This document shows positions 1 through 64,000 of a stretch of DNA of 64,000 nucleotides, one piece after another. Numbering within the stretch: position 1 is the stretch's first letter; every line of letters starts with the position of its first letter. The position numbers and the translations under genes were made by a program. The notes below the pieces were generated by a model. It saw only the letters and a list, made by a program, of their open reading frames with translations, did no database searches and had not been told where the DNA came from. The DNA comes from Parafrankia elaeagni (GTDB taxonomy: Bacteria > Actinomycetota > Actinomycetes > Frankiales > Frankiaceae). The stretch covers positions 1 to 64,000 of the forward strand of contig NZ_KB893712.1 of NCBI RefSeq assembly GCF_000374165.1. The letters run 5' to 3'.

Positions 1-4
1 GAAG

Positions 5-865
5 TTATTCAGAAACTCTCTTGATCCTCTCGAAGCTCAGTATTCGTTCGGATTGCTGTTCGTTGATTTTCTGGAGGCCGACGGCAGCCTGGACGTCGGC
101 ATCGATGCGACCGAGTTCGCTGCGGTGGCGGGTGGTGAGGATCCGCCAGTTCTTCGTGTGGGCGACTCCCCATTCGGCGGCGACCCGGACGGACGCGAAC
201 GCGGTGTTGAGCTGCTTCTGCCAGCCGGGCAGGGGTGTTCCGGGCTTCTTTTTCAGCGGGGTGTGGAGGGTGGGTTCGCCTTCGTAGCCGAGGTCGGTCA
301 GGCAGCCACCGGAACGGTGTACCACCCGTGTCCAGCCGGCTTCACGGAAGCAGTGCACATCATGCCAGCTTCCCGGGAAGGCACGGCTGGCTCCGAGGAG
401 CCGCCCGTGCAGGTCGACGGCGAGTTGGACGTTGACGCCGTGGCGGCGGTGCTTGCCGGACAGAAGATCGTCGCGATGGTGCCAGGCGAACGTCGGGATC
501 AGAGTCCCGTCGATCAGGCAGACCAGGCCCTTGACCTGCCGGGACAGGGCCTCGGTGGTGGTGCCGAGAGCGTCGGAGAGGAAGGTGACCATGATCTGGT
601 GGTAGGTCCAGGCGGTACTGATCCCGATCCCGAAGTCCTCCGCGAGTTCCTGGTAGGTGGCGTTGCGCCGCAGCCGGCACAGGGCCAGCCGCAGAGCACC
701 GACCAGATCGAGACCGCGGGGACGGCCCTGGGCACGATGCCAGTCGGGGAAGTGTCTCTCGGCCATCGCGACGACGACGTCGGCGGCTTTCAGGCTCAGC
801 CCGGGAAGTCGATACACTGGGAGCACCCTCTTCGTGGTCGATGTGTTTTCTTTGGTAAGACTCAC
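5..865 (-). CDS. IS5-type transposase (DDE_Tnp_4)
   Basis: This is a 286-residue transposase with a GTG start. A helix-turn-helix-like stretch lies at about residues 68-90 (TYQELAEDFGIGISTAWTYH). DDE-type acidic positions are visible: Asp119 in LIDGT, Asp169 in GSWHDV and Asp191/Glu195 in DLGYEG. The pattern fits the DDE_Tnp_4 superfamily of IS5-like actinobacterial elements, and the length is that of an intact enzyme. An 8-bp inverted repeat (830-837 and 869-876) flanks the start codon and could be a regulatory hairpin or part of the element end. The left end of the element lies at or beyond the window edge, so the full IS cannot be delimited. Confidence 0.88.
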   Translation of the reverse strand: MSLTKENTSTTKRVLPVYRLPGLSLKAADVVVAMAERHFPDWHRAQGRPRGLDLVGALRLALCRLRRNATYQELAEDFGIGISTAWTYHQIMVTFLSDALGTTTEALSRQVKGLVCLIDGTLIPTFAWHHRDDLLSGKHRRHGVNVQLAVDLHGRLLGASRAFPGSWHDVHCFREAGWTRVVHRSGGCLTDLGYEGEPTLHTPLKKKPGTPLPGWQKQLNTAFASVRVAAEWGVAHTKNWRILTTRHRSELGRIDADVQAAVGLQKINEQQSERILSFERIKRVSE

Positions 866-1108
866 ATGCCACGAAGGGGGCCTCTCATGCCGGTACCGGG
901 CGCGAGCTCCAGAAATCCTGGACGGAACGCGTAAGGATTTCCGGTTCGTTGCCGCCAGGGGGTTTCTGTCCGGGTTGCCCGTTTCCTGTTCCGGCGGAAT
1001 TTTGGGCAGGGTCTGATCGAACCAGCTGATTATCGCATGCGAAACCGACTATTCCGAGTTTCGGAAAAACTCCCTGGTGGAACGCGGCGAGGAAGAGAGC
1101 TATCAGCG

Positions 1109-1426
1109 ATGAGCGGCTACACACGGTGGTCTGACATCCGTGCCGAGCAGGTCGCCCGGGCCGGCGGGGAAGACGCGGTTGCTGCCGGCCGCCAAGAGCT
1201 CCTCGCGGTCGCGGTGGGTCATCGGCTTGCTGAAGTGCGCAGGGAGCGGGGCCTGACGCAGGCGCAGGTCGCGGAGCGGATGGGTGTGACCAAGGGGCGG
1301 GTTTCGCAGATCGAGCAGGGTTCGTTGTCCGGTCAGGATGTGGTTGCTCGCTACGCCGCTGCGCTCGGTGGCCGGCTGCACCAGGCGATCTACTTCGATG
1401 ACGGGGATATCGCCGCTCTCGCATGA
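1109..1426 (+). CDS. Small XRE-family helix-turn-helix regulator
   Basis: A 105-residue protein. I chose the ATG at 1109 because GAGGAAGAG lies 10-20 nt upstream; the frame is open further upstream, but that part has no family character. The XRE helix-turn-helix fills about residues 35-85, with the typical pattern RRERGLTQAQVAERMGVTKG followed by RVSQIEQG. The N-terminal part (WSDIRAEQVARAGGEDAVAAG) and the short C-terminal tail resemble stand-alone antitoxin-like XRE proteins of HigA type. No adjacent toxin is visible, so that role is only a possibility. It probably binds DNA as a dimer and represses its own promoter. Confidence 0.8.
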   Translation: MSGYTRWSDIRAEQVARAGGEDAVAAGRQELLAVAVGHRLAEVRRERGLTQAQVAERMGVTKGRVSQIEQGSLSGQDVVARYAAALGGRLHQAIYFDDGDIAALA

Positions 1427-1467
1427 GAGCGACAGTGCCGCTGCATCCGTTGCTGGAGAAAGCCCAA

Positions 1468-1498
1468 AGCCCCGCGCCGTGTTATCGGCTGCGGGGCT
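1468..1498 (-). terminator. Hairpin terminator downstream of tRNA-Arg
   Basis: AGCCCCGC-GCCG pairs with CGGC-GCGGGGCT around a 6-nt loop. The stem is about 12 bp with one bulged base. On the minus strand it is followed by TTTGGGCTTT, so it fits termination of the tRNA transcript. It may also stop read-through from the convergent XRE gene. Confidence 0.6.
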
Positions 1499-1518
1499 CT
1501 GGTCTGCCTCAACCAGCG

Positions 1519-1591
1519 TGCGCTCGGAGGGACTCGAACCCCCAACCTTCTGATCCGTAGTCAGATGCTCTATCCGTTGAGCTACGAGCGC
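1519..1591 (-). tRNA. tRNA-Arg (anticodon ACG)
   Basis: The minus strand folds into a complete cloverleaf. The acceptor stem is GCGCTCG/CGAGCGC with discriminator A. The D arm contains GCTCAACGGATAGAGC, the anticodon stem TCTGA/TCAGA encloses the loop CTACGGA, and the T arm carries TTCGAGT. The anticodon ACG reads Arg CGU/C/A codons after inosine modification. CCA is not encoded. The gene is intact and has a hairpin terminator downstream. Confidence 0.95.
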
Positions 1592-1842
1592 CTGCCGGTC
1601 ACTCTCGCGGCCGGCTTGGCCAGCTTACAGCACACGGCGCGGGACCCTCGAACCGCACCCCCGGCTCGGAGCCGTCCTGCGTCGCACCGTCCGGCGAGCT
1701 TCCGCCGCAGCCTCCAGCGTCCCGGCCGGCGGCGCCTGGTGCGGCGATCAGACCGGAGCACGTCCGTCCCGAGCGTGGGTGACGGGCGACCGGCGACCGG
1801 TCGGCGGGAGCAGGCCGGTGCGGTCAGTAGGCGGTCGGATGA

Positions 1843-2156
1843 TCAGCGGGCGCGGGCGCGGGCGCGGGCCGTGGCCGGGCTCGGGAGCTGGTGTAGTTCG
1901 ACGTCGGCCAGGACGCCGTCCTGGATGGTCGCCTGAAGGTGGGGTGGGGCTGTCGGCGGCGGTCGGTGGGGGGAGCCGGGGTTCAGGAGGCGGAGCGGGC
2001 GGCCGCTGCCAGGGCGTGGCGTCGTGGTGTCCCAGGGGATGCGGGAATGACCGAAGACGATCACATCGGCGTCAGGGGGCGGTGGCCAGGCGGCGTTCAC
2101 GGCCGGTCGCGGGCGCGCGCCGGGATGTGGGTGTCGGCCACGATGACGAGACGCAT
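1843..2156 (-). pseudogene. Internally deleted metallophosphoesterase (YfcE-like) remnant
   Basis: The minus strand starts with MRLVIVADTHIPARARDRP, the N terminus of small calcineurin-like phosphoesterases of the YfcE/MJ0936 type (ADTH metal motif). Nineteen codons later it hits TGA. Reading resumes in another frame with the C-terminal part DADVIVFGHSRIPWDTTTPR, followed by the family's LLNPGSPHRPP-like ending. About 60-80 central residues, including the expected GD and GNxD metal ligands, are missing. Both ends of the family are recognisable around one junction at about 2098, so a deletion followed by frame loss explains the locus. It cannot encode an active enzyme. Confidence 0.75.
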
Positions 2157-2238
2157 TCCACCAGTGTCGGCCGGGTGCGGCCGGCGGTCAGTCCTCAGGG
2201 TCGGTGGGGCTGGTGGTCCGATGGTCTGGTGCCGGGCG

Positions 2239-5200
2239 TCAGTGGCGACGGCGACGGAAGCCGGGCAGCAGTTCCTGGACGAGTGCGTCTGTTTCCGGTT
2301 CGAAGCCCCGAGCCCGCTGGCCCTGCTGGCCTGCCTGACCTGTCTGGGCCGGAGTGGCTGGCTGGGCCGCGACGGTGCGGTAGAGCTCGGCGGCGACGGC
2401 CTCAAGGGTGCGGCGGTCGCCCCGGGCGGCGACGGTGCGCAGCAGGTCACGCCACAGTGCCTCCGCGTCCGGGACGGCGCGCAGGCCGGTGCGGCACGCG
2501 GCCATCGCCGTGATCGTGTCGCCGTAGTCCAGGGTCCGGGTGGCGAGCTGGTGTGCCGCGTCGACGACGGCTTCCCGCATGGTGCGTTCGACGGGCGTCG
2601 ACCAGACCCACGGGTACCGGCCGTCGGGCAGGTCTGACCACAGCGGTCCGCTGATGAGGTTCAGCGCGTCGCGCAGGTCGGACTGCGGGTCGCTGGCGTC
2701 GTCAGGCCGGGCGGCGCGGTGGACGTAGGCCACAAAGAGTTCCCAGTCGCAGCGGACGTCCGCGCTGAGCACCCAGAGCCCGTCGGGGCCGGGCTGCAGA
2801 CGGGGCCGGCCGTCGGCGTCGACGCCCAGCCAGCTTCGGGCGGCGATGAGCAGCGCCTGCGCGCCCGCGGCCGGTCCGCCCGCCGGGTCCGCCGGGTCGG
2901 ACAGGTCAAGATCGAGGATCGTGGCCAGCTCCTCGGGGTACACGCCGTCCCGGTGCAGGGAGAGGAAGACGACCACCTCGGTGAGAAGGTCTGCCTGCTC
3001 AGACGCCAGCGGGCCGGACGCGCTGACGGACGGATGGCCGAGTACCCGCACCTCCGCCTCGGTGGGTCCGGCCGGGTGCGGCTCGAGTCGCGGCAGAGTC
3101 GCCAGGACGCCCTCCGGGGGACGGCCGGCTGCTGGATGGTCGTACCCGGGGTACGCGTCGCCTGGATGGTCCGGCGATGGTCCCGCGGCGGGCACGGGGG
3201 CCGGCGCGTAGGCCTGGTCTGGTTCGTAGGCGTGGTCGGTTCCGTAGTCCTGTGTCGGGGCGTAGCGCTGTTCGGGCTCGTAGCCCGGGTCTGGTTCGTA
3301 GCTCGGCTCGGAGCCGTAGGCCTGGTCATGCTCGTAGGCCGGGTCGGGTTGGTGGGTCTGGGCGGGCTGGTAGGCCTCGGGTCCACGGCCCTGGTCGGGA
3401 GCGTAGGCGGGTGCCTGCGCCGGCGCCTGGTGGTGCGGCGGGATCTCGTTCGGCGGTGGCAGCGGTGGTGGTGGCGGGTAACTGCCGCCCCAGGAGACGT
3501 AGTCGTCCGCGCGGGACTCCGTGACGTCCTGGTATTCCTCCGGCCAGTGCGCCGCGCTCTCCTGCTGGACGGGTTCGGCCGGCTGGTTCCACCCGCCCGG
3601 TGCCTGGCCGCCCGGTGCCTGGCCGCCCGGTGGGTGGCCGGTCGGCGGGTGGTCCGGTTGGTCTTCGCCGGGCGAAGCGGGGTTCTGGCTGTGGGACGGC
3701 GGGACCAGCAGAGTCCGCGGGATTCTGGGAACGTCCGTCGGGCGCAGGGGTGGTCCGTCCGGACGAGCCAGGTAGGCAGGCGGCGGATTCGGAGCGGCTG
3801 GTCGTGAGGCAGGATCCGGCCGGGCGGGCGGTCCGGGCGGCGGCGTCCACGGCACGGCGCCGGGTATCGACCCGGAGACCCGGGGCGGACGGGTGCCCTC
3901 CGGGCTGCCTGCTTCCACCGGCGTCGGCGGCACCGGTGGCAGGGTCTCGTGGGGGTAGGCAGGGGCGCCGTCCGCCTCGCGCGGGGTGGCAGGCCCGGTT
4001 GACGGGGCCGGCGGTGCGGTCGGCCGTGCTGCGTGGGCCGGACCGGCGGTACCGGGCAACGGCGGCGCCGGCGGCCTCGCCGGCGGCCTCGCCGGCGGCG
4101 GTGGCAACGCGGACGGTGCGGGCTGGCGCAGGGGACCGGTGGCGTGCCGGGGATCGGCAGATCCGGCCGCGGTCTGCCCCGGAACGGGCTGCTCGGACGT
4201 CTGTGGGTAGATGCCCGTGCGGACCATCGGGCCGGTCTGGTCCGAGGGGGTGGTCCTGGCCCAGGCCTGGTGCTGCGGCGTCGGCCGGGCGCCGGTCTCG
4301 ATGCGGAACATCGCGAGTACCGCCGCGTACTCGGCCGCGGCGAGGGTCTGGGCGTTGACCTCGACACCGAGGACGCCGAGCGACATCCGGGCGTCAGAGC
4401 CGACGGCGAAGCGCCAGCGGGCCGCCGGGCTGTCACCGACCAGCAGGACACCGACCGTGCCGTCGCGGCCACTGGCGAGTCCAGCCAGCCGTTCGGCGTC
4501 GGCGGAGGTGGGCGGGCCGGCCAGGACCAGCAGGTCAGGTGACCATACGGCCTGCGCGTGTGCGGCCTGCCGCCCGCGCAGCGCGGCGCCCGGCTCGTTG
4601 CCCCAGGCGGTGTCCCGGGGCTCGCGGGCCTCCAGCTCGTCCAGGACGCCGGCGAGGCTCGGCGACGTCCGCAGGCGCCCGGGGGCGATGGGGCTCGGGT
4701 CGTCCGCGAAGCCGACGAGGCAGACGCGCAGGTCGTCGGACCAGATGTTGGTCGCCAGCTCCACCGCGACGGAGATGGCCACCTCGCTGGCCACAGCCGG
4801 ATCTCCGGTGAGCGCGATCATGCCTGGTGCGCCCTCGAGATCGACGAGGATGCGGCAGCCGGTGTCGTCCCGCCCGACGGTGACCAGGCCGGGGTAGGGG
4901 GCGGGGACATCCGTCGACAGGCTGGCACTGGCTTCGAACGGGAGCCCGTCCGGCGCGTCCGGGTTTCGCTCGATCCGCCACGACCCGGGGTTGTTGCCGA
5001 CCCGCCAGGGCGCCGGCGGCGGCTCGCTGACAGCCGGCGCCATGTGCAGGACGAGGGCGGAGTCGGTGAGGATCGCGGCGTACACGGGCGGCAGCGCCCG
5101 GCCGCGCGCGGTGAGGCCGGCGGACAGCAGCCGCAGCGAACGGTCGACGAAGCGGGCCGACGGCAGATCCGCGGCGAGCCGCAGGGCATGCTCGATCTCG

Positions 5201-7104
5201 GCGGAGAACGGGTCCGCGTTGGACTCGCCGGATCTGCGCCTGGTCAGCGCGGTGAGGACGCCGGCGGCGAGGAGAGCCGCCCCGGCGATTCCTCGGCCGC
5301 CGCCGATCCGGCCCGCCCCGTGGCCCGGCGCAGAGTGAGGTCCGCCGTCGTAGCTGGGGGAAGCCCCGGCCGCGCTGGCCGTGTGGCCTGCTCCGACACC
5401 GCCGGGCATGTCCGGAGCGCCACTGCCGGTGGTCGGCCTGGAACCGGGCCAGCCACCCGGCGCACCCGGCTGGCCGCCCGCCGGCCCCTGCCAGCCTGCC
5501 GCTTCTCCCCATGCCGCGTCCGTGACACCTGTGTTGCCCGCCCTCGCTCCGGTCGCGCCCGCACCGCCCGTACCGGTCGTACCGGTCGTACCGGTCGTGC
5601 CCGTCGCTCCGGCGCCCCAGGCACCGGGTGTGCTCGGCCCGGCCGGTGTGCCGGCGGTGCCCGTCGCCGTGGCGCCGGCGGGGTGCCCGTGGCCGGGCGG
5701 GCCCGAACGCTGGTTGGCGAAGTGCGCGTGGACCTCCTGGACCCATGACCCCTCGCGATGCGGCACCCGGATCGTGCGGACCTCCTCGCCCGCCGCGTCC
5801 GGGGGCAGCAGCAGCACCCAGCCCGGGGCGACGAGCGACGGCCGGGTGAGGACCTGCCCGTCCGGCTGGACCCGGCCCTCGTTCAGGGCGAAGATCTCGC
5901 GGTAGCGGAGGCTGTCGCCGAGCAGGCGCTGCGCGATCGCCCACAGGGTGTCGTGCTGACGGCCGTCCGCCGGCCTGACCTCGCAGAACCTGACGTCGAC
6001 CCCGTCGGGGAAGAGGTCCGCCGGGCTTTCCTCGCCGGTGGTCAGCTCACGAAGCGCGGAAGCCTGTTCGTCCCAGCGGTAGCGCCGCATCCGGACGGCC
6101 GCCGGATCCCCGGCGTCGTCCGCGCCGGAACCCGCCCTCGCGGTGGGCGCCACCGCCGCCGCGGCTCCTGCTCCTGCGGCTGAGCCCGCTCTCACCGCGG
6201 GAACCGGTTGCCCCGACGTATCCGGCCGCGTGATGGCCTGGCCGGTCGGACCGGCTTCCGCGGTCTGGCCGCGGCTCGTCTGGGCGGCGGTGAGCCCGCG
6301 GGCCAGGCGTGAGATCGCGGCGGGGTCTGAGCGGCGCAGCGGCCCGGTGATCGACCCGGCGGGCGACGGACGGGAGGGCCGGCCGTCTCCGGCCAGCGGC
6401 GCGCCCTGCCCGGTGCCGGGGCCGGGCGTCCCGGCGGGGGGCAGGGCGGGGGCCGCCCGCCCTGCTGCCCGACCGCTCCGGTGGGTGGTGCCACCGCCGG
6501 CCCGCCCGGCGCCGTGGGTGCGTTGGCCGGCGTGGGCGCGGCCCGCAGGCAGCTGCCCGGTGCCCGGCCGGACCACTGTGCCGCCACGGCTGGACGGATC
6601 GGGCGTACCCGACGAGCCGGGTGATCGCGACGAACCGGTACGCCGGGGCGGCGGGGCGCTGCCCCGGCGCCGAGACGGGGGCGAGGCGGCGGACGAGGGG
6701 GACGGTGCCGAGGTGAACTGCAGAGTGTCGCTGACCAGCCGGCGGGCCAGGAGCTGGCTGCCGCCGCCGAAGGGGATACGCGGCGCGAGCCCCGTCTCCC
6801 GGCGCTCGGCCCGCCATTCGGCGATGACACACACCAGGAAATGGGCCCAGAGCAGCCAGGCCGCCAGCACCATGATCCGCAGGATCTTGGGTGCGCCGAA
6901 GTCACCAGTGAACGCGCCCGAGTCGCCGAAGGCGGCGGACAGCGGGGTACCACTGAGAACAAGTAGGAGGACGGGAACGCCGACTCCGAGTGCCAGCAAC
7001 AGCACGACACCCGAACCGCCGCCCCGGCGCGCACCGTTGCCCGCGGTCGGTCGTGAATTGCCCGTCTGGCTCACACTGTCACAGTCCACCACGAGTGGGC
7101 TCAC
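2239..7104 (-). CDS. Large membrane protein with LysM and C-terminal BTAD (T7SS-associated)
   Basis: A 1621-residue protein with a GTG start; a start a few codons in is possible. Two membrane segments lie near residues 33-51 and 75-95. A LysM-like domain follows at about 370-435 (DTLWAIAQRLLGDSLRYREIFALN), and a third hydrophobic segment at about 605-625 precedes a cytoplasm-like region. A long Pro/Gly/Tyr-rich linker with repeated Tyr-Glu-Pro-type units runs from about residue 980 to 1300. The last 250 residues carry a winged-helix-like segment and a bacterial transcriptional activator domain (AELYRTVAAQ at the end). This LysM-BTAD architecture is known from actinobacteria. Its role is not established. 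The nearby WXG100/FtsK genes suggest a link to export or envelope sensing. Confidence 0.8.
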   Translation of the reverse strand: MSPLVVDCDSVSQTGNSRPTAGNGARRGGGSGVVLLLALGVGVPVLLLVLSGTPLSAAFGDSGAFTGDFGAPKILRIMVLAAWLLWAHFLVCVIAEWRAERRETGLAPRIPFGGGSQLLARRLVSDTLQFTSAPSPSSAASPPSRRRGSAPPPRRTGSSRSPGSSGTPDPSSRGGTVVRPGTGQLPAGRAHAGQRTHGAGRAGGGTTHRSGRAAGRAAPALPPAGTPGPGTGQGAPLAGDGRPSRPSPAGSITGPLRRSDPAAISRLARGLTAAQTSRGQTAEAGPTGQAITRPDTSGQPVPAVRAGSAAGAGAAAAVAPTARAGSGADDAGDPAAVRMRRYRWDEQASALRELTTGEESPADLFPDGVDVRFCEVRPADGRQHDTLWAIAQRLLGDSLRYREIFALNEGRVQPDGQVLTRPSLVAPGWVLLLPPDAAGEEVRTIRVPHREGSWVQEVHAHFANQRSGPPGHGHPAGATATGTAGTPAGPSTPGAWGAGATGTTGTTGTTGTGGAGATGARAGNTGVTDAAWGEAAGWQGPAGGQPGAPGGWPGSRPTTGSGAPDMPGGVGAGHTASAAGASPSYDGGPHSAPGHGAGRIGGGRGIAGAALLAAGVLTALTRRRSGESNADPFSAEIEHALRLAADLPSARFVDRSLRLLSAGLTARGRALPPVYAAILTDSALVLHMAPAVSEPPPAPWRVGNNPGSWRIERNPDAPDGLPFEASASLSTDVPAPYPGLVTVGRDDTGCRILVDLEGAPGMIALTGDPAVASEVAISVAVELATNIWSDDLRVCLVGFADDPSPIAPGRLRTSPSLAGVLDELEAREPRDTAWGNEPGAALRGRQAAHAQAVWSPDLLVLAGPPTSADAERLAGLASGRDGTVGVLLVGDSPAARWRFAVGSDARMSLGVLGVEVNAQTLAAAEYAAVLAMFRIETGARPTPQHQAWARTTPSDQTGPMVRTGIYPQTSEQPVPGQTAAGSADPRHATGPLRQPAPSALPPPPARPPARPPAPPLPGTAGPAHAARPTAPPAPSTGPATPREADGAPAYPHETLPPVPPTPVEAGSPEGTRPPRVSGSIPGAVPWTPPPGPPARPDPASRPAAPNPPPAYLARPDGPPLRPTDVPRIPRTLLVPPSHSQNPASPGEDQPDHPPTGHPPGGQAPGGQAPGGWNQPAEPVQQESAAHWPEEYQDVTESRADDYVSWGGSYPPPPPLPPPNEIPPHHQAPAQAPAYAPDQGRGPEAYQPAQTHQPDPAYEHDQAYGSEPSYEPDPGYEPEQRYAPTQDYGTDHAYEPDQAYAPAPVPAAGPSPDHPGDAYPGYDHPAAGRPPEGVLATLPRLEPHPAGPTEAEVRVLGHPSVSASGPLASEQADLLTEVVVFLSLHRDGVYPEELATILDLDLSDPADPAGGPAAGAQALLIAARSWLGVDADGRPRLQPGPDGLWVLSADVRCDWELFVAYVHRAARPDDASDPQSDLRDALNLISGPLWSDLPDGRYPWVWSTPVERTMREAVVDAAHQLATRTLDYGDTITAMAACRTGLRAVPDAEALWRDLLRTVAARGDRRTLEAVAAELYRTVAAQPATPAQTGQAGQQGQRARGFEPETDALVQELLPGFRRRRH

Positions 7105-7459
7105 TACAGGTCATTTTTCGATCTGTCGGTCGATGGGTTCACACGAATGACACACGCTTGCTGACTGTCACGACCAGGACAGGGCGACCGTTCGCTGCCC
7201 GCCGGCATGCCGGGGCGTCTCCCGGCCGCGCAGGGGCGGCGCGCACGTCAGCTGCGGCTTCCGGTCTCGCCACATGATTCGACGCCCGCTTTGCCACTTT
7301 TAGTACGGTTGTGCATACCTTTGCCAGCTAGGTCGTTTGAAGCGTGAAGCCGACCACGACGTGCTGAAGTGCCAATCAGTACAGGTGCGTGTTCGAGGTG
7401 TCAGGCCCGAGCGCCCATCGGGCCAGCGCGAGTCAGACCGGAGCAGAGGACGACCAGGG
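7105..7459. other. Divergent promoter region, no gene seen
   Basis: The region between the LysM-BTAD gene and the divergent hypothetical gene contains an AT-richer patch around 7270-7330. It probably holds both promoters. I see no RNA gene and no recognisable protein fragment. Confidence 0.4.
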
Positions 7460-8191
7460 GTGCAGAGGCATGCAGGGGGGCGGCAGGGCAGACCTCACCG
7501 GTTCACCATCACGGTGCCGGACAGCTGGTTCGTGCTGGACACCCAGACCGCCCGCAGCGCGACCGCCATCGCCCGCATGGTGACCGCCCGAGCGCATGAT
7601 CATCCTGTTCTGGTCGGCCAGGAGCCGACGATCGCCCGGATCCTGCGGGACGTCGCCGCCCGCGCCGACCGGCACAGGGCCGCCTACTGCGCGGTCATGG
7701 TCGAGGACGTCCGCGGTGACGGCCTGTCCGCCTGGGTCATGGTGTGCCTGCGCCCGACGAGTCAGCACATACCCGACCTGCCTCGGCAGGAACGTCCCGC
7801 GGGGGCCGATCGGCCGGCCCGGGCCGGCGGGACCGCCCGGGAGGCCCGGGCCGCGCAGGATGGCCGGCCGATCCGCCGGACGGGCCCGGCGGATCGGCCG
7901 GACCATCCAGGCGATCCGGACCACCCGGATCTGCGCCGCTGGCGCCGGGTGGGGGCCGTCCACCTCCCCGCGGCCGGACTCGCCACGCGGACTGTCCGGG
8001 TCGAGCCACAGCGGTCGACGGACGGCGAGGAGACCTTCCAGCTGGTGATGCGCACGACCGTGCCGGTGCCCGGAGTCGACCGCGTCGCGGTGATCGCCTG
8101 TGCCAGCCCCAACACCGCGCTGGCGGCGGCGCTGCACGATCTGTTCGACGCGGTGACCGCGACCTTCGGTTTCGTCCACGAACAGCCCTGA
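7460..8191 (+). CDS. Hypothetical protein next to the T7SS-like locus
   Basis: A 243-residue protein from the GTG at 7460. The frame is open from 7337, but the upstream residues look like non-coding translation. The N-terminal half (FTITVPDSWFVLDTQTARSATAIARM) and the C-terminal half (VMRTTVPVPGVDRVAVIACASPN) look like folded alpha/beta segments. They flank a Pro/Arg/Asp-rich, low-complexity stretch with repeated DHPGDPDHPD-type units. There is no signal peptide or membrane segment. I do not recognise a family. Its position, divergent from the LysM-BTAD gene, suggests an association with the secretion-like locus, but nothing in the sequence proves it. Confidence 0.6.
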   Translation: MQRHAGGRQGRPHRFTITVPDSWFVLDTQTARSATAIARMVTARAHDHPVLVGQEPTIARILRDVAARADRHRAAYCAVMVEDVRGDGLSAWVMVCLRPTSQHIPDLPRQERPAGADRPARAGGTAREARAAQDGRPIRRTGPADRPDHPGDPDHPDLRRWRRVGAVHLPAAGLATRTVRVEPQRSTDGEETFQLVMRTTVPVPGVDRVAVIACASPNTALAAALHDLFDAVTATFGFVHEQP

Positions 8192-8258
8192 CCGCTCAGC
8201 CCGCCTCGTTCGGCCCGCCTCGTTCGGCGGCCGGTGGCCGGTTTCTCGGCGGGCCCTG

Positions 8259-8864
8259 TCAGCGGGCGTAGTACTCGACGACGAGCTGCTCGTCGCAGAC
8301 CACCGGAATCTCCGGTCGGGTCGGCCGCCGGTTGAGGACCGCGACCAGCGTGCCGCGATCGACGTCGAGGTAGGTGGGCGGGGGAGCCCCGCCCGGCTGG
8401 CTCTCGGCGACGATTCGGAACGGCGCCATGGTGCGGCTGCGGATGGTGACGGAGACGACATCGCCGGGCTGCACGCGGTAGCCGGGCCGGTCCACTCGGC
8501 CGCCGTTCACCAGGATGTGGCGGTGGCTGACGAACTGGCGGGCCTGGTAGATCGTCTTGGCGAAGCCGGCGCGCAGGACGACGGCGTCCAGACGGGTCTC
8601 GAGGTCCTCGATCAGCAGGTGGCCGGTCCGCCCGTTCCCGCGGTCTGCCTGGTCGAACGCCCGCCGCAGCTGCTTCTCGCTGATGTGGTACTGGAAGCGC
8701 AACCGCTGCTTCTCCCGCAGTCGCTCCTTGTAGGGCGACATGGTCTTGCGGCCACGGCCATGCGGGCCCGGCGGGTACGGGCGGTTCTCGAAGTAGCGGG
8801 CCGCCTTGTCGGTGAGCGGCAGGCCGATGCTGCGGCTCAGTTTTGCTACCGGCTTGTGGCGCAC
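8259..8864 (-). CDS. rpsD: 30S ribosomal protein S4 paralogue (zinc-ribbon-less form)
   Basis: A 201-residue S4 protein. The GTG at 8864 follows AAAGGAGGAAC and gives the normal length; a longer frame upstream is not needed. The S4 N-terminal domain and the S4 RNA-binding domain (about residues 90-150: TRLDAVVLRAGFAKTIYQAR, then RHILVNGGRVDRPGYRVQPGD) are complete, and the protein ends in VEYYAR. The four cysteines of zinc-binding S4 proteins are absent, so this is the cysteine-free form. It stands alone, outside any rpsM-rpsK-rpoA operon, so it is probably a second, stress-induced copy. DtxR/IdeR-like box sequence overlaps its promoter. Confidence 0.9.
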   Translation of the reverse strand: MRHKPVAKLSRSIGLPLTDKAARYFENRPYPPGPHGRGRKTMSPYKERLREKQRLRFQYHISEKQLRRAFDQADRGNGRTGHLLIEDLETRLDAVVLRAGFAKTIYQARQFVSHRHILVNGGRVDRPGYRVQPGDVVSVTIRSRTMAPFRIVAESQPGGAPPPTYLDVDRGTLVAVLNRRPTRPEIPVVCDEQLVVEYYAR

Positions 8865-8875
8865 ACGTTCCTCCT

Positions 8876-8911
8876 TTAGGTTAGGTGTCCTTAAATAAGG
8901 CGAACCTAACC
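8876..8911. promoter_or_regulatory. Tandem iron-box-like operator between rpsD paralogue and hypothetical gene
   Basis: Two overlapping 19-bp sites are visible. TTAGGTTAGGTGTCCTTAA (8876-8894) and TTAAATAAGGCGAACCTAA (8891-8909) match the DtxR/IdeR consensus TTAGGTTAGGCTAACCTAA at about 14 and 15 of 19 positions by eye. The outer arms GGTTAGG and CCTAACC form an inverted repeat. The sites lie just upstream of the S4 ribosome-binding site and at the start of the divergent gene. A metal-responsive repressor could therefore control both. Zur remains an alternative, because cysteine-free ribosomal paralogues are usually zinc-regulated. Confidence 0.6.
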
Positions 8912-8914
8912 ATA

Positions 8915-9724
8915 GTGGATCGAACGGTGGAGGAGCAGGTGGCGGACGGCACGATCGACGGGCCCGGGGCGAGGGGCGGGGCATGGGTGCCCGACGTCCC
9001 GGACGCCCGGGCGGCAATCAGGCAGGCGGCCCGCGAGCTGCTCCGCGCGGCTCCGTACGGAAGCCTCGTCCTGTGGGGCGGCCGACTCGTCCACGGCCTG
9101 CGCTTCACCTCCATAGCCCCGGTGCCGACCGGGTTCGCGCCGGCCGGCTGCACCCCGGTGGTGCCGGGCCTGTTCGAGCAGCTGGACGTCGGTGCGTCCG
9201 CCCGGCTCGTGATGCTGGCTCCGTTCCCGGTCGGGCGGCTTCTCGGCACCGAGGACCAGGCCTGCCGGTTCCAGGTCTGCGGCCCTGTGGCGGCCGACGG
9301 CTGCGAGTGGGTGTCGGTCGCCCTGGCCGGCTGGGTGGCGCGGGTTCCCGACGAGTCCGTCTCCGAGCTGGCGCTTGCCTTCACCGAGCGGCATCCCACT
9401 CCCGATCTGCTCGATCTGGGGAGCGCCTGGATGCTGCTGGAGATCGACCTCGCGGAGGCCACAGTCCGGACGCGTTCCGGCTGCATCCGGCTGGACACCG
9501 ACGACGCGCTGGATCTCCTTCATGACCGCCATCAGGGTCCGGACCGCGGCCTCGACCGCGAACATGGCTCCGAGGCTGCCGGCCGCCGCCATGCCGACCG
9601 TGGCGACCTCCGTGCTCACGAAGACAGCCACGGAGGTTCCCGGGCCCAGGACTCGGAGCGGGATCCCAGGCCCGTGGCCGGACCAGGGGGCACACCCGAG
9701 CCCGGCAACGAGGCACGGTGGTGA
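8915..9724 (+). CDS. Hypothetical protein, iron-box-controlled
   Basis: About 269 residues from the GTG at 8915; GTGs at 8927 and 8939 are also possible, the last one following GGAGGAG. The central region contains ordered alpha/beta segments (RQAARELLRAAPYGSLVLWG; CRFQVCGPVAADGCEWVSVALAG; SAWMLLEIDLAEATVRTRSG). These loosely recall split-barrel/DUF2470-type heme-utilisation proteins, but the resemblance is weak. The last 65 residues are rich in His, Arg, Gly and Asp and may lie beyond a lost stop codon. The start region overlaps an iron-box-like operator shared with the S4 paralogue. That is the best clue to its role: a metal-limitation response. Confidence 0.55.
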   Translation: MDRTVEEQVADGTIDGPGARGGAWVPDVPDARAAIRQAARELLRAAPYGSLVLWGGRLVHGLRFTSIAPVPTGFAPAGCTPVVPGLFEQLDVGASARLVMLAPFPVGRLLGTEDQACRFQVCGPVAADGCEWVSVALAGWVARVPDESVSELALAFTERHPTPDLLDLGSAWMLLEIDLAEATVRTRSGCIRLDTDDALDLLHDRHQGPDRGLDREHGSEAAGRRHADRGDLRAHEDSHGGSRAQDSERDPRPVAGPGGTPEPGNEARW

Positions 9725-9754
9725 CGGCGACCGGCACCGGCTACCAACCCGCCG

Positions 9755-10042
9755 CTAACCCGCCGCCTGGATGTCTGCCTGGATCTCCGCCAGGCGGACC
9801 CGCAGCCGGTCGAGCTGGGTGTGCAGATCCGTCAGGGTGCGTTCGTAGGTGGGCCACACCGAGCTTCGGAACTCGGACGCGGTCCGGCCGTCCCAGTTCT
9901 CCGCGTCCAGCAGGGTTCGGGCGGTCGCACGCAGCCCGTCGAAATGGGTCACCAGCGGGCCGTTGATGATGCCCGCGAGCTCATCGACCGCAGTCGACGC
10001 CTGGGGCGTCGCACGTACGGTCACACCTGAACCTGTCGTCAT
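9755..10042 (-). CDS. WXG100 family protein (ESAT-6-like), second copy
   Basis: A 95-residue helical protein with the WXG turn in the form NWDG near residue 50. Flanking helices are HFDGLRATARTLLDAE and a C-terminal helix rich in Leu/Arg (LHTQLDRLRVRLAEIQADI). The length and hairpin layout are typical for WXG100 substrates or structural partners of type VII secretion. It lies about 100 bp downstream of another WXG100 gene and in the same operon orientation as the FtsK/SpoIIIE ATPase. The two WXG100 proteins probably form a heterodimer. I do not see a clear C-terminal YxxxD/E export signal. Confidence 0.85.
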   Translation of the reverse strand: MTTGSGVTVRATPQASTAVDELAGIINGPLVTHFDGLRATARTLLDAENWDGRTASEFRSSVWPTYERTLTDLHTQLDRLRVRLAEIQADIQAAG

Positions 10043-10144
10043 CGCATCCTCCGGGGCAGGGGGAACCGCCGCAGGACACGGGTGCGCCCTGCGACTGGGA
10101 GAGAAGTGACGCCGGGCGTGGCGTCGGGACGAAACGGCTGGCGG

Positions 10145-10414
10145 TCAGCTGCCGGCGAGGGCGGTCCGCTGGTTGACCTCGGTGACGATGCGGGAGAGCT
10201 CGGCCAGATTCGTCTGGAGCGCGGACAGAGTGTTCTGCACCTCGGGCCAGATCTGGGTGCGGAACAGGTGGGCCTTCGGCCCCTCCCAGTTCGTCGGATC
10301 CGCGAGGGCGTTGCCGCGGGCGACGAGGTTGGCCGTCGTCGTCTGGAGATCGCTGAGCTGATGGCTCATCTGGCCGGCGGCGCTCTGGGCCGCGGGTGTG
10401 GTGACCGTGCGCAT
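10145..10414 (-). CDS. WXG100 family protein (ESAT-6-like), first copy
   Basis: An 89-residue protein from the ATG at 10414. The upstream in-frame extension reads as Pro-rich non-coding sequence. The WXG turn is NWEG near residue 46, preceded by the helix QMSHQLSDLQTTTANLVARG and followed by IWPEVQNTLSALQTNLAELS. It lies 160 bp downstream of the FHA-FtsK ATPase gene and 100 bp upstream of the second WXG100 gene. This fits the usual esxB-esxA pairing next to an EccC/EssC ATPase. It is probably secreted or forms a complex with its neighbour. Confidence 0.85.
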   Translation of the reverse strand: MRTVTTPAAQSAAGQMSHQLSDLQTTTANLVARGNALADPTNWEGPKAHLFRTQIWPEVQNTLSALQTNLAELSRIVTEVNQRTALAGS

Positions 10415-10575
10415 GGTGTGTTCCGTCCGTCCGGGTTCATGGGTCGGAGGCACGAGCGGTGGAGGGCCGCTCACTAGAGAGCAGAAGATGTGACCCATCC
10501 GATAGTCAAATGCTACTTTTTGTGTCGGTTCTGTCTATATCTGCTGTCGTTTCCTTGGAGCTGGCACCGTTTCCA

Positions 10576-13500
10576 TCACGGGTGTGGATCAATGACCTGG
10601 ATGGGCAGGATGCCGCCGCGCCGCAGGAGGAGCCCACGCCCCGGCGGATCGGGGCCGGCGCACAGGGCCCGCGGCAGTCGTACGCCGAACAGGTCGCCGT
10701 CGGCGGGCCCGGCCGGGCTGAGGAGAAGCCCGCATCGCGAGCGCCGGGCGTCCGCGACGAGCCCGCGGAACTGGTTCACCAGATCGTCGGTGGTGCCCGC
10801 GGCGACGAGGAGGTTCCCGCTGCCGCGGGTGTCGCGCCAGAAGGCCGCGAGGTCCTCACCGAGCGGGGCTGCCGCGAGGAGCTCGACGTCGTCGACGAGC
10901 AGCACGATGCGCACGCCCGGCCGCAGCAGGTGGGCGAGGCGTTGCGGCCCACCGCCGGAGACCTCCTCGATGATCTCGGCCCCGGTCTCGGCGGCGCAGG
11001 CGCGTAGCGGTGACGGTCGGGGGCTGACGATCACCATGCGACGCCCGTGCGCGTGGAGCCCGCGGGCGACAGCGATCAGTGCCGAGCTGCGCCCGGAGCG
11101 GGCCGGGCCGGCGATGACGAAACCCGGGCCGTCGGCCACCAGATCGACGCTGACTGATGCCAGGTCGTCCCCGCCGGCGCCGAGCGTGACCGGCAGGCGG
11201 TCGTTTGACCGCTGCGCCGCCTCGGGCAGGTCGGGCGAGCCGGGCACCCCGGGCGTATTGATGTCCGCGATGCCTGGGAGTGCGGCGAGGTCGTGACGGC
11301 TGACGCGGGCGGGCAGGACGTCGACCCGGAACGGCCGCGGGCCGGGCGGGGGATGTTGGCCGGCCGCCGTGCCCGGCCGGGAGGCGGCCGGGTCGCAGCG
11401 GGTGGCCAGCTGGCGCAGCGCGGCAGCCTGTGCGGCCCCTGAAGCGTCATCGTCCAGCAACGCCAGCTGGACCTCGACCGGCCCGCCGGCACCTTCCCAG
11501 GGTGGGCCGAGTCCTCTGCCGGCCCCGCCGGTCAGGAAACCGCGCCCGGGTGGAAGCGCCTCGGGTATCCGGATGCCGGCGAGCCCGGCGAGGCTGTAGT
11601 CGGTGTGTTCCGCCATCCTCAGTACCAGCCGTTGCTCGATGGTTGCCGCGAGGTGCCCGGTGAGCGTTCGGCGGTCCGCCGTCATCATGATCCGCAGGCC
11701 GACGGCGAGGCCGTCACGGGCAAGCGCCAGCAGCCGGTCGACGGCCACCATGCCCTCCAGGTCCTCGAACGAGGCGAGGAAGCCCTCGTACCCGTCGAGG
11801 AGAAGCAGGAGGTAGGGCGGGGGGGAGGCCCCCTGCGCCGGCCGCGTGGCGCGGGCTTCGGCGAGGTCCGCGAAGCCGCCCCGGGCGAGCAGAGCCTGGC
11901 GACGAGAGACTTCCCTGGCCAGCCGTGCCAGCAGTCGGTGCACCCGTTCGGTCTCGCTCCCGGCGACGACCGCGCCGGTGTGCGGGAGAGCGGCCACGGG
12001 GCTCAGGCTGTTGTTGCCACAGTCGAGGCAGTACAGGTGGACATCCGCGGGTGAGGCCGTACGGGCCACCGACCCGGCGAGGGTGCGCAGCGCTGTGGAC
12101 CGCCCGGAGCGGGGTCCGCCGACGATCAGCAGGTGCGAGCCGTGCTCCAGGTCCACGGCGAAGGTTGGCTGGGCCTGTGCCCGGCACAGGTCCGCGAGTC
12201 CCAGTGGCACGGGGGCGAGGCCGCGGGGCGTCAGGCGGGTGCGGGGCGTGTCGACCGGCGGCAGCGCGTCGATCCTCGTTCGCTCCGGCAGCGGTGGCAG
12301 CCAGGGCCGGCGGGGGGCCGGGATCCGGCATGCCCGGGCGGTCTCCCGCAGGGCATCGGCAAGCCTGCGCAGGTCCGTCGGCTCATCGGCGGCGTGGGCG
12401 CCCGTGACCGGGGGGAGCTGTGCGGCCGTGCCGGTGGCCGCGTGGGCGGCGGCGGTGACGGCACGAAGGACCTCGTCCTGCGACGGTGGCCAGGGAAGGT
12501 CGACGACGAGCGGGCCGAGCGGGGCGCCGCCGGAACGTTCGCGGGCTCGCGGAGGGGGCCCGCCGACACGGGCGGTCTGAAAGATCTGCGGCGCGTTCTG
12601 CCCGACCCGCAGGATCGCGCGGCCGGGCGTTGCCACGGGCAGGAAGGCGGCGTCCGGAAGGCCCAGGACGTCTGAGCTCTCCGCCTGGTCGGTGACCCGG
12701 AGCGCGATCCGCAGGTTCGTGTTCGCGAGGATCTCCGGTGAGACGACGCCCGCCGGCCGCTGCGTCGCAAGAACGAGGTGGATGCCGAGCGACCGGCCGC
12801 GGCCGGCGAGCCCGACCAGACCGCTGACGAAGGCGGGGAGCTCACGGGCGAGCGCGGCGAACTCGTCGACGACGACGACGAGCCTCGGCAGTGGCAGTGG
12901 CAGTGGCAGTGGCAGCGGTTCGGTGAGGTCGTCGCGGCTGGTGCGGCCGAGGCCGGCGGGAGCCAGGTGGCGCCGGTGGTAGTCGTCGATGTCCCTGGCG
13001 CCGGCGCCGGCGAACAGGGACTCACGTCGGCGCAGCTCGGCTCCGAGCGAGTCGAGTGCCCGCTCGACCAGGTGCGGGTCCAGATCGGTCACCAGCCCGA
13101 CCGTGTGCGGCAGCCGGGCGCAGTCGCCGAAGGCGCTGCCGCCCTTGTAGTCGACCAGGACGAAGGTCATCTCGTCGGGCCGGTTGCGCACCGCGAGCGC
13201 GGCGACCATCGACTGGAGCAGCTCGGACTTGCCGGCACCGGTCGTCCCCGCGACGAGGACGTGCGGCCCGTCGCTGCTCAGGTCGACACTGACCGTTCCG
13301 GCAGCGCCGGCTCCGAGCGGGAACGTGGTGGTGGCCGCGTGGATGACCCAACGTGGGGCGAGGGCACGGGGCGACGGCGGGTCGACTCCCAGCAGGTCCA
13401 GCAACCTGACGTCCGTCGGCAGGCCGCCGCCGGCGGCTCGCGGGCCGGCGTCACGGAGCGGTGCGAGCCCGCGGGCCAGTGTCTCGCACCAGCGGGCGGC

Positions 13501-15483
13501 CGCGGCCGCGGTTTCCCCGGCAACGCTCTGGGCCGCGACAGTTCCGGAGGGAGAGGTCATCTCGGCGGGAGAGGCTCCACCGGCGGTGGCGGGGAGGCCC
13601 ACGAGGTCCGGGCGTATGCGGTCGACGTCCTCGCGGCCCTGCTGTCTGATCCGTGCACCGCTCCCGGCTGGCTCGACCACCGCCTGGCACTCGGGTGGGA
13701 GCAGCCGCGGATCCCGCTCGACGCAGATGACGTGGACACCGACGCGCGGACCCGAGAGCAGGACCGGGAGCAGCGATGCCCGCAGGCTCGCCGCCCCTTC
13801 GACGACGACGAGGACGGCCGGGCCCGGCTGGTCCTGGCCGGAGGCGCCCGGACCGCTGCCCCGCAGGCGGGTCTCGGTCAGGCCGGCCAGCTCCTCGGCA
13901 CGCCCGGCCCGGCCCGGCTCGTCCGCGCCGATCTGGACGGCGCCCGGCGGACCTTCCGGCGGCCGGCAGTGCGGCAGCCACCGCGCCCACTCCCAACCGC
14001 GGGCCGGACCGGGCGTGACGATGAGGTGGATCGACAGGTCTCGCGGACTGTGCAGCGCCGCGGCCTGTGTGATCAACCAGGAACCGATCGCCTGGGCGAA
14101 GCCGTGCGGGCCGGCCACGCCGAGCACACCGACCTCGGGCAGCGCGACGGTGACGGGGGCGTCCCGCAACAGCCACCGGGTGGTCCTGCGATGGTCCGGC
14201 GCGGCCGGGTCGGTGAGTGAGACCCCGCTGGGCACGTCACCCGTACCGACCCGCAGGTGCAGGAAGTCGGGATCGTGGGGACGACGCTCCCAGAGACCAC
14301 GCCGAGGACCCACCGCCCGCAGCAACACAGCCGCAGGATCGGGATGGTTCGTGCGGCGGGCGGCGGCCTCGTGGTCGAGCGCGGCGGTCATCTCCCGGTC
14401 GATCTCGGCGCGGGCCCGCTGGTACCCGGCGAGCTCCCGCCGGTACTCCCGCCTGCTGGCGCGCCTGCCGGCCAGGTAGGAGCCAAGGAGCGACAACGGG
14501 GCCAGCGCGGCGAACAGCAGAAGATGGGCGGCCTGGAAAACCAGGGCCATGCCGCCGGCGGCTGCGGCCGGCAGGAGCGCTGCCAACACAGGAAGCGGGG
14601 GCGCCGGGCGGGCTGCGGGGAGAACCGGGAGGCTGTACCGGACGTCGCCCGGCCAGCGGGCGAGACGCGGCTCGCGGCTGATCTCGAGGCCCCAGGCCCG
14701 TGGAGCCGGCCGGAGCATCGCGTCCGGCCGGTCGGGGGTGGTGAGCACGAGCGCCGTGGCTCCGGCCCGCAGGGCCACGTTCACGGGCGTGCCCTCGGGC
14801 CCGCGCGCCCCGAAGGCGACGGGCCCGGGTCGGTGGCAGCCGTCGATCCACACGTCGGCCCCGGCGGCGGGGGTGACCGATCCCGAGCCGTCCGCGTCGA
14901 TCCGGAGGATCACGGCTCGGCGGGGCGCCGTGCGGTCGGGCAGGACGATGCCGCCGAGCGGATCCGTCCCCACGCCGTACTCGCCCGGGGAAAGCCGGCG
15001 CACCATGCCGGCGCCGGGCCCGCCGGTGACCCGGAGCTCGACCAGGCCGGTGCGTTCCCGTCGCGTGGCGCCAGGCGGGGAGCCGAGACGGACCTGGGCC
15101 CCGTCACGCAGCGGCGAGGTGTCCAGGCGGAGCTCCGGGGGTACGGCGATGCCGTCGATGTGCATCGAGGGCGGGCAGTCATGACCGTGCGGGCGGCCTG
15201 GCGGATGGCGTGGGCCGGGCCCCGGGGGATGCCGGCGCGGGCCCACGGCTGCTGGCGGCGTCATCAGCGCCGTGGCGATTGCTCCCAGCGGTGTCGCGCC
15301 GTCCGCGCGAATGAGGACGGTGCGCACGCCGGTCGCGGATGCCGGCCGCCCCGCGCTGTCGCCGTCGGCCTCCGGGCGGCGGGTGCCGGTGGAGCGGGTG
15401 CCGGTGGAGCGGGAGCCGGAGGGCTGGGCATCGGCTACGCGGAAGGGGGCCGTCACAGTGCAGGTGATCCACATGGCCGGCAC
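10576..15483 (-). CDS. FHA-FtsK/SpoIIIE ATPase of type VII secretion (EccC/EssC-like)
   Basis: A 1635-residue membrane ATPase. The N terminus resembles the FHA/ubiquitin-like part of EssC (RRLSPGEYGVGTDPLGGIVL, about residues 160-180). Two transmembrane helices follow at about 290-335, then three FtsK/SpoIIIE-type domains. Domain 1 has a canonical Walker A (GTTGAGKSELLQ, about 740) and Walker B (LVVVVDEFAAL, about 868). Domains 2 (GGPRSGRST, about 1120) and 3 (GPARSGRSS, about 1455) have Arg in place of the Walker A Lys. It would be the motor that drives WXG100 export. No EccB, EccD, EccE or mycosin gene lies nearby, so the locus is minimal and EssC-like rather than a full mycobacterial ESX. 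Confidence 0.9.
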   Translation of the reverse strand: MPAMWITCTVTAPFRVADAQPSGSRSTGTRSTGTRRPEADGDSAGRPASATGVRTVLIRADGATPLGAIATALMTPPAAVGPRRHPPGPGPRHPPGRPHGHDCPPSMHIDGIAVPPELRLDTSPLRDGAQVRLGSPPGATRRERTGLVELRVTGGPGAGMVRRLSPGEYGVGTDPLGGIVLPDRTAPRRAVILRIDADGSGSVTPAAGADVWIDGCHRPGPVAFGARGPEGTPVNVALRAGATALVLTTPDRPDAMLRPAPRAWGLEISREPRLARWPGDVRYSLPVLPAARPAPPLPVLAALLPAAAAGGMALVFQAAHLLLFAALAPLSLLGSYLAGRRASRREYRRELAGYQRARAEIDREMTAALDHEAAARRTNHPDPAAVLLRAVGPRRGLWERRPHDPDFLHLRVGTGDVPSGVSLTDPAAPDHRRTTRWLLRDAPVTVALPEVGVLGVAGPHGFAQAIGSWLITQAAALHSPRDLSIHLIVTPGPARGWEWARWLPHCRPPEGPPGAVQIGADEPGRAGRAEELAGLTETRLRGSGPGASGQDQPGPAVLVVVEGAASLRASLLPVLLSGPRVGVHVICVERDPRLLPPECQAVVEPAGSGARIRQQGREDVDRIRPDLVGLPATAGGASPAEMTSPSGTVAAQSVAGETAAAAARWCETLARGLAPLRDAGPRAAGGGLPTDVRLLDLLGVDPPSPRALAPRWVIHAATTTFPLGAGAAGTVSVDLSSDGPHVLVAGTTGAGKSELLQSMVAALAVRNRPDEMTFVLVDYKGGSAFGDCARLPHTVGLVTDLDPHLVERALDSLGAELRRRESLFAGAGARDIDDYHRRHLAPAGLGRTSRDDLTEPLPLPLPLPLPRLVVVVDEFAALARELPAFVSGLVGLAGRGRSLGIHLVLATQRPAGVVSPEILANTNLRIALRVTDQAESSDVLGLPDAAFLPVATPGRAILRVGQNAPQIFQTARVGGPPPRARERSGGAPLGPLVVDLPWPPSQDEVLRAVTAAAHAATGTAAQLPPVTGAHAADEPTDLRRLADALRETARACRIPAPRRPWLPPLPERTRIDALPPVDTPRTRLTPRGLAPVPLGLADLCRAQAQPTFAVDLEHGSHLLIVGGPRSGRSTALRTLAGSVARTASPADVHLYCLDCGNNSLSPVAALPHTGAVVAGSETERVHRLLARLAREVSRRQALLARGGFADLAEARATRPAQGASPPPYLLLLLDGYEGFLASFEDLEGMVAVDRLLALARDGLAVGLRIMMTADRRTLTGHLAATIEQRLVLRMAEHTDYSLAGLAGIRIPEALPPGRGFLTGGAGRGLGPPWEGAGGPVEVQLALLDDDASGAAQAAALRQLATRCDPAASRPGTAAGQHPPPGPRPFRVDVLPARVSRHDLAALPGIADINTPGVPGSPDLPEAAQRSNDRLPVTLGAGGDDLASVSVDLVADGPGFVIAGPARSGRSSALIAVARGLHAHGRRMVIVSPRPSPLRACAAETGAEIIEEVSGGGPQRLAHLLRPGVRIVLLVDDVELLAAAPLGEDLAAFWRDTRGSGNLLVAAGTTDDLVNQFRGLVADARRSRCGLLLSPAGPADGDLFGVRLPRALCAGPDPPGRGLLLRRGGILPIQVIDPHP

Positions 15484-15522
15484 GATACAACCCGAAACGG
15501 ATCTGCTGCTCTCTGTAATTTT

Positions 15523-16527
15523 TTATATGGAGTTGTCGGATTCCGGCGGCTGTGGCGGGCCGGAACGTGCGGTGAGTGGGCCCTGGCTGCGCGCCCGCGC
15601 CCGCACGATCTCCTCGCCGGCCATCCTCACCAGGGCCATCGCGTCCGGCGGTGGAGGCACCGACGGGTCCAGCGGTGGCGACGCCGCGGGGGCGTCCTCG
15701 CCGGGCGGTGGTGCGATGTCCGGCCCGGAACGGAGCGTGCTCCCGAACGCGAGCCCGACACTGACCGTGATCCGTACGTCCCGGCCGTCGGCCTCCAGCG
15801 GCTCGGCCAGGCAGGAGCTCAACTGGTCCGCCAGGACCATCGCCGCCGGCCGGGACGTCCTGGTCGTCACGACGACGAACTGGTCGCCGCCCCAGTGGCC
15901 GAGCACGCCCTCAGAGCTGACGGCCTCCTGGAAGCGGCGGGCTGCGGCCTGCAGCGCCGCGTCGCCGACCGCGTAGCCGAATCTGCGGTTGACCAGGCGG
16001 AACTCGTCGAGATCCAGGAACAACAGGCCGACGTCGTCGCCCTCTGCCGGTCGCGTGCCGAGCGCGGCGTCGATCAGATCACGGAGAGCTGAGCGGTTCG
16101 GTAGCCCGGTCACCGGATCGTGGGTGGCGCGATGCCGCAGGGCCTTCTCGTGGTCGTGGCGTTCGGTGACGTCGTCGGCCACCACGACCAGGCCATCCCC
16201 CCTGCTGAGCGGCCGGATCCGGACGTCGACCCAGCGTTCCCCGCGAGGTGTCGTCACGGGCAGTTCGATATGCCCATGATCGCGGCGGGAGTTCAGCATC
16301 CGCCGGGTCAGCGCGCCGAGTGCGCGCAGCGGTGAGCTTCCCTGGGCGCCGGCCTCGCAGGCCGCGAGCCAGCTGGTACCGGGTCGGACAGGGACCACGA
16401 CAAGACCCGCCGCGGCGCTTCGGCGCCAGGCGTCGTTGAGACGGATGACCGTACCGTCGGGCCCGAGTACGGCGATGCGGGACGGCAACGAGTCGAGGAC
16501 CGCGGCAGCCACGTCGTCGGTGATCAC
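15523..16527 (-). CDS. PAS-GGDEF protein with degenerate signature
   Basis: A 334-residue protein. A PAS fold occupies about residues 10-125 (RIAVLGPDGTVIRLNDAWRR; ending in VVADDVTERHDHE). A GGDEF domain follows at about 140-285 (HDPVTGLPNRSALRDLID; FLDLDEFRLVNRRFGYAVGD). The signature reads WGGDQF instead of R-x-GGDEF, so the active-site Glu is Gln and diguanylate cyclase activity is doubtful. No EAL or HD-GYP domain and no membrane segment are visible. The gene ends 39 bp before the FHA-FtsK gene on the same strand, so both may be co-transcribed. A nucleotide-sensing role in controlling the secretion locus is an inference. Confidence 0.82.
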   Translation of the reverse strand: MITDDVAAAVLDSLPSRIAVLGPDGTVIRLNDAWRRSAAAGLVVVPVRPGTSWLAACEAGAQGSSPLRALGALTRRMLNSRRDHGHIELPVTTPRGERWVDVRIRPLSRGDGLVVVADDVTERHDHEKALRHRATHDPVTGLPNRSALRDLIDAALGTRPAEGDDVGLLFLDLDEFRLVNRRFGYAVGDAALQAAARRFQEAVSSEGVLGHWGGDQFVVVTTRTSRPAAMVLADQLSSCLAEPLEADGRDVRITVSVGLAFGSTLRSGPDIAPPPGEDAPAASPPLDPSVPPPPDAMALVRMAGEEIVRARARSQGPLTARSGPPQPPESDNSI

Positions 16528-17035
16528 CGATTCTCTGCTCCTTCCGGAGACTGCGGGCGGCGGCGCGGCGTCTCGCTCGCCTGGTGACCGTCCGTGACAT
16601 CACGCCGGCGGTCACCGGGCGATGCTCGCGATCCTTGACGTCGAACTGACGCCCTGCCCGACAAAGACCCGTTCGGAGTGTGACCAATGCGTTCTGGTTG
16701 TGTGCTCTGCGTGATGGAATTGGGTTGTGTCGCAATCAGCGGATGCAATCGATGGCCGCGGGGGAGAGGCGCCGGCCCGCCGGCCTCCGCTGGCGCCCAG
16801 CACGGCGTCGAGATGGAGGAGCCCGCCCTGTCATCGACGAGTTCTTCGTGATCTGAGCAAATTGGCACCTCCCACGCTGCGGGCAGGGGAAAATAATCCC
16901 TACGGGAGTCCGGCCGGGCGTAGATAGCACTGCTGCCAGGAGATCGTCCGTTCCGGCATGGCGCGGCTCCGTGGCGACGCCCGGTAGCCGAGTGGTTCCC
17001 GCAGCTGATGGATGATGTCACGAAAGGGTCCGACG
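16528..17035. other. Intergenic region without a supported gene
   Basis: This region separates the divergent GGDEF and peptide-binding lipoprotein genes. AT-richer stretches near 16660-16740 and 16890-16930 could be promoters. Open frames here give only Arg/Pro-rich translations with no family character. Confidence 0.4.
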
Positions 17036-18604
17036 ATGATCCGTGGAACGCGATTACTCGTAACCGCTGCGGCGAGTTCCGTGCTACTCCTTCTGGGAGC
17101 CTGCGGTGGTGGCGGCGATGATCCGAGAGGCGGCGCGGGGGGTGCGACGGGAGCCCCGGTGTCAGGCGGGGAAGGGCGGGTCCTCCTGCTGAATGATCCG
17201 CGTACGTTGGATCCCGCCGCACTGGGCAACGCCTATGCCTCCGGCGCACTGCTGGGGAACGCACTGTACGGCACACTGCTGGTCAATGACGAAAAAGGCG
17301 TGCTGCACCCCTCGATGGCCGAGTCGTTCGAGTCCGCCGACGGCGGCGCCACCTTCGAACTGAAACTGCGACCAGGGCTGGTCTTCTCGGACGGCTCCCC
17401 GCTGGACGCCGCGGCCGTGAAGTTCAACTGGGACCGGATCAAGGACCCGGCGCTCGGCTCCGTCAACCGGGCGGAGGCATCGATGATCGCCTCCTCGGAG
17501 GTGGTCGACGCCGTGACGCTCCGGGCGACCCTGGCCAGCCCAATCCCGAAGTACTCCGAAGCGGTCGTGACCACGGCGCTGAACTGGATCGCCTCACCGG
17601 CGGCGTTGCAGGCAGGCGGCCGGGCCTTCGACGAGAGACCGATCGGCGCGGGACCGTTCACGCTGCGTTCCTGGACCCGCCAGGCCGACATCCGGCTGGC
17701 CCGCAACCCGCGTTACTGGGACGCGCCGAAGCCGTACCTCGACAGCCTGGTGCTGCGGGCGGCCCTGGACAACAACCAGCGCTACAACACGTTGATCACC
17801 GGTGGGGCGGACATCGCGATCGACTCGAGCTGGGTGAACCTGGACAAGGCGGACAAGGCTGGTCTGGCGACGAACTTCCTCGAGGCGAGCGGCGGTCTCT
17901 TCGCGGCACTCAACATGCGCAGGGCCCCGTTCGACGACATCCGCGCGCGGCAGGCCTTCGTGAAGGCAATCGACCTGGAGGCGCTCAATCTCGCCGTCTA
18001 CAACGGCACCGCCCGGATGACGGACTCCCTGTTCTCCGAGGCATCACCCTTCCACGCGGACAAGCCGCTCCAGAAGTTTGACCGCGAGGGTGCCCAGCGT
18101 CTCCTCGACGAACTCGCCGCCGATGGAAAGCCGCTGTCATTCACCTTTACCACCACGCCGAACTCCGAGAACCGGAAGATGGCGGAGAACCTCCAGGCGC
18201 AGCTCGCCAGCTACCAGAACGTCAGTTTCCAGCCACGAATAATAGAAATCGCCGAGTTCGCCGCGCTGCGGACATCCCACGACTATGACGCGGTGATTAC
18301 CTCGGCGTTGTTCCAGGATCCGGACCCGCGACTGCCGACGGCCTTTCTCGGCAGTTCTCCGGCCAATCTTCCGGGCATCGACGACCCGGAGCTGAACACG
18401 GCCCTGCTGGCCGGACGCACCGCGACGTCCGACGGGGAACGGGCCCGGGCCTACGACACGGTGCAGGACCGACTGATCGAGCTGGCGCCCGCGCTGTTCC
18501 TCGCCCGCGGGCCGCTCGGCACGATCGGATCCAGGGACGTCGGCGGTTTCCAGCAGTACGGGCTCGGTTCACTCCTCCCGGAGGAGATCTGGATCAGCAA
18601 GTAA
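17036..18604 (+). CDS. ABC transporter peptide-binding lipoprotein (SBP_bac_5)
   Basis: A 522-residue extracytoplasmic solute-binding protein. I chose the ATG at 17036 because GAAAGGG precedes it and the signal peptide then starts correctly. The lipobox is LLLGAC, so the protein would be lipidated at Cys. The family-5 fold is plain: DPRTLDPAALGNAYASGALL near the N terminus, LKPGLVFSDGSPLDAAAVKFN-type sequence, then DERPIGAGPFTLRSW and ARNPRYWDAPKPYLD. It would deliver oligopeptides, nickel chelates or similar ligands to a permease. No permease or ATPase gene is adjacent, so it is an orphan binding protein. Confidence 0.92.
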   Translation: MIRGTRLLVTAAASSVLLLLGACGGGGDDPRGGAGGATGAPVSGGEGRVLLLNDPRTLDPAALGNAYASGALLGNALYGTLLVNDEKGVLHPSMAESFESADGGATFELKLRPGLVFSDGSPLDAAAVKFNWDRIKDPALGSVNRAEASMIASSEVVDAVTLRATLASPIPKYSEAVVTTALNWIASPAALQAGGRAFDERPIGAGPFTLRSWTRQADIRLARNPRYWDAPKPYLDSLVLRAALDNNQRYNTLITGGADIAIDSSWVNLDKADKAGLATNFLEASGGLFAALNMRRAPFDDIRARQAFVKAIDLEALNLAVYNGTARMTDSLFSEASPFHADKPLQKFDREGAQRLLDELAADGKPLSFTFTTTPNSENRKMAENLQAQLASYQNVSFQPRIIEIAEFAALRTSHDYDAVITSALFQDPDPRLPTAFLGSSPANLPGIDDPELNTALLAGRTATSDGERARAYDTVQDRLIELAPALFLARGPLGTIGSRDVGGFQQYGLGSLLPEEIWISK

Positions 18605-18635
18605 CGGCGTGACCTGAGCACGGCGTGACCTGAGC
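18604..18635 (+). repeat. Two tandem copies of a 16-bp unit
   Basis: The unit ACGGCGTGACCTGAGC occurs twice in tandem immediately after the stop codon of the lipoprotein gene. No function is apparent. Confidence 0.6.
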
Positions 18636-18638
18636 GCG

Positions 18639-18674
18639 GCGGTCCCGGGCGGCACGGCGCCGGCCCGGGACCGC
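18639..18674. terminator. Bidirectional hairpin between convergent lipoprotein genes
   Basis: GCGGTCCCGGGC pairs perfectly with GCCCGGGACCGC around a 12-nt loop. It lies between two convergent solute-binding genes. There is no T-run on either side, as is common in high-GC actinobacteria. Confidence 0.6.
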
Positions 18675-18706
18675 TGTCGCAGAGCTGGTTCCCTGCCCGG
18701 TTCTGG

Positions 18707-20119
18707 TCAGTCCTCGATCGGTGAGGTGCCGATCGGCCTGTACGCGGTGGGCTGGCCCTCGTCGTCCAGGATGGTGAGCAGGCCGCCGCGGACGCATACC
18801 GCCGGCGTCGACGGATAGGCCTTGCCGTTGCACCGGAAACGCAGTCCGGTCGCGCCGGGGAGGTCCTTCTCCGGCATGGATCTGACGGTAGTGGTGACCG
18901 TGGCCGGGGTGATCTCTCCGGAGATCCCCTCAAGCGCGGCCTGCAGACCCGTGACCGCCAGGAACATGATCATTCCTGATGTCCTGCTGGTGTCGATGCC
19001 GGAGCCGTAGGAGCTCGAGACCGTGTCGTACAGCCGGGTGGACGGATTGTCGGCCCCGACGGGAACCGAGGCCGCGACGGCCATGCCGTCGAGCATGTCC
19101 CCGGGCACGGCGGTCCGGGTCGCATCGCTGATGCACTGCGAGATGCCGCTGACATGGCCGGTGAACCCGACCGCCCGCAGGCCGTTCAGTGCACTGATGC
19201 AGAACGCGTCCGGGCCCACGATGTGAACGATTCCAGGGTCATCGGACGCGAGGCGCTGCATCTGAGGCGTCATGTCGGCGGTGCCCGGAGGAATCGCCAC
19301 GCTGTCGAAGTCGATACCGGCCTGTTCGAACAGCGGGGGTGCGAGCACCTTCGACACGCTCACGGCGGACGGGACGTCGACGACGACCATTGTCACCTTC
19401 GATACCCGGTTGTCCTTCGCCAGCTGGATGGGAAGAGTGACATACGGGAAGATCAGGTCGGTCATGACGAAGGTCGAGTCGCTGTCACCCAGCAGTGCCG
19501 AGCCGGTCGCCACCGGAAAGATCACGGGTACCTGCGCGTCGTGCAGTGGTTTCCAGACGCCCTCCGGCGCGGCCAGCGACCCGGCGATGACCGCGACGAC
19601 ATTCTCCTCGATCATGCGGTTCGCGCAGTCCGCGCTCTTCCCCGGGTCCGCCAGCGACTCGCAGGCGATCAGCCTGATCGGGCGGCCCGCGATCCCGGAA
19701 CGGTGCTCGTTGAGATACTTGACGGTCGCCTCCGCCACGCGCCCCTCGATCGAGGTGTCGCTGACCGGGCTCCTGCCATCCGAGATCAGCCCGACCCGGA
19801 CGGGCTCACCCGTTGCCGCGGCGGCCGGGCCGAGCACCGCGGCGGCGGTGCCGGCGTCGCCGGTCGAAGGGTTCTCCCGCTCGTTCGTGTCATCGCCGCC
19901 GCAGGCGCCGGCGAGGAGCAGAAGGGCCGCCAACCCGGCGACGACAGGTAAGGCGGATAAGACAGGTGAGGAAGGTAAGGCAGGGCGGCCGGACAGGAAT
20001 CGGGAGCGCGGGCGGGGCGTTCGCTTTTGCTCCGGGTCGCCGCCGGGGGCAGAGGGCGAGATTCTGGATTTTCGCACGTGGTGTCCCATCTCGTGGTAGC
20101 GCAGCCGTGTCGCCACCAA
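18707..20119 (-). CDS. ABC branched-chain amino acid-type binding lipoprotein (Peripla_BP_6)
   Basis: A lipoprotein of up to 470 residues; the ATG at 20089 (MGHHVRK) is an alternative start. The hydrophobic segment VVAGLAALLLLAGACGGDD is a lipoprotein signal with lipobox LAGAC. The mature part has the family-6 periplasmic-binding fold: VRVGLISDGRSPVSDTSIEG, YLNEHRSGIAGRPIRLIACE, VVAVIAGSLAAPEGVWKPL and QMQRLASDDPGIVHIVGPDA. These proteins bind amino acids, amides or small aromatic acids. No cognate permease genes are adjacent. It is transcribed convergently with the peptide-binding lipoprotein gene. Confidence 0.9.
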   Translation of the reverse strand: MVATRLRYHEMGHHVRKSRISPSAPGGDPEQKRTPRPRSRFLSGRPALPSSPVLSALPVVAGLAALLLLAGACGGDDTNERENPSTGDAGTAAAVLGPAAAATGEPVRVGLISDGRSPVSDTSIEGRVAEATVKYLNEHRSGIAGRPIRLIACESLADPGKSADCANRMIEENVVAVIAGSLAAPEGVWKPLHDAQVPVIFPVATGSALLGDSDSTFVMTDLIFPYVTLPIQLAKDNRVSKVTMVVVDVPSAVSVSKVLAPPLFEQAGIDFDSVAIPPGTADMTPQMQRLASDDPGIVHIVGPDAFCISALNGLRAVGFTGHVSGISQCISDATRTAVPGDMLDGMAVAASVPVGADNPSTRLYDTVSSSYGSGIDTSRTSGMIMFLAVTGLQAALEGISGEITPATVTTTVRSMPEKDLPGATGLRFRCNGKAYPSTPAVCVRGGLLTILDDEGQPTAYRPIGTSPIED

Positions 20120-20586
20120 AGCGGTGTGCCGCGCCGCAGGTATCAGGCGGCCGGGCTGGGCTGCGATTCATCGAGTAACCAGGTGAGCTTGGATGTTCGC
20201 AACCTTCGACGTCCACGTCAACATCTGGTGTTTGGACCTGGCCGCGGCTGCGGAAATCACCGGCCGTTTCTGCCGGGCGCGCTGCTACCGGGCTGTCGCT
20301 TCCCGACGGCATTGACGGACAGTTCGGGCGGGTCGGACAGGTCGGGTGGGCCCGCCTCCAGCTCGCCACCCCGTTGCCGGGGCAGCGCGATCGGCGGATT
20401 CCTGTCGGCCGCGGGTGTCGCGCCGTCTGACGGGCTGGCGGAGCTGGCCGCACTCGCGGAGTTCGAGTGGCTCGCTGCCACGGGCTGGTCCGCGCCGTCA
20501 GGCTGGTTCGCCACGTCGGTTGGGAGTGCCGTTGTTCTTGCACACCCCTCTCCGGACACCGGCTCTACCTCTATCTACCCCCATAG
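20120..20586. other. Intergenic region without a supported gene
   Basis: Both strands have long open frames here, but the translations are Ser/Pro/Gly-rich without family character. The region probably holds the promoter of the binding-lipoprotein gene. The start of the downstream decayed gene has been lost within or near it. Confidence 0.35.
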
Positions 20587-21312
20587 ATCGCGGACCACGA
20601 ACTGTCGATCACAACAAACTGCCGCCAGCTACCCAGGACGAGAGCCGATCGGGGGAAGGTCCGTCTTAACACGCGTGATCTGCGTGCCCTCGAGTGGATC
20701 TTCGATATGTACGCGGTCTTCGAAAACGATCTGCCCGACGTCCTCGATCCCGCTCGGCCGATCTCGACGAACGCGGCGCGCTCGATCGTGACCAGGTGGG
20801 CGAGCGCAGGGGTTGCGTACGCCGAGCCCGTGCTGGCCAATCAGGGCCGCCTCGTCTGACTGACTTCGGACGGTGACCAGCTCGTCAGTACCAGTGAGAG
20901 GGTCTCGCCGGTGGTGGCACAGAGCGCGGCCACCACCGCTGTCCACCACGCGATGGTGGCCCGCGCCCGGCTGCGTCTGGAGCGCGACGGCGTCGCCGGC
21001 CTGGACGTCGACGGTTGGCTCAGCGAACGGCAATGGCGGGCGGAGAACCAGTCCCGGGTCACGGCCGGCGAACACGTCCCCGACGGAATAGCGCGCCTGG
21101 GCGATGGCCGCGCCTGCCTGGTGCGGGTCGGGCACACCAGGGTTGAATTCGCGCGAATTCAATCAATTTTTGAGGAGATTCTGGGGAAGTGCGGGACCGT
21201 CGTCGTGGCCGTACCCGGTGAGTTCGCGGCATTCGCGCAGTCGGCTCAGGGGGGCCCGACCTTCTCCGGACTCGAAGCCGACATCCACGGTCTGCATCTC
21301 ATCGTAATCTGA
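20587..21312 (+). pseudogene. wHTH plus PD-(D/E)xK-like gene interrupted by an in-frame stop
   Basis: One frame reads through this locus with a single TGA at 20857. Before it comes NTRDLRALEWIFDMYAVFEN, a winged-helix-like start. Directly after it comes LTSDGDQLVSTSE, as expected if the TGA replaced a Trp codon (GRLV-W-LTSDG). Further on, SERQWRAEN and HVPDGIARLGDGRACLV resemble the nuclease-like fold seen in replication-relaxation-type proteins. The expected acidic/Lys pair (V-E-V-E-x-T-x-K pattern) reads VRVGHTRV, so catalysis would be lost as well. No start codon with a ribosome-binding site is found upstream of the wHTH part. It is probably a decayed mobile-element gene. Confidence 0.6.
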
Positions 21313-21334
21313 GCGGCTGAGCGGCTGAGCGGCT
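21311..21334 (+). repeat. Three tandem 8-bp units
   Basis: GAGCGGCT is repeated three times at the stop codon of the decayed gene. It is one of several short tandem repeats in this part of the window. Confidence 0.6.
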
Positions 21335-21342
21335 GCCGGAGG

Positions 21343-21395
21343 TGCTGCCTTCGTGCGGTGGGAGCCGATGCGGATCCCGCCGCACGAAGGCAGCA
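21343..21395. terminator. Long bidirectional hairpin terminator
   Basis: The 21-nt arms TGCTGCCTTCGTGCGG-TGGGA and TCCCG-CCGCACGAAGGCAGCA pair around an 11-nt loop, with one wobble pair. It lies between the decayed plus-strand gene and the minus-strand VOC gene, where a shared terminator is expected. Confidence 0.7.
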
Positions 21396-21439
21396 GGCAG
21401 TCACGCGGTGTATCGCGGCTGTGGTGGTGTTCACGTCTG

Positions 21440-21877
21440 TCAGTCCAGACAGAACTCGTTGCCCTCGGGATCGGCCATCACAATGTGACCGGCGCCGAGC
21501 GGGGGAGCAGGCTCGTGGCGTCGGAGCCGGGTGGCGCCGTGGGAGACGAGTTGTTCGGCCGCCGCCTCCAGCGCCGCCATCCGTGCCTCCCCGTCGAGCC
21601 CGGGGGCGGCCCGCACATCGAGATGCACGCGGTTCTTGGTCTGCTTGGGCTCCGGCACCCGCTGGAAGAACAACCGTGGCCCGGAACCCGAGGGATCGAC
21701 CACCGCCGAGGCGTCGTTACGGCTCCCGGGCGGCACGCCCATCGCCTCCAGGGCCTGTTCCCACGACTCGAAGCCGGCGGGCGGGTCCTGCAGCCGGTAG
21801 CCGAGCGCCTCGGCCCAGAATGCCGCCAGCCTGGCTGGGTCGGCGCAGTCGAACGTGATCTGCATACCGCGGGCCAT
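21440..21877 (-). CDS. VOC family (glyoxalase-like) protein
   Basis: A 145-residue protein of the glyoxalase/bleomycin-resistance superfamily, subfamily with a Glyoxalase_6-like domain. It begins MQITFDCADPARLAAFWAEAL, the classic VOC start, and ends VMADPEGNEFCLD. The middle carries NRVHLDVRA with the usual metal-site His. It could be a dioxygenase, an epoxide or antibiotic-binding protein, or an uncharacterised enzyme. It directly follows the DinB-like gene on the same strand with only 2 nt between stop and start, so both are co-transcribed. Confidence 0.88.
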   Translation of the reverse strand: MARGMQITFDCADPARLAAFWAEALGYRLQDPPAGFESWEQALEAMGVPPGSRNDASAVVDPSGSGPRLFFQRVPEPKQTKNRVHLDVRAAPGLDGEARMAALEAAAEQLVSHGATRLRRHEPAPPLGAGHIVMADPEGNEFCLD

Positions 21878-21879
21878 CG

Positions 21880-22482
21880 TCAGCTCGCCTCCTGCCGGGT
21901 CGCCATCGTGGTCGTGGTCGGTTGTCCGGTGAGCTGGTAAAGGTCACGGATCAGGCACACTTCGGCCAGATGGTGGATCAGCTCACGGTGGATGTGAAGC
22001 GCCAGGGCGGCCAGCGGATACTCCGCATACGGCCCCTCCGCCTCGCCACACGGCCGTGCGAGGCCCGCCTCCTTCAGTGACTCGACTCCGGCCAGCCACC
22101 GGGCGTACTCCGTGTCGAGCTGGGCGAGCGCCGCAGCTGCCGTCGGGGCGTACTCGAACGAGAAGTAGTCGGTGGGCGGGCCCCCGAAGTGCGCCGCGTT
22201 GCGCATCGCGAGCACCCCGACGATGACATGCCCGAGCCGCCAGGCGATCGTCGTGAACGGAGACGGGTCGGGCGCCGGCACCGCGAAGTCGATGGTCATC
22301 GCGCCGGACCCGCCCTGGACCGGCGCGGAGCCGGTGCCGCGCGGGCGCACGTTCCAGCAGCCCGGCCCGGGTTCCCAGAAGTACTCGTCGTCGGTGAGCC
22401 CGTCGAGGCGATCGCGCAGCTGGTCGTCCCAGTGCGTGGCGATCTGGTCGCGTAGCAGGGGGTTCCAGGTCTGGTAGATCAT
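21880..22482 (-). CDS. DinB-like four-helix protein
   Basis: A 200-residue protein from the ATG at 22482. It starts YQTWNPLLRDQIATHWDDQL and continues RLDGLTDDEYFWEPGPGCWN, characteristic of the DinB/mycothiol-dependent maleylpyruvate isomerase-like superfamily. Histidines that could form the metal site are in WRLGHVIVG and in ALHIHRELIHHLAEVCLIRD. Members are metal-dependent thiol (mycothiol/bacillithiol) transferases or have unknown function. It lies upstream of the VOC gene in a two-gene unit, which hints at small-molecule detoxification. Confidence 0.85.
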   Translation of the reverse strand: MIYQTWNPLLRDQIATHWDDQLRDRLDGLTDDEYFWEPGPGCWNVRPRGTGSAPVQGGSGAMTIDFAVPAPDPSPFTTIAWRLGHVIVGVLAMRNAAHFGGPPTDYFSFEYAPTAAAALAQLDTEYARWLAGVESLKEAGLARPCGEAEGPYAEYPLAALALHIHRELIHHLAEVCLIRDLYQLTGQPTTTTMATRQEAS

Positions 22483-22548
22483 GAGCTCACTATCCCCGGG
22501 ATCGCGGACAGTTTCGGTCCTCGATGTGCCTGGCGGCATCTTCACTCC

Positions 22549-22576
22549 GTGACCCGTGACCCGTGACCCGTGACCC
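22549..22576 (+). repeat. Four tandem 7-bp units
   Basis: GTGACCC is repeated four times head-to-tail and truncates the reading frame of the neighbouring glycosyltransferase fragment. The array is not a multiple of three. Confidence 0.7.
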
Positions 22577-22577
22577 G

Positions 22578-22769
22578 CACCCCGGCTGCAAATGCCTGCA
22601 CCAGGGGGCCGCGGCCGCCACGGGTGACGACGAGCGAGGCGTGCCGGAGGATCTCCGCCGTGTGATGCAGCACGAACCACCGCCCCTCGGAGGAGGGGCT
22701 CTCGGTTCGGCGGGCTCGATCACTGCCGGTCGTCACCAGCCCGCGCAGTGACAGGGACATCAGGGCGTG
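22578..22769 (-). pseudogene. Glycosyltransferase (MGT/UGT type) fragment
   Basis: The minus strand reads LMSLSLRGLVTTGSDRARRT and then VLHHTAEILRHASLVVTRGG-RGPLVQAFAAGV. This matches the nucleotide-sugar-binding end of macrolide-type glycosyltransferases (expected pattern V-P-x-A-E-I-L-P-H-A-S-L-V-V-T-H-G-G-x-G-T). About 60 residues survive, and the catalytic N-terminal half is gone. The fragment runs into a 7-bp tandem repeat. It is a remnant and not a gene. Confidence 0.55.
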
Positions 22770-23060
22770 GGAGATCCGCCGCAGGCAACTCGGCCTGGCT
22801 CTGGAACGTGCTGGACATCGACACCAGGGCGAGAAACGCGCACCCGGCAAAAAGTCATTTTCAGGGCACTCGCCGAGATCGAAAAAAAGCTCACCGATAT
22901 GACCGGAAACTGTCCGCGATCCGACTGAATAACTCCAGCTCCGTCTCCCTCGCTGTTTCATCCGTCGCGGATACGCTGCGTCCCGCGACTACCGGGAACA
23001 CCGCGGCGTCGACGTCGTTTCCCCGCCCAGCAGGCGAAGGCCATCGAGGTCGACGGCCAG

Positions 23061-24092
23061 GTGCGTGGCAAGCTTGGATCGAGCTTCGGCGGAAGTTGGT
23101 TCGACGCCCAGTCCGGCCGGCTGGTCGTGGGCGTCACGTCCGAAGCCAGCGCGGCGCAGGTGACCGAGCTGGGCGCAACGCCCAAGGTCGTCGCGCGCAG
23201 CTATGCCGCGCTGGAGTCCATCGCGACCGAGCTCGACACCCTCGCCGGCAGGGCGCCCGAGAAGGCCGGCACCAGGACGGCGGCCGGAAAGCCGCAGGCT
23301 GCTGTCCAGGGCCTGGCGGGCTGGCACATCGATCCGACGACCAACAGCGTCGTCGTCTCCGTGGGCAGGGACAGGCTGAGCCGCCGCGCCCAGGAGAACC
23401 TGACCAGGTACGGCGACGCCGTGCGTACCGAGTACCTGCCTGCGGCGCCGACCACAACGGCCGACTACATGGACGGAGGCGACCAGATCAACGGCGGCTC
23501 CTGCTCCGCCGGGTTCAACCTGCGCAACCCCACGACCGGGAAGGGCTACCTTCTGACCGCCGGCCACTGCGTGAGTCTGAACCAGACGGTGACCGGGCAG
23601 GGCGGCTCCGCTTTCGGGAAGGTGGTGTCACGCTGGTTCCTGACCTATGACGACGCACTCGTCGAGGCCACCAACCCGGGTTACTGGATCCAGGGCCCCT
23701 GGGTCGACACCAACCCGTCCAACGGTGGATTCATCAACATCACCGGCTACACCGACGCCCCCGTCGGCACCTACGTCTGCAAGTCCGGTGTGAAGACGAA
23801 GATGACCTGTGGCAACATCACCGGCAAGGACGAGACGGTCACCTTCGACGGTGTCAACACGGTCTACGGTCTGACCCGGCGCTCGGCCTGCGTCGAGAAG
23901 GGCGACTCGGGTGGCGCCAACTACGCGCCCGGCGCCCCGAACCGGGCCGAGGGTGTCACCAGCGGTGCCGTGCTCTACGGGACGGGCCTGCGTTGTGGCT
24001 CGGCGATCGGCCAGCCGACCATCTCGTGGCACTTCCCGATCGCCGACAGCATCGCCTACTACAGCGTGGCCTACGGCGCCAACCTCTGGTAA
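23061..24092 (+). CDS. Streptogrisin-like S1 serine protease, N-terminally incomplete
   Basis: A 343-residue chymotrypsin-fold protease. The first 110 residues are the alpha-lytic-protease pro-domain (FGGSWFDAQSGRLVVGVTSE). The catalytic domain starts near residue 135 and has His169 in LLTAGHC, Asp197/198 in TYDDALVEA and Ser283 in KGDSGGANY. Family members are exported, but no signal peptide is encoded upstream in any joined frame: the in-frame sequence reads PAQQAKAIEVDGQ, preceded by Arg/Pro-rich translation. The 5' end has therefore probably been lost or frameshifted. The mature enzyme looks intact. Confidence 0.85.
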   Translation: MRGKLGSSFGGSWFDAQSGRLVVGVTSEASAAQVTELGATPKVVARSYAALESIATELDTLAGRAPEKAGTRTAAGKPQAAVQGLAGWHIDPTTNSVVVSVGRDRLSRRAQENLTRYGDAVRTEYLPAAPTTTADYMDGGDQINGGSCSAGFNLRNPTTGKGYLLTAGHCVSLNQTVTGQGGSAFGKVVSRWFLTYDDALVEATNPGYWIQGPWVDTNPSNGGFINITGYTDAPVGTYVCKSGVKTKMTCGNITGKDETVTFDGVNTVYGLTRRSACVEKGDSGGANYAPGAPNRAEGVTSGAVLYGTGLRCGSAIGQPTISWHFPIADSIAYYSVAYGANLW

Positions 24093-24109
24093 AGGAAAAG
24101 TCAACGAAA

Positions 24110-24148
24110 GGTTTCCCGGCCGTGTTGTCACGGCCGGGGAACCCGTTT
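24110..24148 (+). terminator. Rho-independent terminator after the protease gene
   Basis: GGTTTCCCGGCCGTG pairs with CACGGCCGGGGAACC around a TTGT loop. The stem is 15 bp with one wobble pair and is followed by CGTTTTC. It lies 18 nt after the protease stop codon. Confidence 0.8.
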
Positions 24149-24238
24149 TCGTGGGCCAGGGTCGCGACCACCGCAGCCACCAGGACCAGTCACAAAGAAT
24201 GTGCACGTCTGTTTCCGCGGCAGAGAGGGGCCGCCGGC

Positions 24239-24859
24239 ATGGTCGGTCGGCAGCGAGTACTGGGGGCCGCAGTGGCCGTGCTGGTGCTGACCGCCGCGGC
24301 CTGTGCCCAGCGGCCGCCCACCGACCCGGGGGCATCGGGAGACCCGGCGCAGAGCAGCCCTCCACCCGACCCCCGGCCGGCTGGTCAGACACCGGCCATG
24401 CCGGCAGACACCGCTGTCGCCGCTGTCGCCGCTCGCCGGGAAGAGGCCGGCTCGCGACACCCCGAGCAGTACGCGGGGATCGAGGTGTCCGGCGCGACGC
24501 TGGTTGTCTACCGCCGCCCCGGCGGAGACCTGGACGACGCCGTGCGAGCCGTGGCGGGCGACACCCCCGTCGTGTTCCGGGACGCGCCGCACACCCGCGG
24601 CGAACTTGTCGCTCTCGCGGCGCGTATCCAGACCGATGCGGAGTACTGGGCGAACCGTGGCATGCCGATCTGGACCGTGCTTCCCCGCCATGACGGCGCC
24701 GGCGTCGAGGTCGGTACACCCGCCGGTGGCCCCTTTCCACCAGGGCGTGCGTTTTGCCCCGTTCCTGGCGAAGACGGTCAGCGAGCGGTGACGATGACCC
24801 GGCCGGTGCGGGCCGCCGCTGCCAGCGCGGCGTGGTCGGCCTCGTTCTGGTCGGCGTAG
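24239..24859 (+). CDS. Small secreted lipoprotein, C terminus doubtful
   Basis: The ATG at 24239 starts a clear lipoprotein signal (VLGAAVAVLVLTAAACAQ) with lipobox AAAC. The mature part has a Pro-rich linker followed by a compact alpha/beta segment (YAGIEVSGATLVVYRRPGGD; VVFRDAPHTRGELVALAARI; NRGMPIWTVLPRHDGAGVEV). The frame then continues 80 bp into the convergent DUF2252 gene with an atypical Ala-rich end. A shift near 24716 would give an ending LAKTVSER at 24791, which fits the gene boundary better. I suspect a frameshift but cannot prove it. I do not recognise the family. Confidence 0.65.
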   Translation: MVGRQRVLGAAVAVLVLTAAACAQRPPTDPGASGDPAQSSPPPDPRPAGQTPAMPADTAVAAVAARREEAGSRHPEQYAGIEVSGATLVVYRRPGGDLDDAVRAVAGDTPVVFRDAPHTRGELVALAARIQTDAEYWANRGMPIWTVLPRHDGAGVEVGTPAGGPFPPGRAFCPVPGEDGQRAVTMTRPVRAAAASAAWSASFWSA

Positions 24860-26238
24860 GCCTCGGCGAACTGCGCCACCGCTCGGTCGAACGCCCCGCC
24901 GGTGCCGAGGTAGGCCGCGATGGCGATGCGGTCGCCCGACCGTGCGTGGGCGCGGGCGAGGGTGCCGGCGCACAGCCGCCCGAACAGGGCCATGCCCGCC
25001 GGGACCATGTTCTCCGTCATCGCGACGCCCTTCCAGTCCTGCAGCTGCCGCAGGTAGAAGTCGCGCCGGCGCCCGTCGAGGCCATCCACGCGTTGCCAGC
25101 CGAGGAAGATGTCGCTGGTCGCCTGCATGAGCCGTTGCCCGGCGACCACCCGCTCACCCTGGTTGTCGTAGGCGCTCCCGGGCAGGTGCTCGGCGAGGAC
25201 CGACGTTCCAGCCTCCTTGACCTGCAGCAGGAGAGGGTCGCCGTCGTCCCGGCCGAGCAGCAGGGCGACCCAGCAACGAGTGCCGACGCTGCCGACACCG
25301 ACGACCTTGCGCGCGACGTCGACGAGCCGGTACTGGGCGAGCAGCGAGCGCCGATCGGTCGACAGGGTGGAGGAGTACCGGTCGACGACGGAGCCGAGCC
25401 ACCCCATCATCAGGTCACGCTCGCCCCCGTCGAGCATCTCGCCGACCGGGACGAGCAGCGGCGGATCGGAGACGAAGCGCCGTGCGCCGTCAACCACCTC
25501 GGTCAGCTTGGCGAACGCCTTCAGCTGGTCACGCGACCGGGCGCGCGTCGTCGCCCGGGACAGACGCCTGGATTCCCGCCGGCCGAGGACGTCCGCGAAC
25601 CGGGCGGTCAGCTCGTCGACGTCCACATGCGCGTACCAGACGTCGAGATTGGCCATCGCCGCGAACCGGTGCATCCACATGCGGTACGCCCCGACCGCCG
25701 CGGTGACGATCCCGCGTCGTGCGGCCGGGCGGAACCCGTTGGCGCGCCCGGCGATGACCAGGCTGGTGGCGAGCCGTTTCACGTCCCATTCCCAGGGGCC
25801 GGGCAGGGTCTCGTCGAAGTCGTTGATGTCGAACACCAGGCGCCGCTCGGGGGACGCCAGCAGCCGGAAGTTCAGCATGTGCGCGTCGCCGCAGAGCTGG
25901 ACGCCGATCCCGGACGTCGGTGTCGCGGCGAGGTCCGCGGCCATGATCGCGGCGGCGCCCCGGTAGAACCTGAACGGCGATTCCAGCATGCGCTGGTAAC
26001 GGAGGGGAACGAGCTCGGGCAGGCGGCTCCGTGACTGCCGCTCGATCACGTCGATCGGGTCGGCTCGGTCCCGCGCCCGGTCGTACTGTGCATGGCCCCC
26101 GCGCGGGGCCCGGCGCCGTGCGTCCTTCCCCCGGGCCGCGCGCTCGGTCGGTGTCGGCGCGGCCGTGTCGAGGGCCCGTCCGGCTGCCCGCGGCGGCGGG
26201 GAACCGTTCCTGGTGGGGCGGGAGAGAACCGCGGTCAT
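24778..26238 (-). CDS. DUF2252 family protein
   Basis: A 486-residue protein from the ATG at 26238, which follows AAAGGT. The same frame is open further upstream, but that part only repeats the shadow of the neighbouring gene. Diagnostic DUF2252 segments are DPIDVIERQSRSRLPELVPL, FRFYRGAAAIMAADLA, VQLCGDAHMLNF, FDINDFDETLPGPWEWDVKR and VVGVGSVGTRCWVALLLG. The family has a kinase-like (aminoglycoside-phosphotransferase-related) fold with the CGDAH and DxNDFD elements in the place of the catalytic loop. The substrate is unknown. It lies directly downstream of the diacylglycerol-kinase-like gene on the same strand. Confidence 0.93.
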   Translation of the reverse strand: MTAVLSRPTRNGSPPPRAAGRALDTAAPTPTERAARGKDARRRAPRGGHAQYDRARDRADPIDVIERQSRSRLPELVPLRYQRMLESPFRFYRGAAAIMAADLAATPTSGIGVQLCGDAHMLNFRLLASPERRLVFDINDFDETLPGPWEWDVKRLATSLVIAGRANGFRPAARRGIVTAAVGAYRMWMHRFAAMANLDVWYAHVDVDELTARFADVLGRRESRRLSRATTRARSRDQLKAFAKLTEVVDGARRFVSDPPLLVPVGEMLDGGERDLMMGWLGSVVDRYSSTLSTDRRSLLAQYRLVDVARKVVGVGSVGTRCWVALLLGRDDGDPLLLQVKEAGTSVLAEHLPGSAYDNQGERVVAGQRLMQATSDIFLGWQRVDGLDGRRRDFYLRQLQDWKGVAMTENMVPAGMALFGRLCAGTLARAHARSGDRIAIAAYLGTGGAFDRAVAQFAEAYADQNEADHAALAAAARTGRVIVTAR

Positions 26239-26273
26239 CGTCGACCTTTCGTGGGCTCGTGCCGTGCAGTCGG

Positions 26274-26329
26274 GTGGGCTCGTGGGCTGGTGGGCTCGTG
26301 GGCTGGTGGGCTGGTGGGCTGGTGGGCTC
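26274..26329. repeat. Seven tandem 8-bp units
   Basis: GTGGGCTC/GTGGGCTG is repeated seven times without interruption between the diacylglycerol-kinase-like and DUF2252 genes. The 8-bp unit is not a multiple of three, so changes in copy number would shift any reading frame and alter the spacing between the two genes. One further isolated copy lies at 26251. Confidence 0.85.
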
Positions 26330-27748
26330 AGGTTCCGGGTCGGCCGGCGGCGATGTGCAACAGGGCGGACGGGGTCGCGCAGACCCTCGGCCGCGGGGGA
26401 GGAACGCCAGGAGCCTGCGGCGGGAGGCGGACGCGCAGGGCCGCGGGCAGGCAGCTGAACACGAGGGGTGGTGTCAGCCGCAGGGCCTCCCCGTCCACAC
26501 CGACGCTGGTGGGGTGGCCGCGTCGACCCGCAGCACCGGCGACGTCCACTGGCGGAAACCGTGGAACCGGTCGAGGGCGCCGACCGATTCCAGCGCGACC
26601 AGGGTGGGCACGTCCTGCGCACGGTCCACCCACAGCGCCGTGATGCCGAGATGCCCCCCGTCGAGCCGTGGTCGGGTGCCCAGACCGCCGAGGCTGTGCA
26701 GCTGGTAGGCGTTGTTCGAGACGAGCAGGACGTCGGCGGTCGGTTCCGGCTGGCCGTCCGGGCCGGTGAAACGCAGATCGGGTGGGTCGCTGCCGGGGCC
26801 GAGCAGACCCGGCAGCATGGCGGCCGCGGTTCCCGCCTTGGCGTCCCGGTAGCTGTCGGCCTGGACGATCTCCGTGTAGACGCCGAGCGAGACGTTGTTG
26901 ACGAACACCCGGTCGCCGACCCGGCCCAGATCGACCCGTCGCTCGACGGTCTCGCCGAACGCGTCGAGTGCGCCGGCGACATTCCTGCGGTCGAGTCCGA
27001 GGTCGAGCGCGAAATGATTGCGGGTGCCGGCCGGCACGCAGACGAACGCGATGTCGTGGCGGTGGGCGACGTCGGCGACCAGTGCCTGTGAGCCGTCGCC
27101 ACCCGCGATACCGATGACGTCGGCTCCGTCCGCGACGGCTTTCTCCGCCAGGCTGCGCAGATCGGTGTTCGGGGTGAGGGGAACCACCGCGACGCCCCGG
27201 CGGCCCGCCTCCTCCGCCAGGTTGTGGCGGCCCGCCGCCCCGCCGCCCGAGCGGGTGTTCACGAACAGGACGCCATGCCGGGCCGGGCCGACCCGGGTCC
27301 CGCTGGGGCGGTGCCGGCCGAAGGCACCGCGTGCCGCGACACCGGACACGGCCAGCAGCGCTGCCATGACGAGCACGGTCACCAGACCGGCTGCGCCCGC
27401 GAAGGCGATCAGCCCGCCGAACGCGACGGCCGCGCCCACGGTCGCCGTCGCTCGGCGACCACCCCGCCCGACCAGCGCCGCCCAGCCGGCGAGCAGCGTC
27501 ACGGCCAGCGCGGCGATCGAGACCGGCAGCGCGATCGGCCGGTCCGCCAGCGCCTCGAAGACGACTGCGAGTGCCGCGACGGCACACAACAACGCGACCG
27601 CGGCAGCCAGCCGTCGTGACGGCGACGGCCGGCTGCCGCCCGTGATCCGGTCGCCCGGAACTCGCACGCCCGGAACTCGCACGTCCGGAACTCGCACGTC
27701 CGGAACTGCGCCCGCGACCCGGGAACGGTGCCATCTCTGGTAGGGCAT
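26328..27748 (-). pseudogene. Diacylglycerol kinase-like gene with a C-terminal frameshift
   Basis: The first 424 codons give an N-terminal membrane region (several hydrophobic helices, about residues 47-145) and a DAGK catalytic domain. The domain includes GVLFVNTRSGGGAAGRHNLA, IGIAGGDGSQALVADVAHRH (the GGDGT-type nucleotide loop) and VFVNNVSLGVYTEIVQ. The frame then ends early with RPCG. In the next frame the expected C terminus continues: SVGVDGEALRLTPPLVF, then LPAALRVRLPP, to a stop at 26328. A one-base change between about 26505 and 26525 (a C-rich run) explains this. It may be true decay, a sequencing error, or much less likely programmed frameshifting. The intact product would phosphorylate a lipid such as diacylglycerol. 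Confidence 0.75.
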
Positions 27749-28023
27749 ATCCGAGCATCACCTCGCAGGTTCGGCCACAAGGCTCGTGTACAGCTGTTCT
27801 GTGCTTTCTCGCGTTCACCGGGGCATCGGTAATGTTTATTGTTGAAATGATTACCCGGCGAGGGGTCGGTAAAACTGGCCTTGGAAAATGGCGGCCGTGA
27901 GGGGAATGCCGCCCGACCGGCAGATGTCGGTAATCTCGCGTCTTTGCGAACTATTGCGCCCGATGCGTCGACCGGCCGGAGCGTAACCGCGCCCGGCGGT
28001 GCCGTGACGGGCATCCTGGCGGG

Positions 28024-28524
28024 ATGCGCCTGGTTGTCGCCAGGTCACTGGAGCGGGAATCGGCGCACTACCGGCGAGCGGACCTGACCTACCCCGAGCA
28101 TGGGGCGACCGCGGGCTGCAACCTGCCCGCGGGCTACCGGCATCTGCGGCGCCGCGTGCTGCTGGGGCACGGCGAGCTCGTACTGACACCGCCGCCGCGA
28201 TCGTCATGAGCTGGGAGATGCACCGGCGTGCCGGCCTCAGACCGGCGGTCACTGCTCCGGCGGCGGAGACCGGCGCGACCGTGGTGATGCGCGCAGGCTG
28301 GGGAGGGATCGGCGTGCTGGCCGCCTGCCGCGTCGTGCGGGCGGTGAACGAGGTGGAGAGGCGCGGTTTCGCCTACGGCGACCCTGTCGGATCATCCGGA
28401 GGTCGGCGAGGAGGCCTTCGTCGTCGAGCGGGACGCCGCCGGCACGGTCTGGCGCGTTCCTGCATTCACCGCCCGCGATCGGGCCTTCGCCACCGGAACA
28501 AGCGATCCGTGCCTGCCGGCCTGA
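28024..28524 (+). pseudogene. DUF1990 family gene broken by two frameshifts
   Basis: The locus reads LTYPEHGATAG and LPAGYRHLRRRVLLGHGELV in one frame. It continues TAAAIVMSWEMHRRAGL and CRVVRAVNEVERRGFAYG in a second frame after a shift near 28185. It then returns to the first frame with TLSDHPEVGEEAFVVERDAA-GTVW after a shift at about 28380. All three blocks are consecutive pieces of DUF1990, a roughly 170-residue protein of unknown function. The last 20 residues (ARDRAFATGTSDPCLPA) no longer fit the family. At least two separate lesions make a sequencing error unlikely as the only cause. Confidence 0.7.
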
Positions 28525-28736
28525 TCGCCTTCCACCGTCTCGACGGCGGTGCTCCGAGGTTTGACCAATGACGATGTCGAGAAGGAATCGTGATTGCGGG
28601 CCCTGATTACAGAGGAAGGGCATAAAGTGTCGGATCTCACAGGCCTGTTCGCGGGCTGGTAACCGGGGCGAGAATGTCGGAAACCCAGTCAGGCGCGCCA
28701 TGACGAGGTGCGCACGCCCGGCACAGGGAGGATCTC

Positions 28737-29660
28737 GTGAGCCGCTCGGGAACTGCTGCAGCGGGCGGCGTGGCCTGCGCTGCTCCGTCCTCTGCTCCGT
28801 CCGATGACCTGGATGACCTGGTCGACACCGACCGTTATCCTCTCGCGCAGCCTGCGGGCGGAGCCTGGCTCGACCTGGTCACCCGAATCCGTCGAGAGCT
28901 GGAGACGACGGGTTGCAGCGTCCTCACCGACTTCGTTCGCCCCGCTGCCCGTGAGGCCCTCCGGGCCGAATGTGCGGCACTTGCTCCGTCGGCGTACTAC
29001 CAGCACGAGGCCGTCAACGCCTACAACATCGACGTGCGGACGTCGCTGCCCGAAGATCACCCCGGGCGTATCGTCCTGCGGCGCGGAAACGCTTTCGTCG
29101 CAGCCGATCTCGTCCCCGAGGGTGTGGGCATACGCCGGTTGTATTCCAGTGAGTCGTTCCAACGGTTCGTGGCTGCCTGCTGCGGGCTTGACCGTCTGTA
29201 CAAGCTGGCGGACCCACTGGCGCAGCTGTGTCTCAACGTGATCCGACCCGGAGACGAGCACCCCTGGCATTTCGACACCAACGAGTTCTCGCTGAGCCTG
29301 CTGACCCAGGAGTCCGAGGCCGGCGGGATCTTCGAGTACTGTCCCGACATCCGGTCCGCCGAAGCCGAGAACCTCGAAGCCGTGCGTGACGTCCTTACCG
29401 GCCGGGATGACCGGCGGGTGCAACGCCTCGTGCTTCGTCCCGGCGATCTCCAGCTGTTCCGGGGCCGTTTCTCCCTGCACCGGGTCAGCCCGGTCCAAGG
29501 GGACAGCGCCCGCCATTCGGCGATCTTCGCCTACTGCGAGCGCCCCGGCGTCATCGGGAGCGTCGCGCGCACGAAACAGCTGTTCGGCCGGGTGCTGCCC
29601 GAACATCTCGAGGCCGCCCGGCAGGCGGCCCGCGTCCGGGGCGACCGCCTGCTGGACTGA
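28737..29660 (+). CDS. Fe(II)/2-oxoglutarate-dependent oxygenase
   Basis: A 307-residue enzyme whose GTG start follows AGGGAGGATCTC. The double-stranded beta-helix iron site is visible: His and Asp in HPWHFDTNEF (about residues 178-180) and the distal His in FSLHRVSP (about 248). An Arg about 11 residues later (SARHSAIF) can bind 2-oxoglutarate. The N terminus resembles the ArpA/HalD-like group of amino-acid-type hydroxylases (ELETTGCSVLTDFVRPAARE; YYQHEAVNAYNIDV). The substrate cannot be read from the sequence. It is the first gene of a four-gene plus-strand run, with the next gene starting 28 bp downstream. Confidence 0.88.
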   Translation: MSRSGTAAAGGVACAAPSSAPSDDLDDLVDTDRYPLAQPAGGAWLDLVTRIRRELETTGCSVLTDFVRPAAREALRAECAALAPSAYYQHEAVNAYNIDVRTSLPEDHPGRIVLRRGNAFVAADLVPEGVGIRRLYSSESFQRFVAACCGLDRLYKLADPLAQLCLNVIRPGDEHPWHFDTNEFSLSLLTQESEAGGIFEYCPDIRSAEAENLEAVRDVLTGRDDRRVQRLVLRPGDLQLFRGRFSLHRVSPVQGDSARHSAIFAYCERPGVIGSVARTKQLFGRVLPEHLEAARQAARVRGDRLLD

Positions 29661-29688
29661 GCCGGCGACCCGATCAGGAGCCTGACCT

Positions 29689-30669
29689 GTGCATTTCGAT
29701 GCCACTGGCAAAGTCTCGCTGGACCACATCTACGACCAGCCCGACCCACGGGCGTACTTCACGACGCTGCGCACGCTCGACTACCGGATCCCCGAGCTCG
29801 CCCGGCCGTACTTCGCCGAGGCCATGGCCGACTACCGCGCGGCGAGCCGCCCCAGGTCCGAAGATCCGTATGGGCGTCACCCGTCGCTGTTGAAGGTCCT
29901 CGACATCGGTTCGTCCTACGGGATCAATCCAGCGCTGCTGCGCTGCGGGGTGCCCCTGGAGCGCCTGTACGAACGCTACGGGGAGGCCGCGGCCCAGGGC
30001 TGTTCCCGTGACGAGCTGCTGGCCCGCGACCGCGAGCTGGTCCGTTCCACCAGCGTGGCCCCCTTACCCACTTCCGGGCACCAGAGCGCCGACGGATCCT
30101 CGGCCGGCGCCCGGTCACCCGAGACGGTGTTCGTGGGCCTCGACGTGTCGGACGAAGCCCTCTCCTACGCTCTCGCCGCAGGCTTCCTCGACGACGCCGT
30201 GCACGCGGACCTGGAGACGGGGGAGCTCACCGAACGGCAGCGTCAGCAGCTCGCTGGCACCGACCTTGTCATCTCGACCGGCTGCCTCGGCTATGTTGGC
30301 GAACGAACCATCTCGCGGGTTCTCGACGCCGTCGCGGCGGCTGACGGAAAGCTACCGTGGATGGCCCATTTCGTACTGCGGATGTTCCCGTTCGACGCCA
30401 TCGGGGCGAGCCTGCGCGAGAGGGGATACGAGACGGTCACGCTCGACCGCAAGTTCCGCCAACGCAGGTTCGCCTCCGCGCAGGAACAGCAGCTTGTGCT
30501 GGACAGCCTCACCACGGCGGGCATCGACCCGCACCGTCTGGAGAGCGACGGCTGGATGTACGCCCAGCTGTACGTGTCCCGCCCGCGCAGCACCTCCACC
30601 GCGCGCACCGCGCCGGCGCCGGCACTCCGAAACCGGCATCCCTGGCGTCAGCTCAGCCACCAGCAGTAG
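29689..30669 (+). CDS. Class I SAM-dependent methyltransferase-like protein
   Basis: A 326-residue protein whose GTG start follows AGGAGC. The SAM-binding motif I is VLDIGSSYGINPALL (about residues 69-83). A second Rossmann strand is VFVGLDVSDEALSYALAAG (about 146), and DLVISTGCLGYVG follows as motif IV-like. A Ser/Gly-rich insert separates motif I from the second strand. The enzyme does not match a subfamily I can name. Its position between an iron oxygenase and a carnitine-type acyltransferase suggests N- or O-methylation of the same small molecule. Confidence 0.8.
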   Translation: MHFDATGKVSLDHIYDQPDPRAYFTTLRTLDYRIPELARPYFAEAMADYRAASRPRSEDPYGRHPSLLKVLDIGSSYGINPALLRCGVPLERLYERYGEAAAQGCSRDELLARDRELVRSTSVAPLPTSGHQSADGSSAGARSPETVFVGLDVSDEALSYALAAGFLDDAVHADLETGELTERQRQQLAGTDLVISTGCLGYVGERTISRVLDAVAAADGKLPWMAHFVLRMFPFDAIGASLRERGYETVTLDRKFRQRRFASAQEQQLVLDSLTTAGIDPHRLESDGWMYAQLYVSRPRSTSTARTAPAPALRNRHPWRQLSHQQ

Positions 30670-30715
30670 CCCGACGGCCGTCGGGCTACCCGTCCCACGT
30701 CCACCGAGGTCAAGT

Positions 30716-32644
30716 ATGACGCCGAACGCCCTGCCATCGAGCAGCGACGCGCCCGGGGCCGCGGCAGCGGGCCCCCGGCAGCCGAGCCCCGCGGTAATCG
30801 ACGCGGTAAGCGACCCCGGGCCGCAATGGTCGTCCACCAGCACGTTCGTCAACGACGACCAGCTCCCGCGGGTGCCGCTGCCCAGCCTGGACGACACCTG
30901 CGCCCGGTTCCTGCAGTGGTGCTCCCCGTTGCTGACCCCGGACGAGCTCGCGGCCACCGAGGCGGCGGTGGCCGCGTTCGCGCGCCCGGGCGGCCCGGGC
31001 CGGGCCCTGCACGCCGAGCTGGAGCGCTACGACGCCACCCCCGGCGTGCACAGCTGGCTCGACGCGTTCTGGGCCTCGCGCTACCTGGGGCGGCGTGACC
31101 GCATCGCGCTGAACGCGAACTTCATCTTCCTGTTCGAGGAGTCCGACGCCGGTCAGGCCGCCCGGGCCGCGGGGCTGATCGCCTCGGCGCTGGACTACAA
31201 ACTTCGCCTCGACGCGGAGGCGATCGAGCCGATCATGCAGCGCGGCCAGCCGCTGTCGATGGACCAGAACCGCTTCCTGTTCTCCACGACCCGCATCCCC
31301 GGGCAGGTACAGGACACCGTCCGCACCCCGTACAACGAGCCGTCACCGGGCCCCTCCACCGCACGCCACATCGTGGTCTTCCACCGTGGTCACCTGTTCC
31401 GGATGGACGTGGTGGGCCCCGAGGGGCAGCCGCACACCCTCGACGATCTCGAGAGCGGTCTGGACGCGATCCTGAAGGCGGGAGCGGACCGCGCCGCCCC
31501 GGAGACGTCCGTCGGCCGGCTCACCACCAAGGCCCGTGCCGCCTGGGCGACGAGCCGGGATGCGCTGCTCGCCTGTGACCCGGGCAACGCGACCGCCCTC
31601 GACACCGTCGAGACCGCGCTGTTCTGCGTCTGCCTCGACGACCTCACACCCGGCGACGTCAAGGAGGCGTGCGACAACCTTCTCCACGGCGACAGCGGCA
31701 ACCGCTGGTTCGACAAGTCGGTGTCCCTCATCGTCTTCGCGGACGGCAGCGCCGGCATCAACATCGAGCACTGCGGCCTCGACGGGACGACCGTGCTGAG
31801 CCTGGTCGACGACATGCTCGGCGCTCCGGCGGCCGAGCACTCGGCCCGGTCCGGCGCGCGCTCCCAGGGCGTGCCCGCCGTCCGCCCGATCACGTTCACG
31901 CTGGACGACGACCTGCGCGCGGACGTCCTCGCCGCCGGCGACGAGTTCAGCGCCTACGCCGCCGCCACGGCCACCGCCACCCTGTCGTTCAGCGACTTCG
32001 GGTCCAACCGGGCGAAGAGCCTGCGGATCTCGCCGGACGCGTTCGTCCAGCTCGCCTACCAGCTCGCGCACAACCGCTCGAAGGGCCTGGTCGGCGCCAC
32101 CTACGAGTCGATCGCGACCCGGCAGTACCGGCGTGGCCGCACCGAGGCGATGCGGGTCATCACACCGGAGATCCAGGCGTTCGTCCAGGTGATGGACGAC
32201 CCGGCCGCCGACCCGGCCACCCGGCTGGCGGCGCTGCGGGCCGCGGCCGACAGGCACGTCGCGCGGGCGCGGGACTGCCAGGCGGGGCGGGCCCCGGAGC
32301 AGCACCTCTGGGAGCTCCAGTTCATCCAGGCCCGCCGCGGCGAGGAACTGGGGATCACCGAGCACCTCGACCTGTTCGACACCCCCGGCTGGCTGGTCAC
32401 CCGGGACGACTACCTGAGCACGAGCTCGGCGCCGTCCACCCACATCCAGTACTTCGGATTCGGGTCGACCAGCAACAAGTGCATCGGGATCGCCTACGTG
32501 CTGCTGCCGGACCGCTTCAACGTCTACCTGAGCACCCCGAGTGTCGTGGCGGACGAGATGCACTCCTTCGCCGGGCATCTGCGGACGGCCATCGCCGAGC
32601 TCCAGGACCTCCTCGCGGCCGACGGGAGTCTCGCCGCACGCTGA
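30716..32644 (+). CDS. Choline/carnitine O-acyltransferase family protein
   Basis: A 642-residue protein from the ATG at 30716, preceded by GAGG. The frame upstream is open but overlaps the methyltransferase gene and has no domain. The full Carn_acyltransf fold is recognisable: PRVPLPSLDDTCARFLQWCS, a hinge region, and the catalytic His in SAGINIEHCGLDGT (about residue 351). C-terminal elements are YESIATRQYRRGRTEAMRVI and YFGFGSTSNKCIGIAYVLLP. The STS/TSN segment contributes to the acyl/CoA site in characterised members. Such enzymes move acyl groups between CoA and a quaternary or zwitterionic amino alcohol. Bacterial examples are rare and usually sit in biosynthetic clusters. Confidence 0.9.
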   Translation: MTPNALPSSSDAPGAAAAGPRQPSPAVIDAVSDPGPQWSSTSTFVNDDQLPRVPLPSLDDTCARFLQWCSPLLTPDELAATEAAVAAFARPGGPGRALHAELERYDATPGVHSWLDAFWASRYLGRRDRIALNANFIFLFEESDAGQAARAAGLIASALDYKLRLDAEAIEPIMQRGQPLSMDQNRFLFSTTRIPGQVQDTVRTPYNEPSPGPSTARHIVVFHRGHLFRMDVVGPEGQPHTLDDLESGLDAILKAGADRAAPETSVGRLTTKARAAWATSRDALLACDPGNATALDTVETALFCVCLDDLTPGDVKEACDNLLHGDSGNRWFDKSVSLIVFADGSAGINIEHCGLDGTTVLSLVDDMLGAPAAEHSARSGARSQGVPAVRPITFTLDDDLRADVLAAGDEFSAYAAATATATLSFSDFGSNRAKSLRISPDAFVQLAYQLAHNRSKGLVGATYESIATRQYRRGRTEAMRVITPEIQAFVQVMDDPAADPATRLAALRAAADRHVARARDCQAGRAPEQHLWELQFIQARRGEELGITEHLDLFDTPGWLVTRDDYLSTSSAPSTHIQYFGFGSTSNKCIGIAYVLLPDRFNVYLSTPSVVADEMHSFAGHLRTAIAELQDLLAADGSLAAR

Positions 32645-32865
32645 AGGGCACGTACGGTTCCAAGGCCGGGCGCCAGGCTCCCGGCGGGGTCCCTCGATCG
32701 TCCGGCCGAGGGGTGCTGCCGCCGGTACCGGCGGAAGGCCGTCGCCCGTTCGCGCTGCCCGGAGTGACCGGGAGCATGCCGGGGATGGCACGGAGGAGGT
32801 TCGCGGCACCGCCGAACGGGACAGGCCCTCAGTCAGGCCCTCAGCTAAAGAAGGAGCACTGCCTG

Positions 32866-33924
32866 ATGCAGCCGTCCCCGGCCAGCGATCGCCGCACGTC
32901 CGTCGTCGACCCCACCGTTCCGCCTCCGGGCCGCCGGTCGGCGTCCGGCACCGAGCTTCGGGAGCCGCAGGTCGTCGGGCCACAGGTCGTCGGGCCGCAG
33001 GTCGGTGGGCCGCCGGACGAGGCGTCGGCGCGGGTCGCCGGCCACCGGCCGGAGTCGCGGCACGGGGAGTCGGCCGCCTACGGGGGCCGGGTGCTCGCCG
33101 TCGTCGACGGCCCGGACACGGCGGACTACACGGACGCGGCCGACTATGTGGCGCACACGGTGACGCTGCGGGGAGTCGTCCGGCAGCGGCTGGTCACCCG
33201 CGCGCTGGTCGGGCATCTGCCGCCCGCCCCAGCGCGGCTGCTGGACATCGGCGGCGGGAACGGTGTGCAGGCGTTGGAGTTCGCCCGGCGGGGCTACGAC
33301 GTGACCGTCTGCGAGCCCGACCCGGGGATGCTGGCCGAGGCGCGCCGCGGGCTGGCCGACGCCCCCGAATCGGTCCGGCGGCGCGTCGAACTGGTCCAGG
33401 GGGACGGACGGGACGCCGCCCGCCTGGTGGGGGCCGGCTGGGACGCCACCTTCTGCCACGGCGTCATCATGTTCGTCCCCGAGCCGGCGCCCCTGTTGAA
33501 CGTCCTCGTCGAGCTCACCCGGCCCGGCGGAATCATCTCCGTGGTCGGCAAGAACGGCCCGGCGCTCGCGCTGCGCGCGGGACTGCAGGGCCGCTGGCGG
33601 GACACCGCAGCGCTGCTCGGCGAGCCCGGAGCCGCTGTGCCTGCTGCGCCTGCTGGGACCGCCGGAGCCGCTGGACCGGGCCGGCAGCCGGCGGTGCAGC
33701 TGCCACCCGGCGACGATCCGGCGAATGTCGCCGCGATCCTCACCGCCGCCGGATCCCGGTCGCTCGCCTGGTACGGGATCAGGACCTTCACCGATCATCT
33801 CGGTGACCTCCCGCCGGGGCCGGACGTGGACGCCGTCGTCGACGCCGAGTGGGCAGCCGGCGCGCGGGACCCCTATCGCGGGATCGCCCGCCTCATCCAT
33901 CACGTTCATCGCCGGACCGCGTAG
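32866..33924 (+). CDS. SAM-dependent methyltransferase (CmoM/SmtA-like)
   Basis: A 352-residue protein. I chose the ATG at 32866 because AAAGAAGGAG lies 12 nt upstream. The first 75 residues are disordered and contain a small direct repeat (QVVGPQVVGPQVGGP). The methyltransferase domain follows, with motif I RLLDIGGGNGVQALEFARRG (about 124), the acidic strand YDVTVCEPDPGML and motif IV WDATFCHGVIMFVPEP. The last part (FTDHLGDLPPGPD; YRGIARLIHHVHR) resembles SmtA/CmoM-type enzymes. It is the fourth gene of the oxygenase/acyltransferase run, after a 221-bp gap, and may have its own promoter there. Confidence 0.85.
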   Translation: MQPSPASDRRTSVVDPTVPPPGRRSASGTELREPQVVGPQVVGPQVGGPPDEASARVAGHRPESRHGESAAYGGRVLAVVDGPDTADYTDAADYVAHTVTLRGVVRQRLVTRALVGHLPPAPARLLDIGGGNGVQALEFARRGYDVTVCEPDPGMLAEARRGLADAPESVRRRVELVQGDGRDAARLVGAGWDATFCHGVIMFVPEPAPLLNVLVELTRPGGIISVVGKNGPALALRAGLQGRWRDTAALLGEPGAAVPAAPAGTAGAAGPGRQPAVQLPPGDDPANVAAILTAAGSRSLAWYGIRTFTDHLGDLPPGPDVDAVVDAEWAAGARDPYRGIARLIHHVHRRTA

Positions 33925-33949
33925 CACGGTGGGGCGCCGCGCGGCAGGG

Positions 33950-34882
33950 TCAGGCGGCGAACCGCACGCCGACCAGCCGCTCGGATGCCTCCTGGAGCCG
34001 GCGCGCGTCGTCCATGCTCCGCATCGTGGGCCACAGCTGCTTCTGCAGAACGGGCGGGCCGCCGAGCGTACGCTTCGGACCGTAGAACTGATCGCCGCGT
34101 GACGCGGGATCGGTCGCGGCCATCACCGCCGGGAGCGCGGCGCCGGCGACCGTGCCGGTGACGCCGAGGCGTGACAGGACGCGGATCAGGCGACGCCCGC
34201 CCGTCTCCCTCTCCCGGCCCATGCCTGGCTGCGCGGCGAGCAGATTCGTGGGTGAGATGCCAGGGTGGGCGAGGTTGCTGGAGATGCCCCACCCGGCAGC
34301 CCGGCTGCGCGCGTCGAGTTCGCGGGCGAACAGAGCCACGGCGATCTTGGACTGGGCATAGGCCTTCATCGCGTCGTAGTCGGTCTTCCAGTCGAGGTCC
34401 GCCCAGTTGATCTCGCCGCTTCGCGCGGCGATGCTCGTCTGATGCGTGACCCGGGCTCCGCCTTCCCTGAGTAGCGGCAGCAGGCCCAGAGTGAGCGCGA
34501 AGTGACCGAGATGGTTGATACCGAACTGCAGTTCGAACCCGTCCTTCGTCACCTGGCGGTGAGGCGGCGTCATGACGCCTGCGTTGTTGATGAGGATGTC
34601 GATCGCACGCCCCTCTCCCTTGAGCTGGTCCGCCAGGGCGGCCACGGAGTCCAGCGACGACAGGTCGAGGGCGCGAGTCGAGATCTTCGCACCTGCCACC
34701 TGAGTGCGGATACGGGCTGCGGCTCTCTCACCCTTCGCGGCCGATCGCACGGGCATGACCACCTCGGCGCCCGCCTGGGCGAGGTGGGCGGCGATCACCT
34801 GCCCGATTCCGTCGCTCGCGCCCGTGACGACGGCGAGCTTGCCGGTCAGGTCGGGGATGGGCCGGTCGGTGTTGCGTACCAT
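33950..34882 (-). CDS. Short-chain dehydrogenase/reductase
   Basis: A 310-residue SDR from the ATG at 34882, which follows GAAGGAAA. The cofactor motif is [17 protein letters not shown], followed by [13 protein letters not shown] and the catalytic Tyr-Lys in [17 protein letters not shown] Ser is present in [11 protein letters not shown]. It most resembles the actinobacterial oxidoreductases close to retinol-dehydrogenase-like and protochlorophyllide-type SDRs. It uses NAD(P)H to reduce or oxidise an unknown substrate. It is divergent from an MmyB-type regulator with 272 bp between the starts, an arrangement typical of regulator-target pairs. Confidence 0.92.
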
Positions 34883-35154
34883 GAGGTTTCCTTCGTTCTG
34901 TGGCGATCGGCCGCGGGGCGACGTGTGCAACCAGGCTGAGGCCTGGCCGTCAGTGGATTCAGGGCTGGCGTATCCACTGATTGCCGATCCCTCGCCCGGC
35001 CGTGATCGCCTGATCTCGATCACCGGGGACCCGTGGTGGTGAGGGGTGGACCGACAGGTCGTGGCTGTCGCGCCCTCCCGATGGCAGAAACGAATCAGCC
35101 CGATCGCCGGGCGGCGCGGATGAAGAGGGGACCACTGTTGACGAGGGCACCGCT

Positions 35155-35994
35155 GTGATCGATCGCGCTGGACTGGCGACGTTCCTCCGACGCAGACGGG
35201 AGTCCCTCCAGCCCGAAGACATCGGACTGCCACGCGGGCCGCGAAGGAGGACCGACGGCCTGCGACGCGAAGAGGTCGCCGCTCTCTGCCACATGTCGAC
35301 CGACTACTACGCTCGTCTGGAACGAGGGACCGGGCCCCAGCCCTCGGAGCAGATGATCGCGTCGATCGCGCAGGGCCTGCATCTCTCGCTGGATGAGCGC
35401 GATCATGTGTTCCGCCTGTCGGGTAACAACCCACCTGCCCGTGGAGCGACCAGCGATCACATCGGTCCGGGTCTCCTGCGCGTCTTCGACCGCCTCCAGG
35501 ACACGCCCGCTGAGATCATCACCGAACTCGGTGAGACCCTCCGGCAGACTCCGATGGGGATCGCGCTCACTGGTGACGCCGGTCGGTTCACCGGTTCGCA
35601 GCGCAGCCTCGGGTACCGGTGGTTCACCGATCCCGCTGTCCGCGAGGTGTATCCACCAGAGGAGCGTGCGCTGCTTTCGCGGGTGTACGTCGCCGGGCTG
35701 CGCGAGGTTGCGACACTGCGCGGTCCAGGATCGAAGGCGGAACACCTCGCCGACCTCCTTCGTGAACAGAGCGAGCAGTTCCGCGAACTCTGGGACAGCC
35801 ACGAGGTCGGCATCCGCCCCACTCAGGTCAAGCGCTTCGCGCATCCGGAGGTCGGGATGCTGGAACTCAACTGTCAGACACTCCTGGACCCGGACCAGTC
35901 TCACCGCCTCCTCGTCTACACTGCCGAGCCCGGCAGCGAAAGCTACGAGAAGCTGCAGCTACTCGCCGTCATCAGCACACAGACCATTCCCTGA
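35155..35994 (+). CDS. XRE-family regulator with MmyB-like ligand domain
   Basis: A 279-residue protein. The N-terminal helix-turn-helix (about residues 8-80: [60 protein letters not shown]) is followed by the MmyB-like domain (about 105-270). That domain has [20 protein letters not shown] and [19 protein letters not shown]. Proteins of this type bind a fatty acid-like or other small ligand and usually control the divergent SDR gene. The SDR gene is indeed the divergent neighbour here. The start is an ATC codon away from other options; I keep GTG at 35155. Confidence 0.9.
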
Positions 35995-36160
35995 CCGCGA
36001 CCTCGCTCGTCTTCGGTGTGGTCGAAGGGATCGAGCTGTATCCCGGCAGGCCGGCAGAACGACCGTCCGGCGTCGGCCGAGGAGACATGACGATCGGCAG
36101 TAGTGCGGGCCGCCGGCGGCTGAGTACCGTCGGCAGGTGCGACGAGCTGCGGCAGGCGGG

Positions 36161-36412
36161 ATGCTGTGGCTTCTGCTGTCCCTGCCTGTCGACGTCATCG
36201 TCGTCGAACGGGCGCTGGGTGATGCGAGCCGGTGGCCCTTCCTGCTCGGCCTGGCCGTTTTGGCGGTCGCTGTCCGGTGCCGGCGACGGCTGCCTCGGGC
36301 GGCACTGGCCACCTCGGCGGAACCCATCCACGCGAAGATCCGCCGAACCGGTTACAACGGCAACACGAACGCCAGGAAAACTGGCTGGCGGCCGGCTATG
36401 GCAGCAGAGTGA
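36161..36412 (+). CDS. Possible small membrane protein fused to repeat C
   Basis: From the ATG at 36161 the frame encodes a hydrophobic segment (MLWLLLSLPVDVIVVE; WPFLLGLAVLAVAV) followed by a basic stretch. It then runs through the repeat copy at 36323-36388 and ends EPIHAKIRRTGYNGNTNARK plus 12 residues. Two short membrane helices are plausible. No ribosome-binding site or family match is clear, so this may be a chance frame. It is recorded because the repeat translates similarly in all three copies. Confidence 0.3.
   Translation: MLWLLLSLPVDVIVVERALGDASRWPFLLGLAVLAVAVRCRRRLPRAALATSAEPIHAKIRRTGYNGNTNARKTGWRPAMAAE
36323..36388 (+). repeat. Cassette-boundary repeat, copy C (partial)
   Basis: These 66 bp match the 3' third of copies A and B (52 of 66 positions by hand against 37386-37451). 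The plus-strand translation HAKIRRTGYNGNTNARKTGW parallels HAKIRRSGYAGNANAKKIGW in copy A. It lies 7 bp before the end of the VapBC-like toxin gene. Confidence 0.7.
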
Positions 36413-36806
36413 AAGCGGGGACGTGGCTTGGACGGACCACGCTGAAGTGGCGGCGATCCAGCGTGGCGACGTGCACCGCCTGGAACTTCTCGGCGACCGC
36501 GACGACGAAGGCGTCGGCGGTGCCCAGCGGAAGACTCGCATACCGTTCGACCAAAACGGCGGCCCGATGGGCGTCGGCAGGTGTGACGGGCACCAGCTCG
36601 TAGACACCGTCCGCCACGTCGCGCAGAAAGTCGGCCTCGGCCTTCGCTCCGGCCCGGCTGAAGAGCATGTAGCCGATCTCGGAGAGGAGCGGGGCCGGCA
36701 GCAGAAGTGGCCCGGGAAAGTTCTGGAGCAGGTCGACGCACTGCCCGTGGTGGTCGTCCTTGCGGTTGGCGACCGCCACCACGGGGCCGGTGTCGACGAC
36801 GATCAC
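36396..36806 (-). CDS. vapC: PIN-domain toxin (VapC-like)
   Basis: A 136-residue PIN protein from the GTG at 36806. The acidic active-site residues are in place: Asp5 (VVDTGP), Glu43 (LLSEIGY), Asp98 (GTADAF) and Asp117 (ATLDRRHF). PIN toxins are Mg-dependent RNases that cut tRNA or rRNA and are blocked by the antitoxin encoded upstream. The start overlaps the antitoxin stop codon by 4 nt (GTGA), so translation is coupled. The gene stops just beside repeat copy C, which suggests a mobile toxin-antitoxin cassette. Confidence 0.88.
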   Translation of the reverse strand: MIVVDTGPVVAVANRKDDHHGQCVDLLQNFPGPLLLPAPLLSEIGYMLFSRAGAKAEADFLRDVADGVYELVPVTPADAHRAAVLVERYASLPLGTADAFVVAVAEKFQAVHVATLDRRHFSVVRPSHVPAFTLLP

Positions 36807-37027
36807 GCGCTGCGGCGGTCCTCGTCGCCCCAGGCCTCGCGCATGATCTCCTTGGCATGCTCGCCCAGATCTGGTTCGCCGTCGAAGACGGCCGTCGTGC
36901 GGAACTGACGACGGGGGCGCTCGCCGCGTTCCACCGCCGCCCATTGCCGCAGCAGCTCCACGGCCTCGGATAGCCGGTCCTCCGGCAGCGCGTCAAGCAG
37001 CCGGTGTGCTTCCTCGCGCACGCTCAT
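36803..37027 (-). CDS. vapB: Antitoxin of the VapC-like toxin
   Basis: A 74-residue protein from the ATG at 37027; the open frame further upstream has no family character. It contains the short helix REEAHRLLDALPEDRLSEAV, ELLRQWAAVE and an acidic C terminus (FDGEPDLGEHAKEIMREAWG) that would wrap around the toxin. The order antitoxin-toxin and the 4-nt overlap are typical for vapBC. It is likely to repress its own promoter in the 37028-37270 region. Confidence 0.8.
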   Translation of the reverse strand: MSVREEAHRLLDALPEDRLSEAVELLRQWAAVERGERPRRQFRTTAVFDGEPDLGEHAKEIMREAWGDEDRRSA

Positions 37028-37205
37028 GCAGCCAGTGTAAGAGCCCTGCCCGCGTCCGACCCTGCCACCGACGTGGTCTCCATCCCGGGAAGCCCGACGT
37101 CTCGTTACGACCCGGCGGTCGCAGGCATCCACACACCCCGGCGGCTCCCGACCCGCACCATCGCTCCGGCCGGAAAGTCCGATCTCGCGAGGGCGTGGCG
37201 GGAAC

Positions 37206-37225
37206 GAACCTGAACCTCCAGGTCA
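37206..37225 (+). repeat. Short partial copy D of the cassette-boundary repeat
   Basis: GAACCTGAACCTCCAGGTCA differs at one base from the corresponding 20 bp in copy A (37343-37362), about 137 bp downstream. Confidence 0.55.
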
Positions 37226-37270
37226 TCCCTGACCGGGGCCCTCCGTGTGACCGTCCTCCGGCTCTCGGGG

Positions 37271-37451
37271 CTGTGCGTGAACCCGTTCTTGCAGGTCAGG
37301 TGCTTGATCGCGTTGTTGGGTGCACCCAACCAGCACTAATGCGAACCTGAACCTGCAGGTCAACGGCCCGACCGTTTCCGTCGAGCCCGTCCACGCGAAG
37401 ATCCGGCGGTCCGGCTACGCAGGCAACGCGAACGCCAAGAAGATCGGATGG
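37271..37451 (+). repeat. Cassette-boundary repeat, copy A
   Basis: About 172 bp of this segment align with copy B, 1021 bp downstream, without gaps and at roughly 81 percent identity by hand. The most conserved part includes two palindromes identical in both copies: TTGGGTGCACCCAA (37316-37329) and ACCTGCAGGT (37351-37360). In copy A the first palindrome extends to 16 bp. The copies separate the VapBC-like cassette from the RHH/Doc cassette. Confidence 0.8.
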
Positions 37452-37488
37452 GAACCGGTCGCCGCGACCACGACACGGGACCCGTGAT

Positions 37489-37509
37489 GGTATCAACGGT
37501 GATACCGTT
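37489..37509. promoter_or_regulatory. Overlapping palindromes, likely antitoxin operator
   Basis: GGTATC-AACGGT-GATACC and AACGGT-GAT-ACCGTT overlap just upstream of the RHH antitoxin ATG. Such nested palindromes fit self-repression by a ribbon-helix-helix antitoxin. Confidence 0.65.
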
Positions 37510-37520
37510 GGGTGGTGGCG

Positions 37521-37718
37521 ATGACACTGCGCTTGACGGATGACGAGGCAGAGGCTCTGCGTCTGCGTTCGGAGTTGGAACAGCGGTCGATGCAGGAGAT
37601 CGCTCGGCAGGCGATCCGAGAATACGTCGAGGCGCACAGCCGGGCGGAGCTGCTGAATCAGGTGCTGGACGAGGAGCTTCCGCGGTACGCAGAGGCGCTC
37701 CGCCGGCTCGGCGAATGA
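37521..37718 (+). CDS. Ribbon-helix-helix-like antitoxin of the Doc toxin
   Basis: A 65-residue protein starting at the ATG at 37521; GTGs at 37512 and 37515 are in frame. MTLRLTDDEAEALRLRSELE and QRSMQEIARQAIREYVEAHS give a short beta strand plus two helices, as in CopG/Arc-type DNA-binding antitoxins. A C-terminal helix (LLNQVLDEELPRYAEALRRL) would contact the toxin. It overlaps the Doc gene by 4 nt. Doc toxins are more often paired with Phd antitoxins, so this is an alternative pairing known from actinobacteria. Confidence 0.82.
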   Translation: MTLRLTDDEAEALRLRSELEQRSMQEIARQAIREYVEAHSRAELLNQVLDEELPRYAEALRRLGE

Positions 37719-38095
37719 TCTACCTGACGCTTCGCGAACTGCTGTACATCGCCGGGCGGGCCATCGGCTCCGAACCGGTGGTCAGGGACCACGGCCTGCT
37801 CGAATCCGCTCTCGCGCGCCCGCGGGCGACGGTGTTCGGTCGTGACGCCTACCCCACGCTCGACGGCAAGGCCGCCGCGCTTCTGCATTCGCTGGCTCGC
37901 AATCATGCCCTCGTCGATGGGAACAAGCGGCTCGCGCTTGCCGGTCTGATCGCCTTCTACGGTGTCAACGGCCGTCGCCTGACGCTGACCAACGATGAGG
38001 CCTACGACCTCGTGGTGAGCATCGCCTCCGGCGCCCTCGATTCCGTCGAGGACATCATCAAGATCCTCGAAGGGGCGACCCGGAGTCGTCGGTGA
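37715..38095 (+). CDS. doc: Fic/Doc family toxin (death on curing)
   Basis: A 126-residue protein with the Doc-type Fic motif HALVDGNKRLAL (His64, Asp68, Gly69, Asn70, Lys71, Arg72). Characterised Doc proteins phosphorylate EF-Tu and stop translation. Family starts such as IYLTLRELLYIAGRAIG and the segment PRATVFGRDAYPTLDGKAAA are present. The ATG overlaps the antitoxin stop (ATGA), so the pair is translationally coupled. The cassette lies between repeat copies A and B. Confidence 0.92.
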   Translation: MIYLTLRELLYIAGRAIGSEPVVRDHGLLESALARPRATVFGRDAYPTLDGKAAALLHSLARNHALVDGNKRLALAGLIAFYGVNGRRLTLTNDEAYDLVVSIASGALDSVEDIIKILEGATRSRR

Positions 38096-38291
38096 GGGCC
38101 GGACATGTCTTGCCGTATCGGGCTCTGCTCCCGCCCGCATCGACGGCGAGGGTCGCACCCAAGGCGCGACCGACACCGCCCATGGCCGTCGTGTACACTG
38201 CGTGCCTGCCCTGGGCTTCCTCGGTCCGGTCTGGTGGCCAATGGCCGCTGTGGCCAGTGGCGTACGGTGCGGTCGTCTTCCGCCGTCAGGG

Positions 38292-38463
38292 CCGTGCGCG
38301 AACTCGTTCTCGCAGCTCACGGCCTTGATCGCGAGCTTGGGTGCACCCAACCAGCATTAATGCGAACCTAAACCTGCAGGTCAACGGCCCGGCCGTGTCC
38401 GTCGCTCCGACGCATACCAAGATCAGGCGCGGCGGCTACGCCGGCAACGCGAACGCGCTGAAG
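38292..38463 (+). repeat. Cassette-boundary repeat, copy B
   Basis: This copy matches copy A over 172 bp. Both palindromes, TTGGGTGCACCCAA (38337-38350) and ACCTGCAGGT (38372-38381), are intact. It ends 12 bp before the 3' end of the HEPN gene. It therefore marks the junction between the toxin cassette and the restriction-modification part of the island. Confidence 0.8.
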
Positions 38464-38475
38464 ACAAGCTGATCG

Positions 38476-39126
38476 CTACCCGAGGACCGTGGCGATCGCG
38501 CGGGCGATCCGCTCAAGCCAGTCGATGGCGTCCGAGACATCCGCGTCAGTGATATCCCGGCGCTTCTCCAGGTCCCCATCGACGAGATCCGCATCGTGGG
38601 CGATCTTGTTGCGCCGCTCGGTGATGCCGATGTACTGCTTCTTCAACCCCTGGTCGGTCATCGCCGTGCGGCCGTGGTTCCACTCGTTGATCTGCGCGGC
38701 GGCCCTGGCCCAGACGTTCTCCTCAGTGACCAGCTTCAACGCTTCGCTGATCTTGCGGGGGTTCTGGAGGGAGGCGTTCGCCCACTTCGCCCGGACGTGA
38801 TCCGAAACAGCGTCCGCGAGCGTGACGGTGCCGCGCCGGATCTCCTCGACCTGCTGCAACGGCAGCTCGAAGCGGGTGAGCTGGTACGGCATCCCGGGAC
38901 TGTCCTGGCCGGCCAGTTCAGCTACGCGTCGGTACAACTCCTCGTGGAACCAGTGGTCGATGGCGCTGACCGCCTGTACCCACGCCGCACGGTAGAAGTC
39001 GCCGATGTCGAAGACGGGAGACTGGAAGGCCGCCAGGCTCTGCCCGGCACGGACCATCTTCCTCGCGTACTCGATGTTCCGCCGGAACGCCTCGAACTCG
39101 CGCGTCTGTGGATACGGAACCGGCAT
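38476..39126 (-). CDS. HEPN-domain protein (RiboL-PSP-HEPN-like)
   Basis: A 216-residue helical protein with the HEPN ribonuclease motif R-x4-H in ITERRNKIAHDAD (Arg172, His177). Preceding helices include YRAAWVQAVSAIDHWFHEEL and WARAAAQINEWNHGRTAM. RiboL-PSP-HEPN proteins are predicted RNases found beside restriction-modification and other defence genes. It lies 73 bp downstream of hsdM on the same strand. It could be part of the same operon and act as an abortive-infection back-up when restriction fails. That role is inferred from context. Confidence 0.78.
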   Translation of the reverse strand: MPVPYPQTREFEAFRRNIEYARKMVRAGQSLAAFQSPVFDIGDFYRAAWVQAVSAIDHWFHEELYRRVAELAGQDSPGMPYQLTRFELPLQQVEEIRRGTVTLADAVSDHVRAKWANASLQNPRKISEALKLVTEENVWARAAAQINEWNHGRTAMTDQGLKKQYIGITERRNKIAHDADLVDGDLEKRRDITDADVSDAIDWLERIARAIATVLG

Positions 39127-39199
39127 CGACGCCCCCGTCTCACTGATTGATCGACGTCAATACTTTCCGTGAGGCGAGGGCGGGTCAAGCCACTTCGTA

Positions 39200-40759
39200 T
39201 CAGCCCAGGTCAGACGGCTGGCTCACGTCGACTTCGCCCGCGACCTCACCACCGAGCGCCTCCGCGATGGCCGCGAACTCGCTCAGCGCGGCCTGTAGAT
39301 CCTCGACAATCTCCTGAGCGATCACCTCGGGCGGCAGCAGGCTGTCAGCGTCGTCGAGTGCCGGGTCCTTCATCCAGGTGATGTCGAGGTTGACCTTGTC
39401 CCGGGCGATGAGTTCGGCGTAGTCGAAGGACTTGAAGCGCTCTGACTCCACGCGCCCGTCGCGAGGCTCGCCGGGCAGGTAGGCATCCACGAACTCCTGC
39501 AGATCCGCGCGGCGCAGCGGGTTCTGCTTGAGGGTGAAGTGCTTGGCGGTCCGGAAATCGTAGACCCAGAGCTTCGAGGTGTTGGGGACGCCGCCTCTGC
39601 GGGGCGGCCTCTTCTCGAAGAAAAGAACGTTGGCCTTGACTCCGCCCGCATAGAAGATGCCGGTGGGCAGGCGCAGGATAGTGTGCAGGTCGAAGTCGTC
39701 GAGGAGCCTGCGGCGAACCTTCTCGCCTGCACCTCCCTCGAAGAGAACGTTGTCCGGGAGGACCACGGCGGCCCTGCCATCCATCTCCAGCAGCGACATG
39801 ATGTGCTGGAGGAAGTTGAGCTGCTTGTTCGTAGTAGTGGCGCGGAAGTCCTCCCGCTCGTAGGAGATGTCCTCCCGCTCGGCCCTGCCGTCCGTGCCGA
39901 CGATAGTGATCGCGGACTTCTTGCCGAAGGGCGGATTGGCGAGGACGAGAGACGCGTGGCGGTCGGGTTTTTCGGCGAGTGCGTCACCCACCGTGATGAG
40001 TGACCGGCCGTCGGCGTCACCGATCCCGTGCAGCAGCATATTCATTGCGGCGAGGCGAGCGGTGCCGGTCACCAACTCGTTTCCCCAGACTTTGCCAGCT
40101 CCCAGTGCGAGGCGATCATCGCGGGAGAGATTCTGCATGTGATGCTCACGGATGTAGTGGTGAGCGGCAATGAGGAAGCCACCGGTGCCGCAGGCGGGGT
40201 CGGTGATCGTGTCCTTGGGCCCCGGCTGCATCACCTCGACCACAGCGTCGATGAGCGCACGCGGTGTGAAGTACTGGCCTGCACCGGTCTTGGTGTCTTC
40301 TGCCCCCTTGGCAAGAAGCCCTTCGTAGGCGTCGCCCTTGAGATCCGTCCCCTGGATCGTCCAGTCCTCCCTGCCGATCAGATCGACGACGAGTTTCTCG
40401 AGGAGGGCGGGCTCGGTGATGCGGTTCTGCGATTTGGCGAATATTGTTCCGAGGGTGGTACCGGGGTTTTTTGCGAGCACTTCGAGCGTCCTGCGATAGT
40501 GGACTTCGAGATCGATTCCCTTGAGCCGAACGAGCGACTTCCAGTCGTACGGAGCCGGTACGACCGGTCTGGCCTCCCGCTCGGTGAACGAGTCGCTGGA
40601 AATCTCGTCTGCCATCTTAAGGAAAAGTAGATAGGATAGTTGCTCTACGTATTCGATTGTGGAAAGGCCGTTGTCGCGAAGAACGTTGCAGTAATTCCAG
40701 AGCTTGGCGACCAAGGTATTGGTCTTCGCGTGAGCCTGAGCGGGTGCTGCAAAGGTCAT
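39200..40759 (-). CDS. hsdM: Type I restriction-modification DNA methyltransferase (HsdM)
   Basis: A 519-residue N6-adenine methyltransferase. The N-terminal HsdM helical domain (TLVAKLWNYCNVLRDNGLST; YLLFLKMADE) is followed by GQYFTPRALIDAVVEVMQPG. The SAM motif is DPACGTGGFL (residues 187-196) and the catalytic motif is NPPFGK (275-280). It would methylate the bipartite target recognised by HsdS, protecting host DNA and supporting restriction by HsdR. The ATG overlaps the hsdS stop codon by 4 nt, so the subunits are translationally coupled. The length is normal. Confidence 0.96.
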   Translation of the reverse strand: MTFAAPAQAHAKTNTLVAKLWNYCNVLRDNGLSTIEYVEQLSYLLFLKMADEISSDSFTEREARPVVPAPYDWKSLVRLKGIDLEVHYRRTLEVLAKNPGTTLGTIFAKSQNRITEPALLEKLVVDLIGREDWTIQGTDLKGDAYEGLLAKGAEDTKTGAGQYFTPRALIDAVVEVMQPGPKDTITDPACGTGGFLIAAHHYIREHHMQNLSRDDRLALGAGKVWGNELVTGTARLAAMNMLLHGIGDADGRSLITVGDALAEKPDRHASLVLANPPFGKKSAITIVGTDGRAEREDISYEREDFRATTTNKQLNFLQHIMSLLEMDGRAAVVLPDNVLFEGGAGEKVRRRLLDDFDLHTILRLPTGIFYAGGVKANVLFFEKRPPRRGGVPNTSKLWVYDFRTAKHFTLKQNPLRRADLQEFVDAYLPGEPRDGRVESERFKSFDYAELIARDKVNLDITWMKDPALDDADSLLPPEVIAQEIVEDLQAALSEFAAIAEALGGEVAGEVDVSQPSDLG

Positions 40760-42165
40760 AGCGAAAGCTCCTGTTGAACGGCCTTAGCCAGGGCAGGGCT
40801 TGTAGTGGGTGGAGACGGTGTATCGATGACAGCTGAGGCCTTGCGTGAGCGACGGATGCCCCCTCTTCTCTCGCCAAATTCACCGTAGCGCTTGGCGCAA
40901 GTGGAATCGAGATAGACGGAAGCAGGAGTATCCGCGGCGTTCTGCGGAACCAGACTTCCGCTAAATGCGCGGTTCAATAGAGAGGTGCGAAGATTTTCTG
41001 CGTAGGCCAGGTTGCGCTCTATTGTATGCTCCATCGCGTCCGCATTGCTCATAATTTCGTCGCAGGATTGAACAAGTCTTTTTTGTTCCTCGATCGAAGG
41101 AACAGGGAATTCTACGTTTTCGAGGCGCTTTTTTGAAAGGTGTGCAATATTTGTGGTGATTCGTACTTCGCGCATGAAGCGTCGTGCGTGCATGTGGCGC
41201 CGAAAAACTATCAAAGCCCATTCTGATAGCACGTTAGGGTGGGGGCGGAATCGGAGAATGCTGTTCGTGTAGGCGACATTCGGTGGATTTCCGCGATAGA
41301 TGGCTGGTCGGCCGACGAGGTGTGGGCTTTGGCCCTCGTTGAGTAGGATGTCGCCAGGTTCGAGTCGATATTTCTCGAAGACGCCCGAGAAATCCATCTC
41401 CATAACGTCCGAGGTATCGATGCGGTCTTCGAAGACATTGGCGACACGCAAGTAAGGGTGCATCTCTGGGCCGTGGTGCCAGTCGGGGTGACGCTGTCGG
41501 CCGAGTTCGACGATGCCAGCTTCCCCTGTTGTGATCACGGACCAGGTTCTGGGTGGAACCTCAGGTACGAGTCGAAGTAGAGTGGATTTGCGGAGAGCGA
41601 AAATTTTCTTGCGTGCACTTTTTAGCTCACGGATGGCAGTGTCGAGATGGGAAAAGTGATCTTCAAGTGTCTCGACGATACGAGTCTGCTCGGCTGGCGG
41701 CGGCAGGACGATGGGGATTTCGCGAAGCCGTTGCTGAGGCAAATGCTTGATGGTGCTTCCCGTTGCAAACCTTGCGAGCTTTCCGGTCCGTGCCAAATAT
41801 TCAAAGTAGTACCGTAGATAGTAAGTTGTCGCGGCTTCGGTGGGGCGAACTCGGTGCAAGGCCTTCTGGAAAGCCGTGTACCCTGAATTATAATGCCAGA
41901 TAGCGCAGCGACCAATTTCGCCGCCCTCGCATACCAGCAGGTCTCCTTCCTGGAGGGCAAAAAATTCTTGTTCGGAGGGTGAGATATCCATCGTGAAGAC
42001 GTTGTCGAGGTCGATGTGACCCCACTGAATATTAATATTTCGCATATATGGAACTGGATGTTTGCCTGTTGATTTTGACTTGTCGAGCATTTTTCCGAGG
42101 GTGGTGTCTGCTATCTCGCCAAGTGGGGCAGTGCTCCAGCCCATCGGAAGGATAATTTCGGTCAA
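40756..42165 (-). CDS. hsdS: Type I restriction specificity subunit (HsdS)
   Basis: A 469-residue protein with two target-recognition domains. The first is residues about 7-200 (MGWSTAPLGEIADTTLGKML; GDLLVCEGGEIGRCAIWHYN; LPQQRLREIPIVLPPPAEQ). The second is about 235-420 (YLRVANVFEDRID; GDILLNEGQSPHLVGRPAIY; LSKKRLENVEFPVPSIEEQ). I take TTG at 42165, which overlaps the hsdR stop as TTGA; the ATG at 42144 is the alternative. The gene is clearly AT-richer than its neighbours, as is common for laterally exchanged HsdS. It decides the recognised DNA sequence. Confidence 0.94.
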   Translation of the reverse strand: MTEIILPMGWSTAPLGEIADTTLGKMLDKSKSTGKHPVPYMRNINIQWGHIDLDNVFTMDISPSEQEFFALQEGDLLVCEGGEIGRCAIWHYNSGYTAFQKALHRVRPTEAATTYYLRYYFEYLARTGKLARFATGSTIKHLPQQRLREIPIVLPPPAEQTRIVETLEDHFSHLDTAIRELKSARKKIFALRKSTLLRLVPEVPPRTWSVITTGEAGIVELGRQRHPDWHHGPEMHPYLRVANVFEDRIDTSDVMEMDFSGVFEKYRLEPGDILLNEGQSPHLVGRPAIYRGNPPNVAYTNSILRFRPHPNVLSEWALIVFRRHMHARRFMREVRITTNIAHLSKKRLENVEFPVPSIEEQKRLVQSCDEIMSNADAMEHTIERNLAYAENLRTSLLNRAFSGSLVPQNAADTPASVYLDSTCAKRYGEFGERRGGIRRSRKASAVIDTPSPPTTSPALAKAVQQELSL

Positions 42166-45100
42166 GCTAGCTCTCGATTCAATTCGCTCAGCAGGGAGCG
42201 TGCGTTCCGGTCCGGAAACGCGTGGGTGAATCCTCGGCCACCGCCGCGCCCCTTGAAGGGCTCGGCGTTGAACTCGGCCGGGCTGATGCCGACGTCGGTA
42301 GCCACCACGTTCCGGATGGCCTCCAGCCACCAGAGCTGATCTTCGGTGAAGGTTGCTCCGGCCTGCTGCTGCTTGAGGAGCCAGCCCTCGAAGCGCTCTT
42401 CGACGGTCGCCCGGTACAGCCGCAGTTCGTCGTCCACACCCAACTCATACCGGATGAGGGAGATCAGGTCGGGGACGCCCGCCTCGCGGGTGCGTGCGTG
42501 GACTCCGGAGCCAAGATCCTCGTAGTACGTCCACAGGACCTGCGGGGTCCACGCGTACTGCGGCCGACGGATCTCCAGTTCGAGCTCCTTGAGGGCGGCA
42601 TACGCCTCGGCGGGTGACACCGAGCGCGGGCTGGTGAGGGCGATCTCGACCGCAGCGATGCGGTCGCGCTGCTCCTGCAGGAGCCGGCTCCAGCGATCGA
42701 TCTGCTCGCGGGCCCGCACCTCTCGCGGGATCTCGTCGACGGCCGTCACCTCGACGGCTGTGACCTCATCGAACAGGTAGTCCTTGTCGCGTCGGATCTC
42801 GATGATGTGCCGCCGGAGTTCGGGGTGCTCGGTCAGCGGGGCGATCGCGTCCTCGACGAGCCGCCGGGCTGCCGCCTGCCCGCCCTCCTCCAGAGCCTGC
42901 TCCTGCTGGTCGGGATCAACCGCCGTGACGATGGCACCCGCGATCTCGGACAGGGTCCTCCCACCGGACGCACGGGTCAGCCGGTCGCGCTCCTCGTCTG
43001 TCAGCTGCTGGTTGAGCCGTGCCAGCCGTCCGGCCAGGATCTCGGCCTCACTGGCACTGATCGACTTCGTGCCGGCCTTGTCCAGCAGCTTCGCCAGCGA
43101 GACCTGCCGTTCGCCGGCCGGTACCAGCGGCTTCGCGTCGACCAACGGAGAGTCTGTCACGCCCACAGCGTCCACCAGCACGAAACGGTCCTTGCGTACC
43201 AGATCGTCTGCATCCGGTGTGACTTCTTGGAGCTCCGTCGGGTCGATGGTCCGGGCGCCACGTCCCTTCATCTGCTCGAACAGCACAGCACTGCGCACCT
43301 CGCGCAGAAAGATCACGCATTCGAGCGCCTTGACGTCCGTACCGGTCGCGATCATATCGACGGTCACGGCGACCCGCAGACGAGGGGAAGTCCGTAGTGC
43401 CCGGATCAGCTCGTCGGGGTCCTCGCCGGCCTGGCGGCTCTTGTATGTGATCTTCTTCGCGAAGTCGTCCCCGCGCCCGAAGATCTCCTTGGCCTGGGCA
43501 AGAACGTCCTCGGCGTGATCTTCGCCAACGGCGAAGATCAGGGTTTTCGGTAGCTCGCTGCGGCCGGGGAACCAGCGCCGCCAGTTATCGCGGTAGGCGA
43601 TGAGCACGGCTCGGATCTCGTCGAGCGTGACCACCGATCGGCCGATCTGCCCGGTGGTGTAGGTGAAGTCGTCGTCCAGTTCCTGGTAGCGCTGTCGTCG
43701 CGTCTTGCGATCTTTGACCCGTACCGTCGTGCCCGACTCGATCGTCGCGCCGCCGTTCTCCCGCAGGTCGGTCCGCATCCGGACGATGTCGAAGTCGACG
43801 TTCACGCCGTCGGCGACCGCCTGCGGATAGGTGTACTCGGAGACCAGGTTGCGGCCGAAGAAACCGAGCGTCTGCAGCGTGGGGGTGGCGGTCAGGCCCA
43901 CCAGGTGGGCGTCGAAGTACTCGAGCACGCCCCGCCACAGACCATAGATGGAACGGTGGCACTCATCGATGATGATCAGGTCGAAGGCCTCGATCGGGAC
44001 CTGCGGGTTGTAGGAGACCTCGATGGGCTGGTCGGTCGCGTACGGGTCCTCGTACGCGAGGCTGTCCTCGGCCTCGTCGGTCTGTTCATCGTCCGCGAGG
44101 GTTTCGCCGCGCAGCAGCGAGTACATCTTCTGGATTGTGCAGATGACCACCGACGAGGTGTCCTGCAGCCCGGCCGGTCCGAGGCGGTCGATGTTGTAGA
44201 TGTCGGAGAGCCTGCGGCCGTCGTCCGGCGTGGTGAACTTCCGGAACTCGTCGTAGGCCTGCCTGCCCAGGTTGTTACGGTCGACGAGGAACAGGATCCG
44301 ACGTGCCCTGGCATGCTTGAGGAGCCGGTAGGCCTGCGCCACGGCGGTGAAGGTCTTGCCTGCCCCCGTCGCCATCTGGATCAGGGCCCGTGCCCGGTCC
44401 TCACTCAGGGACTTCTCCAGGCCACTGATCGCGTCGATCTGTGCGAGGCGCAGCCCGTTCGGCTCGAGGACGGGCAGGTGACGCAGGGCAGCCCGGAACG
44501 TCTGGGCCCGCGGAGCCTCTTCTGCCCGCCGCATCCAGGCCGCGACGGTTTCGGGGCGGTGGAAGGTGAAGACCTCGCGGGAGCGGGCGTCGGGGTCGAG
44601 ACGGTTGATGAAGTAGGTCTCGGTACCGGTCGTCGCGTAGCGGAACGCGAACGGCTCGGACTCCCGCCAGACGGCGAGACGGTGCTCCTTGAGGACACCG
44701 GCCGCGTACCGGTCGTTCTGCTCCACGGCGCTGGAGAGGTGGTCACCCTCGCGCTTCGCTTCCACCACTCCGACGATCTTCCCGTCGACGTACAGGACGT
44801 AGTCGGCGCGGCCGGTCGCGAGCGTGAACTCTCTGACTGCCACGCCCTGACCCGCCATCGGGTTGACCTGATCACGATCCTGGACGATCCAGCCCGCCGC
44901 GCGCAGCATCTCGTCGATAGCCCCGCGGGCCTGCATCTCGTTGAGCGGAGCGGCCCGCTGCGCGCGATGAATGATCGCGTCGCGACGCCGGGAGTCGACC
45001 TTCCGAGGCTCTTGGCGTGCGACCTCGTACTTCGTCTGCTGGGCGTGCCGCAGCTGTTGGATCTGCGCTGTCAGCTGCTCGACATGATCGAGGAGCCGCT

Positions 45101-45722
45101 GCTTGTTCACCGCGGCGCTGGCGATCAGGTTCTCGGCCTCGGTCCGAGCCTTACGTTCGGCTTCCAGCGCTGTGGTGGACTCGGCGAGGCGCGTACGGGC
45201 CTGAGTCAGCGCCTTGCGGTGGCCGTCCAGGGCCTCGCGTAGCTCGGCCAGTTCAGCCGGGTCCGTGACCCCGACGCCCTCGCCGGGGTCTGTGGGCGGA
45301 ACGAACTCGGCGACAGTTCGGCGGCCCTCGATCGCATCGTGAAACCAGAGGCCGAGCTGATAGCAGACCTGCACGGCGGCGAGGGCACGTGCGGTGTCGA
45401 AGAGATGCCGGTGGGCGGCCTTGTTCCGGTCTCGGCGCAGTTGGTCGAAGTCAGCGCGAACGCGGCTGCTGAGCACCCCGACCTTGGTCAGCGCGGCCAG
45501 CCGGTCGATCTGGCGGTCTCCCTCGACGCGGAGGCCAACTTGAGTAACCATCTCCTCTGCCAGAACTTCGCCGAACTGGCCGGCCTGGACCAGCGAGGAG
45601 TTCGGGTTTGTGAAGACGGTTGCCTCGGCGAGCGCGCCGTAGATGGCCAGCAGAGGCTGGTGCTGGTAGAGCACTCCGAAGTTCGGTGACCCCTTCGCGA
45701 AATCGCGAAGCCGCTCGTCCAC
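42162..45722 (-). CDS. hsdR: Type I restriction endonuclease motor subunit (HsdR, EcoEI-like)
   Basis: A 1186-residue protein. The GTG at 45722 follows AGGGGGGA; the frame is open further but without family features. An N-terminal DUF4145/HEPN-like helical domain (residues 1-150; QLRRDRNKAAHRHLFDTARA) is followed by a coiled coil (about 175-265). The HsdR nuclease domain comes next (VREFTLATGRADYVLYVDGK; GVVEAKREGD carries the D...ExK site). An SF2 helicase follows with MATGAGKTFTAV (Walker A), IIDECHRSIYG (motif II) and KGRGARTIDPT (motif VI), ending in an EcoEI_R_C-type domain. It translocates DNA and cleaves unmodified targets. Confidence 0.95.
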   Translation of the reverse strand: MDERLRDFAKGSPNFGVLYQHQPLLAIYGALAEATVFTNPNSSLVQAGQFGEVLAEEMVTQVGLRVEGDRQIDRLAALTKVGVLSSRVRADFDQLRRDRNKAAHRHLFDTARALAAVQVCYQLGLWFHDAIEGRRTVAEFVPPTDPGEGVGVTDPAELAELREALDGHRKALTQARTRLAESTTALEAERKARTEAENLIASAAVNKQRLLDHVEQLTAQIQQLRHAQQTKYEVARQEPRKVDSRRRDAIIHRAQRAAPLNEMQARGAIDEMLRAAGWIVQDRDQVNPMAGQGVAVREFTLATGRADYVLYVDGKIVGVVEAKREGDHLSSAVEQNDRYAAGVLKEHRLAVWRESEPFAFRYATTGTETYFINRLDPDARSREVFTFHRPETVAAWMRRAEEAPRAQTFRAALRHLPVLEPNGLRLAQIDAISGLEKSLSEDRARALIQMATGAGKTFTAVAQAYRLLKHARARRILFLVDRNNLGRQAYDEFRKFTTPDDGRRLSDIYNIDRLGPAGLQDTSSVVICTIQKMYSLLRGETLADDEQTDEAEDSLAYEDPYATDQPIEVSYNPQVPIEAFDLIIIDECHRSIYGLWRGVLEYFDAHLVGLTATPTLQTLGFFGRNLVSEYTYPQAVADGVNVDFDIVRMRTDLRENGGATIESGTTVRVKDRKTRRQRYQELDDDFTYTTGQIGRSVVTLDEIRAVLIAYRDNWRRWFPGRSELPKTLIFAVGEDHAEDVLAQAKEIFGRGDDFAKKITYKSRQAGEDPDELIRALRTSPRLRVAVTVDMIATGTDVKALECVIFLREVRSAVLFEQMKGRGARTIDPTELQEVTPDADDLVRKDRFVLVDAVGVTDSPLVDAKPLVPAGERQVSLAKLLDKAGTKSISASEAEILAGRLARLNQQLTDEERDRLTRASGGRTLSEIAGAIVTAVDPDQQEQALEEGGQAAARRLVEDAIAPLTEHPELRRHIIEIRRDKDYLFDEVTAVEVTAVDEIPREVRAREQIDRWSRLLQEQRDRIAAVEIALTSPRSVSPAEAYAALKELELEIRRPQYAWTPQVLWTYYEDLGSGVHARTREAGVPDLISLIRYELGVDDELRLYRATVEERFEGWLLKQQQAGATFTEDQLWWLEAIRNVVATDVGISPAEFNAEPFKGRGGGRGFTHAFPDRNARSLLSELNRELA

Positions 45723-46150
45723 AAGTCCCCCCTGCGCCGCGCCGCACACGGACCGAACGAGTCTACCGATGTGCTCCCAGCGGCCTCCGGCCTCACCTTG
45801 GCTGGCAGCACGAGGACAGGCACTCGCGGTGACCTGACAGTGATCTGACTGTTGTTGTGCATGCAACTTCTGTCAGGTTGCTGTCAGGTCGTGCCGTGGA
45901 TACCGGGAAGCCCGGTGGCCCGGCTGGATTCGTCGACCTTCCCGGCCACCACAGCAGCACCCGCGCTGCGATGGGCCGGCTCCGGCCAGCACGTCGGCGA
46001 CGGCAGTCACCGGCCGGCGACACTACCTCCCGCATGCGGGCTCAGAAAGAGCGCAACCTCGCGGAGCCGCTCTGGAACAGCCGTCGGTGGCCGGTGATGG
46101 CTTGCCTCGACGGCCGTGACATCCCACAGTGTGAGCACCGCGGTTCGTGG
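45723..46150. other. hsdR promoter region and island border, no gene seen
   Basis: A perfect 10-bp inverted repeat, GACCTGACAG (45831-45840) and CTGTCAGGTC (45881-45890), lies 110-170 bp upstream of hsdR, with another CTGTCAGGT half-site between the arms. This may be an operator. The remaining sequence holds no recognisable gene and separates the defence island from the lanthipeptide cluster. Confidence 0.45.
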
Positions 46151-47047
46151 CTATAGCGGCACCCTCGAGACTTTCAGCGCTGCTCTCCGACGGGGGAGAG
46201 GACGGCCGAGAAGGTGGGTGGCGCGGGCGCGTAGCAGCCATGTGTGGTCGAAGCTGCTGCCGGGGTGGACGGCGTCAAGTTGTTCCGCGATGACGGCCAG
46301 CTCGGCGCAGCGGCCGGTCTCGGCGGAGAGCACGTCGGCGAAGTTCGCTCGGACCTGAGCGGCGAGCGTTGGAATGAGCAGGCTGTGGCAGTGGAGGGTG
46401 GCGGCATCGTAGCCGGCGGGTGCCAGGCCCCAGCCTTCCCAGTCGAGCACGCGGAGGGTGGGGCCGCAGAGGTTGGCCCAGTGCAGGTCTCCGTGCGCGG
46501 TTACCCACGGTGCGGGCGCCGCGGTGGTGATCGGCTCGCCGAGCATCCTGGGCATGACGTCGTCGAGGTAGGACTGCTCGATGGTGCGCCGGTCGGTGGA
46601 GACCGTGGCGAGGATGCAGAGGGAACGGCGTAGTGCCTGGAACCAGTGCCTTTTCGGTGAGCCGGTGAGCCGCCGCGGCACGGTGGTGGCGGCGAGAGGC
46701 CGGGCGTGGACGCGGTCGTACAGCTCGGCGCGGTAGTCCCAGCCGTCGTGGTGATGGTCGTGGATCGCGCGTAGCGCTGGGCGTGGGATGGATGCTGGCA
46801 GCGCCTGCTGTGCGGTGCGTCCGCCGTCCCAGAATGTGGTGATCTGCTGTCCGGCTTCGGTGGCGGCGATCCGCAGCCAGCCTGGGCTGCCAGGAGTCAT
46901 TACCGGTCGGCCGAGAGTTCGTCCGGCGAAGCCCCACGCTTCCTCAGCCCGGGTCGGGTCGACCGTGACCCGGAGGGCGGCGCTGGATCGCTCGTGCGCT
47001 GCGCGCATGCGGGTGAGGGTGTCTGCGTCGTTCGGCGGCGGCCACAT
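46151..47047 (-). CDS. Aminoglycoside phosphotransferase-like kinase in the lanthipeptide operon
   Basis: A 298-residue APH/choline kinase-fold protein. The Brenner motif is WVTAHGDLHWANLCG and the metal-binding aspartate is in LRVLDWEGWGLAPAGYDAAT. An N-terminal lobe (RVTVDPTRAEEAWGFAGRTL) is present. The ATG overlaps the last base of the upstream gene's stop codon (TGATG), so it is part of the lanthipeptide operon. It could phosphorylate the peptide or an intermediate, or confer self-protection. The substrate is unknown. Confidence 0.85.
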   Translation of the reverse strand: MWPPPNDADTLTRMRAAHERSSAALRVTVDPTRAEEAWGFAGRTLGRPVMTPGSPGWLRIAATEAGQQITTFWDGGRTAQQALPASIPRPALRAIHDHHHDGWDYRAELYDRVHARPLAATTVPRRLTGSPKRHWFQALRRSLCILATVSTDRRTIEQSYLDDVMPRMLGEPITTAAPAPWVTAHGDLHWANLCGPTLRVLDWEGWGLAPAGYDAATLHCHSLLIPTLAAQVRANFADVLSAETGRCAELAVIAEQLDAVHPGSSFDHTWLLRARATHLLGRPLPRRRAALKVSRVPL

Positions 47048-48096
47048 CAGCGAGCCTGCGGCGTCAGCGCTTGGGGAAGTGCGGGAGCGCGGAGGATGGT
47101 CTCGCGTGCTGTGGCGGCGAGTACGCCCTGGGTCTCGACATTCAGGCCGAGGCGATTCCAGTGGAAGATCACATGGTGGGCGAGGACCTCGCGTAGCCCG
47201 CGGCGCAAGGTCCCGGCGTATGCGGCCTGACCAAGGGCCTGACCGGCATCGTGAAAGGCGCTGGCCCAAGTCCCCAGGTTGGCCAGCGGTCGGTCCGAGC
47301 CGAACAGGTCGCCTGCCGGGTCAGTGTCGGCAGCCAGCAGCCTGCGCAGGGCGGTGGCAAGCCGTTGAATTTCAGCGGCGGTGGGTGATGTTGCTGGTGG
47401 AGGGCGTAGGCGGCTGACGCGGTCGAAGACGTCGCCGCGTTCGTACCAGTCCAGGCCCGCGGCGCGCAGGAGCGTGACGATCAACAGCATCGACAGTTCG
47501 CGGCGGCCGAGACTCGGCGGGGTCTTGCTGGTGATCTCGCTGTGGATGCGGCCGAGGGTGTGGCCGCTGTCGGCGGTGAACAGCCGGTGCGCGACTTCAG
47601 TGCCGACCTTGCCGCCGAGGGCGTAGTCCTCCGGCTCGTAGATGCCTTCGGCCCAGGTGCGGATGGTTCCGGCCGCGGTCAGGTCGTCGAAGGCGGGGCG
47701 GAGGGTGGCACGTAGATCCGCCAGGGACTTGCCGCTGGCTAGGGAAAGCCGTAGCCGCCAGTCGGGCGACTTGCGCACGAACCACCAGGAGTCGACAGCG
47801 CCGGTGGTCTGGGCATGGCGCAGGACAGGTGCCAGGTGGGTGGCTGCGACGGTCTCTGCGCCCGCTGAGTCGGGAAACGTGACGCGCACCTGGAACCAGG
47901 CGGCGCCTTGGACCGCGAGCGCGGCGCGACCTGCCGCCTGGTAGGTGGCGACAGCTGCGGCGAGCTGGTCGGGATGCAGGGCGCTATGGTCTGCCGCAGT
48001 GGGTAGCGGGATGCCGGCCAGCACCGCGAGTACGGCCTGTTCGGTGCCGATGTTTCGGCTGGGGACGGTCAGTGGATCAGCAGGCATCTGTCCCAT
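47047..48096 (-). CDS. Stand-alone thiopeptide-type biosynthesis (SpaB_C-like) protein
   Basis: A 349-residue protein matching the C-terminal elimination-type domain of LanB enzymes: WFQVRVTFPDSAGAETVAAT, WWFVRKSPDWRLRLSLASGK, GGKVGTEVAHRLFTADSGH and HVIFHWNRLGLNVETQGVLA. The full-length LanB encoded upstream already has such a domain, so this is an additional copy. It might carry out glutamate elimination as in split LanB systems, or another modification of dehydrated residues. The start (48096, or ATG at 48087) overlaps the lanC gene. Confidence 0.85.
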   Translation of the reverse strand: MGQMPADPLTVPSRNIGTEQAVLAVLAGIPLPTAADHSALHPDQLAAAVATYQAAGRAALAVQGAAWFQVRVTFPDSAGAETVAATHLAPVLRHAQTTGAVDSWWFVRKSPDWRLRLSLASGKSLADLRATLRPAFDDLTAAGTIRTWAEGIYEPEDYALGGKVGTEVAHRLFTADSGHTLGRIHSEITSKTPPSLGRRELSMLLIVTLLRAAGLDWYERGDVFDRVSRLRPPPATSPTAAEIQRLATALRRLLAADTDPAGDLFGSDRPLANLGTWASAFHDAGQALGQAAYAGTLRRGLREVLAHHVIFHWNRLGLNVETQGVLAATARETILRAPALPQALTPQAR

Positions 48097-49286
48097 CCGG
48101 TGGCCGGTGCGCCGGTGGCGACGCTGTGGAGGACGAGGGCGATGCCGGCGTCTCCTTCGAGGAGCCCATCAGCTCGCCCGCTGTTCGAAAGGGCGGAGAG
48201 CAGGAGGGAGGCGGCGAGTGTCGGCAAGTGGCGGCTGAGGGTGTCGGTGGTGGCGTCGGCGGCGGCGCGGGCGACGGTTTGGTACAGGCCGGCCCATCCG
48301 TGGCACAGCCCAGCGTCGGTGAGGTGGGCGAGCTGGACGGAGTCGGTCAGGCAGGCGGCGAGCGCTTGTTCGGCGGTGTTCTGGCGGGCGGTGTTACCGG
48401 TAGCGAGGCCGGCGAGCTGGAGGGCGCGGGCGATCCCGGGAGTGCCGTAGCACCAGCTCGGGCGGCCGGGGCCGGACTGGGTCGGTCTTGTGGCCTGGTG
48501 GTCGGCGCGGGTGATCCACTGCGGCCAGAACGGGCCGCTGGGGGTGTGTTGGCGCCATCGGTCGTAGAAGGCGCACAGTGTGTTGATCGCGTCGGTCTGA
48601 CCGTCGACGCGGATCCCAGCGCGTGTGGCGAGTGACAGCAGGGCCAGCGGGCCGGCGGCGCCGTGGGCCATGCCGAGGTTGGCGTGCCCACCGGCGAATT
48701 CCGGCGCGTTGCCCTGGGACGGGTCGTGGCTGCACCACCAGCCGGGCAGTTCTTCTCCGTCGATGTTGAGGGGTGTGGTGAGGCGGACGAGGTAGGTGAG
48801 GATGCGGCCGAGGGCGTCGTCGCCGGGGGTGTGGGCGAGGAGGTGGGCGCCGATGCCGGTCAGTCCGCTGATGACGTCGTACTCGGTGAACCGTCCCGCT
48901 TCACCTCGGTCGATGCGGGTGTTGGCAGCGTCGACGCGGCGGTGAGCGATGGTGGCGACGGCTCGGTCGAGCGCGGTGCGCGCTGTGGTGTAGCGGCGGG
49001 TCTGCCCGGCGGCAGTGTGAACGGCGAAGGCGACCGCTGGGGCGCCGGCGTAGAGCGAGCTGTTCATCGCCACGCTGACGCGGCCAGCGATGGCCGCTGC
49101 CAGCCACGTCTGGACGGACTCCCAGTGCTCGGCGCTGGCGTGCGTTCGTTCGGCGTGCAGGAGGGCGATGCCGGCCGCTCCGTCGGCGAGCGACTGCGCG
49201 GTCTGCCCGAGCTCGCCACAGGCCGGGCTGGTGAGGCGGGCGGCGAGGCTTGCTGCGGTGGCGGCGGCCTGGTCGCAGTCGATCAT
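48069..49286 (-). CDS. Lanthionine synthetase C family cyclase (LanC-like)
   Basis: A 405-residue alpha-toroid cyclase. Zinc ligands are visible in SWCYGTPGIARALQLAG (Cys) and DAGLCHGWAGLYQTVARAA (Cys and His). GG-containing repeats such as LADGAAGIALLHAERTHA, ISGLTGIGAHLLAH, GGHANLGMAHGAAGPLALLS and LEGDAGIALVLH mark the toroid. The enzyme joins Cys thiols to dehydroalanine/dehydrobutyrine to form lanthionine rings. The ATG overlaps the lanB stop codon by 4 nt. Confidence 0.93.
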   Translation of the reverse strand: MIDCDQAAATAASLAARLTSPACGELGQTAQSLADGAAGIALLHAERTHASAEHWESVQTWLAAAIAGRVSVAMNSSLYAGAPAVAFAVHTAAGQTRRYTTARTALDRAVATIAHRRVDAANTRIDRGEAGRFTEYDVISGLTGIGAHLLAHTPGDDALGRILTYLVRLTTPLNIDGEELPGWWCSHDPSQGNAPEFAGGHANLGMAHGAAGPLALLSLATRAGIRVDGQTDAINTLCAFYDRWRQHTPSGPFWPQWITRADHQATRPTQSGPGRPSWCYGTPGIARALQLAGLATGNTARQNTAEQALAACLTDSVQLAHLTDAGLCHGWAGLYQTVARAAADATTDTLSRHLPTLAASLLLSALSNSGRADGLLEGDAGIALVLHSVATGAPATGWDRCLLIH

Positions 49287-52200
49287 GAAACGGTCGCTTC
49301 GGTGGTTGCGAGGGCGCGTGCGGCTGTGGCTCGGGCGAGGGCGATGCAGGTCTGTTCGGCTGCGGAGTTCAGGCCGAGGGTTCGGACAGCGTGCAGGTGC
49401 AGCAACGAGGCCAGGGCCTGGTCAGGCGGGCGCTGCGCGGCGAGGACGTCCCGGTAGGTGGCCAGCGCTGCTGCCCGCGTCTGCCAGGCGGACAACACGG
49501 CGTCGGCCCCGGGCACGGCCCGCAGATGGGCGAAGCCATCTGCGGGGTTGGCCAGGTGCAGCGCGACGGCGCGTTCCGCCCGTTGGACGCGGGCGGGCTC
49601 GTGGCGTAGCTCATCGCGAAGCCACTGCATGCCGGTGGAAAACTCGCCGGTGAAGGCGATGGCCATGTCGACCAGGCCGGCGACGGTGAGCGCTTCGACG
49701 GGCAGGCGGGCGCTGGCGGCGAGGCGGCGGGTGGCGAGGGCGGCGGCGGAGTCGGTGGAGAACACGGCTTCGGCGGCGGTCATCGCCGGGCCGTAGCCGT
49801 AGCGGCCGGTTTCCGGTTGGTAGGTGTCGAGGTGGAGGTGGGACAGCAGTCCGGCCTCGCGCTGTGCCGCCGCCCAGGTTCCCAGCCGCGTGGCCGCCGG
49901 CCCGTAGCCGCCACGTTCGGTGATGGCGAGGCGTAGCCGCAGGTGGGGCTCGGTGTCGCGGTAGGGCAGGAACCACCACGCGGGCGGGTCGGGCCACGCG
50001 TCCATGAGGTCGTGGAAGCGGGTGAGGAGATCGGTGGCCCGGTCGGGGTGGCCGTAGAGCCGGGCCGACAGCCACGGCGATACACCGGGTAGCTGGGCAT
50101 CCGACCGAGCAGCGGGCACGGTTGCTGCGAGGCGCTCCGGTGCCGGCCCCGGCAGGGGTGCGGCGGTGGTGGCCAGCGGGATGACCAGTTCGTGGGCGTG
50201 GCCGTCGAGCCAGCCGAAGGCGCCCGGGGCGGCGTCCTCGTCGAGTCGAGCGGAGCCGTGGCGGTGCAGGTGATCGCGTAGCAGGGCGAGGTGGGTGTCG
50301 ACGTGCAGGTCGAGGCGCAATCGGTTGTCGGTCTCGACGAGCTGGACCCGCGTGGGCATTGGGATCGCGCCGCCCCAGCTGGCCAGTGCCTCGAGCCATT
50401 CCTTCGCCGGCTCGGCGCGGCCGGGCAGGTCGGCGGCTGTGAGGTTCCAGCGGGCCGGGGCGAGCACGGTGCGCCGATGGACGAGCCGGGGCAGGAACGG
50501 CAGCCCACCGGCAGCGCCCCAGGAGAAGGGGATGGAGACGGCGACGCGGGCGGTGGGGAGCTCGCACAGGAACCGTGTCAGCGGGTGGGTGTGGTACCGG
50601 AACTCCACTGCGTGCGCGGCGGACGGCTCAACGAGACGCCGGTCGGGCAGCGACACCAGGTAGAGCCCTTCAGCGTCGGCCCCGATGGCCAGGTCGGCTG
50701 GGCGCAGCACGCCCGGACCGGCGTCGTGATGCTCGGCGAACGTGATCACTGTGTCGGCGAGCTGCGGTGATCGGGCTACGCCGACGGTGACTGCGGGAAG
50801 GGGCGGACAGGAAACCTGCGCGGCCGTCGTGCCGGCCCGCATGGTGGGCAGGGCGGCGTAGGCGTCGCGGAACCGGTCGAAGGACGCGGAGTCGAGCAGG
50901 TGCAGGAAGCGGCCGATGGTGGTTGCGACGGCGCGCCCGCCTCCAGTGACACGCAGGGTGAACGCGCCGCGCGACAAGGCCGTCAGGTCCTTCGCGTGGA
51001 CCTCGGCGATGAGTTCGGCGTGCGGTGGAACCCGGTCCGGCACGGTGTCGCCGGCCAGGGCTGCGATGTCGGCGTCGCCGAGGCGTACCTCGAGCGCGCC
51101 GTCCAGGGCCGCTCGTTGCGCGAGTGCGGCCAGGCGCTGGTCGCGGGCCGCGTTCGCGCCGGGGCGGTGGGAGCGTGTGGAACCGCGGAAGGTGGCGGGT
51201 AGACCGAGGCCGGTGTCAGGGTTGACGGCTTCCAGCAGCGGGACGAGGGCGGCGGGGCCGTAGCGTTCGAGGAAGGCTTCGTGCCAGTCCGCCCACTCAG
51301 GGGGGACGGCGGTCGGCGCCGTGAGCCGGGCGAGCGCCCGAGCGGCGGCCCCTGCCTCCTCGGCAACAGCCGCCGGCAGGACCACGTCGGCGTTCACCAC
51401 GACGCCTACGTCGAGATCCGGGGCGGCGCTGGGAACGATGCGCCGTTGAAGTACGGCTGCCTGCGTGCGCAGCGCGCGACGGTGCGAGGCGGAGTGCGAG
51501 TTGTCGTGGTGGGTGAGTAGGTCTTGCAGATTGCGGATCACGCTGTGGCGGCCGGCGAGTGGGGGCAGGTCGTCGGTCCGGGCCGCGGCCAGCTGGTCGG
51601 CGACTTCGCCGAGCGGATCGGTGATGGTCGTCGCCGGGCGTAGGGGCGTGTGCAGGAACCGGCGGCGGACCAACTCGATCACCATGGCCTCGATCTGGCT
51701 GGCAGCGGCAGCGGGTGCGTCGGCGGCGAGACGGGCGACCAGCTCGGGGATGGGCAGCGAGCTGGCCGCGTGGCGCAACGTGGCTTCCACGGCCCGGGTG
51801 CGGCGCACCGACACATCGACCACCGCCTCCGGCCCGGCATCGTCGCCGGGCCGGACAACAGGGCCGGTGAACAGGCGGTCGCCGCGGGCGATTGGCAGCC
51901 CGTCTGCGGTGACCGGCAGCCGCTGCAACAGCGCATTGGACGCTTCCAGGTCGTCGGCGAGCGCGGCGAGCCAGCCGCCGCCCGGCCGGGCGTGAACCCG
52001 ATGGTTGTCGCCGAGCCGGACGCGTGCCCGCGGGCCGAAACCCGCGGGCGCGACACCGGCGAACAGGCCGAAAGGGGTGGCACGCCCGACCATCCGCAAC
52101 ACGTACCGGGCTGTCGCCGTGACAGCCCGGCGGGCCGCCCGCCGATCGTGGCATTGCCCGTCGAGGACCGACGCGACCCGCGCCGCCAACGACGGGCTGG

Positions 52201-52372
52201 CAAGCGTCATCGCGTCGGCGAACACGGGCCGTGCCCAGATGTCCCGCAGCCAATCCGTCCAGCCGGCTACGGCGCTGTCGGTGTTGTCGTCGAGGTCTGG
52301 CCATGGTGGCAGGTCGACATCGGTGGGAACCACCGCCATCCGTAGCAGCGGAACGTCAAGGCTGCGGTACAT
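49283..52372 (-). CDS. Class I lantibiotic dehydratase (LanB)
   Basis: A 1029-residue full-length LanB from the ATG at 52372 (a GTG lies one codon upstream). The N-terminal glutamylation domain is recognisable in RYVLRMVGRATPFGLFAGVA, RGSTRSHRPGANAARDQRLA and PFSWGAAGGLPFLPRLVHRR. The C-terminal elimination domain (SpaB_C) begins near residue 770 (WLSARLYGHPDRATDLLTRF; WWFLPYRDTEPHLRLRLAIT). The enzyme glutamylates Ser/Thr of the precursor with glutamyl-tRNA and eliminates glutamate. Its position just downstream of the precursor gene fits. Confidence 0.95.
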   Translation of the reverse strand: MYRSLDVPLLRMAVVPTDVDLPPWPDLDDNTDSAVAGWTDWLRDIWARPVFADAMTLASPSLAARVASVLDGQCHDRRAARRAVTATARYVLRMVGRATPFGLFAGVAPAGFGPRARVRLGDNHRVHARPGGGWLAALADDLEASNALLQRLPVTADGLPIARGDRLFTGPVVRPGDDAGPEAVVDVSVRRTRAVEATLRHAASSLPIPELVARLAADAPAAAASQIEAMVIELVRRRFLHTPLRPATTITDPLGEVADQLAAARTDDLPPLAGRHSVIRNLQDLLTHHDNSHSASHRRALRTQAAVLQRRIVPSAAPDLDVGVVVNADVVLPAAVAEEAGAAARALARLTAPTAVPPEWADWHEAFLERYGPAALVPLLEAVNPDTGLGLPATFRGSTRSHRPGANAARDQRLAALAQRAALDGALEVRLGDADIAALAGDTVPDRVPPHAELIAEVHAKDLTALSRGAFTLRVTGGGRAVATTIGRFLHLLDSASFDRFRDAYAALPTMRAGTTAAQVSCPPLPAVTVGVARSPQLADTVITFAEHHDAGPGVLRPADLAIGADAEGLYLVSLPDRRLVEPSAAHAVEFRYHTHPLTRFLCELPTARVAVSIPFSWGAAGGLPFLPRLVHRRTVLAPARWNLTAADLPGRAEPAKEWLEALASWGGAIPMPTRVQLVETDNRLRLDLHVDTHLALLRDHLHRHGSARLDEDAAPGAFGWLDGHAHELVIPLATTAAPLPGPAPERLAATVPAARSDAQLPGVSPWLSARLYGHPDRATDLLTRFHDLMDAWPDPPAWWFLPYRDTEPHLRLRLAITERGGYGPAATRLGTWAAAQREAGLLSHLHLDTYQPETGRYGYGPAMTAAEAVFSTDSAAALATRRLAASARLPVEALTVAGLVDMAIAFTGEFSTGMQWLRDELRHEPARVQRAERAVALHLANPADGFAHLRAVPGADAVLSAWQTRAAALATYRDVLAAQRPPDQALASLLHLHAVRTLGLNSAAEQTCIALARATAARALATTEATVS

Positions 52373-52396
52373 CACGCACCTCTCAGCGGCGGAGGA

Positions 52397-52567
52397 TCAG
52401 TCCTGCTTGCAGCTGGTGCAGGCCGACGCGCAGGTCTTGCCGCAGTTGTCACTGGTGGAGCGCAGCAGCTCGGGGATGACGGGCCCGCCGTCGACGATCT
52501 CGACGTCCAGGTCGTAGTCGCCGGCGAGGGGGAGTGGGGCTGGGGCGGTCGGGTGGGCAGGAGTCAT
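52397..52567 (-). CDS. FxLD-family lanthipeptide precursor
   Basis: A 56-residue peptide whose ATG follows GAAAGGG. The leader carries the FxLD-type recognition motif as Tyr18-Asp19-Leu20-Asp21, with the usual Phe replaced by Tyr, followed by VEIVDGG. The core has Cys42, Cys46, Cys50 and Cys53 plus Ser37, Thr38, Ser39, Thr45, Ser48, Thr51 and Ser52. Up to four thioether rings are therefore possible. Asp40-Asn41 and the C-terminal Asp56 are candidate methylation or isoaspartate sites. It lies between the lanB and methyltransferase genes on the same strand. No protease or transporter gene is visible. Confidence 0.88.
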   Translation of the reverse strand: MTPAHPTAPAPLPLAGDYDLDVEIVDGGPVIPELLRSTSDNCGKTCASACTSCKQD

Positions 52568-52618
52568 GGCGTATCCCTTTCCTTCGAGGGGTTGGTGGTG
52601 AGGCCGTCGCTGTGCTGG

Positions 52619-53863
52619 TCAGGGCCAGCTCAGGACGACGGTGCGGTGACGCTTGGCGATCATCCGGCCGGGCGGAAGCGCTGCGGCAGGCGTCGTGGCC
52701 GGGTAGACGTTGATCGTGGCCGGCGGCCCGTTGCGGTGGGTCCGGTTCCAGGCCTGGACCTGCGTGACGACCAGGTCGGCGAGGCGGGTGGCGTCGGGGC
52801 CGTGGGCGTAGGCGCCGAACTCGTAGGTGTTGTCGCCGTCCTCGATCTTTCGGAGGGTGAGGTAGGCGAGGCTGCCCGCTTCCACGGCGGTGGGTGTACC
52901 GATCGGTGAGGCGGGGTCGACGAGTTCTCGTGCGGTCTGGGAGCGTGCGCGGGAGAGCAGGCCGTAGTTGTCGAGGGTGCCGGCCAGCCACAGCAGCAGC
53001 CCGTCGAAGGGCTCCATCCCGCCGAACCGCACCTGCGACCATGCCTCGACCCGTGGGGTGAGCAGGGCGGCTCGTAGCGCGGCGGCGTCGAGTTCGGGTA
53101 TCTGCTCGTCGAACCGCAGTCCGACGTCGGCATCGTGGAGCGGGACGAGGCGTTCGGGATGGGCGCCGTCGCCGCGCACGGGCACGAAGCCGGCCATCTG
53201 GTGGTCGAGACTGACCAGAGTGCCGTCGCGGGGGGTGAGCGCGACCGTCCGGCTCAGTCCCCGCATCCGCAGGGGAACGATGATCCGGCCGTCTGGGGCG
53301 AGTTGATCGGTCCAGGCGGGTGGGATGTCCCAGGCGCCCGCGGTGACGATGATTCGGTCGTAGGGAGCCTGCTCGGGGGCCCCGTGCTCGGCGTCGGCCA
53401 GCACGACGTGTACCTGGTCGTAGCCTGCCGCGGTCAGGCAGTGGCGGGCTCGTTCGGTCACGTCGGCGTCGATGTCCATGGTGGTCACCGCGCCGGTCGG
53501 GCCGACGAGTTCCGCGATCAGCGCGGCGTTGTAGCCCCCGGAGCCCACTTCGAGTACCCGCATGCCGGGGCTGATTCCGGCCTGTTCGAGCATCGTTGCC
53601 TGGAGCCACGGGGCGGAGACCGAGCTGACTGTCACGCCGTTCTGGTCGTGCTTGGTCCGCACGATGTCGTCGGCGTAGGCGTCCTTCAGCGAGACCTCGG
53701 GAGCGAACAGGTGCCGCGGCACCGTACGGAACGCTGCCTCGACCTCCTTCGTTCTGATCGAGCCCTCCGCGATGAGGTCGTCCACGAGACGGGCCCGCAG
53801 ATCCTCAGCACGCGCTTCCCCGTCGGCTCCGGGTGGTTGTTGTTGCCCTGGCATGTCGCTCAC
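52619..53863 (-). CDS. FxLD-system protein-L-isoaspartate-type methyltransferase, first copy
   Basis: A 414-residue protein with GTG start. The N-terminal half is a PCMT-like methyltransferase: AFRTVPRHLFAPEVSLKDAY, VSSVSAPWLQATMLEQAGIS, VLEVGSGGYNAALIAELVGP (motif I) and PYDRIIVTAGAWDIPPAWTD. The C-terminal 170 residues are an extension shared with the second copy (LAYLTLRKIEDGDNTYEFGA; INVYPATTPAAALPPGRMI) and typical of FxLD-system methyltransferases. It probably methylates an aspartate carboxylate in the modified peptide, giving aspartimide or isoaspartate. This activity is known for related lanthipeptide and graspetide enzymes and is inferred here. Confidence 0.88.
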   Translation of the reverse strand: MSDMPGQQQPPGADGEARAEDLRARLVDDLIAEGSIRTKEVEAAFRTVPRHLFAPEVSLKDAYADDIVRTKHDQNGVTVSSVSAPWLQATMLEQAGISPGMRVLEVGSGGYNAALIAELVGPTGAVTTMDIDADVTERARHCLTAAGYDQVHVVLADAEHGAPEQAPYDRIIVTAGAWDIPPAWTDQLAPDGRIIVPLRMRGLSRTVALTPRDGTLVSLDHQMAGFVPVRGDGAHPERLVPLHDADVGLRFDEQIPELDAAALRAALLTPRVEAWSQVRFGGMEPFDGLLLWLAGTLDNYGLLSRARSQTARELVDPASPIGTPTAVEAGSLAYLTLRKIEDGDNTYEFGAYAHGPDATRLADLVVTQVQAWNRTHRNGPPATINVYPATTPAAALPPGRMIAKRHRTVVLSWP

Positions 53864-53897
53864 ACGGTTCTCCCTCCTGCGATGTCGGTGATTGGTT

Positions 53898-55106
53898 TCA
53901 GTCCCAGGTGATCAGGAGCTGGGCTGATGGTTTCGTGAGGAGCCGGCCAGGTAGCGCCGAGGCCCGGCCGGCGGCGGTGGGGTAGACGCGGATGGTGGGG
54001 TCCGGGCCGCCGCGCCGCTCGGCGTCCCACACGCGGACGTCGTAGGTGAGCAGGTCAGCGAGCCGGTACCGGTCGGGGCCGTGCGCGACGACACCGATCT
54101 CCACGCCGGTCCCGCCGGTCGGGGTGAAGGTCAGGTAGGCGAGGCTGTCATCGGACCAGCAGGCGGACACCCCGACGGGCGTCGGGAGCAAAGGCAGTTC
54201 GGGTCTGGCGGAGGTGTCGGTGCCGTGGAGCCGGCCGTAGGTGGGCTGCACGGTGGCCAGCCACAGGTCCAGGCTGGGCAGGGCATCTGCGGCGGGGGAG
54301 AGGGCCACCCCGGTGGAGTGGGTGTGGCTCGGCCCGCTGATCGCGCCGCGGAGCGCGTCGGGATCGGCGTCCTGGTCGTCGTCGAGGTCGAGGTGGATCC
54401 CGTCGGCGATGCGGATCATCCGGGGCGAGGAGGCACGGGCCCCGGCGCCTTGGACGCGGACGAAGCCGTAGGGCCGCATCGAGTCGGAGGTCAGGATCTC
54501 GCCGTCCCAGGTGAATCCGACGGTGCGCAGCAGACCGCGTAGCTGCAGCGGGATGACGATGCGCCCGCCGGTGACGAGCTGGGCGGTCCAGGCGGGCGGG
54601 ATGTCGGGTGCGTTGACGGTGACGACAATCCGGTCGTAGGGGGCGCGGAGCGGGAACCCGAAGTGCCCGTCGTTGATCAGCGCTGTGACGTCGGTGTAGC
54701 CGGCGGCGCCGAGGCAGGCACGGGCACGGCGGATCACGGCCTGGTCGATGTCGACGGTGGTGACATGGCCGGTTGGCCCGGTCAGCTCCGCCAACAGCGC
54801 CGCGTTGTAGCCGCCGGAGCCGATCTCCAGGATCTGATGGCCGGGCTCGACCTGGAGCTGCTCGAGCATCGCCGCGACGGTCGAGGGCCGCGACACCGAG
54901 CTGAGCGGGGCTCCGTAGACGTCACGTTTCGTGACAACAGCATTGTCCTTGTACGCCTCCTCGGTGGAGGCGTCGGGCAGGAACAGGTCCCGGGGCACGG
55001 CGCGCAGCGCAGCCGCGACCGAGACGGAGACGGGCTCCTTCGCCAGGACCAGGTCGACCAGCGCCGTGTGCAGCAGCGCGATCGAAGCCTCCGCGGAAGC
55101 GGGCAT
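53898..55106 (-). CDS. FxLD-system protein-L-isoaspartate-type methyltransferase, second copy
   Basis: A 402-residue paralogue of the neighbouring methyltransferase. Shared segments include AALRAVPRDLFLPDASTEEA, LSSVSRPSTVAAMLEQLQVE, ILEIGSGGYNAALLAELTGP and APYDRIVVTVNAPDIPPAWT, as well as the C-terminal extension (LAYLTFTPTGGTGVEIGVVA; IRVYPTAAGRASALPGRLL). The ATG overlaps the stop of the DUF397 gene by 1 nt (TGATG). Having two such enzymes with one precursor suggests two modification sites or a heteromeric enzyme. Confidence 0.87.
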   Translation of the reverse strand: MPASAEASIALLHTALVDLVLAKEPVSVSVAAALRAVPRDLFLPDASTEEAYKDNAVVTKRDVYGAPLSSVSRPSTVAAMLEQLQVEPGHQILEIGSGGYNAALLAELTGPTGHVTTVDIDQAVIRRARACLGAAGYTDVTALINDGHFGFPLRAPYDRIVVTVNAPDIPPAWTAQLVTGGRIVIPLQLRGLLRTVGFTWDGEILTSDSMRPYGFVRVQGAGARASSPRMIRIADGIHLDLDDDQDADPDALRGAISGPSHTHSTGVALSPAADALPSLDLWLATVQPTYGRLHGTDTSARPELPLLPTPVGVSACWSDDSLAYLTFTPTGGTGVEIGVVAHGPDRYRLADLLTYDVRVWDAERRGGPDPTIRVYPTAAGRASALPGRLLTKPSAQLLITWD

Positions 55107-55336
55107 CACCCCACCCCGTCGAGCAGATCGTCGTACTCGCCCCGCTTGACCGCACGGACGAAGTCCCCGAACGCGCCAGGGGTGGTCCGCACCGACGGGC
55201 CCAGACTCGACCTGATCAGGACACGGTGCTCGTCGAGCGCGACCTCGACGGCATCGGGCACCGTCGGGTCGAGCTCGGACGGACGCCGCCACCGCGGGAC
55301 GGCCGGGACAGACATGCCAGTGGGCGCAACAGACAC
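55106..55336 (-). CDS. DUF397 family protein
   Basis: A 76-residue protein from the GTG at 55336, placed 6 nt after GAGGAA; ATG at 55315 is also in frame. It has the DUF397 pattern: WRRPSELDPTVPDAVEVALD, HRVLIRSSLGPSVRTTPGAF and DFVRAVKRGEYDDLLDG. Small DUF397 proteins often accompany XRE regulators in Streptomyces and Frankia and may work as their partner or antitoxin. Here it begins the lanthipeptide operon, divergent from such a regulator. Confidence 0.8.
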   Translation of the reverse strand: MSVAPTGMSVPAVPRWRRPSELDPTVPDAVEVALDEHRVLIRSSLGPSVRTTPGAFGDFVRAVKRGEYDDLLDGVG

Positions 55337-55550
55337 GGGTTCCTCGAAACGATGTGGTCGGCGTGGACGGGTGGAGCCCGCCGAACCCGGGCCGCACGAC
55401 TCGGCCCAGGCCCGGCGGGAGCTGAAGCGGCGAGGTGACATCCGCCGGGGGGCTCGTCCGCCGCGAGCTGCTGCGACGGACGGGACCGGATCGGCATGTT
55501 CACCGCGCGCAGCACCCATGACACACTGCGCCCAAACGGAGCAACAGACA

Positions 55551-55586
55551 GCAACGGCTCGTTGCGCGCATGCAACAGCTCGTTGC
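55551..55586. promoter_or_regulatory. Two palindromic sites spaced 21 bp apart
   Basis: GCAACGGCTCGTTGC (55551-55565) and GCAACAGCTCGTTGC (55572-55586) differ at one position and start 21 bp apart, about two helical turns. Each has GCAAC/GTTGC arms. They lie in the divergent region between the DUF397-led lanthipeptide operon and the XRE regulator gene, where the regulator's operator is expected. Confidence 0.65.
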
Positions 55587-55621
55587 ACCCACCTGCGAAG
55601 GCGTCAACGGGGAGGCCGAAG

Positions 55622-56914
55622 GTGCAAGCTGGTCAGCGAAACGACGCACTCGCCAACCTGGCAGACCTGCTGCAGAACCTGCGCGACCAGAATCGGACCA
55701 ACAACACCCGGCTCGAAGCCCGCACCGGATTCAAACGCCAGCAGATCTCCCGGGCCCTCAACGGCCAGGAGATCCCGTCTGCGGACCTCGCGGACGCACT
55801 GGACACCGCGTTCGCGGCAGGGGGAGCCATCCGGCGATTGCGGGACGAAGCTGTCAGGGAGAAGCGGGCCCGGGATCTGGGGCTCGACCCGCACAGGCAG
55901 GAGGAACCCGTGGACGCCAACCGCCGGCAGGCGTTCGAACTCGCCGCCGCGAGCCTCGTCGCCGCCCAGATGTACCGGGAGTGGACCTCGTCCGCGCCCG
56001 ACGTCCTGACCCTCGACGAGATCGACGACGCGATCAACGCGCACACCATCGCGTTCACCGTCGAACCGCACCAGCGGCTCGCGCCGAAGGTGTGGAAGAC
56101 GTGGAAGTCGGCGCACCACCATCTGATGAACGGCAGTGGCCGGGCCCGCCCGCAGACCCAGCTCACCGTCGCCGCCGGCTACGCCTCCTACATGCTGTCG
56201 CGGCTGTCGTTCAACCTCGGGGACACCCTGGCCTCCCGCCGGTTCATCCGACTCGCCGAAGATCACGCGAACCAGGCCGACGACGTCGTGCTCACCGCCT
56301 CCGTCGGGGAGATGGTGACCACGCTGGCGTTCTACGGTCGCCGCTACCAGGAAGCAGCCGTTTCGGCGCGCAAGACCGCTGTCGTGGCGGACCACCCCTA
56401 CACCCGGGCCCGGATCGCCAGTTACGAAGCGCGGGCCCTCGGCGCCCTGGGTGACGCCGCTGGGACCCGGGCGGCGTTGAACCGGATGCGAGCCTCGGTC
56501 ACGGACCTGCCGCTGCAGCCCGGTATCAGCCCGTTCGGCCCGGCCGCCGCGGAGATGATGTACGCCGGGGTCCTCACCCGCATCGGTGGTGGCGTCGAGG
56601 CGGAACCGATCGCCCGTGCCGCGCTCGCCGCCTACGAAGGCGGCCAGGCCGCCGGCTTCGAGGACTACGGCCACGCGCTGCTCGCGCTCGCGGCCAGCCT
56701 CACCGCCCGGGAACAGCCCGAGATCGACGAAGCCGCAGCCGTGACTGGGAAGGTCGTCGACATGCTGGACACCCGGCCCACCGCCTCGGTCTCCGACCGT
56801 GTCGCCGAGATCGCCACAGCGTTCACTGGCCACCCCACCGTCGGACCCGTGCGCGACTTCTGGGACCGCTGGCAGGCACGCCCCCGCCTCGAACTCACCA
56901 CAGGTCAGGCGTGA
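55622..56914 (+). CDS. XRE-family regulator with TPR-like domain, divergent to lanthipeptide operon
   Basis: A 430-residue protein from the GTG at 55622, preceded by GGGGAGG. The N-terminal helix-turn-helix (about residues 8-60: LANLADLLQNLRDQNRTNNT; LEARTGFKRQQISRALNGQE) is followed by a helical region of TPR-like repeats (about 110-420). These include AHHHLMNGSGRARPQTQLTV, LGDTLASRRFIRLAEDHANQ and ARIASYEARALGALGDAAGT. Such proteins control secondary-metabolite clusters in actinobacteria together with DUF397 partners. The two palindromes upstream are its likely binding sites. Confidence 0.9.
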   Translation: MQAGQRNDALANLADLLQNLRDQNRTNNTRLEARTGFKRQQISRALNGQEIPSADLADALDTAFAAGGAIRRLRDEAVREKRARDLGLDPHRQEEPVDANRRQAFELAAASLVAAQMYREWTSSAPDVLTLDEIDDAINAHTIAFTVEPHQRLAPKVWKTWKSAHHHLMNGSGRARPQTQLTVAAGYASYMLSRLSFNLGDTLASRRFIRLAEDHANQADDVVLTASVGEMVTTLAFYGRRYQEAAVSARKTAVVADHPYTRARIASYEARALGALGDAAGTRAALNRMRASVTDLPLQPGISPFGPAAAEMMYAGVLTRIGGGVEAEPIARAALAAYEGGQAAGFEDYGHALLALAASLTAREQPEIDEAAAVTGKVVDMLDTRPTASVSDRVAEIATAFTGHPTVGPVRDFWDRWQARPRLELTTGQA

Positions 56915-57489
56915 CCATGGCCCTCCACTACGGAACCCCGTCGGTCGTCACCATTCCCACCGTGCTCACCGAACGGCTGATGCTGCGCGGGTGGAAAGCT
57001 GCCGACCTTGACCCGTACGCCGCGATGAACGCCGACCCGGAGACCATGCGCTACCTGGACGGCACGTTCGACCGTGGTGGCACCGAGCGGCTGGTCACCC
57101 ACCTGATCGGCATGTGGGCGATCCGCGGACACGGCATGTGGGCGGTCGAGGACCGGGCCAGCGGGGAGTTCCTCGGCCGCGCGGGCACCTACTTCGCGCA
57201 GGGCTGGCCGGGTGTGGAGGTCGCGGTCTCGATCCGCCGGGACCGCTGGGGTCAGGGTCTGGGCACAGAGGCGATCACGGCGGCGCTCGACTTCGGGTTC
57301 GCGCACCTCGACGTCGACGAGCTGATCACCGCGACCCATCAGGAGAACACGGGCATGAACACGATCGCCCGCAAGCTCGGGATGACCTTCCGGGAGATCG
57401 CCGACGTCGGTCCCTGGAAGGCGAACAACGTCCACGCGATCAGCCGGGTCGACTGGGCCGCCCGTCGAATCGATGAGATCCGACGATGA
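56911..57489 (+). CDS. GNAT family N-acetyltransferase (RimJ-like)
   Basis: A 192-residue acetyltransferase of the RimJ/RimL type. It begins VLTERLMLRGWKAADLDPYA and has the acetyl-CoA loop in RRDRWGQGLGTEAITAALDF. The final segments ITATHQENTGMNTIARKLGM and VHAISRVDW are typical. It acetylates an amino group of a protein N terminus or small molecule. The start overlaps the regulator stop codon by 4 nt, so the two are co-translated. It may tailor the lanthipeptide or have a role independent of the cluster. Confidence 0.9.
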   Translation: MTMALHYGTPSVVTIPTVLTERLMLRGWKAADLDPYAAMNADPETMRYLDGTFDRGGTERLVTHLIGMWAIRGHGMWAVEDRASGEFLGRAGTYFAQGWPGVEVAVSIRRDRWGQGLGTEAITAALDFGFAHLDVDELITATHQENTGMNTIARKLGMTFREIADVGPWKANNVHAISRVDWAARRIDEIRR

Positions 57490-58245
57490 GACCCGACGCT
57501 GACGGCCCCAGGGCGCCGCACGAAGCGCGGATATCGTCGTGGTGCCCCCGGTCAACGGCGCGGTGCGCGTCGATGTTCATTTCTGTGAGCGAAACTGCAT
57601 GTTTGTCCCAATAGTGAATAAGAGTCGATTGGTCCGTTATGCCTGTCGGAGGGGGTTGCGGGCCTGCGACCTGCGGAAACGGTGCCGCCGAGTGTCGCTT
57701 CCCTGGCTTTGAGGGTCTGTGTCGAGGCGAATTGACGGGGCGTGGGTGGGCTTGTCCCGGATGGCGGTATGGAGCTACGGTCGTGTCCGCCCCCTTGACC
57801 GCTGGGCACCGACCCGCTACCGGGTGGCCGGTTCGGTGGGAGATGGGGCGCTGGTAGCAGCGAGGCGCTGAGCGTGGTTCCGCCGGTGGTCCACTGGACT
57901 GGTGACGGGACGTGAAGTTCCAGGGTGTCGCTGCGCGTCGGGTGGCCTGCGAGCCGCTCCCGGGAGCTGATTCCTGGGAGCGGGGAACGCGGGTCCGCAG
58001 CCGGGTGCCACCTGCGTGGCGTCATGCCGGAAAGGAGGGACGACAGCGATGGCGTCCATTCTCCGTTCGCGGACCTTCCCGAGAATCGCCTTCTAACCAA
58101 TCACGCCGGTCGGCCAGCGCACCGCCGCGACCCCTACGACGGGTCCGCGTGGCGGTCCGGTTGGGTGACCGTGTCTGGGACCGGCTGGCCCACCGCGCTG
58201 TGAGACGGCGGGCCAGCCGGATAGCCGGCGCGTGCGTTGACGCAG
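57490..58245. other. Intergenic region at the lanthipeptide/integrative-element border
   Basis: The region contains an AT-rich patch (57575-57640) that may be a promoter. Open frames on both strands give Arg/Pro/Gly-rich translations without family character. I see no RNA gene. The border between the lanthipeptide cluster and the mobile-element genes lies here. Confidence 0.4.
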
Positions 58246-59220
58246 GTGAGCACGGCTGGACGGGCTCGCGGACGGATCCAGACTCGACGTCCTGGAGCAG
58301 GTATTCCCACGACTTCGACGCGCGGGCGGGGCCGGCCGGTAGGTCCGCTGGCGCTCCTGCAGGGTTTGACTGACAGAGATCTCTACCTACTGGATGTGCT
58401 GGCGGCGCATCGTGTCCTGACTGCGGAGCAGGTGGCCGCGTTGCTGTATCCCTCGGTGGATCGGGCGCAGCGCCGGCTGCTGGCGTTGACGCGCCGAGGG
58501 GCGTTGGAGCGGTTCCGAGCGCGGGTGTATCCCGGATCGCAAGCGTGGCGGTACACGCTGAGTTATCCGGCGGTGCAGCTCCTCGCCGCGGGGCGGGCGG
58601 AGCGGCCGATGTCCCGGTCGGCGCACAACGCCGCGGTGCTCCGCTTGGCGCGGAGCGGCACCCTCGAACACCAACTGGGTGTGAACGGATTCTTCACCAG
58701 CCTCGCCCGAGACGCGGCTGCCCGTCCAGGGACCCGGTTGGCCAGCTGGTACTCGGAATCCACCGTGTACGACGTGATCAAATGGCAGTATCAGCTCGCG
58801 GGGTCGGTCCGTCCGGATGGGTACGGCCGATGGATCGAGGGCTCGCGGACGACGACGTTCTTCGTCGAGCACGACCGGGGCACCGAATCGCTAGAACGGC
58901 TCAGCGGCAAGATCGCTGCCTACGGGACTCACTATCCGGGCATGACCGTCCTGTTCCACCTGCATTCCGCGCTTCGTGAGACGCACTTCCACCACAAGCT
59001 CCTCGGGGCCGGTCGGGAAGGGATCGCGACCACGACGGCCGAGCTCCTCGCCGCATCGGGAGAAGGGGCGAGCGGGCCGGTCTGGCTGGCCGGCGCGGCT
59101 GGTACTCGGCGCCGTCTGCGGCTGAGTGAACTGCCAAACAGTGGGTTCGCTCTACGGATCAACGAGTTCAGTGTCGGCACCGCCCCGATCCCGGCGCCGC
59201 ATCTCCCCGAGGTCGCGTGA
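58246..59220 (+). CDS. Replication-relaxation family protein
   Basis: A 324-residue protein from the GTG at 58246 (TTG at 58237 is in frame). An N-terminal winged-helix (GLTDRDLYLLDVLAAHRVLT; AEQVAALLYPSVDRAQRRLL; ALTRRGALERF) is followed by a nuclease-like fold. This carries SVRPDGYGRWIEGSRTTTFF and VEHDRGTESLERLSGKIAAY. This is the Replic_Relax family found in conjugative plasmids and integrative elements of actinobacteria. It supports the idea that the right end of the window is an integrated element. Confidence 0.85.
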   Translation: MSTAGRARGRIQTRRPGAGIPTTSTRGRGRPVGPLALLQGLTDRDLYLLDVLAAHRVLTAEQVAALLYPSVDRAQRRLLALTRRGALERFRARVYPGSQAWRYTLSYPAVQLLAAGRAERPMSRSAHNAAVLRLARSGTLEHQLGVNGFFTSLARDAAARPGTRLASWYSESTVYDVIKWQYQLAGSVRPDGYGRWIEGSRTTTFFVEHDRGTESLERLSGKIAAYGTHYPGMTVLFHLHSALRETHFHHKLLGAGREGIATTTAELLAASGEGASGPVWLAGAAGTRRRLRLSELPNSGFALRINEFSVGTAPIPAPHLPEVA

Positions 59221-59239
59221 GCCACACCTCTGAGGAGAG

Positions 59240-59269
59240 GCGGCGGCCGGCTCTCCCGCCGGCCGCCGC
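59240..59269. terminator. Hairpin between convergent genes
   Basis: GCGGCGGCCGGC pairs perfectly with GCCGGCCGCCGC around a 6-nt loop, between the replication-relaxation gene and the minus-strand hypothetical genes. Confidence 0.6.
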
Positions 59270-59276
59270 TGTGCTC

Positions 59277-59624
59277 TCACCGTGGCTCAATCGCGGCTCC
59301 CGAGGACGGGGTGTGCCGGTCGACGGCGCGGTGCAGCGCCGCTGCCAGCGCCCGGCCTTCCACCGGGGTCAGATAGCAGGCGCTGACATCGCCGAGGGTG
59401 TTCTGCAGGCGCAGCAGAATCACCGGCCCGGTCGCGGTGCCGCCCTCAGGGCGGACCAGGAGTTCCGCCCCATCGAGATGGCCGGTGAGGATGCTGCTGC
59501 CGGCTCCGTAGTCCACCAGCCTCAACGCATGCCCCTGCCCCTGCGGCCGGTTCCCGACCGGGCTCGGCTCCCGATCGTGACCCGGCGGGAACGGGCCGGC
59601 AGGCCGCCGGCGGCCTCGCCTCAT
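59277..59624 (-). CDS. Hypothetical protein of an integrative element
   Basis: A 115-residue protein whose ATG overlaps the upstream wHTH gene by 4 nt (ATGA). After a basic, Pro-rich N terminus it contains GHALRLVDYGAGSSILTGHL, DGAELLVRPEGG, VILLRLQNTLGDVSACYLTP and VEGRALAAALHRAVDRHTPS, a compact alpha/beta pattern. I do not recognise the family. Its coupling to the wHTH gene suggests a small regulatory or replication accessory protein. Confidence 0.65.
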   Translation of the reverse strand: MRRGRRRPAGPFPPGHDREPSPVGNRPQGQGHALRLVDYGAGSSILTGHLDGAELLVRPEGGTATGPVILLRLQNTLGDVSACYLTPVEGRALAAALHRAVDRHTPSSGAAIEPR

Positions 59625-60199
59625 CGGAGGCGGACGCGGCGGGGACGGCTGGTCCCGTTCTGTTCGGCGACGCCGGTAGCGATCAGCAGATCGAACACGT
59701 TCGTCACTGCCCCGGCTGAACGACCGACCACGCGGGCGATCTCCCCGGCCGACCAAGCCCGGGTCCGATTTCGGCCCAGGCACGTCACCACCAGCTCCCG
59801 CAGCCCACCCGGCGCCAGCCGGCTCCCGGTCGACGTCACCCGGCCCTGTGTCCTCCACACCGGCGCGCCGTCGTCCTCGACCCCGCTGCCTGGGGACGGC
59901 ACATCCGTCCCCAGGCTGGACGGCACGGCCGATGGCGGCGCCGTGCTGGTCGAACCCGGCCGGCCGGTGTGGCTCCACTGGTCCGGATCCCGGCCGGCAC
60001 CGTGACGCCGGCCAGGAACGCGCACGGCACGACCGCCGGCCTCCAGCACAGTCAGCGCACGACTCACCGTCGTCCGCGCCAACCCCGTCTTCTCCACCAG
60101 CTCCGCCACCGTTACCGACCCATCCGCGGAGGCAAGAGCCCCTGCCACCAAGCGCGAGGTACCAGACCCGTACCCGCCGTCGTTCAGGGAAACCGACAC
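59621..60199 (-). CDS. Winged-helix DNA-binding protein of an integrative element
   Basis: A 192-residue protein from the GTG at 60199, which follows GGAGGG. It has two helix-turn-helix-like segments. The first is ADGSVTVAELVEKTGLARTT, followed by VSRALTVLEAGGRAVRVPGR; the second is TRAWSAGEIARVVGRSAGAV, followed by TNVFDLLIATGVAEQNGTSR. A Ser/Pro-rich linker joins them. This suggests a dual-wHTH regulator of element functions. It forms a coupled pair with the 115-residue gene downstream. Confidence 0.72.
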   Translation of the reverse strand: MSVSLNDGGYGSGTSRLVAGALASADGSVTVAELVEKTGLARTTVSRALTVLEAGGRAVRVPGRRHGAGRDPDQWSHTGRPGSTSTAPPSAVPSSLGTDVPSPGSGVEDDGAPVWRTQGRVTSTGSRLAPGGLRELVVTCLGRNRTRAWSAGEIARVVGRSAGAVTNVFDLLIATGVAEQNGTSRPRRVRLR

Positions 60200-60787
60200 C
60201 AGAAACCCTCCGCATATTTTCCGAACGGCGACCCGACATGCGCCGGGCCGCCAGCAGGAGAACTCCAAACCGCCACCCTTGCAAGCAAAAACCAAAAGAA
60301 AAATCCAGATCCCGCGTTCCGGGTATCGAAAGTCGAGAAGAGTCTCGACGGAGATCTCCGGTGCCGGAGTGCAACATCAAGAAGGAAGAATCTGCGGTGC
60401 CTAGGCAAAGGAGAACAGGGCTATCGCGTCAACCGACGACACGACCCCGCCAGACCCGAACACAATACGGCCCGCCGCCGGACACCGCCCGGCCACTCGC
60501 CGGCCGAAGAAACCCGTCAGGCGGAGGAGTCCAGCCCTCCCATCCGTCGACGTAGTCGTCGCGGCGCCAAACTTCATTCCCCTGACCGTTGAGGAACACG
60601 CTGCCGCTGTCGGCGCCCTCACGGATCTCCTTCGCTCCCATAGAAGCGGGGGGCAGGAAGGGTCGGCAAATGATGTCGAATGACGGTCGTCCTACCGTTT
60701 AATGCGAGCGATAATAAGTGGCGATAGTCCGGTGGCCACCATTATGGGCGTGTCGCCGACCTGTTAATATTTCTGAGGAGCCCTGAC
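60200..60787. other. Divergent promoter region of the recombinase gene
   Basis: No gene is supported here. AT-rich segments around 60205-60220, 60290-60310 and 60660-60780 may hold promoters and, for a large serine recombinase, possible recombination sites. No clear dyad identifying an att core is visible. Confidence 0.4.
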
Positions 60788-62455
60788 ATGACGTCCAGCC
60801 ATCGAAAAGGCCGCATCCACCAGCCCGACAGCACGACCAAACGGGTAGCGATCTACCTGCGCATCTCCACCGACGAGAAGAACCAGCCGTTCTCCCTGGA
60901 AGCGCAGGAGACCAAGCTCCTGGCGTTCATCACCAGCCAGGACGGCTGGGAACTGACCAGCAAGTACATCGACCAGGCGTCCGGCGCCACCACCGACCGC
61001 CCCCAGCTCCAACGCGCCCTCACCGCGGCACGCGCCGGGAAGTTCGACATCCTGCTCGTCTACCGCCTCGACCGCCTCACCCGTTCCCTACGCGGCCTCA
61101 CCGAACTCCTCGAAACCCTCGACAAGGCCGGAGTCGCGTTCCGCTCCGCCACCGAACCCTTCGACACCGGCAACGCCACCGGACGCATGATCATCCAGAT
61201 TCTCGGCGTCATCGCCGAGTTCGAACGTGCTCTCATCATCGACCGGGTCATCAACGGCATGGAAGTCAAAGCCAGCCTCGGGCAATGGCAAGGCGGATCC
61301 CGCCCCTACGGCTACCAGATCGACCCCAACACTGATCACCTGACGGTGGACCCCGTCGAAGCCCCGATCGTCCGCCGCATCTTCACCGAGTACGTCAACG
61401 ACCGCCTCGGCAGCCAGGCCATCGCCCGCAAACTCACCAGCGACGGCCTACGCACCAAAACCGGCCTTCCCTGGTCTCCCGCCGCGATCCTCACCATCCT
61501 GCGTAACCGCGTCTACCTCGGTTACATCAGCTTCCGTGGTGTCGAGCACACCGCACCGCACCCCACCATCATTGACCCCGACCTCTTCGGTCAAGCCCAG
61601 AAAATTCTGGCGGAACGCGCCAAATCCACCGCCACCAAACGGGCCGCATCTGGCTCCGACTACCTGCTCACCGGAAAAATCCGCTGCACCCACTGCGGTA
61701 GGCACTACATCGGCACCGCCGCCCGCGGAAACCTCTACCGATACCGCTACTACAGCTGCTGGACCCGCAACCGCTACGGCACCAGCATCTGCCCCGCCGA
61801 ACGCCTGCCCGCCGAACAGGTCGACACCGCCATCCTCAACGCGATGATCGAAACATATGCCGGCAGCGGACTGGTCGCCGAGGCCGCCGCCTCGCTCGCC
61901 GGCCGCATCGCCGACACCCGCGCCGCCCACCGCGACGAACTCGCCACCGTCGACAGCGAGATCAGCAAGGCCGAGACCGCGATCGACCGCTACTTCAACG
62001 CCTTCGAAGCCGGCACCATGACCGACGCGCTCGCCGGTAGCCGCATCGAGAAACTCACCATCAAGATCAAGGAGCTGCAGGGCCGCCGGGCCGAACTCGT
62101 CGACCACCTCGCCGACGACGCCACCCAGCCCATCCCACCCACCGCCGCGGACCTGACCCGCCTGTCCACCCAAATCGCCGACGCCATCCGCGACGGCGCG
62201 CCCGCTACGCTGCGCCGCCTGACAGACGCCCTCGTCGCCGAGATCACCGTGACCAGCCGCAGCCACATCCAGCCCACGTTCCGCATCCCGACCCAGCCAG
62301 CCGCACCTGCGGGCGGCAGCGACAACGGGCAGGACGGAACGCAACCATCCAGCGACGGTACGGAGGTTCGCGCAATACACGGATCGGTGCCCCCGGTAGG
62401 AATCGAACCTACGACCTACCGCTTAGGAGATAATTCGGGTTTTGCGCTGTTCTGA
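60788..62455 (+). CDS. Large serine recombinase (site-specific integrase)
   Basis: A 555-residue enzyme whose ATG follows TGAGGAG. The resolvase domain (about residues 19-165) begins VAIYLRISTDEKNQPFSLEA with the catalytic Ser (residue about 27) and has the conserved YRLDRLTRS arginines. The Recombinase domain follows (GQWQGGSRPYGYQIDPNTDH; LGSQAIARKLTSDGLRTKTG), then a zinc ribbon (CTHCGRHYIG, YYSCWTRNRYG, CPAERL) and a coiled coil. The last residues VPPVGIEPTTYRL are read through a tRNA-Arg fragment, showing that the gene end abuts an attachment site. Confidence 0.95.
   Translation: MTSSHRKGRIHQPDSTTKRVAIYLRISTDEKNQPFSLEAQETKLLAFITSQDGWELTSKYIDQASGATTDRPQLQRALTAARAGKFDILLVYRLDRLTRSLRGLTELLETLDKAGVAFRSATEPFDTGNATGRMIIQILGVIAEFERALIIDRVINGMEVKASLGQWQGGSRPYGYQIDPNTDHLTVDPVEAPIVRRIFTEYVNDRLGSQAIARKLTSDGLRTKTGLPWSPAAILTILRNRVYLGYISFRGVEHTAPHPTIIDPDLFGQAQKILAERAKSTATKRAASGSDYLLTGKIRCTHCGRHYIGTAARGNLYRYRYYSCWTRNRYGTSICPAERLPAEQVDTAILNAMIETYAGSGLVAEAAASLAGRIADTRAAHRDELATVDSEISKAETAIDRYFNAFEAGTMTDALAGSRIEKLTIKIKELQGRRAELVDHLADDATQPIPPTAADLTRLSTQIADAIRDGAPATLRRLTDALVAEITVTSRSHIQPTFRIPTQPAAPAGGSDNGQDGTQPSSDGTEVRAIHGSVPPVGIEPTTYRLGDNSGFALF
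62388..62429 (-). tRNA. 3' half of a tRNA-Arg(CCU) gene (attachment-site remnant)
   Basis: The minus strand reads from the anticodon loop CTCCTAA (anticodon CCT) through the variable region, a complete T arm (GTAGGTTCGATTCCTAC) and the 3' acceptor strand CGGGGGC with discriminator A. The sequence further upstream on the minus strand (62430 onward) no longer matches a tRNA, so the 5' half is missing. Such 3' halves are left where an integrative element recombined in a tRNA gene. The fragment also encodes the end of the recombinase. Confidence 0.75.
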
Positions 62456-62725
62456 CCTGCGGAAGTGCAGGTCGCGTGTGAACGTCGCCACGAAAGTTAG
62501 TACGTGCAGCGAATCGGCCCGCGGGGCGTCGTGGAGGACGCCTGGACCGCCAAGGGCAGGGGGTCGGGCAGGGCTCCGACAAAGTCGTGATCGGCGTGTC
62601 GGCTGGACTGGTGGACGGGTAGCGGCTACGGCGAGGTGAGGGCGGCCCTGGGAACGGGCGAACGCGGCGCCCACGGGATGATCGAGGTTCCTACGCCATG
62701 ATCATCGAAGAGTGGGGCCGCGTCC

Positions 62726-63931
62726 GTGTCTCCAGTGTCGCCTGTCCGGATTCCGGATGGTCAGCGGGCCCGCCTGGCGGCTCGGGTAGTCGAGCGGCCG
62801 GCCGGGTTGCTCGCCGCGCTGGGCGGGGTGCGCGACCGGCGGAAGGCACGAGGGCGCAGGTTCGAGCTGGCGTCGGTGCTGACGCTGTGGCTCGCCGGGG
62901 TGCTGGCGGGTCAGCAGACGTTCGCGGCGGTCTGGGAGTGGGCGGTCGACCTGCCGGCCGACCTGCTCGCGGGGTTCGGGCTGGCCCGTGGGGTGCCCTC
63001 GGAGCGGACGATCCGCCGCCTGGTCGAGGGAGCTGATCCGGCCGCGTTGGACGCGGCGCTCTCGGGCTGGATCGCGAAGGCCCAGGCGTCGGCGGACCCG
63101 CCCGCCGGGCCGCGGGGGCTGGCCTTCGACGGCAAGACCCTCAAAGGCGCCCGCTCGTTCACCGAGACGGGGGCGATGAGCCAGGAGGCGGTCGTCGAGG
63201 CGGTCTGGCACCACGGCGGGATCGCCGCCGGCCACCAACGGATCATCGGTGGGGACGAGATCGCCGCGGTCGAGGCGCTCGCCGGCCGGCTCGATCTGGC
63301 CGATGTTCTGGTCACGGCCGACTCGCTCCACAGCCACACCCGGCTCGCCCGGAAGATCCGGGCCAGGGGCGGCCACTGGCTTTTCGTGATCAAACTGAAT
63401 CAGCCGACCGTCCACGCGAACCTGACCCGGCTGCCCTGGAACCAGACCCCGGACCTGGTCACGACCTCGGAGAAGGGTCACGGACGGACCGAGGTCCGCT
63501 CGCTGAAGGCACTGACCATCACCACGCCGGGACTGGTCGGCTTCTGGGGCACGAAACAAGTCGTCCAACTGCGCCGCCGGACCCGGCGCAAGAAGACCGT
63601 CACCGCGGAGCCGACCTGGTCCGAAGAGGTGTTCTACCTGGTCACGAGCCTGCCCGCCGAACAGGGCCACCCCCGCTACCTCGCCGCCCGCGCCCGCGGT
63701 CACTGGTCGGTGGAAGCCGTCCACCACGTCCGCGACCGGACCCTCGACGAGGACCGCCACACCGTCCGCACGGGCAACGCCGCCCTCGCCTGGGCAATCG
63801 CCCGTGACACCGCCATCAGCGCGTTACGCCTCACCGGACACAGGAACATCGCGAAAGCCATGCGATCCACCGCCCGGAACCCCGAACGCGTCTTCCAGAT
63901 CATCGCCCTGATCAGCGAAAGAGGACTTTGA
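62726..63931 (+). CDS. ISAs1-family transposase
   Basis: A 401-residue intact transposase. Diagnostic segments are RKARGRRFELASVLTLWLAG, RGLAFDGKTLKGARS (first Asp), VLVTADSLHSHTRLARKI (second Asp) and RGHWSVEAVHHVRDRTLDED (C-terminal acidic motif). The end TARNPERVFQIIALI is also typical. It lies directly beyond the recombinase/tRNA fragment. I could not find convincing terminal inverted repeats near 62640-62725 or after 63931. Confidence 0.93.
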   Translation: MSPVSPVRIPDGQRARLAARVVERPAGLLAALGGVRDRRKARGRRFELASVLTLWLAGVLAGQQTFAAVWEWAVDLPADLLAGFGLARGVPSERTIRRLVEGADPAALDAALSGWIAKAQASADPPAGPRGLAFDGKTLKGARSFTETGAMSQEAVVEAVWHHGGIAAGHQRIIGGDEIAAVEALAGRLDLADVLVTADSLHSHTRLARKIRARGGHWLFVIKLNQPTVHANLTRLPWNQTPDLVTTSEKGHGRTEVRSLKALTITTPGLVGFWGTKQVVQLRRRTRRKKTVTAEPTWSEEVFYLVTSLPAEQGHPRYLAARARGHWSVEAVHHVRDRTLDEDRHTVRTGNAALAWAIARDTAISALRLTGHRNIAKAMRSTARNPERVFQIIALISERGL

Positions 63932-64000
63932 CGGCGCCCTGGCAGGTACCGGTCGCGGCCCGCGGCCGGGCTCCGCGGCCGGGCTCCGCCGCCGGCAGAT

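What the first reader, a model, noticed from the sequence alone, without database searches (positions are those of the whole stretch)
46151..57489. FxLD lanthipeptide cluster with an unusual enzyme set
The operon encodes a precursor, LanB, LanC, a second stand-alone elimination-type domain, an APH-like kinase, two isoaspartate-type methyltransferases and DUF397, with a divergent XRE regulator and GNAT enzyme. Successive genes overlap or nearly touch from the DUF397 gene to the kinase. No transporter or leader protease is visible, so export and maturation must rely on genes elsewhere.
Basis: partly seen in the sequence, partly recalled or inferred. Interest (0 to 1): 0.72.

Follow-up and report, generated by a model that had tools for sequence, protein, structure and literature searches.

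The report
Lanthipeptide gene cluster with extra enzymes
This stretch of a Frankia-family bacterium's genome encodes a known type of ring-shaped modified peptide whose key aspartate is probably rearranged; the gene set is mostly standard, but it carries a second methyltransferase, a kinase-like gene and a common helper protein that lacks two residues its relatives need for their usual reaction.

Summary
At 46151-57489 a class I lanthipeptide cluster of the FxLD type runs DUF397, methyltransferase MT1, MT2, precursor, LanB, LanC, stand-alone elimination-like protein, APH-like kinase, with a divergent XRE-GNAT pair. Most of the "unusual" set is standard: of 57 LanB loci counted in the family (window included), 56 have an isoaspartate-type methyltransferase, 46 the stand-alone domain and 2 an ABC-transporter motif. 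This fits the published lanthimiditide/OlvSA group. Less usual are the kinase (5 of 57) and two or more methyltransferases (10 of 57). MT1 is no recent copy of MT2: its clade has 5 of 10 rows without LanB nearby. The cassette is 89-92% identical at DNA level in four genomes of three genera without tracking host kinship, sits beside mobile-element genes, and each cassette gene compared has dN/dS of 0.50 or less. The stand-alone protein lacks equivalents of NisB Arg826 and His961 in 54 of 54 copies; LanB keeps them in 56 and 53 of 56, so it is probably no glutamate lyase. Verdict: new variant of a known kind; roles of kinase, MT1 and stand-alone protein are inferred.

The parts
46151..47047 (-). 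APH-like phosphotransferase, last gene of the operon
   Evidence: H185, D187, N192, D202, E204 invariant in a 14-row alignment; in 35 rows the presumed beta3 Lys position is Arg in all but three; sub-threshold for PF01636 alone, 10 of 14 homologues match; start codon overlaps the previous stop; dN/dS 0.32-0.41
47047..48096 (-). stand-alone LanB elimination-like (PF14028/TIGR03891) protein lacking the NisB R826 and H961 equivalents
48069..49286 (-). LanC cyclase
   Evidence: PF05147 152 bits; WCYG and CHG motifs in the region aligned to NisC 2g02
49283..52372 (-). full-length LanB dehydratase (start ATG 52372 or GTG 52375)
   Evidence: PF04738 + PF14028; aligns to MibB 5ehk and NisB; Arg826 and His961 equivalents present
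52397..52567 (-). precursor peptide, 56 aa, YDLD leader, core with TSDNC
   Evidence: TIGR04363 60.6 bits; 94.6% identical in the three other cassettes
52619..53863 (-). MT2, FxLD-type Asp O-methyltransferase (LanSA type)
   Evidence: TIGR04364 539 bits; in a 17-row group with 14 LanB-linked rows
53898..55106 (-). MT1, second methyltransferase of a separate clade
   Evidence: TIGR04364 401 bits; 10-row clade, support 100/100, 5 rows without LanB within 9 kb
55106..55315 (-). DUF397 gene
   Evidence: PF04149 28.8 bits; 1-nt overlap with MT1
55551..55586 (.). operator-like double inverted repeat: GCAAC-N5-GTTGC, N6, GCAAC-N5-GTTGC between regulator and DUF397
   Evidence: both copies kept in all four cassettes, not in L106; the two exact copies are the only matches in the window, though the count at up to 1 mismatch (2) is no more than shuffles give (mean 1.77)
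55622..56914 (+). XRE / NsdA-family TPR regulator (open frame begins at 55496)
   Evidence: NF053720 78.2 bits against 75; start revised
56911..57489 (+). GNAT acetyltransferase overlapping the regulator gene
   Evidence: PF13302 111.6 bits; 92-96% identical in the other three cassettes
45830..45890 (.). 61-bp imperfect palindrome 3' of the kinase
   Evidence: its 33-bp core (up to 3 mismatches) occurs once each in 4 of 36 genomes, the same four that carry the cassette; alignment
58237..59220 (+). replication-relaxation protein, shared flank
   Evidence: PF13814 121 bits; found in P. colletiae and P. coriariae, not in the G003 stretch L047
60788..62455 (+). large serine recombinase, shared flank
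   Evidence: PF00239/PF07508; shared block reaches 62439 in P. colletiae and 62429 in P. coriariae; not in the G003 stretch L047

Best explanation
A class I lanthipeptide cluster of the FxLD / lanthimiditide kind, carried as a horizontally moving cassette in the Frankia family. Proposed steps: (1) the XRE-DUF397 pair controls a divergent promoter (inferred). (2) LanB binds the YDLD leader, glutamylates and dehydrates core Ser/Thr; LanC closes up to four thioether rings with the four Cys (established for the families, inferred here). (3) MT2 methylates the Asp held in the first ring (T-S-D-N-C), giving an aspartimide that opens to isoaspartate, as reported for OlvSA (inferred by family). (4) The stand-alone elimination-like protein is probably not a glutamate lyase, since it lacks two of the residues that elimination needs; it either does other chemistry on dehydrated residues or helps LanB with its substrate (the residue loss is shown, the role is inferred). 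(5) The APH-like protein keeps the phosphotransfer residues and most likely phosphorylates the peptide, as tailoring or producer protection (inferred, about 40%). (6) MT1 comes from a different methyltransferase lineage; it either re-methylates the same Asp/isoAsp or has another substrate (inferred). (7) Leader removal and export use genes elsewhere (inferred).
For: Curated family hits for precursor, LanB, LanC, both methyltransferases, stand-alone protein and DUF397. The whole cassette in the same order in P. colletiae (L049, kinase cut at the contig end), Protofrankia coriariae (L045) and G003 (L047, with a deletion in MT1) at 84-100% protein identity. dN/dS 0-0.50 in the ten cassette genes. 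Arg826 equivalent: Arg in 56 of 56 LanB, Ala/Pro/Val in 54 of 54 stand-alone rows; His961 equivalent: His in 53 of 56 LanB, in 0 of 54 stand-alone rows, NisB numbering anchored; NisB R786A, R826A and H961A add glutamate without eliminating it (PMC4979651, one passage). Kinase at the 3' end of an FxLD operon also in G009 (about 50% identity) and in G149 of another family (53%).
Against: No product, expression or activity data. Kinase-family homologues are often orphans: of 14 further regions chosen for a look at about +/-8 kb, 1 holds a full FxLD cluster with the kinase and 8 hold none of the other query genes. MT1 lacks about 340 bp in G003, so it may be dispensable. The presumed beta3 Lys of the kinase is Arg. 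In the alignment the Arg784, Arg786 and Glu823 columns are less conserved in LanB (39, 38 and 42 of 56) than in the stand-alone rows (52, 51, 51 of 54), so either some LanBs differ there or the alignment is locally imperfect. Structure models were unusable.
Confidence: 0.8

Rival explanations
1. The kinase and GNAT are self-protection genes (modifying the finished peptide or its target) rather than maturation enzymes.
For: Last gene of the operon and a separate divergent gene; the families include antibiotic-modifying APH and GNAT enzymes; no other immunity gene is named among the 26 window proteins scanned.
Against: The kinase start codon overlaps the stand-alone gene in the window and the two reading frames also overlap in G149, which fits a shared step; APH-like kinases act on precursors in class V lanthipeptides (PMC9486802, passages).
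Confidence: 0.35
2. MT1 does not act on the lanthipeptide; it is a separate DUF397-linked methyltransferase module that became joined to the operon.
For: The MT1 clade holds 10 rows: 3 from the cassettes, 2 near a LanB cluster that has its own methyltransferase (L079, L095) and 5 without LanB within 9 kb. In L046, L079 and L110 MT1 is followed by a similar gene, which scans as a PF08241 methyltransferase in L110. G003 has a deleted MT1. The cores share one Asp; the C-terminal residue is Asp in two cassettes and Asn in two, one of which has an intact MT1.
Against: Intact, with dN/dS 0.27-0.32 (in G003 only 160 codons compared), and in the same operon in 3 of 4 cassettes.
Confidence: 0.4
3. The stand-alone protein is an active second glutamate lyase that speeds dehydration.
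For: Same domain family as the LanB C-terminus; Arg784, Arg786 and Glu823 equivalents are kept in 52, 51 and 51 of 54 rows.
Against: Arg826 and His961 equivalents are missing in all 54 rows.
Confidence: 0.1
4. The cluster is vertically inherited and the high identity only reflects strong constraint.
For: rpoB is also about 91% identical between the genera; the genes are under purifying selection.
Against: Same-genus P. colletiae is 98.4% identical in rpoB but 91.9% in the cassette, while other genera are about as close in the cassette; recA is 84-85% between genera; 32 of 36 genomes show no near-identical kinase gene; mobile-element genes lie beside it.
Confidence: 0.1

Closest known systems
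Lanthimiditides, e.g. OlvA/OlvB/OlvC/OlvSA of Streptomyces olivaceus (PMC13001092, passages read)
   Same: LanB, LanC, PIMT-type methyltransferase, conserved Asp in the ring motif
   Different: Here two methyltransferases of different clades, an APH-like kinase, and Asp-Asn instead of the common Asp-Gly (Asp-Asn is mentioned there as an observed variant)
Walker 2020 class I families I 1-4 of Actinobacteria (PMC7268733, passages and section 8 read)
   Same: Conserved core Asp, PF01135 methyltransferase; full LanB plus an additional elimination-domain protein is described for some class I clusters
   Different: The words phosphotransferase, PF01636 and APH do not occur in its main text; membership in a numbered family was not tested
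Class V lanthipeptide kinases CaoK / LanK (PMC9486802, passages read) and RosX kinase-fold cyclase (PMC12291118, passages read)
   Same: APH-like protein in a lanthipeptide cluster
   Different: No HopA1-like LanY partner among the proteins scanned; unlike RosX the catalytic residues are kept; dehydration is served by LanB; no sequence comparison with CaoK or RosX was made
Thiostrepton-pathway protein TsrE (PDB 7cww)
   Same: Profile match of the stand-alone family, E 7.5e-5
   Different: No thiopeptide core here; chemistry of the stand-alone family unknown

Membership tests
FxLD lanthipeptide precursor (TIGR04363) | profile score over the curated cut-off | tested here: met
   60.6 bits against 30
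Class I lanthipeptide | LanB (PF04738 + PF14028) and LanC (PF05147) next to a precursor | tested here: met
Class I lanthipeptide | thioether rings in the product | not testable with these tools
   needs mass spectrometry
Lanthimiditide (LanSA group) | PIMT-type methyltransferase with C-terminal extension and a core Asp in the ring motif | tested here: met
   TIGR04364 full length for MT2; TSDNC in the window precursor and in the three other cassettes
Lanthimiditide (LanSA group) | aspartimide or isoaspartate in the product | not testable with these tools
   needs mass spectrometry
NisB-type glutamate lyase (stand-alone protein) | Arg826 and His961 equivalents | tested here: not met
   0 of 54 rows
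Class V lanthipeptide | LanK plus HopA1-like LanY (PF17914) | tested here: not met
   no PF17914 hit among the proteins; not every window gene was scanned
APH phosphotransferase family (PF01636) | profile score over the curated cut-off | tested here: inconclusive
   window protein 17.5 bits against 23.2; 10 of 14 alignment members match at E <= 0.01
Actinomycete integrative element cargo | integrase, FtsK-type transfer ATPase and replication gene beside the cassette | tested here: inconclusive
   FtsK and phage integrase in the G003 flank, FtsK in the Protofrankia flank, replication-relaxation and serine recombinase in the window; element ends were not mapped

The most novel reading that the evidence does not exclude
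A mobile lanthipeptide whose ring Asp is edited by two independently derived Asp methyltransferases and whose peptide is also phosphorylated by an APH-type kinase, with the stand-alone LanB-like protein doing a new non-eliminating reaction on dehydrated residues: a new hybrid maturation scheme in class I.
Probability: 0.15. Interest if true: 0.7.

Novelty: new variant of a known kind. Interest (0 to 1): 0.42.

Why it matters
The four largest class I lanthipeptide families, all from Actinobacteria, had no characterised member in 2020 (PMC7268733, passage), and the function of the stand-alone elimination-like protein was left open there. The residue comparison made here turns that into a direct test. 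The four-genome cassette also gives a natural experiment: one member has a deleted MT1, and the C-terminal residue of the peptide is Asp in two and Asn in two.

Tried and rejected
Looked for a second precursor for MT1 in the gaps between cassette genes and beside MT1-clade genes: none convincing. PADLOC gave only matches of the two methyltransferases to mad2 (62.2 and 52.0 bits), judged to be the shared methyltransferase fold; the defence reading was dropped. Two AlphaFold jobs gave mean pLDDT 32.9 and 52.4 and were not used. Single-sequence PDB searches found no relative of the kinase and, for the stand-alone protein, one unrelated chain at E 0.37; the kinase profile gave only E 0.16 to a spectinomycin phosphotransferase. 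The 61-bp palindrome as a recombination site, and its likeness to the operator-like repeat (3 matches with up to 2 mismatches, shuffles gave a mean of 0.44 and 3 of 100 shuffles gave at least 3), remain open. The S8-protease motif counted for the window lies in a Pro/Ala-rich frame on the other strand from the GNAT gene, taken as chance. A scan for close LanB relatives in genome contigs gave 2 loci; 69 plasmid records hold LanB relatives, all under 60% identity.
Full report
Identity and host. The window is G000:C43:1-64000 of a 7.59 Mb genome in 135 contigs. That G003 (5,433,628 bases) is Frankia strain CcI3 is recalled from its size, not given by a tool.

Anatomy. Pfam and NCBIfam name the precursor (TIGR04363), LanB, LanC, stand-alone TIGR03891 protein, two TIGR04364 methyltransferases, DUF397, an NsdA-family regulator and a GNAT. 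The kinase is below the Pfam cut-off alone, but 10 of 14 alignment members match PF01636, and the HxD, N and DWE residues are invariant in those 14. Overlaps and short gaps make one likely operon from DUF397 to kinase.

How unusual is it? TIGR04364 was sought in the 36 genomes the tool held for the order (300 asked): 29 have a match over the cut-off. I fetched 80 regions around the places over the cut-off plus one contig with LanB only; of the places over the cut-off, the 3.7-kb contig G018:C53 was left out. Loci with a LanB frame over 1.5 kb and 250 bits were counted, after dropping L116 (near copy of L056) and L118 (the window again): 57 including the window. Methyltransferase on the same strand: 56; two or more methyltransferases or pieces: 10; stand-alone domain: 46 (7 fused to a methyltransferase); LanC: 56; kinase: 5; ABC-transporter motif: 2; S8-protease motif: 3, one of them a chance frame in the window. 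Several loci are cut by contig ends, so absences are upper bounds, and the transporter test is a crude motif search. The core layout is thus ordinary for the family and agrees with Walker 2020 (PMC7268733) and a review of aspartimide RiPPs (PMC13001092). PMC10787088 (passages, sections 7 and 8) counts 1305 lanthipeptide clusters with such methyltransferases and gives TxDGC as the usual motif. Here the motif is TSDNC.

Two methyltransferases. In a 98-row tree (L116, L118 and domains under 300 residues dropped, G003's broken MT1 among them), MT2 of the four cassettes lies in a 17-row group with 14 LanB-linked rows; MT1 lies in a 10-row clade with support 100/100, 5 rows LanB-linked (3 of them the cassettes) and 5 not. 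They are therefore not a recent duplication. DUF397 matches lie beside MT1-clade genes in 7 of those 10: window, L045, L049, L095, L111, L113 and L187. In G003 about 340 bp of MT1 are missing.

Kinase. In 394 genomes of the class, 27 have a match at E <= 1e-30. The gene directly follows the stand-alone gene in the window, G003, G017, G024, G009 and G149. Of 14 further regions that I chose from the matches, one (G149) is a full FxLD cluster; L185, L186 and L187 have a methyltransferase close by, L190 and L192 have one further off, and eight have none of the other query genes. The link is recurrent, but the family is wider than lanthipeptides. Class V shows that APH-like proteins can act on lanthipeptide precursors (PMC9486802) or, without catalytic residues, as cyclases (PMC12291118); this one keeps the residues, though the presumed beta3 Lys is Arg.

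Stand-alone protein. Aligning 54 stand-alone rows (three of them divergent and not beside the FxLD operon) and 56 LanB C-termini (rows under 150 residues, L116 and L118 dropped): the Arg826 equivalent is Arg in 56 of 56 LanB and Ala (50), Pro (2) or Val (2) in the others; the His961 equivalent is His in 53 of 56 LanB and Ile (40), Leu (10), Arg (3) or Val (1) in the others. Arg784, Arg786 and Glu823 equivalents are kept in 52, 51 and 51 of 54 stand-alone rows, and in 39, 38 and 42 of 56 LanB rows, so those columns are less certain in LanB. NisB numbering comes from the alignment to 6m7y and 4wd9; that H961 is the first His of the LanB motif is inferred from MibB and 9g04, which keep only that one. 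PMC4979651 (one passage) states that R786A, R826A and H961A glutamylate without elimination, and PMC4341554 (passages) that H961A abolishes dehydration. A profile of 14 stand-alone proteins finds LanB elimination domains and TsrE in the PDB. Walker 2020 already raised the possibility of other chemistry; the listings of two searches of the held library (3 and 12 papers) showed no title or abstract start that settles it.

Mobility. DNA identity to the window is 91.9% over 16.0 kb (P. colletiae), 91.8% over 11.3 kb (P. coriariae) and 91.6%/88.7% over 8.1/3.4 kb (G003), against 98.4, 90.9 and 91.2% for the main rpoB stretch and 85.0 and 84.3% for recA in the last two; P. colletiae has two recA copies at 90.7 and about 93-96%. 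The four copies are about equally distant whatever the hosts' kinship. Flanks hold replication-relaxation and serine recombinase genes (window, P. colletiae, P. coriariae), FtsK-type ATPases (P. coriariae, G003) and a phage integrase (G003). The 33-bp core of a 61-bp palindrome 3' of the kinase occurs once in each of the four cassette genomes and in none of the other 32; in P. colletiae it lies on another contig, after a fragment of a kinase C-terminus.

Selection. Pairwise dN/dS against the three relatives is 0.25-0.50 for LanB, LanC, stand-alone protein, MT1, MT2 and kinase, 0.10-0.21 for the precursor, 0-0.28 for DUF397, 0.08-0.15 for regulator and GNAT. G017's kinase is cut at the contig end and only 160 codons of G003's MT1 could be compared.

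Regulation. A double inverted repeat lies between regulator and DUF397, kept in all four cassettes. XRE-DUF397 pairs are described as regulators, and as neighbours of graspetide clusters including the PIMT-containing group 13, in PMC13097080 (passages).

Limits. No expression or product data; roles of MT1, kinase, GNAT and stand-alone protein are inferred. Also seen only as passages: PMC12710340 and PMC9303977 (FxLD as leader recognition motif); PMC4239341 (DUF397).

Noticed in passing
window 45830-45890: 61-bp imperfect palindrome 3' of the kinase; its core is present once in exactly the four genomes that carry the cassette. In Protofrankia a second fragment of a kinase C-terminus follows it.
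   Followed up: partly
window 38476-45866: Type I restriction-modification genes (HsdM, HsdS, HsdR) with a weakly HEPN-like gene directly beside the cluster.
   Followed up: no
window 10576-15483: 1635-aa protein with two FtsK/SpoIIIE stretches.
   Followed up: no
L106 (G020:C169) and L109 (G028:C89): Homologous GNAT and XRE genes lie side by side near FxLD-type methyltransferases in other loci, so the pair may be a reusable control module.
   Followed up: no
G000: The host has four full-length LanB matches and three recA matches, with estimated contamination of 5.46%.
   Followed up: no
window 62726-63931: DDE transposase with a DDE_Tnp_1-associated domain next to the serine recombinase.
   Followed up: no
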